Origin: a virus
Reading direction: 5' to 3' (one strand)
Length of the DNA stretch: 45,280 bases
IMG/VR virus record: IMGVR_UViG_3300025437_000020
Span: 1-45,280 of that record
The notes below the pieces were generated by a model that was given only the letters and a program-made list of their open reading frames with translations, had not been told where the DNA came from and searched no databases. Below, in pieces: positions 1 through 45,280 of the stretch (position 1 is the first letter of the stretch; every line of letters begins with the position of its first letter). A program made the position numbers and the translations under genes.

Positions 1-924
1 CAGCGTACAGCAGACATGATAGCAAATAGAAGTGCTAGTACATCGTCTGCTCCTGTAACACTAGCAACCAGCGGAGCATATCGTGATGGAGTTAGTGACG
101 GTATGCGTGGTCATAGAAATCCTCGTGCTAGTTCTATCTATGGTCCAATGACTAATGATTACGATAGTGGGTATCACGCCGGAGCATTAAAAAGACAGCA
201 AGGTGTGGCGGAAGATCAAATCAGTGAATTATCAGTTGGTCCAAAAATTAGAGCATACGCAGGTAGATCAGATTATGCCAATGATGCCGACCATTACGGC
301 GACGATGACGAAACAGAAAAACAAAGTGCCAAGGCTGATAAGATCAGAGCCAACATTCAACGGAAACACGGTGATAAGGCAGCCCAACACGCTGACAGAG
401 CCGCTACAAGTAAAATTGCTGGTAGATTCCATATGCAACCAATGAAAGAAGGCAACAGCGGTGAAGAATACAATGACGAAGTAGGAATGTCAACTAGCAA
501 TATTCATACTATCATTCGTAGTGCCAAAGAATTGATCAACATACTTGAGCCAATGGAAAATATGCCAGAATGGGCACAAGATAAACTTGCTCAGGTCAAA
601 GGTATGTTGGTTAGTGTCAAAGACTACATCGAAAGCCAACACGAAGAAGGTAACATTTACCATACAGATGAAGATTGGGGAAAGAGCGGATATGACACAT
701 ACGCAGGTGGAAATCACGGACGAGGTGTTATGGAAGATGCTTATATTGCTGAACTAGTTGCTAAACTAGCAGAAAAGATTCCTAGCAATGCTCCAGTAGA
801 TGTATGGATCAAAGATTTTGAAAAATCTAATGCTCCTCAATTCAAAGGTAAAACCAAAGAAAAGCGTCGTCAAATGGCAATTGCCGCAAGTTACGGTGCA
901 AAAAATCCTAGTAAGAAAAAATGA
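1..924 (+). CDS. Conserved phage protein, probably virion-associated (5' partial)
   Basis: The reading frame is open from the first base of the window, so the gene may begin upstream; the first ATG is at 16 and gives 302 residues. I do not recognise a catalytic domain. The N-terminal third is rich in Gly, Ser, Tyr and Asp and looks poorly ordered. A charged stretch full of Lys, Asp and Glu lies around residues 90-135. A predicted helical region around residues 165-215 contains a MPEWAQDKL motif of the kind seen in conserved small virion-type proteins of marine T4-like phages. The C-terminus is basic (KEKRRQMAIAASYGAK). The stop overlaps the next start by 4 bases (ATGA), so the two are likely translationally coupled. 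That family resemblance is from memory and the structural role is inference. Confidence 0.6.
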   Translation, partial: QRTADMIANRSASTSSAPVTLATSGAYRDGVSDGMRGHRNPRASSIYGPMTNDYDSGYHAGALKRQQGVAEDQISELSVGPKIRAYAGRSDYANDADHYGDDDETEKQSAKADKIRANIQRKHGDKAAQHADRAATSKIAGRFHMQPMKEGNSGEEYNDEVGMSTSNIHTIIRSAKELINILEPMENMPEWAQDKLAQVKGMLVSVKDYIESQHEEGNIYHTDEDWGKSGYDTYAGGNHGRGVMEDAYIAELVAKLAEKIPSNAPVDVWIKDFEKSNAPQFKGKTKEKRRQMAIAASYGAKNPSKKK

Positions 925-1655
925 AATTTTTAGAATTTATCAGTGACGATTATAAAATACACAATCGATCTCACTTAGATCGATATCTAGTTGAGCTTGG
1001 AAATTTAATTATTGCAGGCCAAAAGAAAGATCCAGAAAAATTTGGAATGGTAGCTGCCTGTGTTCTAGATCCAGACCATCGTGCTGTGGCAAGAACAAGT
1101 ATGAAAGTCGGTGACAAATGGAGTCACGCTGAAAGAAATGCTATAGATGCCTATGAAAGTGAATACGGTGAGATTCCAGAAGGTAGCATTATACTAACAA
1201 CGTTGAGTCCTTGCGATGGTCCAATGAGCGATCGCTATGAAGGAAGTTGTACTGATTATATCAACGAAAGTCCTGTAAAAAAAGTATATTGTGGATACAC
1301 AGATCCTAGTCAACACAACGAAGATTTCGAATTTACAGTTGAAACAACAACAAATAGAGACATTCAAAGATTATGCAAAAAGTTTGCAGATACATTTTTG
1401 GGAGATGAACATCATCCTCTTGAAGATGCATCTGGAGTTATTGCTAGTAAGAGTCAGGCCAAAGATCCTAGATACTCAATGAGCCTTACCAAAGATGTTC
1501 GTCCAGGACAAATAGAGAAAAATCTTAAAGCATTTGATTTGGCAGAATTAAAACAACGTCTAGATCCAAAATGTTGGAAAGGCAAACATATAGGTACACC
1601 TAAGACCAAAATCAAAGGTGGCGTCCGTGTAAATAACTGTGTTCCAAATAAATGA
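921..1655 (+). CDS. Zinc-dependent deaminase-like protein (CDA/dCMP deaminase fold) with C-terminal extension
   Basis: The protein has 244 residues. Residues 40-130 carry the deaminase signature: HAE at 69-71, where His would bind zinc and Glu would be the proton shuttle, then SPC with Cys98 and a second Cys at 110. Usual family members have PCxxC, so the 11 residues between the cysteines are an insertion. Substrate cannot be read from the sequence; dCMP or another cytosine or guanine-like base or nucleotide is possible, and dCMP deamination would fit the thyA gene in this window. Residues 150-244 are an extension without a known domain, ending in a Lys/Gly-rich tail with GGVRVNNCVPNK. The start overlaps the previous stop by 4 bases. 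Confidence 0.65.
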   Translation: MKFLEFISDDYKIHNRSHLDRYLVELGNLIIAGQKKDPEKFGMVAACVLDPDHRAVARTSMKVGDKWSHAERNAIDAYESEYGEIPEGSIILTTLSPCDGPMSDRYEGSCTDYINESPVKKVYCGYTDPSQHNEDFEFTVETTTNRDIQRLCKKFADTFLGDEHHPLEDASGVIASKSQAKDPRYSMSLTKDVRPGQIEKNLKAFDLAELKQRLDPKCWKGKHIGTPKTKIKGGVRVNNCVPNK

Positions 1656-1675
1656 GATAATCGGTTAAAATATAC

Positions 1676-1705
1676 TTGACCACATCTCCTTGTATAGCGT
1701 ATACT
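1676..1705 (+). promoter_or_regulatory. Putative sigma70-type promoter for dsbA-like gene
   Basis: TTGACC at 1676-1681 and TATACT at 1700-1705 are separated by 18 bases. The expected start point is about 1711-1712, just upstream of the AAGGAG ribosome-binding site at 1713-1718. The -10 box sits in the loop of an inverted repeat. Confidence 0.55.
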
Positions 1706-1720
1706 TGCTTACAAGGAGAT
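1684..1720 (+). promoter_or_regulatory. 11-bp inverted repeat sequestering the dsbA-like ribosome-binding site
   Basis: ATCTCCTTGTA at 1684-1694 is the exact reverse complement of TACAAGGAGAT at 1710-1720. Three more pairs (AGC 1696-1698 with GCT 1707-1709) extend the stem past one bulged T, leaving an 8-base loop. The 3' arm contains the whole AAGGAG Shine-Dalgarno sequence. Read-through RNA would fold it away, while RNA started at the promoter inside the repeat would lack the 5' arm. Confidence 0.65.
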
Positions 1721-1725
1721 TTTTT

Positions 1726-1995
1726 ATGAGCAAAGCATTTGGTGCACCAGAACAGGCCAAGATTAAACAAATTGTTGCAGAGGGCTGTACAGTTATGCAG
1801 GAAATTCAAGACCTTACAGAAGGATTAAATGAAACAATTAAAGCAGTAGCAGAAGAATTAGAAGTTAAACCATCTGTTATTAAAAAAGCAATTCGTATTG
1901 CACAAAAAGATACGTGGGACCAGGTTTTCCGTGAGTTTGATGATCTTGAAACCATTGTTGATATTAGTGGACACGCAAACAGACGTGAAGATTAA
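1726..1995 (+). CDS. dsbA: DsbA-like double-stranded DNA-binding / late transcription protein
   Basis: The ATG at 1726 is chosen over an in-frame ATG at 1690 because AAGGAG lies 7 bases upstream of it and the promoter falls between the two. The product has 89 residues, the same length as T4 DsbA, is mostly helical by composition, and ends with an acidic segment followed by HANRRED. T4 DsbA binds DNA near late promoters and is reported to enhance late transcription. Location next to the polymerase gene and size support the assignment, but sequence similarity by eye is weak, so a different small helical DNA- or RNA-polymerase-binding protein remains possible. The stop and the next start share TAATG. 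Confidence 0.5.
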   Translation: MSKAFGAPEQAKIKQIVAEGCTVMQEIQDLTEGLNETIKAVAEELEVKPSVIKKAIRIAQKDTWDQVFREFDDLETIVDISGHANRRED

Positions 1996-2294
1996 TGAAC
2001 GATATATTATACGGAATCTTTAGTTGGATTCGAGAAGACTACAAAAGTAGCCGAATACGATTTTGTCTCGAAGTCATTGCGTGGGCTATTAGTGTCGGGT
2101 GTAGTCTCACAATGGCCATTACTGTACCTAATCCGCCCTTGCTTACAATGTATCCTATTTGGATTACAGGTTGCCTTATATATGCCGGGTGCGCTTTTAG
2201 TCGACGCTCATTCGGTATGCTGGCCAATTACTTCTTGCTAGTGGCTATAGATTCAGTAGGGCTAGCAAGAATGCTAATAAATAATAATGCGTAA
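1995..2294 (+). CDS. Small conserved integral membrane protein
   Basis: The 99-residue product has three hydrophobic segments, at about residues 25-44, 50-68 and 73-94. A charged N-terminus (REDYKSSRIR) precedes the first segment, and a short basic loop SRRSFG separates the last two. It starts in the TAATG overlap with the dsbA-like gene and directly precedes the polymerase leader. Similar three-segment proteins occur beside replication genes in marine T4-like phages, but I know of no assigned function. A role in inner-membrane anchoring or lysis control would be speculation. Confidence 0.6.
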   Translation: MNDILYGIFSWIREDYKSSRIRFCLEVIAWAISVGCSLTMAITVPNPPLLTMYPIWITGCLIYAGCAFSRRSFGMLANYFLLVAIDSVGLARMLINNNA

Positions 2295-2298
2295 GGCA

Positions 2299-2351
2299 AG
2301 ATCAGCCACAAGTGATCACCTAAGAAGGTTGCCGGCCATAAGCGGTAGGAG
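2299..2351 (+). promoter_or_regulatory. Possible translational operator in the gp43 leader
   Basis: The leader holds a hairpin GATCA 2300-2304 / TGATC 2313-2317 with an 8-base loop. A second structure pairs CCTA 2319-2322 with TAGG 2346-2349 and CCG 2332-2334 with CGG 2343-2345. The second covers most of the TAGGAG ribosome-binding site of the polymerase. T4 and RB69 polymerases repress their own translation by binding a leader hairpin; the same use here is inference. Confidence 0.4.
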
Positions 2352-2360
2352 AATAAAAAT

Positions 2361-5030
2361 ATGTCATATGTAGATGCCAAGTGGGATCGAGAAAAAGACA
2401 TCATACAGGTTGTCGAGCGAGATCCAAAACAAGGGCGTGTTTATCACACGTATCCAGCAAAATATCTTTTTTATTATCCTGATCCAAAGGGTAAATTCCG
2501 TAGCATACACGGAGAGAGTCTTAGCAAAGTAGCTAGTAAGACTTGGAAAGAACACACCAAAGAACAAAGAATACACAGTGGTCACAGACTATTTGAAAGT
2601 GATATTAATCCTGTGTTCCGTTGCTTAGAAGAAAACTACCTGGGCAAAGATGCTCCCAAACTAAACGTAGCATTTTTTGATATTGAGGTGGACTTTGATC
2701 CAGAGCGTGGGTATGCGTCACCAGATGATGCGTTTATGCCAATTACTGCGATTGCTGTTCACCTACAATGGATGGATACCTTAATCTGTTTAGCTATTCC
2801 TCCCAAAGGTTTAAAAATAGAGGATGCCGAGGAGTTAGTCAAAGAATTTCCAAACACAATGTTGTTTAAGAATGAATCAGAAATGTTAGATACATTCTTA
2901 ACACTAATCGAGGATGCTGATATATTGAGCGGCTGGAACTCGGAAGGCTTTGATATTCCATATACAGTAAATAGAGTTACAAAGGTATTAAGCAAAGAAG
3001 ACACACGTAGGTTTTGTTTGTGGGATCAACTACCTAAGAAACGGGAGTATGAAAAATATGGAAAAACGGCTGTTACTTATGACTTGGTTGGTCGTGTTCA
3101 TCTGGACAGTCTCGAGCTGTACCGCAAATATACTTATGAAGAGCGCCACACATATAGACTGGATGCTATCGGAGAAATGGAGGTAGGCGAGTCTAAAACA
3201 GTGTATGAAGGTACCCTTGATCAACTTTACAACAACGACTTTAAAAAGTTCATTGAATATAACAGACAAGACTGTGCACTATTAAACAAATTAGATAAGA
3301 AACTTAAATTTTTAGATCTTGCCAATAGTATTGCTCACGAGAATACTGTGTTGCTACAAACAACAATGGGTGCTGTTGCTGTTACAGAACAGGCCATTGT
3401 AAATGAAGCGCACCATAGAGGAATGATTGTTCCTAGTAGGCCTCATAGAGACGAAGATGCCAACAATCAGGCCGCGGGTGCGTATGTTGCGTATCCTAAA
3501 AAAGGTATCCACGAATGGATTGGTAGTATGGACTTGAACAGTTTGTATCCATCAGTGATTCGTGCGTTGAATATGGGACCAGAAACTATTATTGGTCAAT
3601 TGCGTCAAGATTATACAAAAGAAGAAATTGAAGCAAAGATGGCAAAAGGATCTTCATTTGCCGCAGCCTGGGAAGGTAAATTTGGAAGCAATGAGTATGA
3701 ATATGTAATGAGCAAAGATCGTGCTCACGATATTATCATCGATTGGGAAAATGGCGAAACAGATATTATGAGCGGTGCTCAAATATATGAACTCATTTAC
3801 GAAAGTAATAATCCGTGGATGCTTAGTGCTAATGGAACTATCTTTACACACGAACGCGAAGGTATTATTCCTGGACTACTAAAACGCTGGTATGCTGAAC
3901 GTAAAGAAATGCAGGCTAAACTAAAAGATGCAATTAAAGCGGAGAATAAAATTGAAGAAGAATACTGGGACAAACGACAGCTCGTTAAAAAAATCAATCT
4001 TAATAGTCTTTATGGTGCTATTCTTAACGCTGGGTGCCGCTTTTTTGATAATCGTATCGGACAGTCAACTACACTTACCGGAAGAAGCATTGCTCGCCAT
4101 ATGGCGGGGAAAATAAATGAAGTTATTACTGGTGAATACAATCACATAGGTCGTAGCATTATATACGGCGATACTGATTCAGCATATTTTAGTGCATATA
4201 GTACGTTAAGATCAGAGATAGAAAATAAAGAAATACATTGGGATAAAGATACTGTTATTCAATTGTATGATACTATTTCTGCAGAAGTTAATAGTACATT
4301 TCCAGATTTTATGCAAGAAGCATTTCATTGTCCTAAATCGCGTGGTGAAGTGATTAAGGCAGGTCGTGAAATTGTTGCTATCAAAGGCTTGTTCATTACC
4401 AAGAAGCGTTATGCTGTATTGTATTATGACAAGGAAGGCAAGCGTCAAGACGTAGATGGGAAACCGGGTAAGATCAAAGCTATGGGTCTAGATTTAAAAC
4501 GTAGTGATACTCCTGAATTTATGCAAAAGTTCTTAGAAGAAATTCTTACCAAGGTACTTAATGGTGCCGGTGAAGAAGAAATTTTAGATCGTATTGGTGA
4601 ATTTAGAACTGAGTTTAAAGCAAGACCTGGCTGGGAAAAAGGTAGTCCGAAACGTGCTAACAATATTACAGACTATCAGGCCAAAGAAGTTAAACAAGGT
4701 AAAGCCAATATGCCAGGACACGTTCGAGCCAGTATTAACTGGAATACGTTGAAACGTATGAATGGTGACAAATACAGTCAACAGATTGTAGATGGTATGA
4801 AAGTAATTGTTTGTAAAATGAAAGAGAATCCTCTTGGATTTACAAGTGTAGCATACCCAGTTGACGAATTACGTTTACCTAAATGGTTCCAAGAACTTCC
4901 GTTTGATCACGCAGAAATGGAAGCAACAATCATCAACAACAAATTAGAAAATCTAATTGGTGTTCTTGAGTGGGATTTAAATTCCACAACCCAAACCAAC
5001 ACATTTAGTTCATTATTCTCATTTGAATAA
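2361..5030 (+). CDS. 43: DNA polymerase, family B (T4 gp43-like)
   Basis: This is the replicative polymerase with 3'-5' proofreading; its 889 residues are close to the 898 of T4 gp43. Exonuclease motifs are complete: DIE at 107-109 (Exo I), GWNSEGFD ending at D198 (Exo II) and YNRQDC with D304 (Exo III). Polymerase motifs follow: motif A MDLNSLYPS with D391, motif B KKINLNSLYG at about 543-552, and motif C YGDTDS with D604 and D606 for the two metal ions. The C-terminus SSLFSFE resembles the clamp-binding peptide of T4-type polymerases, and the clamp gene follows directly. TAGGAG lies 10 bases upstream of the ATG. No intein or split is present, although this gene is often interrupted in T4-like phages. 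Confidence 0.97.
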   Translation: MSYVDAKWDREKDIIQVVERDPKQGRVYHTYPAKYLFYYPDPKGKFRSIHGESLSKVASKTWKEHTKEQRIHSGHRLFESDINPVFRCLEENYLGKDAPKLNVAFFDIEVDFDPERGYASPDDAFMPITAIAVHLQWMDTLICLAIPPKGLKIEDAEELVKEFPNTMLFKNESEMLDTFLTLIEDADILSGWNSEGFDIPYTVNRVTKVLSKEDTRRFCLWDQLPKKREYEKYGKTAVTYDLVGRVHLDSLELYRKYTYEERHTYRLDAIGEMEVGESKTVYEGTLDQLYNNDFKKFIEYNRQDCALLNKLDKKLKFLDLANSIAHENTVLLQTTMGAVAVTEQAIVNEAHHRGMIVPSRPHRDEDANNQAAGAYVAYPKKGIHEWIGSMDLNSLYPSVIRALNMGPETIIGQLRQDYTKEEIEAKMAKGSSFAAAWEGKFGSNEYEYVMSKDRAHDIIIDWENGETDIMSGAQIYELIYESNNPWMLSANGTIFTHEREGIIPGLLKRWYAERKEMQAKLKDAIKAENKIEEEYWDKRQLVKKINLNSLYGAILNAGCRFFDNRIGQSTTLTGRSIARHMAGKINEVITGEYNHIGRSIIYGDTDSAYFSAYSTLRSEIENKEIHWDKDTVIQLYDTISAEVNSTFPDFMQEAFHCPKSRGEVIKAGREIVAIKGLFITKKRYAVLYYDKEGKRQDVDGKPGKIKAMGLDLKRSDTPEFMQKFLEEILTKVLNGAGEEEILDRIGEFRTEFKARPGWEKGSPKRANNITDYQAKEVKQGKANMPGHVRASINWNTLKRMNGDKYSQQIVDGMKVIVCKMKENPLGFTSVAYPVDELRLPKWFQELPFDHAEMEATIINNKLENLIGVLEWDLNSTTQTNTFSSLFSFE

Positions 5031-5038
5031 AATTGTTG

Positions 5039-5067
5039 TTGACTTATTCCACAAATCTAAATAAACT
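5039..5067 (+). promoter_or_regulatory. Promoter region of the clamp gene (sigma70-like and late-like elements)
   Basis: TTGACT at 5039-5044 and TAAACT at 5062-5067 are spaced by 17 bases. The same stretch contains TCTAAATA at 5056-5063, one mismatch from the T4 late octamer TATAAATA. Either could serve; they predict starts near 5069-5074, ahead of AAAGG at 5074-5078. Confidence 0.45.
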
Positions 5068-5085
5068 AAACAAAAGGAAATTATT

Positions 5086-5820
5086 ATGAAAGATATTCTA
5101 CAAGACATCGTCTCACACACAAATAAACTGGGCTTCTTAAACATTGTTAAAGTAACCGGCACAGAAGATAAAACATTGATTGACTCTATGGCAGACGACC
5201 GTAGTGTTATTATGTATGCAGAAACTGCTGATCCATATCCCGAAATGATCGGTACATATGGTATGCCACAACTTGAAAAACTTCGTTATCTTTTAGATGG
5301 TAAAGAGTATCAAGATGATGCTAAGATAGAAGTAGTCACTGCTAATCGTAACGGTGAAATATTGCCAGTTGGTATTCACTTTGAAAATAAAGACGGCGAT
5401 TTTAAAAATGATTACCGTTTTATGAATCAGGCTATTATTGAAGAAAAATTAAAAACCGTTAAATTCCGCGGAGCCAAATGGGATGTTGAAGTTACCCCAG
5501 CATTAAATGCTGTTCAACGTTTTAGTTTCCAAGCAGGTGCTAACACAGAGCATACAACATTCTTAGCAAAGACTGATGGCGATCAACTAAAGTTCACATT
5601 CGGAGATGTTAGCTCACACGGTGGAGAATTTGTATTTGCGACAGGAGTTACCGGAAAATTATCTAAAGGTTGGACATATCCAGTTAGTGCTGTATTAAGT
5701 ATTCTTAAAGCCGCAGATGTAAACAATACAACAATGAGTTTTAGTGATACAGGTGCTTTACAAATTACTTTAGATTCTGGTTTAGCAGTTTACAAATATA
5801 TTGTTCCAGCACAGGCATAA
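5086..5820 (+). CDS. 45: Sliding clamp, DNA polymerase accessory protein (T4 gp45-like)
   Basis: The 244-residue product matches the T4-type sliding clamp (228 residues in T4), which forms a trimeric ring that tethers gp43 and, in T4, also activates late transcription. The segment GTYGMPQLEKLRYLL (about residues 57-71) and the internal repeat of beta-rich halves are typical of marine T4-like clamps. It lies 55 bases after the polymerase gene with its own promoter-like sequence. The usual gp44/gp62 clamp-loader genes do not follow in this window, so they must be elsewhere. AAAGGAA precedes the ATG. Confidence 0.9.
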   Translation: MKDILQDIVSHTNKLGFLNIVKVTGTEDKTLIDSMADDRSVIMYAETADPYPEMIGTYGMPQLEKLRYLLDGKEYQDDAKIEVVTANRNGEILPVGIHFENKDGDFKNDYRFMNQAIIEEKLKTVKFRGAKWDVEVTPALNAVQRFSFQAGANTEHTTFLAKTDGDQLKFTFGDVSSHGGEFVFATGVTGKLSKGWTYPVSAVLSILKAADVNNTTMSFSDTGALQITLDSGLAVYKYIVPAQA

Positions 5821-5821
5821 A

Positions 5822-6196
5822 ATGATCAAAAGTCTTTATCCTAATGATTCGTGGATATCAATGACTGGCAATACTCCTTCTTTTATCTATATAGATAGTA
5901 ACAAGGTTCAACAAGGTATTGCTGGTCAGGTTAGATATAATGGTATGGATTTTCAAGTTAATGATGGTAACACGTGGCAGAGTATACCATCAGGCTATGC
6001 AAGTATATCAATGTCGCAACAAGCCCAAGATTCCTTCCAATGGGTCATTAAAAAAATGGCTGACGAACAAGAAGCCCAAGAATTGGCTAAAGATCATCCT
6101 GCTGTACAAATTGCTTTGAACAATTTAGAAAAGGCAAAACAACAATTAAATGCTACAATATTATTAAGTAAAGAATATGACAAATCCACCAGTTAA
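5822..6196 (+). CDS. Conserved hypothetical protein with C-terminal coiled coil
   Basis: I place the start at the ATG at 5822, directly after the clamp stop, rather than at an in-frame ATG at 5801 inside the clamp gene. The 124-residue product begins with a short beta-rich segment containing aromatic and Gly residues (about 1-60), then a Gln/Lys/Glu/Ala-rich helix (about 65-118) likely to form a coiled coil. The beta-rich part resembles the short surface modules of phage structural proteins. It overlaps the DpdA-like gene by 20 bases, so translation is probably coupled. Function is unknown. Confidence 0.6.
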   Translation: MIKSLYPNDSWISMTGNTPSFIYIDSNKVQQGIAGQVRYNGMDFQVNDGNTWQSIPSGYASISMSQQAQDSFQWVIKKMADEQEAQELAKDHPAVQIALNNLEKAKQQLNATILLSKEYDKSTS

Positions 6197-7745
6197 TTTA
6201 TCGCCATTACAAAAAGACTATGCTGTGTATCTTCCAGCCATCTCAAGTTTTTACAGCACGTATGTTGCTAAACAAAGATTAGGAGAGTTTGTTCCAAAAG
6301 ATCGTATTCCTAAAGGATTTGATCGTGGCATCGAAGGTATGAACTTTTTAAATCCCGAACAAGGATATTTTTATTATAATCACGCATTGTATTCAGCCGG
6401 TCACGCACAATTAGATATAGAAAAAAGTCTTGTACAGGAAAGTATGATACATAGCCGAGATCATAATAATACAATGATACTTGGTGATTCAGGAGGATAC
6501 CAAATTGGTAAAGGTATTCTTAAATTTGATTGGTTAGACTTTGAAGGAAAAGCCGCTAATAAGGTTCGCACCGATATTATTAATTGGTTAGAACTAACTG
6601 CTGATTGGTCAATGACTCTTGACGTTCCAACCTGGGCTTGTAGTAAAATTAATAGTCCAAGAACAGGTCTAAAGACACCCGAAGAATGTTTAGAAAAAAC
6701 AAGATATAATAATGAATATTTTCTAAAAAATCGACTTGGTAAAACCAAATGGTTAAACGTACTACAAGGTAGCGACTGGCTCAGTGCACAGGATTGGTAC
6801 GAAGGTGTTAAAGAATTTAACGACACAAAAATATACGGTGACCAGGCGTTCGAAGGGTGGGCATTTGGTGGTGTTAATATGAGTAAGATGGATATTACTC
6901 TTAAACGTTTAATGATTATGCGTGAAGAAGGATTAATCAAAGAAAAGAGTTGGATACATTTTTTGGGCACAGCCCAATTAGACTGGGCTTGTTATCTAAC
7001 TTCAATTCAACGACAACTAAGGAAACATATCAATGAAGAAATTACCATATCTTTTGACTGCGCCTCACCGTTTGTCGCAACAGCACACGGACTTACATAC
7101 ACAAACGCAAGTCATACCTCCAAAAAGTTCAGTGTTGTTATGGAAAAAGCCCCAGACAACAAAGCATTGTCAGGAAGCGATATCCCATTCCCCTTTGAAT
7201 CAGAAATTGGTCGCAGATTGACAATGGGAGATATCTGTTGGTATGCTCCAGGTATGCTAAACAAAATCGGAAAAGAAGGCAAAACTAGTTGGGATAGTTT
7301 CAGTTACGCACTATATATGGGGCATAATGTATATCAACACATTGTCGCTGTACAACGTGCCAATCAACTAATGGATATCGAGAGAGCTAAACATAAACCA
7401 GACTGGCGTTCTTGGAAAAAACTCAATGCCAAAAATATTAACAGCGATCAATACAGTGAATTCATTCCAAGAAATATTTTATATTTTGATCGATTTGTTG
7501 AAGAGTTGTTTAATACCAAAACATTAGACGAAGCAATGGAAATGTTAGATAATCCAACTGCTAAAGCATTCCTAATTAGTTTGGCTGGTGCTCGAAATAC
7601 TTCAAATGGACAAAATGATAATATGTTTGGAAATTTATTTGATGTTGAAGAAATTACCAATGTAGACGAAGTTGACGTAAGTAATCCTAACGATGAAATG
7701 TTACTAAAAATGGAACATGATATATTGACAGGTGAAGTTGAATAA
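6177..7745 (+). CDS. dpdA: TGT/DpdA-like transglycosylase, candidate 7-deazaguanine DNA inserter
   Basis: The 522-residue protein resembles the tRNA-guanine transglycosylase superfamily. Visible motifs are GDSGGYQIGKG with Asp104, equivalent to the first catalytic Asp of TGT; TLDVPTWAC; LNVLQG; WAFGGVNMS; HFLGTAQLDW; and SFDCASPF with Asp294, at the place of the TGT nucleophile in DCxxPT. The TGT zinc site CxCxxC...H is reduced to one Cys (354) and the His of MGHN (383). Phage DpdA enzymes exchange guanine in DNA for preQ0-type bases, which protects against restriction; QueE in the same window supports a DNA rather than tRNA role. Residues 450-522 are an acidic extension. The call to the superfamily is firm, the substrate is inferred. 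Confidence 0.8.
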   Translation: MTNPPVNLSPLQKDYAVYLPAISSFYSTYVAKQRLGEFVPKDRIPKGFDRGIEGMNFLNPEQGYFYYNHALYSAGHAQLDIEKSLVQESMIHSRDHNNTMILGDSGGYQIGKGILKFDWLDFEGKAANKVRTDIINWLELTADWSMTLDVPTWACSKINSPRTGLKTPEECLEKTRYNNEYFLKNRLGKTKWLNVLQGSDWLSAQDWYEGVKEFNDTKIYGDQAFEGWAFGGVNMSKMDITLKRLMIMREEGLIKEKSWIHFLGTAQLDWACYLTSIQRQLRKHINEEITISFDCASPFVATAHGLTYTNASHTSKKFSVVMEKAPDNKALSGSDIPFPFESEIGRRLTMGDICWYAPGMLNKIGKEGKTSWDSFSYALYMGHNVYQHIVAVQRANQLMDIERAKHKPDWRSWKKLNAKNINSDQYSEFIPRNILYFDRFVEELFNTKTLDEAMEMLDNPTAKAFLISLAGARNTSNGQNDNMFGNLFDVEEITNVDEVDVSNPNDEMLLKMEHDILTGEVE

Positions 7746-7753
7746 AGTATACT
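7725..7753 (+). promoter_or_regulatory. Near-consensus sigma70 promoter giving a predicted leaderless transcript
   Basis: TTGACA at 7725-7730 and TATACT at 7748-7753 are separated by exactly 17 bases. The expected first transcribed base is near 7759-7760, which is the start codon of the next gene. The promoter lies inside the last codons of the DpdA-like gene, and no Shine-Dalgarno sequence is visible. Confidence 0.6.
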
Positions 7754-7758
7754 AAACT

Positions 7759-8289
7759 ATGAAAAGAAATTACACAACTGGGGAGCATACAGAAGTTACT
7801 TATTTTTATGGTAACGAGGTTGAACATACTCCTGCATTTGGCAAATATACTATGTTTGTCGTAGGGGTGCAAGACACATCTGAAATTGCCAAACGTTTAA
7901 CTCATGGTCAGGCGCCAGTTGAACATATTTTTTTCGGCGCCAATATGAGTTTCAATCCTACTAAAGGTGATTACGAAGAGTGGGCACGTTGGGAAAATAT
8001 GATCAAGTTCTTTTTGGATAAAGATTACCTGTGTAGTTTAGACATTCCAATATTGTGTGTTGAAGAAATTCACGATGGCAGTTTAAATGAGTACAATAAC
8101 TTTATTCCACAAATTAGTGTTAAACTTCCATATATCAAATTATGGAACTATAACACGATGCTCAAAATTGACGACAAAGATTTTGATGCTACAAACCCTG
8201 GTGTGTGGACGCATAGTCTACACGATTTAAAAGATCGTAATAAGTTTACTCCCTGGAGTGCTTATTCTAAAGATGAGATTAGCAAATGA
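7759..8289 (+). CDS. Conserved phage protein of unknown function
   Basis: The 176-residue protein is soluble in appearance, rich in aromatic residues, with motifs EVEHTPAFGKYTMFVVG, HIFFGANMSFNPT, YLCSLDIP and WNYNTMLKIDD. I recognise it as a type conserved in marine T4-like phages but know of no function. The alternation of hydrophobic strands with helices (for example YLCSLDIPIL, then ISVKLPYIKLW) is compatible with an alpha/beta fold. It follows the DpdA-like gene by 13 bases and overlaps the next gene by 4 bases (ATGA). No ribosome-binding site precedes the ATG, in line with the promoter placed directly upstream. Confidence 0.65.
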   Translation: MKRNYTTGEHTEVTYFYGNEVEHTPAFGKYTMFVVGVQDTSEIAKRLTHGQAPVEHIFFGANMSFNPTKGDYEEWARWENMIKFFLDKDYLCSLDIPILCVEEIHDGSLNEYNNFIPQISVKLPYIKLWNYNTMLKIDDKDFDATNPGVWTHSLHDLKDRNKFTPWSAYSKDEISK

Positions 8290-8489
8290 ACGAATTTACA
8301 GTTAAAGACGATATTGGCTTTAGACTTCGTGTTAAAAGTTGGAAATGTTCAAATCCAGATACATTAAATGCTATTGAATTTATTCAAGAAATAAAAGATA
8401 TAGATGGCAATGTTGAAACAAGTTCAACATATCAGTTTTTTATGACAGACGATGAAATTACAACATTGGCACAAGGACTAACACAATGA
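8286..8489 (+). CDS. Small hypothetical protein (67 residues)
   Basis: This small acidic protein starts within an ATGA overlap and ends in another, so it sits in a tightly coupled operon between the preceding conserved protein and the T-fold-like protein. It contains a beta-rich segment (DDIGFRLRVKSWKC), an acidic turn and a C-terminal helix. No motif suggests a function. Confidence that it is real rests on the coupled overlaps and the continuity of the operon. Confidence 0.55.
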   Translation: MNEFTVKDDIGFRLRVKSWKCSNPDTLNAIEFIQEIKDIDGNVETSSTYQFFMTDDEITTLAQGLTQ

Positions 8490-8887
8490 GTGATAAAGAA
8501 AAGAATATGATTTGGGTTACCTTTCGCAAGGAAGGTATTCATATGTATCCTGCGGCAGCCACAGATCTTGCTCTAGCAACAGGTAACGAATACGATGTTA
8601 GTTTCCTAGGTACTCCACATCGTCACATATTCCATTTTAAAATTTATATCGAAGTCTTCCACGATGACCGAGATATTGAATTTATTCAGTTTAAGCGTTG
8701 GCTCGAGAAGTGTTACAATGATGGCACATTAGAGCTTAACCACAAATCCTGCGAAATGATTAGCCGTGATCTTCACGCAACCATTGTCGCAAGATATCCA
8801 GGTCGCGAGATCTGGGTAGACGTTAGTGAAGACGGCGAGAACGGCTGTTTCATTAAATTCCCTTCATCATTACATTATAATATCTAA
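8486..8887 (+). CDS. Possible T-fold protein related to QueD / 6-pyruvoyl-tetrahydropterin synthase
   Basis: The 133-residue protein lines up in order with QueD-type enzymes. HRH at 45-47 is followed by alternating hydrophobic residues, as at the zinc-binding HGH of QueD. IEFIQFKRWL (64-73) lies where QueD has its DFxxLK helix. LNH at 84-86 sits at the place of LDH, SCEMI at 88-92 matches TSExL, and VSEDGENGC at 113-121 takes the place of the strand with the pterin-binding Glu. The first zinc His (AAH in QueD) is not obvious; PAAATD stands there, and His19 lies just before it. QueD makes the precursor used by QueE, which this phage encodes at 14669. The resemblance is by eye; it could be a divergent T-fold protein with another role. 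Overlaps on its 5' side are ATGA. Confidence 0.5.
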   Translation: MSDKEKNMIWVTFRKEGIHMYPAAATDLALATGNEYDVSFLGTPHRHIFHFKIYIEVFHDDRDIEFIQFKRWLEKCYNDGTLELNHKSCEMISRDLHATIVARYPGREIWVDVSEDGENGCFIKFPSSLHYNI

Positions 8888-8901
8888 AGGATAAAAATCA
8901 G

Positions 8902-9159
8902 ATGGCAAATATTCCAGTCTACGTTCAGAAAACTCTTCGTTTAAAACCCGAAGTAAACAAAATTTTTAATGACCTCGATGCTTGGTTAGATCACTGTAGA
9001 TTTAACCTACTTCCTTACAATCCGTCTGATCTATATAGATCATTAGAGTATAAAAATTTCCAGCGTACACAAGAGTACTTAGAACGCAAAGCACGTAGAG
9101 AAAGAGAAGGCCGCCCGGAGCCAACTGAAGCTCGTAGTGATAGGAACTATCGTAGATGA
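8902..9159 (+). CDS. Small conserved basic protein (85 residues)
   Basis: The start is supported by AAAGGA 9 bases upstream. The N-terminal half reads as a compact helical domain containing IFNDLDAWLDHCR and LLPYNPSDLYRS. The C-terminal third is a charged Arg/Glu-rich helix (KARREREGRPEP) likely extended. Proteins of this type recur next to replication genes in marine T4-like phages, without known function. It overlaps the glycosyltransferase gene by 4 bases. Confidence 0.6.
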   Translation: MANIPVYVQKTLRLKPEVNKIFNDLDAWLDHCRFNLLPYNPSDLYRSLEYKNFQRTQEYLERKARREREGRPEPTEARSDRNYRR

Positions 9160-10328
9160 AAAAATTATATTATATGGGGTTAGAGCCATATAAGGCTCGT
9201 TATACTCTACAACTACAAGACTGGAATGAAACTGTCTTTAAGCGTAGAGGTATCAATTATGAATTGGTAACAGGTGAAACACTAAGTAACGATCAGGCTA
9301 TTGTCACAGGACAAGTATTAGATGCACACGGTCGTACATATTTTGGCATGAGTCAATTAATGAATCTTGTTGCCAAAATGAAGGCCGGTGAAGTTACTAA
9401 CGAAGATGTTGTTTACTTCGAAGATATGTTTCAACCAGGGATTGAATCATTGCCATATATCTTAAAACAGGTACCTGTAGAATTACGTCCTCGGATATAT
9501 GTTCGTTGCCTTGCTCAAAGCATTGATCCAGACGACTTTGTACACGTATGGGGTATGAGTGAGTTTATGGGGCACTATGAAAAGATGGTAGATTCATTTG
9601 TAGATGGGGTATTGGCAAGTAACGAAGAAATGGTAATGCATATGAAAATTGCAGGTTGGAAAAGTCCAATCTATAATATCAGTGGATTGGCATTTGGCAA
9701 AGACGAAGTGCGTGATCGTGTTGTAGGAGATTTAATTCCGTTTAATGAACGTGCATTTCGCGTTGGATTTGCGGCACGATGGGATCAAGAAAAGCAACCA
9801 GACTTTTTTATGGACTTAGCAGAACGTGTTAAAGCAAAGAATCCGTTAATTGAGTTTGCTGTATTTTCAGGTAGTAAACTAAAATCAAACAATGATAGTT
9901 ATATGGCACGTACTAGAGATCTTCAAGAACATGGCATTTTAACTATCTACGAAGATTTGGAAAAAAATGATTACTACAATCTTCTTAACAATACTCGCGT
10001 GTTGTTTAATTGCGCACTACAAGACTGGGTCAGTAATACAGTATCGGAAGCAGATACTTTGGGCTGTAATGTTCTCTACCCTGCTTATAGAAGTTTTCCT
10101 GAAACTTTTGCCAATGATCATACAAGACTTTACGTTCCTTGGTCAATAGACAATGCCGAAGAAAAGCTAGATATATTATTACATACTCCTAGTCCTAATA
10201 TGGGTAAAATTAGTAATTGGACAGATGGAACTATTGATCGTATATGTGATATATTAGAAGGCAAAGGCGAACAGTGGTTGCGTATGAGCACAGACTATAG
10301 AAAATATACAAGTGAATCAAAATACTAA
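9156..10328 (+). CDS. Glycosyltransferase, probable GT-B fold
   Basis: The 390-residue protein has the two-domain pattern of GT-B enzymes. The N-terminal half contains alternating strands and helices, with an acidic VVYFEDMFQPGIESLPYIL segment. The C-terminal half begins with RVGFAARWDQEKQPDFFMDLAERV, typical of the nucleotide-sugar domain of family 4-like transferases. ADTLGCNVLYP near residue 300 matches the position of the family's EAxxxGxP donor-binding loop. The substrate is unknown; glucosylation of DNA, of virion protein or of the cell surface are all possible. It overlaps the epimerase gene by 17 bases, and that cassette context suggests sugar metabolism or surface decoration. Confidence 0.7.
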   Translation: MKKLYYMGLEPYKARYTLQLQDWNETVFKRRGINYELVTGETLSNDQAIVTGQVLDAHGRTYFGMSQLMNLVAKMKAGEVTNEDVVYFEDMFQPGIESLPYILKQVPVELRPRIYVRCLAQSIDPDDFVHVWGMSEFMGHYEKMVDSFVDGVLASNEEMVMHMKIAGWKSPIYNISGLAFGKDEVRDRVVGDLIPFNERAFRVGFAARWDQEKQPDFFMDLAERVKAKNPLIEFAVFSGSKLKSNNDSYMARTRDLQEHGILTIYEDLEKNDYYNLLNNTRVLFNCALQDWVSNTVSEADTLGCNVLYPAYRSFPETFANDHTRLYVPWSIDNAEEKLDILLHTPSPNMGKISNWTDGTIDRICDILEGKGEQWLRMSTDYRKYTSESKY

Positions 10329-11319
10329 AACTGTTATTGTTACCGGTGTATTAGGTTTTATCGGTAGTCACACCGCTAAAACTTTTAAAGAAGCCGGATA
10401 TAATGTAATTGGCATTGATCGGGAATGGACAATGAACGAAGGTGCCAATTACGTTGATCAATTACTTATTGCAGATTTTGTTAATATTGTATCTGTTATT
10501 GTAAGTAATAACAATGTCGATGCGATTATACATATAGCAGGTACAAGTCTAGTAGGGCCAAGTATATTAAATCCCGGCGAATACTATAATAACAACTCTT
10601 TTAAAACAAACAGTATGCTAGAACAACTTTCTAAAATAAATTGGAAAGGTAGTATTGTTTTTAGTAGTAGTGCGGCAGTATACGGAAATAACGATTCGGT
10701 ATCTTCTTGGAATGAAGACTATCCAAAAGATCCTGTTAGTCCATATGGTCGAAGTAAATTAATGTGTGAACATATTATCGAAGATCATTGCCGTGCTCAC
10801 GGATTTAAAGGAATAGCATTAAGGTATTTTAATGCTAGCGGATGTGACCAAAATGGTAAATTAGGGTGTGTAAAAAACGACACTCATCTTATACCTAAAA
10901 TTATCCAAAGTGTTTTAGAAAATTCTAGATTTACACTAAATGGAAAAGATTTCCAAACTCCAGATGGGACTTGTATACGAGATTACATACACGTTTCGGA
11001 TATAGCCAATGCACATTTAATGGCTGTTGAATTTTTGGAAACACTTGACAATCATACCTTTCAAGCGTATAATATAGGTACAGGGGCAGGATTTAGCAAT
11101 CTTGAAATTGTAAAAATGGTAGAACAGGTTATCCAAAAAGACATACAAATTGTATATGGTCCAATTAGAGCCGGTGATCCAAATCAATTAATTGCTAATC
11201 CTAATCTTTTTATTAACAACACTAAGTGGGAACCAAAATACAGTAGTTTAAAAACTATTGTCGAAACCACTTACAATTGGATGAAAGGTCTATATGAAAC
11301 TTCGAGTATTAATAGCTAG
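10312..11319 (+). CDS. galE: NAD-dependent sugar epimerase, UDP-glucose 4-epimerase-like
   Basis: This is an extended short-chain dehydrogenase of 335 residues, about the length of GalE (338 in E. coli). The Rossmann motif TGVLGFIGS has Gly12, Gly15 and Gly18. FSSSAAVYG supplies the catalytic Ser region, and YGRSK gives Tyr145 and Lys149 of the YxxxK pair. RYFNASG, IRDYIHVSD and YNIGTG are characteristic of the UDP-galactose 4-epimerase group. The start codon is GTG, overlapping the glycosyltransferase by 17 bases. The enzyme probably supplies or interconverts the sugar nucleotide used by the neighbouring transferase; UDP-GalNAc or another hexose cannot be excluded. Confidence 0.85.
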   Translation: MNQNTKTVIVTGVLGFIGSHTAKTFKEAGYNVIGIDREWTMNEGANYVDQLLIADFVNIVSVIVSNNNVDAIIHIAGTSLVGPSILNPGEYYNNNSFKTNSMLEQLSKINWKGSIVFSSSAAVYGNNDSVSSWNEDYPKDPVSPYGRSKLMCEHIIEDHCRAHGFKGIALRYFNASGCDQNGKLGCVKNDTHLIPKIIQSVLENSRFTLNGKDFQTPDGTCIRDYIHVSDIANAHLMAVEFLETLDNHTFQAYNIGTGAGFSNLEIVKMVEQVIQKDIQIVYGPIRAGDPNQLIANPNLFINNTKWEPKYSSLKTIVETTYNWMKGLYETSSINS

Positions 11320-13333
11320 TTTAGCAGTAATTTGGTCTACAGCACATTCACAAAGTGTATCTACTGCTATTTGGGACACAACCGAATATAACCGAAGTCG
11401 TACACTGAATGTTATCAATGCAGATATTGCATATTCTAGAGGATATACCGGTAAAGGCAGTATTATTGCTATTTTAGATTCCGGTATTGACACTAAAAAT
11501 GTAGATTTCCAAAATGGTAAAATTCTTAAAACACAAGATTTTACAAGTAGCGGATCTATTGCAGATACCATAGGACACGGTACTCACGTTGCAGGTATCG
11601 CAGCCGCGGCAGATAATGGATTAGGAATAGAAGGTGTTGCATTTAATGCCAGTTTGCTAATTGGTAAAATTACAACAACAGGAATTGTATTATCAACAAC
11701 AATGTTACAAGGTGTACAATGGGCCAGTGCAAATAATGCAGATGTTATTAATTTGTCAAGTAATTTCACACTAAGTCAACAGGCATTGCAGGCCAAATTA
11801 ATTTCACCTGGAGTTTATAGTACTGTTTATACAAACACAGGCACATTACCTGGAAGTGTTAATGCTAGTCAATGGGCCTCTGCTCTAGGAACAAATACTG
11901 TTCTTGTTGTGGCCGCAGGCAATGATTCAACTGCGTGGAATGGCGGTATTACGCAAATTGCAACTGCCACTGATTCTACAGGTAAATTAATTCTCGGAGG
12001 ACGAGTTATCATTGCTGGTAACTGGAATGAACAGACTAACACAGGATTAGGGCCATCAAGTAATGGTGCCGCAACATTGTGTCAAACTGTAGTCGGCGGT
12101 GTTTGCAAAGACAAATATCAGGCCTGGCAATTTTACTTGTTGGCACCAGGAACAAGCATTACATCAACTGTTCCTACTTCAATTAATAGTACAGGATTAG
12201 CCAGTATGACTGGTACATCAATGGCAGCTCCTGTGATCAGTGGTGCTGTAGCAATCATTCATCAAGAATGGCCACAAATGACAGGGTCTAATATTGCATC
12301 ATTGCTGTTATTAACTGCCAATAAAAATATACCGAATTATAATCAATACGTAGATGGACAAGGATTGCTAGATTTAGATAAAGCTACTCGTCCTGTTGGA
12401 ACATTGGGTATTCCTACAACAGGAAGACTTATTGGACCTTCTGTTACTAGCATTCAACCAATTTTATTAACTGGTGGTAGTGCCAGTACAGCCAAAGTTA
12501 GTTCTTTAATGGTAGTTGATAGTTTTCAAAGAGACTTCTATGTAAACAGTAAATCAATGACTGGTTATCAGGTGCCTCATACAGAATTTAATGTTAAGCA
12601 GGCTGCAATGCCATATGCAACCGGTAATACATATGCGTTGTTTAACAATTATACAGATTATATAACTGTTAAAACAGGCGAATCAACAATGACAATGTAT
12701 GTTGAAAATAATCCTGTAATGCCAAAAAATAGTCCTGTCATGGTTGAATTTAGCAAAGTTAAGAAAACAGACTTTGCTGACTTTAAATTTAATTGGGGTG
12801 TGTTGGCAGAAAATAATTCTTGGTTAGGCAATAGTGTGAGTAGTTTTATCAATGTCAATAGTACCAATAATGCTAGTGTTACACAATTTATGGGTGCAGG
12901 TGTCGAACATAATTTAGATGCTAAACATAAGGTTTACGGTAATTTTATGAATGGTGTTACACTGACCAAAGCCGCTAGTGATAATATAAGTAACATCGGT
13001 CCGGTGTTTAGTTATTCTTGGTCACTAGGTATTGAACAAAAATTATCTGAACAAAGTTCTATTGGAGTAATGACTTATCAACCAGTAAGTGTATATTATG
13101 CAAAAGCAAATATTACTGCGCCTGTAGGATTAGATAGTAACTTCAATGTTATCCAAAATAGTACAGCCAACTTATCTGCTGATGTACACGAACGCAGAAC
13201 AGGATTGTATTTCAAAATGAATGATAAAAAATCTGTAAATTTAATTGGTTTCTTAGAATATAGAAACAATTATCAAGGTGTTGAAGGTGCATCAGATACA
13301 GTAGTTGGCGCAGTTTTAACAAAACGTTTTTAA
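11294..13333 (+). CDS. Exported subtilisin-like serine protease (S8) with C-terminal beta-rich, barrel-like domain
   Basis: The first 19-20 residues form a Sec signal peptide (basic MKLR, hydrophobic core, cleavage likely at AHS-Q). The S8 domain spans about 45-355 with a full triad: Asp62 in AILDSGID, His95 in GHGTHVAG and Ser309 in GTSMAAP, plus the oxyanion Asn210 in VAAGND. Residues 375-679 are beta-rich with alternating polar and hydrophobic residues, and the last residue is Phe (GAVLTKRF), as in outer-membrane beta-barrels and autotransporters. About 210 residues could form the barrel, somewhat short for an autotransporter. It overlaps the epimerase gene by 26 bases, with AAAGG before the ATG. 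Phage-borne secreted subtilases are unusual; roles in host-surface remodelling, virion processing or lysis are all open. Confidence 0.85.
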   Translation: MKLRVLIASLAVIWSTAHSQSVSTAIWDTTEYNRSRTLNVINADIAYSRGYTGKGSIIAILDSGIDTKNVDFQNGKILKTQDFTSSGSIADTIGHGTHVAGIAAAADNGLGIEGVAFNASLLIGKITTTGIVLSTTMLQGVQWASANNADVINLSSNFTLSQQALQAKLISPGVYSTVYTNTGTLPGSVNASQWASALGTNTVLVVAAGNDSTAWNGGITQIATATDSTGKLILGGRVIIAGNWNEQTNTGLGPSSNGAATLCQTVVGGVCKDKYQAWQFYLLAPGTSITSTVPTSINSTGLASMTGTSMAAPVISGAVAIIHQEWPQMTGSNIASLLLLTANKNIPNYNQYVDGQGLLDLDKATRPVGTLGIPTTGRLIGPSVTSIQPILLTGGSASTAKVSSLMVVDSFQRDFYVNSKSMTGYQVPHTEFNVKQAAMPYATGNTYALFNNYTDYITVKTGESTMTMYVENNPVMPKNSPVMVEFSKVKKTDFADFKFNWGVLAENNSWLGNSVSSFINVNSTNNASVTQFMGAGVEHNLDAKHKVYGNFMNGVTLTKAASDNISNIGPVFSYSWSLGIEQKLSEQSSIGVMTYQPVSVYYAKANITAPVGLDSNFNVIQNSTANLSADVHERRTGLYFKMNDKKSVNLIGFLEYRNNYQGVEGASDTVVGAVLTKRF

Positions 13334-13349
13334 ACATAAAGGAAATAAA

Positions 13350-13541
13350 ATGACATACCTAAATAAACTCTCTAAAGTAAACGAATCATTTACTATTAAT
13401 CGTTATGATAATGGATTTATGATTGAAGTAAGTGGTCGCGATGATGAAAATGATTGGAAGACTGCTAAGATTATGTGTAGCACACGTGAAGAACTATTTG
13501 AAGTTATTAACGAAGCACTTGATATGGAAAAGGATGATTAA
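13350..13541 (+). CDS. Small conserved hypothetical protein (63 residues)
   Basis: AAAGGA lies about 8 bases before the ATG. The protein is acidic and has a strand-rich core (SFTINRYDNGFMIEVSGR) followed by a helix (REELFEVINEALDM). Comparable small proteins occur in marine T4-like phages. No function is known. The next gene starts 2 bases after its stop, so they form one unit with the preceding protease gene or its downstream transcript. Confidence 0.6.
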   Translation: MTYLNKLSKVNESFTINRYDNGFMIEVSGRDDENDWKTAKIMCSTREELFEVINEALDMEKDD

Positions 13542-13543
13542 TC

Positions 13544-14047
13544 ATGTCAATTTGGACCGTTAGCACATATTATAAAAAATCTTGTCAAGAAGTTGAAACA
13601 TATCATCAGCGGGGGAAAGATGGTAAGGTTACAGTCACTAACGGTTTCCGTTATGGTGAGTGGACTGTAGAAACAACAGATAACAATCCTCCAGAATTTG
13701 AATTTGTAGAAGTTCCCGGCGGCGATGGTAAGAAAGATAGCATCAATATGTTAGACTGTGAAGTTAACAATATTGAAAATTGCGAGCTTGTTGAAATGTT
13801 CGATGGCGGGTGTTGGTATGATGTTGAAATCGAAGGACTCGACGATAATGCCGAAGAAGAAATCCGCGAATTTCTTGATGAAAATAGTCCTTATGAATTG
13901 GAAGAACGTGAAGAAGATTCTTGGTATCAAGGTGACACTGAATGGTGGATTTGGGGGCCAATCGAAATTAAAAATGAAGACGGTGAAACTGTACGTATTA
14001 TCTGTGCAGATGATGATGGTAATGTTGTGGATTTTAAAGATGAATAA
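13544..14047 (+). CDS. Conserved acidic protein of unknown function
   Basis: The 167-residue protein is strongly acidic, especially after residue 100, where Asp/Glu-rich stretches alternate with Trp and Tyr (DSWYQGDTEWWIWGPIEI). The N-terminal part is beta-rich. Such acidic composition is known for DNA-mimic anti-restriction proteins and also for many unremarkable phage proteins, so no function is assigned. The gene is followed by another whose start overlaps its last 8 bases. Confidence 0.6.
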   Translation: MSIWTVSTYYKKSCQEVETYHQRGKDGKVTVTNGFRYGEWTVETTDNNPPEFEFVEVPGGDGKKDSINMLDCEVNNIENCELVEMFDGGCWYDVEIEGLDDNAEEEIREFLDENSPYELEEREEDSWYQGDTEWWIWGPIEIKNEDGETVRIICADDDGNVVDFKDE

Positions 14048-14252
14048 ATTACCAACTATAGGATCTAAATGGTCCTCTATTGACGGAAAATTATTTCTTG
14101 TTGATAATGTTGAAAAAATTGGTAAACATACTTGGGTATATTATACCAATAAAGATAGCAATCAAAAATACAGTTGTTATGTAAATGCATTTTTACAAAG
14201 ATTTAGCGAGATTATAAATGGATGCAATATTCACAGGCCCAGATCATATTGA
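14040..14252 (+). CDS. Small hypothetical protein (70 residues)
   Basis: The open frame extends far upstream inside the previous gene, but the ATG at 14040, overlapping that gene's stop by 8 bases, is the plausible start and gives a 70-residue product. It has a compact beta-rich pattern (SKWSSIDGKLFLVDNVEKIG, then WVYYTNKD and a helix YVNAFLQRFSEII), like a small SH3-type barrel. It overlaps the HIT gene by 35 bases. Function is unknown. Confidence 0.5.
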   Translation: MNKLPTIGSKWSSIDGKLFLVDNVEKIGKHTWVYYTNKDSNQKYSCYVNAFLQRFSEIINGCNIHRPRSY

Positions 14253-14613
14253 AGATAGTTCTGCTCCTTGGACAGACATTGAGCGGGATGATTTTCATGT
14301 AATTGTATATAGAGACAAATATCCTTGTACACCCGGTCATTTATTATTTGTTCCTAAATATAATAACACGTCTATCCTCAATGAAGCGTTCAGCGACGCA
14401 TTTAGATATGGAAACACCAAAGTTAAAAACGGTGAATGGGACGGTTTTAACATTGGATTTAATTATGGCGAAGCCGCAGGACAAACTGTAAACTGGCCAC
14501 ACATTCATCTTATTCCTCGTAGAAAAGGTGATGTCGAAGATCCAATCGGTGGTGTTCGTAATACAATTCCAGGTAAAGGTAATTATAAAAGTTCAACATA
14601 TAAACAAGATTAA
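14218..14613 (+). CDS. HIT-family nucleotide hydrolase
   Basis: The 131-residue protein carries the histidine-triad region GQTVNWPHIHLIPRR near its C-terminus, with His95 and His97; the first His of the usual H-x-H-x-H is Trp93. PGHLLFVPK at about residues 39-47 matches the conserved strand of HIT proteins that packs against the nucleotide. HIT enzymes cleave phosphoramidate or phosphoanhydride links of nucleoside monophosphates, with the central His as nucleophile. This form, with GDVEDPIGGVRN after the motif, is one I associate with marine T4-like phages. The role during infection is unknown. The start overlaps the preceding small gene. Confidence 0.8.
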   Translation: MDAIFTGPDHIEDSSAPWTDIERDDFHVIVYRDKYPCTPGHLLFVPKYNNTSILNEAFSDAFRYGNTKVKNGEWDGFNIGFNYGEAAGQTVNWPHIHLIPRRKGDVEDPIGGVRNTIPGKGNYKSSTYKQD

Positions 14614-14618
14614 ATCTG

Positions 14619-14647
14619 TTGACTTGTTAAAAAAATATGTTTATAAT
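14619..14647 (+). promoter_or_regulatory. Sigma70-type promoter upstream of queE
   Basis: TTGACT at 14619-14624 and a perfect TATAAT at 14642-14647 are separated by 17 bases. The predicted start is near 14654, followed by GAAAGGA and the queE ATG at 14669. Confidence 0.7.
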
Positions 14648-14668
14648 AAACTCATTGAAAGGATACAA

Positions 14669-15508
14669 ATGTCAAAGATTAAGATAGCGGAACTTTTCTA
14701 CTCTATACAGGGCGAGGGTAGATATATGGGAGTACCTAGCGTGTTCCTTAGAACTTTTGGCTGCAATTTTTCTTGCAGGGGCTTTGGTATGCCACGTGGC
14801 GAACTCAGTACTGAAGCTGACGACATTGCACAAGTGGTATATCACTACAATAATTATAAAGAATTGCCTCTTGTATCTACAGGGTGCGATAGCTATGCTT
14901 CTTGGGATCCTAGGTTTAAGCATCTTTCTCCTTTATTGTCTGTTGATAGCATTGCCTCTTCGATTGTGGATATACTTCCTTACAAAGAATGGCAAGACGA
15001 ACATCTCGTAATTACAGGGGGCGAACCATTGTTAGGTTGGCAACGTAGTTATGCTGAATTATTAGATCATCCTAAAATGCAAAGTCTTAAAGAACTTACA
15101 TTTGAAACAAATGGCACTCAAAAACTAACTCCAGAGTTTAAAGAATATCTAAGTCGTTGGAGTAACTTTAGAGAAATCACATTTAGTGTAAGTGCTAAAT
15201 TACCTTGCAGTGGTGAGAGTTGGGATGATGCTATTAAGCCTGAAGTAGTTTGCGAATATGAAGAAGTTGGAACTGCCTATCTTAAGTTTGTAGTAGCAAC
15301 AGAACAAGATATCGCAGATGCAGAATGTGCAGTTGGTGCATATCGTGCGGCAGGATTTAAAGGACACGTTTATCTAATGCCAGTAGGCGGTGTGGAAAAT
15401 GTTTACACATTAAACGCAAAGAATGTGGCACTAGCGGCAATGAAACGTGGATGGCGTTACAGTGATCGACTACAGGTACCACTGTTCAAGAATGAGTGGG
15501 GTACATAA
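14669..15508 (+). CDS. queE: 7-carboxy-7-deazaguanine synthase QueE (radical SAM)
   Basis: The frame is open further upstream, but GAAAGGA and the promoter place the start at 14669, giving 279 residues. QueE converts 6-carboxytetrahydropterin to 7-carboxy-7-deazaguanine using SAM and a 4Fe-4S cluster. FYSIQGEGRYMGVPSVFLR opens the protein as in bacterial QueE; TGGEP is the SAM-binding GGE motif, and ETNGT follows. Cluster cysteines are Cys32 and Cys36; the third is not two residues on but most likely Cys73 in TGCDSYASWD, which aligns with WCDTKHTW of E. coli QueE after an insertion. The enzyme would feed base precursors to the DpdA-like protein. The stop overlaps the next start (TAATG). Confidence 0.88.
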   Translation: MSKIKIAELFYSIQGEGRYMGVPSVFLRTFGCNFSCRGFGMPRGELSTEADDIAQVVYHYNNYKELPLVSTGCDSYASWDPRFKHLSPLLSVDSIASSIVDILPYKEWQDEHLVITGGEPLLGWQRSYAELLDHPKMQSLKELTFETNGTQKLTPEFKEYLSRWSNFREITFSVSAKLPCSGESWDDAIKPEVVCEYEEVGTAYLKFVVATEQDIADAECAVGAYRAAGFKGHVYLMPVGGVENVYTLNAKNVALAAMKRGWRYSDRLQVPLFKNEWGT

Positions 15509-15933
15509 TGAAAAATATTATTAAAAAATTATTCGGTATTGATAAAATTGAAGCCGAAAAAGAACAAGCAAAAGCCGAGGCAGAATTGTTTATTAAAACT
15601 GCCGAAGAAGCCAAAGAAGCCGCTAGACTTGCTGGGTTAAGTCCAAAAGAAATTGCTACTGAGCGGAAAGAGCCCTGGGTAGCTGTTTTGGATACACACG
15701 TCAACAAGGATAATATTCGTAACGGATTTTTTGAACTTGACTGGAATGACTATTTTGTGTTACAATTACGTAGTAACGGATACGTTGGAGAAACAGATGA
15801 AGAAATTGTGGACCAATGGTTTTCCGAACTATGCCGAAATGTTGGTGCCGAAGAAGGCGTTGATATGAGTCGTAGAGGTGCCGGTTACGTTAACCGTGCG
15901 TTGCGTGAAGATGGAAGAACGGAAGTTAGTTAA
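15508..15933 (+). CDS. Conserved phage protein with N-terminal coiled coil
   Basis: The start at 15508 shares TAATG with the queE stop and is preferred to an in-frame ATG at 15496 within queE. The 141-residue product begins with a Lys/Glu/Ala-rich helix of about 50 residues, likely a coiled coil, followed by an alpha/beta domain containing GFFELDWNDYFVLQLRSNGY and MSRRGAGYVNRAL. It is coupled at its 3' end to the RNase H gene by another stop/start overlap. No enzymatic motif is visible; function is unknown. Confidence 0.6.
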   Translation: MKNIIKKLFGIDKIEAEKEQAKAEAELFIKTAEEAKEAARLAGLSPKEIATERKEPWVAVLDTHVNKDNIRNGFFELDWNDYFVLQLRSNGYVGETDEEIVDQWFSELCRNVGAEEGVDMSRRGAGYVNRALREDGRTEVS

Positions 15934-16922
15934 TGTCAAAAACATATATACTGGTAGATACAGCAAATACATTTTTTAGAGCCCGACACGTTATTAGAGG
16001 AGATCTTAATGATAAAGTCGGAATGAGTATCCATACAGTATTAGGCAGTGTCCGAAAAGCGTGGAAAGACTTTAAAGGTGACCACGTTGTCTTTTGTTTA
16101 GAGGGACGTAGCTGGCGTAAGGATTACTATGCTCCTTACAAACGTCAACGTACAGATGCTCGTGCCGCGGCAAGTCCTCGTGAGCAAGAAGAAGATCGTG
16201 TATTTTGGGAAACCTTTGATCAGTTCAAAGATTTCATTACCAATAAAACTAATTGTACGGTACTTCAGCATCAGCAGTTAGAAGCAGACGATTTGATTGC
16301 TGGATGGATACAAAGTCATCCCAACGATAATCACGTGATAATTTCGACAGACGGAGACTTTGCACAACTTATTGCACCAAACGTTCGACAATATAATGGT
16401 GTGATGCAAATTACAACTACACACGAGGGGTACTTTGATGAAAAAGGTAAACGTGTCATTGATAAGAAAACTAAACAAGAAAAGCCCGCGCCGGATCCGG
16501 CCTGGTTGCTATTTGAGAAGTGTATGCGTGGAGACACCTCCGACAATATCTTTAGTGCTTATCCAGGAGTACGTGAGAAAGGGACAAAAAATAAAGTTGG
16601 TCTCCGTGAAGCGTATGCTGACAGGGCGTCTAAAGGATATTCGTGGAACAATCTCATGCTCCAAAAGTGGGTAGACCACGAAGGAGTAGAGCATCGTGTG
16701 CTAGATGATTATATGAGAAATGTTAATTTGTGTGATCTAACAGCACAACCAAACGATATTAAATTATTAATCAAAGATACCGTACAATCTGCGATCACAG
16801 CAGAAAAAAATGTTCCGCAAGTTGGTATTAGATTATTAAAATTTTGTGCAGAATACGATCTACAAAAAGTAAGTGAGCAGGTTCAAAGTTATGCAGAACC
16901 ATTAAACGCAAGGTATATATGA
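15933..16922 (+). CDS. rnh: RNase H / 5'-3' exonuclease, FEN family (T4 Rnh-like)
   Basis: The 329-residue protein (T4 RNase H has 305) removes RNA primers and flaps from lagging-strand fragments. Metal-binding acidic motifs of the FEN family are present in order: LVDTANTFFRA with Asp9, LEADDLIAGW with Glu117, Asp119 and Asp120, STDGDFAQL with Asp140 and Asp142, and RGDTSDNI with Asp201 and Asp204. FKGDHVVFCLEG and RKDYYAPYKRQR match the early part of the fold. The helix-hairpin region after GVREKGT fits DNA binding. It overlaps both neighbours by 1 and 4 bases, placing it in the queE operon. Confidence 0.92.
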   Translation: MSKTYILVDTANTFFRARHVIRGDLNDKVGMSIHTVLGSVRKAWKDFKGDHVVFCLEGRSWRKDYYAPYKRQRTDARAAASPREQEEDRVFWETFDQFKDFITNKTNCTVLQHQQLEADDLIAGWIQSHPNDNHVIISTDGDFAQLIAPNVRQYNGVMQITTTHEGYFDEKGKRVIDKKTKQEKPAPDPAWLLFEKCMRGDTSDNIFSAYPGVREKGTKNKVGLREAYADRASKGYSWNNLMLQKWVDHEGVEHRVLDDYMRNVNLCDLTAQPNDIKLLIKDTVQSAITAEKNVPQVGIRLLKFCAEYDLQKVSEQVQSYAEPLNARYI

Positions 16923-17395
16923 TGATAGCAAATGCAAAAGTATTGATTCCGAATAAAGAATGGTTGGTAAAAGATGGTCCTAAAAAAATTGGATCTATTG
17001 CTAAATCTAAAAAAGGTTATGTTTTTTTAAAAAATGGACAAACTGTGCCTTTCAAAGATTTAACAGAAATTAATACTCAATTTGGTATCGATGTAGTTGA
17101 AGAAAAATATAAAAAAGAAAATAGCGAAACCAATGGGCATTCTGTATACGATTATCCTTGCCGTACTCATCCTTACGAACCCGTATATGATGTTCGTAGG
17201 AAATTACCATTATTTGCCAAAAGTGCAAAAAGTAAAAGTCAATATTGTGCAGGATATTATGTTATAAAATTTAAAAAAGGATGGCTTAAAAGTTTCTGTC
17301 CAAAATTAATTACATTAGAACGTAATCCATTTCAAGGACCATTCCGCACAGCACAGGAAATGAAAAAAGTATTAAACCAGTTAAATAAAGAATGA
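16919..17395 (+). CDS. Conserved basic protein of unknown function
   Basis: Two ATG codons at 16919 and 16922 are both possible starts; the first overlaps the RNase H stop by 4 bases. The 158-residue protein is rich in Lys, with a short N-terminal beta segment (KKIGSIAKSKKGYVFLKNG) and a second half with YVIKFKKGW, Cys residues at about 80, 109 and 122, and TLERNPFQGPFRTAQEM. I associate the second half with a conserved phage family without assigned function. Nucleic-acid binding is suggested by charge only. Confidence 0.6.
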   Translation: MMIANAKVLIPNKEWLVKDGPKKIGSIAKSKKGYVFLKNGQTVPFKDLTEINTQFGIDVVEEKYKKENSETNGHSVYDYPCRTHPYEPVYDVRRKLPLFAKSAKSKSQYCAGYYVIKFKKGWLKSFCPKLITLERNPFQGPFRTAQEMKKVLNQLNKE

Positions 17396-17616
17396 AGAAC
17401 CTTAACACCATTCCAATTGAAGATTTTTTAGATCGTACTCGTGTTGCCATTAAGAGTAATCAAAAAACTGTAACTTTGACTATTAAAGAAGCCACAGATC
17501 TTCAAAATAGTTTAAGTGTTGTTATGACCAGATTAGCTGGTGATTTAGATCAAATTGTTTCAACTACAGCATCAGCTGATCCTATATCTATCAAAATGGA
17601 CGGTGGAAGTTTTTAG
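17392..17616 (+). CDS. Small conserved protein (74 residues)
   Basis: The start overlaps the preceding stop by 4 bases. The product has a KTVTLTIKEATDLQNSL segment followed by a helix and ends in SIKMDGGSF. The general pattern (short strand, helix, Gly-rich tail) recurs in marine T4-like phages. No function is known. It is the last gene before a late-type promoter. Confidence 0.6.
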   Translation: MKNLNTIPIEDFLDRTRVAIKSNQKTVTLTIKEATDLQNSLSVVMTRLAGDLDQIVSTTASADPISIKMDGGSF

Positions 17617-17626
17617 GTGATTTTGT

Positions 17627-17634
17627 GATAAATA
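17627..17634 (+). promoter_or_regulatory. Late-type promoter octamer GATAAATA
   Basis: GATAAATA differs from the T4 late consensus TATAAATA at the first base only and is identical to the octamer before gp25. The predicted start is about 17640, ahead of CGGAG at 17648-17652 and the ATG at 17660. Confidence 0.5.
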
Positions 17635-17659
17635 TATATGTACTTTACGGAGATATATA

Positions 17660-17959
17660 ATGAGTCGCCCAAAACCAAAAGTTTTGTTAGAAATAACCAA
17701 TAAAAAAACTTATAAAACAGAGCAGGTCTTAGACGCAGAGGCTATTTGGGCAGTATTCTATCAAGATAAACCAATTAATCTTAAAACATCTAGTATGGTC
17801 GCACACCATATAGGTCCAAAGTACAAGAAAATTTCATTCTCCAATTCTGGTCACGCATTTAATCTAGCTGAAAAATTAAACAAATTGTTTAATACCACAG
17901 ACTTCAATGTATATAAACTTACAGTTGGAGAAAAATTAACCGATGAATCTCAAATCTAA
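17660..17959 (+). CDS. Conserved phage protein of unknown function (99 residues)
   Basis: GGAG lies 7 bases upstream of the ATG. The product starts MSRPKPKVLLE and contains AEAIWAVFYQDKPINLK, a pattern I associate with a conserved small protein of marine T4-like phages. Charge is mildly basic; a C-terminal helix GHAFNLAEKLNKLFN follows an aromatic beta segment. Its last 17 bases overlap the next gene. No function is known. Confidence 0.6.
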   Translation: MSRPKPKVLLEITNKKTYKTEQVLDAEAIWAVFYQDKPINLKTSSMVAHHIGPKYKKISFSNSGHAFNLAEKLNKLFNTTDFNVYKLTVGEKLTDESQI

Positions 17960-18323
17960 ACTAACCAAGTATATTGCAGAAACACTTGGATTAAAAACGG
18001 ACGAGAAATCTCTTAGAAAATTACAATCAATATTGTTTCTTAGTACAAGAAACAAATCAAAAGGCGGACTTCGTCTTAGTGATCAAGGGTTTGATACTCT
18101 TCAAAAAGCCGATCTTAAATTTTACAAAATTAAATTAGACGAACCAGTTGTTTATAACAACCAATTAATTATTTGGTTAGATCATTTTATTGATTGTCCT
18201 TGGTATATTACCAACAAAGACATCTATGTTTTTGGAGAAAAAATGGCAGTTCAACTAGTGTTGTTTTCAGGCAACATTGTAAAATTTACAATAGCCAAAG
18301 ACAAAAGTACCAAAACTGCTTGA
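17943..18323 (+). CDS. Conserved phage protein of unknown function (126 residues)
   Basis: The protein begins with a helical Lys/Leu-rich segment (about 1-35) followed by a beta-rich part with LDHFIDCPWYITNKDIYVFG and MAVQLVLFSGNIVKF. GGAG stands 12 bases before the ATG within the preceding gene, and the two overlap by 17 bases. The pattern is that of a conserved marine T4-like phage protein without known role. Confidence 0.6.
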   Translation: MNLKSKLTKYIAETLGLKTDEKSLRKLQSILFLSTRNKSKGGLRLSDQGFDTLQKADLKFYKIKLDEPVVYNNQLIIWLDHFIDCPWYITNKDIYVFGEKMAVQLVLFSGNIVKFTIAKDKSTKTA

Positions 18324-18348
18324 CGCTGACTGTTTTATAGTGTACAAT
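18320..18348 (+). promoter_or_regulatory. Sigma70-type promoter upstream of the MoxR-type ATPase gene
   Basis: TTGACG at 18320-18325 and TACAAT at 18343-18348 are 17 bases apart. The predicted start is near 18355, leaving a leader of about 53 bases with only a weak AAGAAAG site before the ATG at 18408. Confidence 0.65.
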
Positions 18349-18407
18349 ATATACATATTGATGCATACAGTATTCAATATTTTTTAAACACTTTAAGAAA
18401 GATTGTT

Positions 18408-19487
18408 ATGGCAGAGCAAATTTCCGCAAATCGTACAGTTACACCAAATGAAGCTAAACGTAGTCTTCGTAAATGTATTAAAATTAAACGCCCTGTGTTT
18501 ATGTGGGGTCCTCCCGGTATTGGTAAATCCGATATTGTTAAACAAATCGGAGACGAACAAGATAGAGAAGTTATCGATGTTCGTTTAAGTTTGTGGGAAC
18601 CTACTGACATTAAAGGTATTCCTTATTACAACAGTACACTCAATACAATGACCTGGGCTCCTCCCGCAGAGTTGCCTACAGATCCAGAGTCTACTGCTAT
18701 TCTGTTTTTAGATGAGTTGAACTCTGCGGCTCCTTCTACACAGGCGGCGGCATATCAATTGATTTTGAACCGTCGTGTTGGTACTTACATTTTGCCAGAA
18801 GGTGTTAGTATTGTTGCCGCAGGTAACAGAGAAACTGACAAGGCTGTTACTTATAGAATGCCTGCTCCGTTGGCAAATCGTTTTGTTCACTTAGAACTTA
18901 AATCAGATTTTGAAGATTGGCAAGAATGGGCTGTTAACAACAAAATTCACGAACAGGTTGTCGGTTATGTAGGCTTTGCTAAAAATGATTTGTATGACTT
19001 TGATCCCCGTGGTGCAAGTCGTTCTTTTGCTACACCCCGTAGCTGGTCTTTTGTATCAGAATTACTCAAAGATGACGATTTAGACGAAGGCACATTAACT
19101 GATTTGGTTTCAGGTGCAATTGGCGAAGGGCTTGCTGTTAAATTTATGGCACATCGTAAGGTTGCTAAACAGATGCCTAAGCCAGAAGATATTTTGTCAG
19201 GCAAAATTAAAAACTCTAGCATCAAAGAAATTAGTGCTATGTATTCTTTGACTGTATCTTTGTGCTACGAACTTCAAACAGCACACCAAAAGAAAGTCAA
19301 AGATTGGGATGCAATGGCAGATAACTTCTTCGGATTTATGATGGATAATTTTCCAACTGAATTGGTTGTGATGGGGGCAAAAGTTGCGCTCACAAATTAT
19401 CAATTGCCGTTTGATGCGTCTAAGTTGAAGAACTTTGATCGCTTCCACGAGAAGTACGGCAAGTTCATTATCCAGGCAATGGAATAA
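18408..19487 (+). CDS. MoxR-type AAA+ ATPase
   Basis: The 359-residue protein has Walker A GPPGIGKS (34-41), Walker B ILFLDEL with Asp102 and Glu103, and the sensor 1 segment VAAGNR, then PAPLANRF typical of the MoxR/CbbQ branch of AAA+ proteins. MoxR ATPases usually act with a VWA-domain partner as chaperones that remodel or activate protein complexes. The downstream gene encodes such a VWA protein. Between the two lie a terminator and a separate promoter, so they are neighbours but probably independent transcripts. A similar pair is found in marine T4-like phages; the substrate is unknown. Confidence 0.85.
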   Translation: MAEQISANRTVTPNEAKRSLRKCIKIKRPVFMWGPPGIGKSDIVKQIGDEQDREVIDVRLSLWEPTDIKGIPYYNSTLNTMTWAPPAELPTDPESTAILFLDELNSAAPSTQAAAYQLILNRRVGTYILPEGVSIVAAGNRETDKAVTYRMPAPLANRFVHLELKSDFEDWQEWAVNNKIHEQVVGYVGFAKNDLYDFDPRGASRSFATPRSWSFVSELLKDDDLDEGTLTDLVSGAIGEGLAVKFMAHRKVAKQMPKPEDILSGKIKNSSIKEISAMYSLTVSLCYELQTAHQKKVKDWDAMADNFFGFMMDNFPTELVVMGAKVALTNYQLPFDASKLKNFDRFHEKYGKFIIQAME

Positions 19488-19512
19488 AAAAAGGCCCCTA
19501 GGGGCCTTTTTT
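19487..19512 (+). terminator. Rho-independent, bidirectional terminator
   Basis: AAAAAAGGCCCC at 19487-19498 is fully complementary to GGGGCCTTTTTT at 19501-19512, giving a GC-rich core flanked by A and T tracts. The stop codon of the ATPase gene ends on its first base. The structure works on both strands. The remaining bases up to the next promoter are AT-rich and hold nothing I recognise. Confidence 0.9.
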
Positions 19513-19580
19513 AATATCTTAATTTTTTATCTTTATATGAACTTATTTTATACAAATAAAATAATTTGAATAAAAATCAC

Positions 19581-19609
19581 TTGCGTTTTCAACAATTTTC
19601 CTGTATAAT
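19581..19609 (+). promoter_or_regulatory. Sigma70-type promoter upstream of the VWA gene
   Basis: TTGCGT at 19581-19586 and a perfect TATAAT at 19604-19609 are separated by 17 bases. The predicted start is near 19616. A 10-base palindrome TTGTTAACAA at 19619-19628 follows and could be an operator, and AAAGGAG at 19627-19633 is the ribosome-binding site. Confidence 0.65.
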
Positions 19610-19640
19610 AACTATATATTGTTAACAAAGGAGCAAAAAT

Positions 19641-20885
19641 ATGTCGTCAGCTAAAAGTACAACAGCAACCAAAGTTTCCAAAATTGAAAAACGAGAATTT
19701 ACCACCGCAGAAAAAAACAAAATTGTAGAAAAACTTGTTACTGCTCGTATTGGATTGTTGTTACGTCATCCATTTTTTGGTAATTTAGCCACTCGTTTGA
19801 AACTTGTAGATGCTACAGATTGGCTCAGTACATTGGCCACAGATGGAAGAAACTTTTATTACAATAACGATTTTGTGCATAAATTAACACCAAAAGAGTG
19901 TGAATTTGGATTTGCACACGAAGTACTACACAATGTGTTTGATCATATGGGACGTCGCGAGCATAGAGATCCACAGTTGTCTAACATTGCCGCTGACTAT
20001 GCCGCTAATCAAATTCTAAAAGATGAGCGTATTGGCGAAGTGCCATCATTTATTAAAATCTTCCAAGATAATAAATATCGCGGAAAAAGCTATGAAGAAA
20101 TCTACGATGAAATCGAAAAAGACGCAATTAAAATTGATCTTAGTCAACTTGGAGAATTGTTAGACGAACATTTAGATGGTGAAGGCGAAGATCAAGATGG
20201 TGACAAAGACGGTAATGGGCGTCCAAAACTTACAGCCGAAGAAAAGAAAGCAATCCGAGACGAGATCAAAGAAGCAATGGTTGCGGCTGCACAGGCAGCA
20301 GGTGCAGGCAGAGTTCCAGCAGGTGTTGCTAGAATGATCCAAACTTTTACAGAACCTAAAATGGATTGGCGTCAATTGTTACGTATGAATATTCAAAGTA
20401 TTCTTAAAAGTAACTTTAGTTTTAATCGTCCAAATCGTAAAAGTCAGCATTGTGGTGCTGTATTACCTGGAATGTTAAATGAAGAAACCATTGACGTAAG
20501 TGTAGCAATTGATATGTCGGGCAGTATTTCGGATAAACAGGCCGAAGACTTTTTAAGTGAAGTCAAAGGAATTATGGAAGAATATGTAGACTTTAAATTG
20601 GATTTGTGGACTTTTGATACCAACGTTTACAACTATGCTAGTTTTACCGGAGATACTGCCGATGAAATTAATCAATACGAGATACAAGGTGGCGGCGGTA
20701 CAGACTTTGATATAAACTTTGAGTTTATGAAAGAAAAAGGAATTGAGCCAAAACGTTTTATTATGTTCACAGACGGTTATCCTTGCGGAAGTTGGGGTGA
20801 TGAAAATTACTGCGAAACATTGTTTATCATACACGGCAATGAATCCATAATTGCACCGTTCGGCCAGACAGCATACTATAAATAA
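19641..20885 (+). CDS. VWA-domain protein with N-terminal HExxH metallopeptidase-like region
   Basis: The 414-residue protein resembles the VWA-like family with a predicted metallopeptidase part. FAHEVLHNVFDH holds HEVLH at 93-97, a zinc-protease signature. A linker at about 170-230 is Asp/Glu/Gly-rich and then Ala/Lys-rich. The VWA domain (about 280-414) has the metal-ion adhesion site: DMSGS with Asp291, GGGTDF, and FTDG. Such proteins are partners of MoxR ATPases, and the preceding gene is one. Protease activity is inferred from the motif and has not been shown for most relatives. Its own promoter and an AAAGGAG site precede the ATG; the last codons contain a late promoter octamer. Confidence 0.85.
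   Translation: MSSAKSTTATKVSKIEKREFTTAEKNKIVEKLVTARIGLLLRHPFFGNLATRLKLVDATDWLSTLATDGRNFYYNNDFVHKLTPKECEFGFAHEVLHNVFDHMGRREHRDPQLSNIAADYAANQILKDERIGEVPSFIKIFQDNKYRGKSYEEIYDEIEKDAIKIDLSQLGELLDEHLDGEGEDQDGDKDGNGRPKLTAEEKKAIRDEIKEAMVAAAQAAGAGRVPAGVARMIQTFTEPKMDWRQLLRMNIQSILKSNFSFNRPNRKSQHCGAVLPGMLNEETIDVSVAIDMSGSISDKQAEDFLSEVKGIMEEYVDFKLDLWTFDTNVYNYASFTGDTADEINQYEIQGGGGTDFDINFEFMKEKGIEPKRFIMFTDGYPCGSWGDENYCETLFIIHGNESIIAPFGQTAYYK
20877..20884 (+). promoter_or_regulatory. Late promoter octamer TATAAATA (perfect T4 consensus)
   Basis: The octamer is formed by the last codons and stop of the VWA gene. The predicted start is about 20890, only 8 bases before the ATG at 20898, so the leader would be too short to hold a standard ribosome-binding site. 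Confidence 0.6.
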
Positions 20886-20897
20886 AGTACATAGATA

Positions 20898-21194
20898 ATG
20901 TCATTAAGTAGAGAAGAAGTAAACCCATTAGGAATCCTTAATTTTAGAAAATTAAGTTTTATTCCAAATCATTTTACAAAAATCAATGTTGATCCTGACA
21001 ATGATGCCAATCTTCTCGAACACTGGATTGTTTATAATTTAAATAGTCGGTATGCTATAGTTAAAAGCTACATTGTTGATCATTCTAACAAAATGATCGA
21101 AACGTTGGAAGTAGGCATAGAAGATTCGAAAGAACTTACTATGCTAACATTAGGATGCCCCTATATACATAGAAATAAAAAGGAAATTTTTTAA
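20898..21194 (+). CDS. Hypothetical protein (98 residues)
   Basis: The start at 20898 follows the late octamer by 13 bases; no Shine-Dalgarno sequence is visible. The protein has mixed alpha/beta character with an aromatic strand-like middle (EHWIVYNLNSRYAIVKSYIV). It ends one base before the next gene. I do not recognise a family. Confidence 0.5.
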   Translation: MSLSREEVNPLGILNFRKLSFIPNHFTKINVDPDNDANLLEHWIVYNLNSRYAIVKSYIVDHSNKMIETLEVGIEDSKELTMLTLGCPYIHRNKKEIF

Positions 21195-21195
21195 A

Positions 21196-21456
21196 ATGGA
21201 AAATCAAGAAACAGCACAAGTAGCAACAGAGAACGGCGTAGGTGGTACAGCCGCTCCAAAACAACCAGAATTGAGTATCAATGATCTATTGAACATTCGT
21301 GCCGTCATCGACACAGCAGTTCGTAGAGGTGCATTCGGTGGGGCAGAGGCTTCATCGGTAGGTGTAGTATTTGATCGTCTTAACACATTCTTGAATGCAG
21401 TTGCACCAAAACCTGCAACTACAGAAACTGATACCCAAGAAACCGCAACAGCTTAA
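21196..21456 (+). CDS. Small conserved Ala/Thr-rich protein (86 residues)
   Basis: AAAAGGAAA lies 11 bases upstream of the ATG. The termini are low-complexity Ala/Thr/Glu/Gln; the core SINDLLNIRAVIDTAVRRGA, then FGGAEASSVGVVFDRLNTFL, is a compact helical region that I associate with a conserved small protein of marine T4-like phages. No function has been assigned that I know of. The core could be an oligomerisation or protein-binding unit. Confidence 0.65.
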   Translation: MENQETAQVATENGVGGTAAPKQPELSINDLLNIRAVIDTAVRRGAFGGAEASSVGVVFDRLNTFLNAVAPKPATTETDTQETATA

Positions 21457-21469
21457 TTAGGAGATAACC

Positions 21470-22042
21470 ATGAAGCACGTAGGAAAAATGAAAAACAACG
21501 GTGCTAAAATCGTTGTAGCCTACCGAACATTACCAGGAGATCCATACAGCGCATTAGTAGTAGGTACTGGCAATCTCGGAGAATCGTATCACGATGCATT
21601 GATGAGTACTGTACAAGATGTCGAAGGACAACAGGCAAATGAACTTGCAGATGTTCTTGCAGTAAGAAACTTCCCAGATGGCAGTAATATGCTTCAATGG
21701 TTACACTCCAAAGGGCAACTTAAAAAAGTTCCAACGAACGGTGTTCTAATGACTCCTACTACACAAAATAGTGTTCCGCTCGATGAATTAAATAATTTGA
21801 TTGCAGAACAAAAAGGTGTGTCAGTAGAAGACCTAGCAGTTACCGATGGGTCTAAACCTAATCCAAAAGCTAAAAAGGCCGCGGAGCCAGTAGTCGAAGA
21901 ATCAACAGATAATTTAACTCCTGCAGAACTTCGTTCAAAGGCAGATGCATTATTTAAACAGGCTCAGCAATTACGAAAACAGGCCGATGCATTAGATCCA
22001 CCAAAAAGCAAGAAAAAAGTTCCAGAGGTTGAAGTAGATTAA
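21470..22042 (+). CDS. Conserved phage protein with C-terminal coiled coil
   Basis: TAGGAG stands 6 bases before the ATG. The 190-residue protein has an N-terminal globular part (about 1-85) with TGAKI-like strand segments and YHDALMSTVQDVEGQQANELADVL, followed by a linker rich in Pro, Ala and Lys. A helix LRSKADALFKQAQQLRKQAD at about 150-175 is a likely coiled coil, and the tail is basic then acidic. It resembles conserved, unassigned proteins of marine T4-like phages. The stop overlaps thyA by one base (TAATG). Confidence 0.6.
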   Translation: MKHVGKMKNNGAKIVVAYRTLPGDPYSALVVGTGNLGESYHDALMSTVQDVEGQQANELADVLAVRNFPDGSNMLQWLHSKGQLKKVPTNGVLMTPTTQNSVPLDELNNLIAEQKGVSVEDLAVTDGSKPNPKAKKAAEPVVEESTDNLTPAELRSKADALFKQAQQLRKQADALDPPKSKKKVPEVEVD

Positions 22043-22926
22043 TGTCACATCCAGAGCAGGCGTATTTAGACGCATTACAAAATATTTTAGACAACGGTGA
22101 GGATCGTCCTGATCGAACAGGAACTGGTACTCGCAGTATATTTGGTCTTCAAATGCGTTTTGATTTAACAGAAGGCTTTCCAGCAATTACTACAAAAAAA
22201 CTTGCGTGGAAAGCAGTTGTTAGCGAACTGCTTTGGTTTATAGAAGGGTCAGGTGATGAGAATCGTTTAAAAGAAATTTTACACGGTGAACGTTATTCTG
22301 ATAAAAAAACTATATGGTCTGACAATGCTACTGCTCCATATTGGGTACAAAAACGTTTACAGAGACACCCCGGCGACCTAGGTCGTGTTTATGGAGTACA
22401 ATGGAGACGGTGGCGTAAACCATTGATTCGTGTTAACAAAGTTGTTCTTCAAAATCACGATCAGTTAATCGAATTAATAAACGGTATCAAGGATGATCCA
22501 TACAGTCGTAGACATATTATTACTGCTTGGAATCCAGGTGAAATTGATTTAATGGCATTGCCTCCTTGCCATATGATGGCACAATTTTATGTTTCCAATG
22601 GTAGACTAAGTTGTCAGATGTATCAGCGTAGTGCCGATATGTTTTTGGGAGTGCCGTTTAATATTGCTTCTTATGCGTTATTCACACATATGATAGCACA
22701 GGTATGTAATTTAGAAGTAGGTGATTTAATTATTACAATCGGTGATGCACATATCTATAATAATCATTTTGATCAGGTCAATGAACAATTGGCACGTAAG
22801 CCGTTGCCACTGCCTGCGTTAAATTTAAATCCAGAAATTGATGTAATAACCGATTTTGATATGCAGGATATAGAGTTAGTAGAATATGAAAGTCACAAAG
22901 CTATTAAAGCACCAATGGCAGTTTAA
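22042..22926 (+). CDS. thyA: Thymidylate synthase (ThyA type)
   Basis: The enzyme methylates dUMP to dTMP with methylene-tetrahydrofolate. The 294-residue protein (264 in E. coli) has RTGTGTRSIFG with the phosphate-binding Arg, ELLWFIEGS, the catalytic Cys176 in LPPCH, QRSADMFLGVPFNIASYA, and the C-terminal KAIKAPMAV. Asn207 in FNIASY marks a dUMP enzyme; dCMP hydroxymethylases carry Asp there, so hydroxymethylcytosine synthesis is not suggested. SRRH gives the second phosphate site. It is the last rightward gene and meets the leftward structural genes with stop codons overlapping in TTTAA. Confidence 0.95.
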   Translation: MSHPEQAYLDALQNILDNGEDRPDRTGTGTRSIFGLQMRFDLTEGFPAITTKKLAWKAVVSELLWFIEGSGDENRLKEILHGERYSDKKTIWSDNATAPYWVQKRLQRHPGDLGRVYGVQWRRWRKPLIRVNKVVLQNHDQLIELINGIKDDPYSRRHIITAWNPGEIDLMALPPCHMMAQFYVSNGRLSCQMYQRSADMFLGVPFNIASYALFTHMIAQVCNLEVGDLIITIGDAHIYNNHFDQVNEQLARKPLPLPALNLNPEIDVITDFDMQDIELVEYESHKAIKAPMAV

Positions 22927-24140
22927 ACTACAAGAACTTCAATAATTCCAAGGCCCTCGGATTGTGATCCTAGGGCTTTTCCTATTACTGCTCCTGCAGA
23001 TACAGAACTAGCGGCGCATCCATATCCAGGTGTACTACTTGTTACAATTAGATCACCTTTTTTAACATAGCCTAATACTTTGCAAGGAACACGACCTTTT
23101 AATGCAATATAAGGGTGAGTTTCGTCAGATCCGGCGGCAGAATTCATCATATATGCCGGGTTTTTACTTACTATGCCCGCTACCCTTGTATCAGCAAATT
23201 GATTGGTGGTTGTAACTTCTTTTTCACCACCAATTACCAATACAGTGCCTTCCTCATATACAGCATCTGCTTCATAACGTTCTGCCAAATCTGCATAATA
23301 GGCTGCTGTAGCAGTAGCATTAACTACACCAGTCGATGGGTTAAATGTAAATGTAGAATTTGCGTTAACAGTTTGATTACCAGATGATCCGGATGCAAAT
23401 GTAATATAATAATTAGTGTTGTCGGATACCTGTGTTAAATTCAATCCACTTGAATTTAACGATTCAGATGCTGTTCCCCAAAAATAGTATCCGGCAGATT
23501 TGGATGATCCATTAGAATCACAACCTGCTAATGTTATACCTTTTCTTACACCATTTGAAAAATTAGTATAAAGATTTGATGTAGTTTGAGGTACAAGTGC
23601 TCCACCTGTATTATCTAATGTCGTTCCTAATTTTGTTATAGTAACAATAGGAATTCCTCCAACTTCACCTTTGATAATAGGGTAAGAAGTGTTTCCTGAA
23701 TCTTGTTGACCAATATCTTCTTCAAATACCCAAGATGATCGTGAAGATGCACTTTGAGATGGTCCGATTATTGTGTACGCTGATCCGTTGAATAATCTTA
23801 AATAGGAATTATCCCACCATAAATCTCCTGCAACCGACGAATCAGGTGTATTAGATTGAACTCTAATAGATGCTAATCCTTTAAAATTTGCACCATCATA
23901 ACAAAGTTTTAATTGTCCAATTGATGGAGTGTTGTCAAACCAAAGTTGTCCCTGTAACGGTTTTGTAGGAGCTGAATTATTAGAAAAATTTTCTAATAAT
24001 TTTACAAAATTTTCATCAATTACCTGTCCGTATCCTGAATAATTTTTTCCTACAAAGGTTAAATTTGTAGTTGTATCTACAGATGCATCCTGTATAACAG
24101 CAAGTGTTGTTCCGTTTGTTTTGGTGAGTGTATATGGCAT
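22923..24140 (-). CDS. Tail fibre-like structural protein, paralogue A with C-terminal tip module
   Basis: The 405-residue protein shares an N-terminal module (about residues 1-130) with the proteins at 24514-25506 and 25513-26706: GKNYSGYGQ, GQLWFDN, GDLWWDN and IIGP occur in the same order. The middle is Ser/Thr/Asn-rich beta structure. The C-terminal module (about 280-405, starting AERYEADAVYEEG and including KGDLIVTSS) resembles a module found at the end of phage fibre and appendage proteins, and is related to the separate 116-residue protein upstream. It likely forms part of a host-binding appendage. It overlaps thyA tail to tail. No ribosome-binding site is visible before the ATG. Confidence 0.7.
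   Translation of the reverse strand: MPYTLTKTNGTTLAVIQDASVDTTTNLTFVGKNYSGYGQVIDENFVKLLENFSNNSAPTKPLQGQLWFDNTPSIGQLKLCYDGANFKGLASIRVQSNTPDSSVAGDLWWDNSYLRLFNGSAYTIIGPSQSASSRSSWVFEEDIGQQDSGNTSYPIIKGEVGGIPIVTITKLGTTLDNTGGALVPQTTSNLYTNFSNGVRKGITLAGCDSNGSSKSAGYYFWGTASESLNSSGLNLTQVSDNTNYYITFASGSSGNQTVNANSTFTFNPSTGVVNATATAAYYADLAERYEADAVYEEGTVLVIGGEKEVTTTNQFADTRVAGIVSKNPAYMMNSAAGSDETHPYIALKGRVPCKVLGYVKKGDLIVTSSTPGYGCAASSVSAGAVIGKALGSQSEGLGIIEVLVV
22950..22980 (+). terminator. Probable rho-independent terminator after thyA
   Basis: AAGGCCCT 22950-22957 pairs with AGGGCTTT 22972-22979 (one G-U), and GGAT 22959-22962 pairs with ATCC 22967-22970 around the loop TGTG; four T residues end the structure. 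It starts 24 bases after the thyA stop and lies within the C-terminal codons of the convergent fibre gene. Confidence 0.65.
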
Positions 24141-24149
24141 AATTTTATT

Positions 24150-24500
24150 TTATAGTATCAACGCTCGTATAGGATCACTTCCCCATACTTTTTGAGATTT
24201 TCCTACTCCTAGTGCAATAGCAAAAACGTCAGGATGTCCAGGGGGTGTAACTCGGGCAAAACCGTCATCTGTGGCTACTAGTCTATCACCTTTTTGTACA
24301 TCTCCAACTGCTAGTAGTAAAGCAGTTCCTTTAATAAGAACACCAGGACCAGTAGGAGTAGTTACCATAACTCCAATGCCTCGATCGCCTTCTGAGGTTT
24401 TTGTAACATCATTTTTACCACCAAATGTAACAACTGTTCCATCTGGATAAATTTTATCAGCAACATAAGGTTCTACCAATCCTGAATAATTTGTCCCCAT
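24150..24500 (-). CDS. Stand-alone fibre tip-like module (116 residues)
   Basis: The protein is almost entirely a module like the C-terminal part of the 405-residue paralogue: VADKIYPDGTVVTFGGKNDVT corresponds to YEADAVYEEGTVLVIGGEKEVT, and VGDVQKGDRLVATD to LGYVKKGDLIVTSS. AAGGA precedes the ATG, so it is a gene in its own right and not a frameshifted remnant of its neighbour. It may be an assembly cap or a tip subunit that associates with the fibre proteins encoded around it. That role is inference. Confidence 0.65.
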   Translation of the reverse strand: MGTNYSGLVEPYVADKIYPDGTVVTFGGKNDVTKTSEGDRGIGVMVTTPTGPGVLIKGTALLLAVGDVQKGDRLVATDDGFARVTPPGHPDVFAIALGVGKSQKVWGSDPIRALIL

Positions 24501-24513
24501 TTCATTTTCCTTA

Positions 24514-25506
24514 TTATCTATTAAAATTGTACAATATATTTGTAGTAGTATTAGAAGATATTACCTTATCAGCCCATCTTCCAACTCCTGCACTTATTCC
24601 TGCTTCAAAAACCCTTACCTGGTATTTTCCAGGTTGTGTACTCGACGAACATAGTACCCTTGCTTGACTACGTACAGGAACTCCTACTTCAACAGAATCA
24701 GAATTATATAAATTAGATACAGAATTTGTAGAAGTATTTACAGGGAACATAGCATTTAATACAGATGCTATTAAACTATTTTGATGAGTTAAATCGTTAT
24801 ATGATAACCCAGATAAATCTTGACTGTTTGGTGAGTTTACCAACGTTGTCATTTCGATGTTCATTGAAAGATAGTTGTTTAAAATCTTTCCAGAATATTG
24901 TATATCACCTAAAATTGTTAATCCTGCAACTGTAGAAGTTGTTGTACCGGGAGTTATATAATCATAATTAGATGAAGCATTAACATTAAAAGACGAAGTA
25001 GTAATGTATCCTATTGTAGTATCAAAACTATTCAATAGAGTAACGTTTTGATTATTACCGCCGTTATCTTGTATTTTTACACCAGGTAATACCCATCCGT
25101 TTGATCCAACACTACTAGGAAATGCTGGTCCAATAGTTTGTGCGTTTGCTCCGTCATACAATTTTAATTGTTGATTTGTGGTATCCCACCATATGTCACC
25201 TGCTGCCATCGATGGTTGTACATTAGATACTATAGCACCATTAACCGGTTTAAATATTCCATCATAAATTTTTAATTTTTTATTAGTAGTATCGTACCAT
25301 AGTTGTCCTGTAATAGGACTAATCGGTGGTACATCTGATGTGTTTGCAGAATTTGCCAACAATGTAATTAAATTTTCATTGTAGTATTGTCCGAATCCAC
25401 TATAGTTTTTACCAATAAGTGTTAAACTTGTTGTGTTTTGATCAATAGTCCCATCTGGTAATAAAACCAATAATGTTCCATCTGTGTTTAATATTGTGTA
25501 TGCCAT
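24514..25506 (-). CDS. Tail fibre-like structural protein, paralogue B
   Basis: This 330-residue paralogue has the N-terminal module GKNYSGFGQ, GQLWYDTTN, GDIWWDTTNQQLKLYDG and TIGP, followed by a Ser/Thr/Asn-rich region of different sequence and a C-terminal part (VEVGVPVRSQARVLCSSST) not shared with paralogues A or C. It lacks the tip module, which is instead encoded by the next gene downstream. No strong Shine-Dalgarno sequence is seen before the ATG. The variable middle is what would be expected of receptor-contacting parts. Confidence 0.7.
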   Translation of the reverse strand: MAYTILNTDGTLLVLLPDGTIDQNTTSLTLIGKNYSGFGQYYNENLITLLANSANTSDVPPISPITGQLWYDTTNKKLKIYDGIFKPVNGAIVSNVQPSMAAGDIWWDTTNQQLKLYDGANAQTIGPAFPSSVGSNGWVLPGVKIQDNGGNNQNVTLLNSFDTTIGYITTSSFNVNASSNYDYITPGTTTSTVAGLTILGDIQYSGKILNNYLSMNIEMTTLVNSPNSQDLSGLSYNDLTHQNSLIASVLNAMFPVNTSTNSVSNLYNSDSVEVGVPVRSQARVLCSSSTQPGKYQVRVFEAGISAGVGRWADKVISSNTTTNILYNFNR

Positions 25507-25512
25507 TTTATT

Positions 25513-26706
25513 TTACCAAGTGTTTAACGGAGATCTTTTCCAAGTATTTGTTTCTATACAAATATAGACATAATTTGAATCCCAGGCAATTTGACCTGTT
25601 GTACCTATATCAGTAGGACCTGCAGGTGTATGAGATGTTGAGGATATTAATCCTCCACTAACTGTTAATGTACTAGATACATTTGTGGTACCGTATACAT
25701 TTAATCCGTTACCAACCGTTAATGTATTAGACACGTTTGTAGTCCCATATACATTTAATGCATAATTCAACGACGATGTTGATGTGTTGATACTAATTGA
25801 ATTTTTTTGAATAGAAATAGTGTCTACTAAAATTGTATCTGTTGGTCCTTTGGTTTTAAAAACTATTTTTCCGCCTTGTACATTATTAGCGACAATAGCA
25901 TCACTATCTTTTTTATAAAATTGAATGTACTCTGACGATACACCACCGGCTGATTGTATAACAACTCCATTATTGCCTTCGGGATTATTAGTAACTGATG
26001 TTTGATAAACAACTTTTCCTGTTATTATTTGTCCTGTAGGATCATTCTTTAACAAATAATTTGTTGCTGTTTTTCCACCAAGGCTATCTGCATTTATAGC
26101 AGTTCCCACAAATTTTGGAGAGTTAATTGTTGTTAATGTAATACCTGTACTAATACCATTTGCAAATCCAGATAACACTTCAACAGGTACAAACGTTTCT
26201 TTAGAAAATACAGATACAATGTCCCCGTCAATTTTATTTAAAATAACATTATGTGTAGATCCTGAAATATCTTCGATTGTAGAAGAAAATTGCCCTGTTC
26301 CTGGTGTTGAAAGTGGACCTACAATGGTCCAATCTGTGCCATTATATATTTTCAATTGACTTGTAGTAGTATCCCACCATAAGTCACCAGTTTTACCTGT
26401 TGTTGGTGCTGTACCGCTGATATATTGACCGCTTACAGGAGTCCAATTTGTACCGTCATTTACTTTTAAAGTATTTGTACCATTGTCAAACCAAAGTTGT
26501 CCTTGTATAGGATTGGTAGGGCCGGGCGTCGGACCTGCAAAATTTTCTAATAAATGTAGGAAATTTTCAGCAGTCTTAATACCGTAATTAGGATACCCTC
26601 TACCAATTAAATTTAAACTAGTATCTACTATATTGATACCAGGTGGCATATCAGGAACTGTTATTGTTCCATTATTAGGATCAGAATGTTGTAATGTATA
26701 ACTCAT
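25513..26706 (-). CDS. Tail fibre-like structural protein, paralogue C
   Basis: The 397-residue protein has the shared N-terminal module in a diverged form (GRGYPNYG, ENFLHLLENF, GQLWFDNGTN, GDLWWDTTTSQLKIYNG, IVGP). Residues 300-350 contain a tandem duplication of NVYGTTNVSNTLTVGNGL. The C-terminus (GQIAWDSNYVYICIETNTW) matches the end of the collagen-like protein at 27357-28049. A weak GGGAT site lies 7 bases before the ATG. Fibre or appendage function is inferred from this modular pattern and from its place among the late structural genes. Confidence 0.7.
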   Translation of the reverse strand: MSYTLQHSDPNNGTITVPDMPPGINIVDTSLNLIGRGYPNYGIKTAENFLHLLENFAGPTPGPTNPIQGQLWFDNGTNTLKVNDGTNWTPVSGQYISGTAPTTGKTGDLWWDTTTSQLKIYNGTDWTIVGPLSTPGTGQFSSTIEDISGSTHNVILNKIDGDIVSVFSKETFVPVEVLSGFANGISTGITLTTINSPKFVGTAINADSLGGKTATNYLLKNDPTGQIITGKVVYQTSVTNNPEGNNGVVIQSAGGVSSEYIQFYKKDSDAIVANNVQGGKIVFKTKGPTDTILVDTISIQKNSISINTSTSSLNYALNVYGTTNVSNTLTVGNGLNVYGTTNVSSTLTVSGGLISSTSHTPAGPTDIGTTGQIAWDSNYVYICIETNTWKRSPLNTW

Positions 26707-26708
26707 AA

Positions 26709-27320
26709 TTACATCCCGTTAGTAAGACTTTGAATTCTTACTGTATAATCTATTTGTATCATACGATTTAATGATTTTTGTACCGGGTGAAAAATAACGT
26801 GAGTTAACAAATCACCCATACCTGGACCGTCTGGACTGTATGCTCGCAGTCCTAGTTCATCAAATACATATGTTCCGTCTGTGTTTGTTGCATTATCAAA
26901 TGCCGCTTGTCCACTAGGTTCACCAAAATCTAACAAACAACTTACTAAAATATCTGTGTATGCTGTTCCTAATACGTGTCGAACATCCATAAAATTCCTA
27001 GCAGGATCTAAACTAGATGGTTGTTTTGGATCAATGATTTTACTGTAAGTTTCATTGTACAATGTAGAATTAATACCAACTGTATTAGGTGTTAAGTACG
27101 TGATAATTCCAGTTTCATCTACTCGAGTCCCACCATTGCCAAACGCCATTTCAGCAATAGTACCGTAACCTTGATTGCTTAAACTACGTGCTAACGCTAC
27201 TGAAAAGTTTTCGTAGTGTATGGCATTAGATTTATCAATGAATACTTCTTTAGATACAGGATCAAAGATCTTAATATGACCTTTAACTCTTATATTTCCT
27301 TGTTCGTTTGGCTTGTTCAT
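26709..27320 (-). CDS. Conserved virion structural protein (203 residues)
   Basis: I choose the ATG at 27320 (MNKPNEQ), the position where related phage proteins usually begin; an upstream in-frame ATG at 27338 adds six residues. Characteristic segments are VKGHIKIFDP, NAIHYENFSVALA, EMAFGNGGTRVD and TGIITYLTPNT. This is a conserved protein found among tail genes of marine T4-like phages, function not known to me. The late promoter octamer at 27344-27351 predicts transcription starting at 27338, so the choice of start codon decides whether this mRNA has an 18-base leader or none. Confidence 0.65.
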   Translation of the reverse strand: MNKPNEQGNIRVKGHIKIFDPVSKEVFIDKSNAIHYENFSVALARSLSNQGYGTIAEMAFGNGGTRVDETGIITYLTPNTVGINSTLYNETYSKIIDPKQPSSLDPARNFMDVRHVLGTAYTDILVSCLLDFGEPSGQAAFDNATNTDGTYVFDELGLRAYSPDGPGMGDLLTHVIFHPVQKSLNRMIQIDYTVRIQSLTNGM

Positions 27321-27343
27321 GGTGTCTCTTTCTTTCATAATGA

Positions 27344-27351
27344 TATTTATG
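27344..27351 (-). promoter_or_regulatory. Late-type promoter octamer CATAAATA
   Basis: On the minus strand the octamer CATAAATA is followed by TCATTATG. With T4 spacing (last A at -6) transcription would start at 27338, the A of an in-frame ATG of the structural gene. The same arrangement precedes gp25. Confidence 0.55.
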
Positions 27352-27356
27352 CTGTA

Positions 27357-28049
27357 TTAGAATGTGGATACAAAAGCTCTGCGCCAGGTGTTAGGAGCAA
27401 CACATATATAGACAAAATTACTGTCATAGGCAACATTTCCTACTACACCTGTGCTGGTACTACTAGCAGGTACATATACTGCCGCAACACCCGGTCCAGT
27501 AGCTCCAGTTGGACCCAACACCCCTTGTGGACCAGTCGGACCAGCAACATTACTTTGAGGGCCAGTTGGGCCTAGTGGACCAGTTGGGCCTACTGAACTT
27601 GCGCCTGTGGGTCCTGTTGCTCCAATACCAGTAGGTCCTGTAGGTCCTTGTGGACCAGGAGGACCGCCACTTGGGCCAGTCGCACCCTGTGCTCCAGTTG
27701 CTCCAGTGGGACCTGGTACATTACTCGGTGATCCGGTGGGACCAATTGCCCCTTGTCCAGTTGGTCCAGTTGCTCCAGTGGGACCTGGTACATTACTCGG
27801 CGATCCAGTGGGACCAGTTACTCCTTGCCCAGTTGGTCCAGTAGGTCCCGGAACTGTGCTTACTGGCCCTGTTGGACCTGTTGCTCCATTTGTACCTATA
27901 CCAGGAGCACCCTGTGGACCAGTCGGTCCTTGTGGTCCTTGTCCAACTGAAAATGCGGGTAAACGTTTGGCCAATCTATTATCGACCACCATAAAATATG
28001 TTTCACTGGTAGCAGTACTAAGCGTTGGTAATTGATTAATATTTGACAT
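27357..28049 (-). CDS. Collagen-like fibre protein
   Basis: The 230-residue protein has an N-terminal 30 residues including [17 protein letters not shown]-like sequence, then a run of Gly-X-Y triplets from about residue 38 to 190, mostly GPT, GAT and GPQ, with short interruptions such as PSNVP. Such repeats form a triple helix in phage fibres. The last 40 residues ([19 protein letters not shown]) form a small globular end also present in paralogue C. AAGGA within the end of the giant gene precedes the ATG by 8 bases. The trimeric shaft with a C-terminal knob fits an adhesin or appendage on the tail or baseplate. Confidence 0.85.
27697..27800. repeat. 72-bp tandem DNA repeat in the collagen-like gene
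   Basis: A 32-base sequence at 27697-27728 recurs identically at 27769-27800, so the unit is 72 bases, equal to 24 residues or eight Gly-X-Y triplets. The near identity at DNA level suggests recent duplication. It would allow change in shaft length by recombination or slippage. Confidence 0.8.
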
Positions 28050-28053
28050 TTCT

Positions 28054-31000
28054 TTATCCTTCTAATGGAGATCCTGATTGATCTATAATAGCAATTCCTG
28101 TATCATCTTCAAGTGCAGGATCACCTCCGTAATAATAATTATCTGGCAATTCAGCAGGACTATCCTGTAAAAATACAGCCTGTAAAGTATCACTATCTAT
28201 TAACGATAATGTTTTAGTACTGTTAACTTCTGTATTCCAAACTGACGATCTTTCAACCTGACGTTTTACCACAGTTAATTTTATGTCTGGGTAGACACCT
28301 TCAGGAATATTTAATGTAATTTGCTGAGTAGATGTATTAACAGTAAACTCAGGAGGTTGATACTTCAATCCTTTGTATACGTATCCTCTAAATGAATTTT
28401 CTTCCTTAGAATTTTCAAATACCCATACTTCATTTGTTGATGTAACAACAAATGAAGTATTTAATATTCCAGTAACTGGCAAAGAAGTTATGTTATCTAC
28501 AAATCCAACTGAGCTTATTGCAGGACTATCATATGAAACTGAGATGTCTTGATGATACGTTCCTTCTTTGTTTAGCAATCTGCCTCCATAATAAACACTA
28601 ATTTGATCAGTAGCATTTACTATGGTAGATAATGTTATTCCACTATTTACAAATGTTGCTGTATTTGCTAAGCCTGTATAATATTGAACTATATTACTAT
28701 TTGTTGAAATTGTGTAGACTGTACTTGTTGTTGTTAATGTATTTTGTACAAGAATTGTTTCACTGTAAGGAACTGTTTGATCAGTTCCTTGATCAATAAC
28801 TTTTGTATTTTCTTGACTATAGAATTTAGGTGCAGTACCTAATGTACTTCTACGAAGTTGTCCTAATATATTACCATTGACTTTAAAAAACTCAATTCTT
28901 TCTCCATCAATAATTACAACACCAGGAATATTTTTATCAACAATTGGTTGTGTTAATACTGTTGCATCAGCAACATTTATTTCTGTATCTGTAAAAAATA
29001 ATGGACTAGTTAGATAGGTAGTGTTTTGTTTACTCAAACGTTTAAATTGTGTTCTATTAAACAAATCATTGAATATTCTATAACCCAATACCGTGGTGGA
29101 CAAATCAGTACTATTAAATGTTCTAATTACAATTTGATCTTTAGCTCCAATTGTAAATTTATCAGATATTTGGACAGTAACACTGTCATCTAAAATTTCA
29201 AAATCAACAAAATTAACCAAAGGTATACCATTTAGACTTACCCATATATAATTTTCATCTAACACTGGACGACTAATTTTAAATCTATGATTTGAATTTC
29301 CAAAGAATTTTTCTGTTCTCATTAACATATCGTCTTGATCGGTATATGTTATAACTCTAATCTCGCCACTCCAATTGGTATTCCATCCAAAATAATTAGA
29401 ATATGTAGGGGGCGCACATAATAAAAGATTGTTTCCAATAATATCATATTCATAATCTTGTCTAGGAAGATTTGTAGTAGGATAAGATGGTGAAGATGAT
29501 TTATACAAAATTGCTACAACATCACCCGGATTTAGTACTGGTTGTATTATAGTAACAAGGCCAGTGGAATTTACCGAGAAATCAAATCCTCTTAATAATT
29601 CCTGCCCGTTAATGTATGCACGTACATTTTCTAATCCAAAATCATTGGTATCTCCATTATATCCTACAGTATCAGTTATTTGGAATGTATTTGTATTTCT
29701 ATCATACACCTGATAGTAATCGATGTGCGGAGGAACTAATAATTTTCTACCATTACTATCAGCAAAATCAACAATTGCATTGGCTACTTCAGGTTTAATA
29801 TTGCCTGGAGGTTGAGTTAATGCTATTGGAAATTCTGTATATACAGTAGCAGTAGATAGTGTATTAATTTTAATAATCTGTTCGTTAATTTCATTAAATG
29901 TTTTATGATCAGTACCAAAGAACCAAACACTAACTCTGTTTTCACCAGCTGGTAAATTATAAACAATAACAGCCGCTCTACGATTGTTATTATTTGCTGA
30001 AGTCAATACGTATCCATAATTTGATGATGTAGTTACAGCGGATATAGATTGACCGTTAACTGTTACATAAGCAGTCTTAACTGTATTAACACCAGATATA
30101 CTTTGTATTTCAATTGTAGTTTGGTCAGTTACTATGCTTTGAGAGTCTGTTAATCCTGTTTGATTTTCAGTGCTATTGCTACCTATAGTTACTATAGTAT
30201 AACCTAATTTTCCCGACACAGGTTGTGGAGGAATAATTAATTTGTTTAGATCCCAATTAATGTTATACATTGTCGACGAAGTTATATTTGTTGCAGTATA
30301 GCTAAAAATTGTTCCATTATATGTAACCATAACGCTGGCACTATTTGGAGGAACAACACTCATAACTCTAGTCGTAGTCGATCCTGCTACTACATCAATA
30401 TATGATGATACTATAACTGGAGACGCTTGTGGACTCTTTGTGTATACATTAATGCCTAAACTTTCAACAACTTCTCCAGGCACCATTTCTTCTGGAGCAT
30501 AGCTCGTGTTAGGTGTTAAGAATCCATCACCATCGATGATAATATCAGATGGATTAATTCCTAATGCAGTTGTATATCCTAAATCGCCACCTCTTATTGA
30601 ACTGTCTAATACACTAGAATCGGTATTATAACTCCAAAATTCTATTACAGAACCTGTGCTTATAACATTAACTGTGGTAGTATTAATTGTAACTACATTT
30701 GTGATTGGATCTACACCTACAACTTTAGGATTAGTTCCACTAAACACATTAGATGTGGTGTTTATTACTGCTACACTTTGTCCAATTGTAACTCCTGATA
30801 TATCCGATAATTTAATAGTTGATGAAGTACCTGTAGTATTATAGGATCTGTTAGTTGACGTTGTAACTGTATAGAATCCAAAATTGTCATCCCACAATGC
30901 TGTATCATAACCATTGATATCCCATTGGGTAGTGTAATCAAACATCAATCCTGTTATTCTAGTTTTAGGATAATCAATTCCGGTCATTAGTTGTCCTAAA

Positions 31001-34000
31001 TCTAGGCCTGGCATACCAGATGTAGCTGTATAATAATTTTCTATTCTGTCAACAGCATTTAACACACTTTGACTCTTATTATAAGTAACTGATAATACCT
31101 GTCCTAACTTAGGAACATAATTTAAGAATGAAATTTTACTATAATGTTTTGCATAACCATTATAAGTTTTTACATAATTTTTAATTGTATAATCAGAATT
31201 TAATATCAATGATCTGTCAAGAGTAACCACAATCTTAGATTTATCTAACTCGGCTAACCAAGTTAATGAAAACTCCGAATCTGTGCCATTACAATTAAAA
31301 CTATCAGATGTTACGACATTTCCAGCCTGTGATACTTTGCTAGTTCTGTCAAATTTTAATCCAATTGTAGTAGATCTTACTTTGTTATTTGCAATGTATG
31401 GATATGCTGTTGCAGTAGTTATAACTGATCCGCCACCTAATATACTAACCTCGGGTGTGGTTATGTATCCGCTACCTGAATTAATTACTCGAATTTGAGA
31501 AATTGCGCCGGAGCTTACATATGCTTCGGCAGTAGCAGTAGTACCTCCTTCAAGATCTGGATCAGAAATAATTATCTGCGGAGCTTCGGTATATCCTGCT
31601 CCTGAATTTCCTAATGATATTTCAGACACAAAATCAGAGTAATTATCTGCCCAGGATTTCCAAGGATATTGAGAAATATATGAACTACTTGTATCTACTG
31701 TTATAAACTTGTCAGAAGATTTATCATATATTGCAGGTAAATCAAAATCAGTTATAAATGATCCACTAGGATCTGTTAATGTATAATTAGTAGTAAATGT
31801 TCTTATCTGCGTATGATAAGGTTTAACTTCATTTACATAATCTTCATAATAACTACTGTTCTGTAATTTGTATACCAATCGTTGATCCAACCCACCAGCA
31901 TAATTTGTAACATTGATAAATGATGTTTTAAATGCCCAGTCTAATAATTTCTGTTCTGATAGTGCATACTTAACTGCTCTAAAGAATAATAAATTCCAAT
32001 TAACTTTTAAGTCATTTACAAATAAATCTTGTTTCAATGCTGTTAAAATATACAATAATTCAGCATCAGGAGTTTGATCATACAATGTTTGATCGTAGGT
32101 ATTTTCATCATAAGCAAGATTTGTATTTCTAATGTCCCATAAATTAGATGACAACTCTATTGTTCCATTTTGAGAATAAACAATATTATAATCAGAATCA
32201 AATGTTCCGTTGCCAGTATCTATTTTTTCTAATATAACATAATAACCTAATCCTGCATTTTTAACTTTAACATATTGTCTAGTAGATACAGTTATTTCAT
32301 TAAGCTCGTATAATTCATCTATTGTATATGCAATATCTACAAAAGGATTATATGAAGAATCAACCCAATCAATATAATTCCAATATAAAGTTGTATTATA
32401 AGCCTGAGTATGTGATCTTACCCAAGTTTTAAAATCTGTGTCAAATATAAATTTAGTCCATTTACCGTTATAGGTAGAATCGGCCTGTACAATAACAGTA
32501 TAAGGTCTTACTGTTAACTCAGGAGGAACTGTAAAACCACTACCAGCATTCTCAATGTTAACAGAAACAACACGCCCATTTGCATCAATTGTTGTACTAA
32601 TAGATGCAACCGTACTACTGTTGATAGAAACTGTAGGACTAATTTTATATCCATATCCTGGATTATTAATTGTAACACTGGTTATTTTACCATTTTCTAC
32701 AGTACAAGATAATTGTGCTGTGGCAAATAATTGTGTATCAATTAATAATAATGCTTCGTTATCTTCAACCGATTGATCATATTCGTGAGTTGTTACATCA
32801 GGAATTTGTTCTTGTTTATTAAGATTTACAAAACTGTAATTACCTGTAATTCTCTGATCAACCAACACATTGTTTACAAATTCAATAATATTTCTTAGTG
32901 CAGAATATCTATTTTTAAACAAAGTCTGTCTTGGTCTAATACCAATACCATATTTTGCTCTTTCAGACAGTGCAGGATCAGGTACAAGATTTCCCAGGCT
33001 ATCATGACCTATTAAACTATCTATAAGTTTTTTCTCTAGTAATGTGTTAGGTACACTTTCTGCTGACCCTTCTTGTAACAGCAACCATTCAGTATGACGA
33101 GGAATTGTATTATCAATAACATCTGATGTGATGTTTAAATGTATTCTATCATCAACCAATAAGTTTCCAACATTAGCAACTCCGACTGCATCTCTAGATA
33201 ATGCAGAAATATACATTAATCCATATGATTTAGGATTGGTAATTATTTCTGCAACATCAAACGCAGATATTCTTCTATTTTTTACATTAGGAACAGTTGT
33301 TTTATTTTTTACCCAGAAGTAATAATAATTTGTAAATGAATCACTTAATGGATTATAAATTTGTTTAACTGCAACAATATCGTTATTTGGATATTTAGGT
33401 TGTCCACTAATACCATTGCTTAACCCAACAGCGGTATCTGCTAGGCTAGCCCATTGACTAGGTAGTATTGTTGATTCAACCCATTCATATACATCAATAC
33501 TCGAACCTGGAAATAATTTACCCCAATTATTTTTACGGTATTCTACTTCACCTTGTTCGTACCATACATATTTGACTGTTGATAAATCCCACCATAGCTC
33601 TCCAACTTGCTCGTTGGACCAATTTGTATTAGGATCGTTAACTGTGGCACTTGTACCCAATGAATAAACAGCAGGGTCAAAAGAAGAACGATATTTTAAT
33701 TCTTGTTCTGCTAGTCCTGAAATTTTTCCTTTTACAGGATCTATAACTTCAAGATAATCAACAAGTTCTTCATTGAATGCATCAATTAAAGAAACTTTTT
33801 GTATTGTATCTGTTACTACTAAATCGTCTTGAGATCTAATTAAACTCCAGCTTTGGGTACCTGTATTGATTTTATAAAATTGATAGAATGCACTTGTAGC
33901 AGTATCTGGATTTGTATTATTTTTATAAGCTGGAGCTCCTACATAAATGCTATTTGCATTTACAGAAACACTGAAACCAAAATTAGTTCCAGTATTTGTA

Positions 34001-37000
34001 TCAACAGGAGTTAATTCATCAGCAAGTTTGAATAAATTTGCCTTCTTATTATAAACATAAGTCGTACCAGAATATATAACATCATCAAAGAAAGATGTTG
34101 ATCCTAGATCAAATGTAGTTTGAGAATCACTGTATTCGCTGTTTGAGTCGTTTACATAGTTTCCTAGCAACACAGAGTATCTATCAAATGTATCAGAAAT
34201 ATGTCTATTTGTACCTATTGCAGAAATTACTAATTCATCTGTGTTAGGACTTATTCCTAGAGATTGGCCAAATTTCATTCCTACTCCTGCTACAGGATTA
34301 TTGATAATTTGTATCAATGAATATGTGCCAGAAGAGATATTATATACAGCAACTTTACCATATGATTGATCGTCGCCTCTTGCTTCCGGTGCAGAAATAA
34401 ACAGATAGTCACCAGTTGAACTTACAGAAATAGATTCGCCAAACTTTGCATATTTGCCAAAAGGACTATTAATCGTTTGGAGGTAATTAGTAGCTGTGCC
34501 TGTGAAGATATTTACTAGGCCTGTTCTATTAGAATAACCGGGAGCACCTACTGCAATTATCTCTGCATTATTAGAACCACTAATTGTATATCCCCATTGA
34601 CTTCCTGCTGATACTCCAGTTGCTGATAATATTCCATTATAAGCAATATTAATATTACCACCAGTAGTCGTCATCCAGTATGAATACACAGAACCTACAC
34701 CTATACCAGATGCTTGTGTAGCACCTACTAATAGCAGTTTACCTTGATCTGTGTTTGCCTGATATATACTACTTCCAAAACGTTCATAGTTTGATGGATT
34801 AGGGCTCAGTAATACTTTTTCTGTATTTTCTTCAACAAGTATAAGAGAAATACTACTAATTTTTACAAGACCTTCTTGTACATATGTAGAAGTAGTACCT
34901 GTAGAACTAGCAAACCTTAACCCGCCAGGAGCATCATTGGATAATATTCTATCAGTTAATGGAGCACCTGCAAATAATAATCCATATCCTGTATTATTAA
35001 ATTCTTGTTCGTCGTAGGCAACAGACCATCCAAATCCTGTATCCGAACCGTGATGATATGTTTTATTAGAATTAATACCGTATCTAAATTTTTCGTTAAC
35101 AGAGTACGGAACTTCGCCGTATACAAATACACTTCCAGTATTATTAGAACTTACAAATCCAGGACTACCAACTAAGAAAATATCAGAATTTTTTCTATTA
35201 CTAATACTCCAACCTAGTCGTTGGTCAACTGGGGACGTAGATCCTGTTACAGCATAATCGTTATAATTTTTAATTTTTTCATACACTGCCCAGTGTCCGG
35301 TGCCATTATTGTCAACCCATACTTTAGAATTTTCTTCTAAAGATAATAAGTTTTTATCGTCGGGCAACAAATCAAACCCATCGTATCTAACGCTAGGAAA
35401 TGTAAACAACAATCCAGGATTAGATGGTATTAATTGAGAGATGGCAACGGTAGATGTACTAGTAATACTAAATTCACTCAATGACGGGATCGAAGATATT
35501 TTATATATTCCGTCCATTGTACTGTCAAATTCGCTGACAGAAATAATATCACCTGCTGATAAACCGTGAATACCATCTGTGACAAAATTAAGTTGATCAT
35601 TTACTATTGGATCAGGAGTCATACTTATAATTCTTGAGGGAGATAAAGTATATCTTAAAACATCCCAATCGTTATTATTTTTATTTGCAACCCAAATAAT
35701 ACTACCTTCGCTGATAGAATTAGTGGTTGTAAAAGTTAACAGTCCATCTTCAGTAAACGAAGTTAAATTAACATCATCAAATCTGGCATATCCTGCTGTG
35801 TTTAATTGCATTACATCTATATCTGATGTTGTTACAAATGTATCAGATGATTGATAATTTGAAGGAGTTATAACTAAATCACTAGGTAAACTATAATTAA
35901 TCAACTCTGCAGGAGGTACAGGCACAGAATCAACAAAATTAATTGTTTGCGGATTGTCTGCAAAAGTTCCTTCTACTAATGGTACTTCTAATTCTTTAAA
36001 TGTTTCAAATGATCCGTAATATCCAACACGGAATGCCCATTCTTCTCTATAATCTATTTGTCCTTGTAGATTATGTATTGTAGCTTTGGCTAATTTACTA
36101 ATTGCGTTTTTAGTTCCTTTTTCTCTAATAAACCCTTGATAGAATTTATATTGTGCAATAGGATCTGTAAAAATATTGTTTAGGTATGTACGAGGAGTAT
36201 ATCCTGTTAGATGCTGTGCCATTTGTTGTTGACCGGCATCAAAGTTATCAATATCTAAACTATAAAAATCTTCAAACTGATTAATTTTATAATCAAAGTT
36301 TGGTAATAATGCGGCAACTGGTTTTGATCCCAACACTGTCCAACTTGAGAATTCAAAAGAAGTTGTACCAACTAAATTAGTATTTGCTGAGTAATAATTA
36401 CCATTAAATCTAACAACATCACCTGCGTTGTAATCTGTATAAGTTTTCCAATCAGAAATAATAGCAGAATCATAGACAAACCCTGGACTGAAGTAATCTC
36501 CATTCCAGTTTGCTGTTCTAAATCCAACCAATTTCATTCTATGCTGGTGGTATCCAGATTGAATATCATATATAGTATCATTAAACAATGTTGCATTATT
36601 GAATATGATAGCGTGTTCTTTTTGTACACTATTCAACTTGGCAAAGAAAATTCCGTCAGTTGAATTGAGTGTTTTAATTGTACAAATTCCATTATCTCTA
36701 GAAACAGACAATGCCTTTTGAGGGAACGCAACGGCATTGGCTTTTAATATACTGTAATCATAAAAACTATTAAAAATATTATCAACTACAGAATTTGCCA
36801 ATTGAAATTTAATTTGATCAGCAAATGGACTTAATGCTACAATACTTCCATTTGCCCAATTTTGGGTAGTCCAGTACAAAAATTCTTTGCCAGTAAAATC
36901 CCAATTTAATACTGTTTGTAAATCGGTGTTATACTCATCAAAAATAAATCCTTGATCTTCTAACCAAGCACCGTATCCAAGTATCACATCATAGACTTCT

Positions 37001-40000
37001 TGAATCGTATTAAACTCTGTCCCGTATGGAATATTAACTGCTACTCCATCAAATTTTGTTGCTGTTTTTACAGTTGCTCCACCTGTTGTTGGTAATCCTG
37101 GCAATATTTGGAAGTATGCAGGATTAAAACTTTCAGTACTCCTGTGACTAGTTGTTACACGATAAAAAGAATTTTTATACTTAACAATTTGTCCTTGTTG
37201 ATAAAATGTTCCTGCTATTGCCGCATTTGCAGTGGTTGTATCAACTGCTGATAAACCTGTTTGACCTGTAGTTGAACTTTCTGCCCAATTTACATAGGAT
37301 GATGATATACCGCCAACTGTGATAGATGAGGCATTAGAATTTCGAATTACTCCGTATACTGTAAAGTAAGGAGACGATGTATCAAAACCTCTAACAAGTA
37401 ATTTTCCATTGTTCTTTTGTACAATGACTCCTGATATTGCTGATGATTTAATAGGATTGCTTACATTAAGAATTAAATTATAATCTTCAGCATTTAACAA
37501 TGCTCCAGGACTTGTGCTTGTAGGATCAATAGCATCTATAATAATTTGTATTTTAGATTTGTTAACAAATCCACCTACTTTATAAAATAAATTAAATGTT
37601 AGGTTACTTAAATCACTTTGTAATTCTGTATCATAATTTCCTGTACGCTGGCGACCCACTTCACTAACAAAAACGCTATAACCACTGGTTAATGTATTAT
37701 TTGGTCCTTGAATATAAACATTTTGTAAATTTAAAAATTCATAATTAGAGCCATATGTCCATTGACCTGCAATATTTTTATTGATTCTAATCGGATCATA
37801 CATCAATGATGCATATGTAGCAGATTTAGTTAATGCTATTAATTTTTGTACAACAAATGGCCAATAACTACTGCGTCTCCACGCAGTTTCTGCCGCGCCC
37901 TGATCACCAAATACCCAAGGCTGTCTTCTGCTATAAGGAGTAATGTCTGATGCCAACAATACTGTAGGATCAACTAACTTTCCGCTATCATCAACTGGCA
38001 ATAACTGACTTAGTTGTGGACGAGCATAGATTGAATTTACTCCTGCTCTGGATCCTTGTTTAATAATACCTTGTTCAAGATCGCCCCATAGGATATCATT
38101 TCCTGATGTATAAGGAGCAGGACCGTATTCATTGGTCCACCACTCTGGCTCTTCAGAAAATCCTAACATTTCCCAAGGACAAGTATCTGGTCTGTCAGTA
38201 TCATAAAAATGTTTGTATATTGCTCTCCAACTACCTGCTAATGGAATACTTAACGTGTTGTTATAACTCTCAGTGTAGTTCCAGGTAAAAGGATTTGTCT
38301 CATTAAATGCTGTGTTGGTTACATAATCAACATTATAAAGACCTGTCCATTTAATAAATTCTTTTACTAAAATTTGTTTGATTTCATCTTGAGTGTAATC
38401 GTTATTCCTAAATGCACCAGGAAGAACTGAATTAATATCTAATAATTCTGATCTATATTCTGCTTTTATGTTATTGTAGATTCTAGTTTCAAACTCTAAT
38501 ATAATGAGATCTCTATAATCATTATATGCAACCATAATACTACCATCGTGACCTTGTATCACAGTGGTAGGTGTTACATAAGTATTGTCAACATAAATGC
38601 TAGGAGTAAATTTTGGATACAATCCTAGTTTTGAAGGAGTAGGAGGAACAAAAGATCCTTTTGTATCTGTATAATCATTTATTACAATTGTATCACCAAT
38701 TGCAATATCTACAAGAATTTCAACTGATGCATCTGCAACAATAAATTGATAATCTCTGTTTCTTATTAATTGAATTCCATTTAGATATACCAATACTGAT
38801 CTTAATGTTAACGCATTAGGATCATAATCTGATGTTATAGGAAATATTTTACTATTGGTGTTAGTAACAGTCCAGGTTTTAGTAATTTTGTCAGTACCAT
38901 ATGCTATCATATCTGATAGATAGTAAGGAGACAATAAATCTTTTTCAAAATTAATTTCAGTTAATGCTGTATCAACTGCTGTTATCGGGTCTGTTTGAAT
39001 ATCAAGATTAGAAATTTTTCTTAGGAATGATAATTTGTATTGATTATATTGGTCAGCAACTTTGGTCACAGCATCCACGACACTATGCTCTTTTTTTCCT
39101 ATGAAAAGATGAGCAAATGCAATTGGATTTATATTAGATATGAATCGAGTACCGTAACTAGAAGGATCAGCCAAATCTCTTAAATTATTATCCCCAGGAA
39201 CTACTCCAATAAAATCAGGATCTCGATTAGCCATAGTGCTAACGTGATCTGTAATTTCGCTGAGCGTAAATGCAGGTATGGGACCATTTAACGGATTGTT
39301 TGTAAGGCCCAATGGTGTTTCATAATACGATTGTTCAGAGGTTGCAGTTGTTAATAAACTAGTTAATACAGGTATAGGATATTCAACGGCTTCTTTCCAT
39401 ACATTGAAATATTGATCATTTATTTTAAAATATGTAATACCAGTTGATATAGTTTCTACAGTTTGATTTGTAGTAGAAATAGTGATAGTGTCTGTCATAA
39501 AATAATTATTAAACAGATATGTTCCAACTCCTACACTATTTCTATATTGTAAAGGAAAGCCTAACACTAAATCAGCAGTACCAGAGCCAATACTATATCC
39601 AAATATTTGACTTCCTTTAAAGTTACTAGAGTAATACCTAGTATCACTATAACTATTTCCTAAGTCATCAAATAAATCAAACAATGGTGCTTGATTTAAT
39701 GAAGTATGTTGCTGAGAATAATTCCAGTTGGTTCCATCATACCACCAACTTGTACCAGCATATTTTGTTCCAAGATTAACTCCAATTACTGATCCAGCAG
39801 AAGGAGTTTCAACTTTTTGTAAAGTTAATCTTAGTTGTCCAGCAATATCAACAAATACAACTTCATATATATTGTTTCTTATTAGACTATCTGTGTCAGC
39901 AGTAAAAATTACTTTATGACCTTGTTCTAGTAATACACCATCTATATAATATCCTGCAGAACCTTCTACAGTATTAAATGCATTGGTAGTTTTGCTGTCA

Positions 40001-40959
40001 ATAAGATCAACATTACCAATTCCTTTTGATCCAAAATTATAAAGTTGCATCCCTGCCGCAAACTCTATGATTGGTCGTTTGGCTCGCATATTAGTAGGGT
40101 AGACCGGTTGCTGTCCTGTTAACAATGCACTTGTGGTAATAATGTCTTTGTGTACCCAACGATTATATCTAGACCAAGGATTTAAATCTGGACTTGCTCT
40201 ATTAATTGTAATATATTCAGGATTTATAGGTAATTGTTTATACCCATCAAATGGATACTCATCGAATGGAACTGAATCAAATGTTTCACTAAACACAGTT
40301 GAAAATGTTTCATTGCTGGTTAAATTTCTAGAATCTACTAAAACTATAGATGTTCCGACACCTTCAACAAAATATTCTTGACCTTGGTATGACTCCGGCG
40401 ATACATTTGTACCGAACTGAATTTTCATTCCATTTGATAATGTTACACCATTTGGAGATGTGTATGTTGCTTTTCCAATAAGGTCAACATCAATGTATAA
40501 TGTTGACGAATCAGTAGTTTCAATTGTAATTGTATCTGGTCCGTTGACTAGCCAATAATATTCTTGATAATTTACAAACTTATCCCAATCAATTCTAGGA
40601 TCATAAGAATAAAATTCTGATCTAAATATTCTATCAAAATTTTCTGCAGATCCACCATTCAAATTAATTTCATTTATTAAGTCATCTAATGCAACAACAT
40701 CATTGACATTTCCATTAATATCTTTAACTACTAATGCTGGATTTAATTGATAATCTCTACGTAATGGCAACGTTTCGGTTATATAAACATCTGTTGCTGT
40801 ATAAGTAGGAGTATTTGTAGATCCTATATAACCTTCAATGCGCTCTAACTGAGGTTTTTGAATAAGCTGGTCAATAGTACTAGCTAAGAATTTAGAATTT
40901 TTAGTTGTTTGTAAAAATTCTGGAAGTAATTCAACTGATTTAATTATTTTTTCTGCCAT
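28054..40959 (-). CDS. Giant virion structural protein, probable baseplate/tail component (gp7 position)
   Basis: One uninterrupted frame encodes 4301 residues, directly after gp6, where T4 has gp7 (1032 residues). The N-terminus ([37 protein letters not shown]) is one I associate with large structural proteins of marine T4-like phages. Recognisable internal parts are: repeated beta modules with LNG...DY and GD near residues 710-760, 3240-3300, 3780-3825, 3900-3950; two carbohydrate-binding-like modules (1253-1286, 1504-1546); seven FG-GAP-type repeats (1915-2380); and four Gly/Tyr motifs (about 2765-3165). The gp6 stop lies 2 bases before, with GGAAG as ribosome-binding site. It likely extends from the baseplate and contacts the cell. 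Orthology to gp7 is by position only. Confidence 0.85.
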
Positions 40960-40961
40960 TT

Positions 40962-43900
40962 TTAACTTCCACTAGTTGTAACTATGGCTGTTGTTTTTAA
41001 TTGTGATGCTGTAATAGCATCAATAATTGTTATATCATTAACGGTTGCTCCGTTGATAAACAGTTCGTTGCTTTGACAAGCAACCTCGTATAAACTACCA
41101 AAATTATTTGATGAATTAGGAACTATAACAAAATTTGTTATATCAGGGGTCATAACATTCATAACATAAGTTGCTAGTTCACTAAAATAAAATGATTGAC
41201 CAAACTCCCAATTTTGAAGCCCAAAGAAATCTTCAATGGCTATCAATATTCGGCTCTTAAGATCATTGTCACTAGTTGTTCTTGAAGAATTTCTAACCGC
41301 TTTAAAAGTTGCCTGTAAATTTATATCTGCATAACTGCCAAATAATACTTTATATTGAACAGGTTGAAAAACAATTTCATCGCTGATAGTTTTTATTGGC
41401 TCAAGAGCAGAAGAATAATTTTGTTCAAGTGTTGCACTTGTAGGTGCTAGTGGTTGTGTTCCGCCATTGATTAACCAGTTTCTAAATGCAGTATCATAAT
41501 CCGCAGTTAACATATAAACATCAATAATATTGCTCTTGCTTGGATCAATTCTACGATCTTCCCCGCTATTATGAACATATTGGAATTTTAATTCGCTTCT
41601 TCCTGGATATGCAAAATATTCAGATCGATAAGTCCAAGGTGTTCCAGTTAGTGCTCCGGATGCTGAATAACTTTTTACAACATTAATTGATGGATCATAA
41701 AAATAATATAACTGCCCGTCAGCAGGAGGATAGTTTTGCGCATCTGCCTGAGCTTCTGTTTCAGTTGGATATGCTAAAAATTCTCCGCTATCAACCAATG
41801 AATATCTTTCTCCACTACTCGATGTTTGAAAATAAACAAATTTATCTCTGTATGAAGTTTGTGTGCTCGTAGTCAGCGGTTGAACAATAACATTAAATGA
41901 ATCTGGATCAAGAATTTGTCCTGAACTATTATAATCGTAAAAACTTGTTTGGACTTTTTTAGGCTCAACATATCCATCAGGTTCTACAATAGAACTATCA
42001 ATTTGCCATTGGTAGTCTTTTCCTAATCCTATACTAGTAGAGGTGTTTAAAGAATTAATAGATAGAACATTGATTTTATCTTTAATTACTGTGTTATTGA
42101 CATAATCATAATTGACAGAGTTAGGATCAATAAAGAATGATGTTTGTTGTTCACTTTCAAAAATATAATTTGTAAGTCTATATCTTACTTTGTAACTATT
42201 TCCTGTCCAGGTAAAAGCAATTAACCAACTAGAATCTTTGTTTGAATTATCGTTGTTACCTTGTAATGCAAGACTAAAAGGATTTATCAAATCAATATTT
42301 GTATCTTGAATAATGGTCCAAGTTCTAGTATTTTGATCAAATGCAAGACCAAAATTTCTTTGTGTTAGACAAAGACTTACTAATTCATTTTCAAATGTAT
42401 ATGTAAAAGAATTAATAAAAGTAGGAATAACTTCACTAGGAATTGCACCGGACGCAATTACATCTGTTAAAACAATAGGTCCTGCCCCTGTAGCAAGTGC
42501 ACCACTGCCTGAATTAGAACCATCACCGACTACCTGATAAACTTTGGTCCAAATATAATCTATTGTATTGCTACCTGGATTATTAACTATTGTACCGTTT
42601 GGTTTAAAGTATTTTCCGGCGGGCGATACAAACTTAACCAGCGCACCAGCACTAATATATTTTAAATTACTAGAAGTATATGTACCTACGCTCACTGGGC
42701 TAATAGAATCTGTAAAATGTCCGCTACTTTGATTAGAATTTTTATTGTCTTGTACCCAGGTTAAATTTAAGTTCTCCAAAGACGGTCTTATATATTCATC
42801 AAGATAAAAAGAACGAAGTGCTGGAGATGCAACTACTGGTTCTAAATATGTTTTAATTGCTGAAAATATTTCGTTTTTATTTGTAAATGTAAATTCAAAA
42901 TTTTGTTCGTTGGTATTTTTATAAAGTATACCATCTGTTGCAAAAATATTTGTGCTACTATATTTGCCTGTCACATCACTTAATTCAAAATATCTACTCA
43001 ATCCGCTATTGGATCTAGCAATGCTTTTAACTTTAAGAATGTTACTTCCTAAAGTCAACGGAGCAATATTGTAATCTTCAGCAGTTACCATACGGTTTTG
43101 TGTATAATACGCCTGAGGAGCTTTACTTTGTATACTAGCATTTGATTCTGTTCCAGCACTATTGCTTACTGTATATTGTAAACCAAATGTCATTGTCAAC
43201 GAATGAGCTTGTCCTGATTTATTAACATAAGGAACTGTAATCACAATCCCCGACATTTGCTCAGGCTTAACAGTATAGGTTAATCCATTACTTTGTCTAT
43301 AAAATAAAACAAATTGTCCTTGTGGCAAATTACCAAAACTACCATCTGCAAAATTTAAATCAATTTGATCTTGATCTCTAGAAGTCACACTATAAATGTT
43401 TCGTTCAGAAACATTCAAACTATTATAGATAATATTGTTTCCAGTTACAGCAGGAACTTTTGTCCACAAGGTTGAGTAGTTACCGCTAGGGTCTAGTTGC
43501 CAAAGCCAAACATCGTTGTCATTTATATTTGTAACATTAACACCAACAATCTCATTGGCAACAGGATTTGTAATAGAAAAATTAGATACTCCAGTTTGTC
43601 CTTGTTTAAACTGTACAAAAAATCCAGTGTTAACACTACTAGATCCTTGATTATCGTTTTGATAAATGAAACTAAAAGTATTTTTAGGCTTAGGTGGTTC
43701 TTCATATATAGAAGTTTCACCAGACATCGATGATGGAATTATTTCAAAATTCATCGATGTGCCATTAATATTTTTTTGAAATCCAAATGTAGGAATATCT
43801 GTGTTACTACTATTAATACGATATTGCTCGGTTAATATTCCATTTATTGTTTGACGATTATACGGCTTTCCAAAACTAAATCCACCTTCCATAGATGAAT

Positions 43901-44381
43901 TTAATACACTAACTATTTGTTCATACCAATTTGCATTAGTAGGATCATCCCACGATACTGTTGTATTAGCTAAATTAACACCTGTAGAATCATAGACATT
44001 ATCAGTTGTTGAAACTGCTGTTAATTTTAGCAAACCTTGAGCAGGTACATTACGTGTAGGAATATAACTAATCAACTGTGCTAATCTTAAAATACTATCA
44101 CGACGTTGCGCTGTTTCTAAGAAATTCTCACGTGCATTTAAATCTACACGAAAACTTAAATTTTGTCCAAGAAATGCAATAAGATCAACTAATGCAATAT
44201 ATTCGCTACTATCAATGTAATCATTAAAATCTTCAGGAAAATTTTCTTGAAGATATTGAATCATTATTCTTCTTAATGTTTCAAAATCATAACTTTGAAA
44301 CTCGGCGTTAGGAAAAGATTGGTATATTTTTTGCCAATCTTCTGCGACAAGTAGTTGTGAATTGGTTGCTGGAATAGTCAT
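40962..44381 (-). CDS. 6: Baseplate wedge subunit gp6-like
   Basis: The 1139-residue protein is the wedge component that, with gp25 and gp53, joins baseplate sectors in T4 (gp6 of T4 has 660 residues). The N-terminal 120 residues (FETLRRIMIQYLQENFPEDF, LIAFLGQNLSFRVDLNARE) and the central APQAYYTQNRMVTAEDYN are the conserved gp6/baseplate J signatures; the C-terminus contains ILIAIEDFFGLQNWEFG. About 450 additional residues lie between, beta-rich, at about 480-950. A late octamer precedes the gene, and no Shine-Dalgarno sequence is seen in its short leader. Confidence 0.9.
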   Translation of the reverse strand: MTIPATNSQLLVAEDWQKIYQSFPNAEFQSYDFETLRRIMIQYLQENFPEDFNDYIDSSEYIALVDLIAFLGQNLSFRVDLNARENFLETAQRRDSILRLAQLISYIPTRNVPAQGLLKLTAVSTTDNVYDSTGVNLANTTVSWDDPTNANWYEQIVSVLNSSMEGGFSFGKPYNRQTINGILTEQYRINSSNTDIPTFGFQKNINGTSMNFEIIPSSMSGETSIYEEPPKPKNTFSFIYQNDNQGSSSVNTGFFVQFKQGQTGVSNFSITNPVANEIVGVNVTNINDNDVWLWQLDPSGNYSTLWTKVPAVTGNNIIYNSLNVSERNIYSVTSRDQDQIDLNFADGSFGNLPQGQFVLFYRQSNGLTYTVKPEQMSGIVITVPYVNKSGQAHSLTMTFGLQYTVSNSAGTESNASIQSKAPQAYYTQNRMVTAEDYNIAPLTLGSNILKVKSIARSNSGLSRYFELSDVTGKYSSTNIFATDGILYKNTNEQNFEFTFTNKNEIFSAIKTYLEPVVASPALRSFYLDEYIRPSLENLNLTWVQDNKNSNQSSGHFTDSISPVSVGTYTSSNLKYISAGALVKFVSPAGKYFKPNGTIVNNPGSNTIDYIWTKVYQVVGDGSNSGSGALATGAGPIVLTDVIASGAIPSEVIPTFINSFTYTFENELVSLCLTQRNFGLAFDQNTRTWTIIQDTNIDLINPFSLALQGNNDNSNKDSSWLIAFTWTGNSYKVRYRLTNYIFESEQQTSFFIDPNSVNYDYVNNTVIKDKINVLSINSLNTSTSIGLGKDYQWQIDSSIVEPDGYVEPKKVQTSFYDYNSSGQILDPDSFNVIVQPLTTSTQTSYRDKFVYFQTSSSGERYSLVDSGEFLAYPTETEAQADAQNYPPADGQLYYFYDPSINVVKSYSASGALTGTPWTYRSEYFAYPGRSELKFQYVHNSGEDRRIDPSKSNIIDVYMLTADYDTAFRNWLINGGTQPLAPTSATLEQNYSSALEPIKTISDEIVFQPVQYKVLFGSYADINLQATFKAVRNSSRTTSDNDLKSRILIAIEDFFGLQNWEFGQSFYFSELATYVMNVMTPDITNFVIVPNSSNNFGSLYEVACQSNELFINGATVNDITIIDAITASQLKTTAIVTTSGS

Positions 44382-44402
44382 ATATTTTATTAGTTTATAC
44401 CA

Positions 44403-44410
44403 TATTTATT
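44403..44410 (-). promoter_or_regulatory. Late-type promoter octamer AATAAATA
   Basis: On the minus strand AATAAATA stands 22 bases before the gp6 start codon. The predicted start is about 44397, leaving a 16-base AT-rich leader without a Shine-Dalgarno sequence. The 49-base gap between gp25 and gp6 holds nothing else I recognise. Confidence 0.5.
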
Positions 44411-44430
44411 GTTAAAATAAACCAGGTACT

Positions 44431-44868
44431 TTATTGTGTAATTAGTCCTATACTCTGATCAAATGTTAGTTTCATACTTGTTGATTGATTAGTAGCATTA
44501 AGCAATAAAGTCAATTCAAGTACATATCCGTTTGGATATTCTGTTAGGTCCATTTGTATAGGAGTTACTCTAGGATCGCTGGTACAAATTTTTGTAATAT
44601 CAGCTCTTAACGCATCTTGTGTTTGATCAGTTAACGGTTCCATTAACAAATCCCACACACTGCTTCCAAAAGTAGGATTCATAACCCTACTACCTTTTTT
44701 TGTATTAAATTGATTTATAATATCTTGTTTGATTAGATCTAAATCGTATAATCTAGATCCGGTATTAGTATCGTCTACTGAACTAAACCCTTTGTAAAAA
44801 TGAGTTTGTTGAGTAGGTTGCTGATATACCACTGCGGCATTTGTAATTTCTAAATTTTTATAAGGCAT
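44431..44868 (-). CDS. 25: Baseplate wedge subunit gp25-like
   Basis: The 145-residue protein matches the gp25 family (132 residues in T4), a wedge component related to the baseplate protein of type VI secretion systems (TssE). DLDLIKQDIINQFNTKKG, SRVMNPTFGSSVWDLLMEPL and DPRVTPIQMDLTEYPNGY are the family signatures. It precedes gp6 in transcription order, as partners in the wedge. The only plausible start is the ATG at 44868, which coincides with the predicted first transcribed base of the late promoter upstream. Confidence 0.92.
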   Translation of the reverse strand: MPYKNLEITNAAVVYQQPTQQTHFYKGFSSVDDTNTGSRLYDLDLIKQDIINQFNTKKGSRVMNPTFGSSVWDLLMEPLTDQTQDALRADITKICTSDPRVTPIQMDLTEYPNGYVLELTLLLNATNQSTSMKLTFDQSIGLITQ

Positions 44869-44873
44869 AGTGA

Positions 44874-44881
44874 TATTTATC
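44874..44881 (-). promoter_or_regulatory. Late-type promoter octamer GATAAATA
   Basis: On the minus strand GATAAATA is followed by TCACTATG, where ATG starts gp25. T4 spacing predicts transcription beginning at 44868. It lies between gp25 and the stop of the upstream muralytic gene. Confidence 0.6.
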
Positions 44882-44887
44882 GGAGCA

Positions 44888-45280
44888 TCAAGCTACGAGT
44901 GTTCCTCCTGCTTGTTTATAAACTTGTTGAGTAAATGCAACACTCCTAGTGCCTTGCCCTGGATAATTTGCTCCAGGTAAACTTGCCCAGGTTCGTTTAT
45001 TTTTCTCAACAGCAATTGTAAATCTACCTGCTTTGATATCGTCTAATGAATTATTCTGAGCCAACAATAAGATGCAAGCAGAATCTTGATTGGCAGGATT
45101 AAAATTAGATAATCCAAGAATTTTCTTACAAGATTTCCAAGTTGATATTAAGAATTGATATGCTCCTGCCGCACTTGATCTTAGACCATTAGCAACTTGT
45201 ACAGTTCCAGGATGATCATTAAACTGATAGCAAGGAAGATCAGGGTTATCAATAGCAAAATGTGTGCTTGGAAATTGTGC
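44888..45280 (-). CDS. Lambda R-type muralytic transglycosylase domain (GH104), partial
   Basis: The frame is open to the right edge of the window, so only the last 130 residues are visible and no start codon is seen. SSAAGAYQFLISTWK, AGRFTIAVEKNKRTWASLPG and YKQAGGTLVA align with the second half of the phage lambda R lytic transglycosylase (GAGRYQLLSRWW, IWASLPGAGYG, FKEAGGT). The catalytic Glu of that family lies N-terminal and would be outside the window. In T4 the tail lysozyme is part of gp5, encoded near baseplate genes; a place just before gp25 fits a tail-associated peptidoglycan hydrolase, though an ordinary endolysin is possible. Confidence 0.8.
   Translation of the reverse strand, partial: AQFPSTHFAIDNPDLPCYQFNDHPGTVQVANGLRSSAAGAYQFLISTWKSCKKILGLSNFNPANQDSACILLLAQNNSLDDIKAGRFTIAVEKNKRTWASLPGANYPGQGTRSVAFTQQVYKQAGGTLVA

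Follow-up and report, generated by a model that had tools for sequence, protein, structure and literature searches.

How an integrin-like domain comes to lie within a giant phage virion protein, and what it may do there, is the question raised by a 45,280-nucleotide stretch of viral DNA (IMG/VR record IMGVR_UViG_3300025437_000020; hereafter the window). A preliminary description of this DNA had proposed that residues 1915–2380 of one large protein form an integrin-like β-propeller of seven FG-GAP-type repeats inside a phage tail protein, where it might bind protein or sugar on the cell, possibly with calcium. The database records consulted assign no function to RaK2-like giant virion proteins (here roughly 3300–5400 aa), and a clade-specific propeller with mapped borders provides a handle on such a protein, as a part that can be expressed, solved and deleted alone.

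The repeats are as described. Residues 1915–2380 correspond exactly to positions 35217–33820 and hold exactly seven FG-GAP-type units, with FG starts at residues 1915 (LGWSI), 1976 (FGWSV), 2061 (FGSSI), 2122 (WGYTI), 2173 (FGESI), 2230 (FGQSL) and 2327 (FGFSV). Each start is followed by a VGAP-like strand (at 1928, 1995, 2076, 2135, 2186, 2243 and 2338) and, in most units, by a G.V.VY-like strand (Table 1). A strict FG...GAP regular expression matches four times in the segment and never in the remaining ~3700 residues of the protein, and 5000 shuffles of the segment gave a mean of 0.002 matches. The Pfam family FG-GAP_2 (PF14312) matches the window at E 2.2e-13 (50.6 bits against a cut-off of 23; three stretches pass) and is found in all 19 aligned relatives (best E 1.4e-25); nothing else integrin-like was found in a Pfam scan of the whole ORF. 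Because of this Pfam score and the comparison of the FG...GAP pattern with shuffled sequence, the repeats are considered real. Two scans of IMG/VR yielded 31 contigs with relatives of the propeller segment, and 19 sequences, the window among them, were aligned. Of these 19, 18 show all seven units; the contig of the remaining one (L023) ends after the sixth unit. The domain slightly exceeds the interval originally proposed, since closing strands contributed by the host protein lie at about residues 1879–1896 and 2370–2377, the latter (QSWSLIRS) probably being the last strand of the predicted ring. Unit 6 contains a long B-C excursion (residues 2249–2297) with a conserved FD motif (TTFD...T.F), which is a low-confidence part of the structural model.

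Table 1. Features of the propeller, its giant host protein and the neighbouring genes in the window.
Feature	Positions	Strand	Basis
Giant virion protein ORF, phrog_10938 family (4301 aa)	28054-40959	minus	PHROG and tblastn
Propeller including host hairpin strands, residues 1879-2377	33829-35325	minus	Repeats, Pfam, profile search, AlphaFold2, Foldseek
N-terminal host hairpin strands, residues 1879-1896 (insertion entry)	35272-35325	minus	By-eye alignment with propeller-less relatives
Blade unit 1, residues 1915-1975	35035-35217	minus	Repeat pattern, 19-sequence alignment
Blade unit 2, residues 1976-2060	34780-35034	minus	Repeat pattern, 19-sequence alignment
Blade unit 3, residues 2061-2121	34597-34779	minus	Repeat pattern, 19-sequence alignment
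Blade unit 4, residues 2122-2172	34444-34596	minus	Repeat pattern, 19-sequence alignment
Blade unit 5, residues 2173-2229	34273-34443	minus	Repeat pattern, 19-sequence alignment
Blade unit 6, residues 2230-2326	33982-34272	minus	Repeat pattern, alignment
Blade unit 7, residues 2327-2365	33865-33981	minus	Repeat pattern, alignment; best Pfam FG-GAP_2 stretch
C-terminal host hairpin strand QSWSLIRS, residues 2370-2377 (insertion exit)	33829-33852	minus	By-eye alignment
Conserved upstream flank, residues 1550-1659, common to propeller-less jumbo phages	35983-36312	minus	
Conserved downstream flank, residues 2386-2593, DP.KG...LWWD.S..Y...EW	33181-33804	minus	
CBM_5_12-like motif, residues 1504-1527	36379-36450	minus	Pfam E 4.7e-5, 23.8 bits, under curated cut-off 26.2
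gp6-like baseplate wedge gene, adjoining the giant ORF	40962-44381	minus	phrog_10646 E 5e-285, phrog_219 E 1e-20
Small baseplate wedge gene, resembling gp25 in family label and position	44431-44868	minus	phrog_43 'baseplate wedge subunit' E 5e-19
First gene of downstream tail-fibre cluster	27357-28049	minus	phrog_6320 and other tail fiber families

The integrin-type fold with seven blades is supported as well. A profile of the 19 sequences, compared with the sequences of all PDB chains, recovered integrin alpha subunits and almost nothing besides (E 1.2e-11 for alpha-4 and 2e-8 for alpha-M, together with alpha-X, alpha-6, alpha-L, alpha-V and alpha-IIb). The AlphaFold2 model obtained with the same alignment reached a pLDDT of 76 and a pTM of 0.79. 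Most blocks along the blades score 80–95; the poorly predicted parts are chiefly the two termini and the unit 6 excursion. In a Foldseek search with this model the best 50 PDB matches were all integrin alpha chains (E 1e-14 to 7e-11), aligned over 505–597 columns (about 530), i.e., the whole model length, with TM scores up to 0.54 by query and 0.66 by target. No open fold was predicted, and the full-length alignment to closed integrin propellers suggests that the segment forms a closed seven-bladed ring of the integrin type. The integrin alpha propeller and its bacterial counterparts (Chouhan et al., 2011, PMC3192720) thus have seven FG-GAP units and a full-length fold in common with the phage domain. 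However, integrins carry a DxDxDG-like site in the strand 1-2 loop of several blades and bacterial integrin-type propellers one such site per repeat (PMC3192720), whereas no DxDxDG-like loop was found in the A-B hairpins of any of the 19 aligned sequences, the window included. For the Cage motif in its strict aromatic form (aromatic-aromatic-G-aromatic X13-20 P X2-15 G) the window likewise gave 0 matches, and the relaxed G-P-G core of the motif occurs in five of the seven window units and, counted across the 19 sequences, at 107 of 133 unit positions. Because DxDxDG loops and the strict Cage motif are absent, the domain is assigned to an FG-GAP_2 subtype of the integrin-type fold, short of all the features that define an integrin domain. 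A calcium-stabilised propeller is accordingly rejected at the sequence level, and with it the calcium binding that had been suggested.

The protein that carries the propeller matches the phrog_10938 'virion structural protein' profile (E 0, 1090 bits, three stretches). With its N-terminal 1653 residues as query, tblastn retrieved distant homologues (27–31% identity) in 60 phage records, including PA5oct, Atu_ph07, SCTP-2, RaK2, PBECO4 and 121Q; PA5oct-like phages cover 96% of the query at ~31% identity, and the PA5oct homologue, gp355 (3857 aa), is annotated in its record as detected by ESI-MS/MS. The genes for gp25-like and gp6-like baseplate wedge proteins lie upstream of the giant ORF and tail-fibre genes downstream, among them those at 27357–28049, 25513–26706 and 22923–24140, and the giant gene comes after a gp6-like wedge gene in RaK2, PA5oct and Atu_ph07 too. 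Compared with the T4 order 6-7-8-9-10, the giant protein occupies by position the place of gp7. No similarity was found between it and the single sequences of T4 gp6, gp7, gp8 and gp10, and hhalign against the T4 gp7 sequence returned a probability below 1%, the likeness to gp7 being one of gene order. Residues 1–1100 gave a confident predicted model (pLDDT 88), for which Foldseek returned no solved structure at E <0.01, the matches to phage tail parts being weak and short. Since these comparisons with T4 sequences and with solved folds gave little, the place in the baseplate is based on gene order and family label. A tail protein, as originally proposed, is likely by context: phrog_10938, the baseplate neighbours and the PA5oct ESI-MS/MS detection support a virion protein belonging to the baseplate region, and its exact place in the virion we infer. 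A propeller-bearing relative (L108) sits on a 327 kb record, which makes a jumbo phage the most likely source of the window, whose 45 kb would be one part of the genome.

The site at which the propeller lies can be read from relatives that do without it. In four cultured members of the same family (RaK2, PA5oct, SCTP-2 and Atu_ph07) the propeller is absent between the same flanks, which are separated by 238, 351, 539 and 1565 aa, respectively. The family was surveyed by the downstream flank (at least 583 relatives), with a second survey ranked by Atu_ph07, and the matches listed show three states: a short connection (238–296 aa), other inserts (338–1565 aa) or the propeller (643–1469 aa). Relatives with the short connection have an uninterrupted hairpin, e.g., DIVYVDNGESENQWTVYKRH-LNKWEPIRTAQSKV in L128, the halves of which are separated by ~470 aa in the window. 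Alignment by eye of this hairpin, VYVDNGESENQWTVYKRH-LNKWEPIR in L128, indicates that its window counterpart is split into a WAVYEKI-containing piece and WSLIR, with the propeller between them. Both pieces are strands in the AlphaFold2 model; the ring is therefore probably closed by the host hairpin, with WAVYEKI and WSLIR at the seam. The integrin alpha propeller, in contrast, is the N-terminal domain of its ectodomain and not an insertion in the hairpin turn of a virion protein.

The propeller appears to have entered this lineage once. In a tree of 121 non-redundant family members, built on columns outside the insert, a single branch (SH-aLRT 100) separates all 95 propeller-bearing rows from the others, and presence of the propeller requires one change, against 23.7 in shuffles; the search was a quick one, with long-branch warnings mostly for propeller-less rows. 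Within this sample, which is biased to the neighbourhood of the window, there was apparently one gain (or loss) and no repeated exchange, and a gain is the likely direction under the midpoint root on which the choice depends. Within the clade, dN/dS in the propeller is 0.04–0.43 over ten pairs, i.e., purifying selection. Between the window and a 99% identical relative (L003), differences peak at 33.5–36.5 kb (56 in 3 kb, against roughly 2–4 per kb alongside), with a second peak in the downstream fibre genes; 20 of the 26 differences within the propeller are synonymous, as expected from recombination import. Of 19 close pairs, several of which repeat the same phages with other locus ids, 13 show higher amino-acid divergence in the propeller than elsewhere in the protein, a mild excess, and third-position divergence in the propeller is slightly raised in most pairs. 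This weak excess is as compatible with docking as with recognition of the host. A swappable receptor-binding domain, considered as a general account, is rejected in view of the single gain or loss on the tree and a third-position divergence that is barely raised in most pairs. In a tblastn search with the propeller segment, none of 50,697 phage records matched at 1e-5, so there is no sequence homologue of it from cultured phages at this threshold; an NCBIfam search gave no match either.

Propellers of other types are known in phage tail and baseplate proteins. They include the five-bladed propeller of the phi11 receptor-binding protein Gp45, the seven-bladed propeller of phiKZ gp131C at the baseplate periphery (PMC4901313) and those of the SU10 and T7 nozzles, the SU10 one being seven-bladed and docking fibres (PMC9509320). 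None of these appeared among the PDB profile matches at E up to 1 or the best 50 Foldseek matches. BFVD contains viral proteins that match the FG-GAP_2 family and/or the fold, from an uncultured Caudovirales (A0A6J5S3H5), cyanophage S-TIM5 (H6WG31), giant viruses and Atu_ph07 ('hemagglutinin', A0A2L0UZX4). However, the phage proteins named here are separate and of about 390–470 aa, whereas the propeller of the window lies inside a giant protein; in Atu_ph07 the propeller is encoded by a gene of its own (393 aa) and the giant protein has none.

In integrins, the ligand-binding face is formed by the B-C and D-A loops. In the phage propeller, entropy is mostly 1.0–1.7 in the blade strands, 1.8–2.6 in the A-B loops and 2.2–3.1 in the B-C loops, which exceed the A-B loops in six of the seven units. 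Because the B-C loops vary more and propellers are known in phage tails, a binding or docking platform is the best reading; most likely the baseplate region of this clade carries the propeller as a module of its own for binding or docking, with the use of the loop face and the partner deduced from these patterns. We consider it fairly probable that the propeller was grafted once into the hairpin of the giant baseplate-region protein and kept there as a closed ring serving as a binding platform. In the proposed mechanism, a closed seven-bladed FG-GAP_2-type ring free of calcium loops would have been acquired by the ancestor of a large jumbo myophage lineage, within the turn of a β-hairpin that already existed and whose strands became the edge strands that close the ring, and then retained. 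It would form a rigid, surface-exposed platform in the baseplate region, on which the variable B-C loops may contact a cell-surface molecule or a virion part, e.g., a fibre from the adjacent cluster. The evidence fits a receptor and a fibre partner alike and does not tell them apart.

That the partner is another virion protein, either a fibre or a neighbouring giant subunit, is a distinct possibility. Clade-wide retention under purifying selection and the tail-fibre cluster directly downstream agree with it, as do the analogues: podophage nozzle propellers dock fibres (PMC9509320), that of SU10 carrying short ones, and the integrin alpha propeller pairs with a beta subunit. Phages lacking the propeller nevertheless manage without such a platform. 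A domain that determines host range by binding a host receptor or a glycan is also possible, if somewhat doubtful. The phi11 and phiKZ propellers were proposed as receptor-binding domains (PMC4901313), and the more variable B-C loops, the CBM_5_12-like motif upstream and the L003 peak, which resembles that in the fibre genes, also favour it. Against it, the propeller has a single origin and was retained vertically in 95 phages rather than exchanged, it is under strong purifying selection, it has no Asp-rich metal sites, and the differences that make up the L003 peak are mostly synonymous and do not form a general pattern over other pairs.

An insertion that decorates or enlarges the protein and has no ligand of its own is improbable; the site does hold other inserts or a short connection in relatives, but a dN/dS well below 1 and the preservation of seven units in every aligned sequence not cut by a contig end contradict it. 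Stabilisation by calcium, as in integrins and bacterial FG-GAP proteins, finds support in the integrin-type units and is very improbable given loops without the DxDxDG-like site in all 19 sequences. Chance low-complexity repeats forming no propeller deserve practically no credence, being contradicted by the Pfam match, the PDB profile matches, the AlphaFold2 model, the shuffle test and Foldseek.

Annotated FG-GAP propellers in phage and giant-virus proteins, and propellers in baseplates, were thus already known. What is new is an integrin-type propeller free of calcium loops inside the giant protein of this lineage of jumbo phages; its entry point is mapped, and the tree of the sampled members gives it one origin. 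The insertion also exemplifies clearly the entry of a complete propeller at a hairpin turn. No description of an integrin-type propeller in a phage tail protein was found in the searchable literature, which leaves out most subscription journals.

Single blades have themselves been extended in some relatives, with 46–431 extra aa between strands. The inserts in L058, L068, L071, L082 and L086 consist of tandem helical-looking units of about 65–70 aa with the pattern TRAEVI.AYQNN..APLYP.E..IRYWM..GL, and those of L058, L082 and L068 gave no convincing Pfam, PHROG or PDB match. The integrin propeller also carries an inserted domain, the I domain, but at another loop than the helical inserts of the phages. 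It is conceivable, though rather unlikely, that the propeller, once gained by the lineage and built into the hairpin of its giant baseplate-region protein, has a loop face that serves as an integrin-like adhesion or docking head, to which sublineages added helical-repeat domains between the strands of single blades. In the insert of L086, one Pfam family, NeqB_N, matched above its cut-off.

In the relatives' loci L058, L082, L068, L071 and L086, blades 3 and 5 of the FG-GAP-type propeller are interrupted between strands by tandem units of ~65-70 aa, with up to six copies and the consensus TRAEVI.AYQNN..APLYP.E..IRYWM..GL. Comparing these units with Pfam, PHROGs and the PDB produced nothing convincing; one Pfam match was to NeqB_N, in L086. 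In a sublineage, L069, L066, L077 and L081 carry a domain of ~117 aa between blades 6 and 7, which is perhaps Ig-like, as judged by eye.

Inserts within the propeller of relatives
Locus	Feature	Position
L058	Tandem-unit inserts	7526-7963 and 8282-9532
L069	~117-aa domain	2842-3192

The giant protein of phage Atu_ph07 (14917-28266 of L012) contains 1565 aa between the conserved flanks, with abundant GYG..P.V repeats, and similar glycine-rich stretches are present in L153, L155, L166 and L197. In phage SCTP-2 (20554-22167 of L013), the stretch at the same site reads YWTFDN...F.G... and looks, from its sequence and by eye only, like a LamG/concanavalin-type domain; it had zero Pfam matches. The Atu_ph07 'hemagglutinin' (NC_042013.1 243018-244199) is a separate FG-GAP propeller gene, whose neighbours include genes with a tail sheath annotation.

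The giant ORF of the window contains a CBM_5_12-like motif scoring below the cut-off (36379-36450) and another such stretch, and one PA5oct-like homologue of the protein is annotated as 'chitin-binding type-3 domain'. A second peak of divergence from L003, the 99% relative, lies at 25800-27000 in the tail-fibre genes, and tail-fibre gene 27357-28049 contains an internal tandem repeat at 27693-27848 (84-base match, offset 72 bases, 90% identity).
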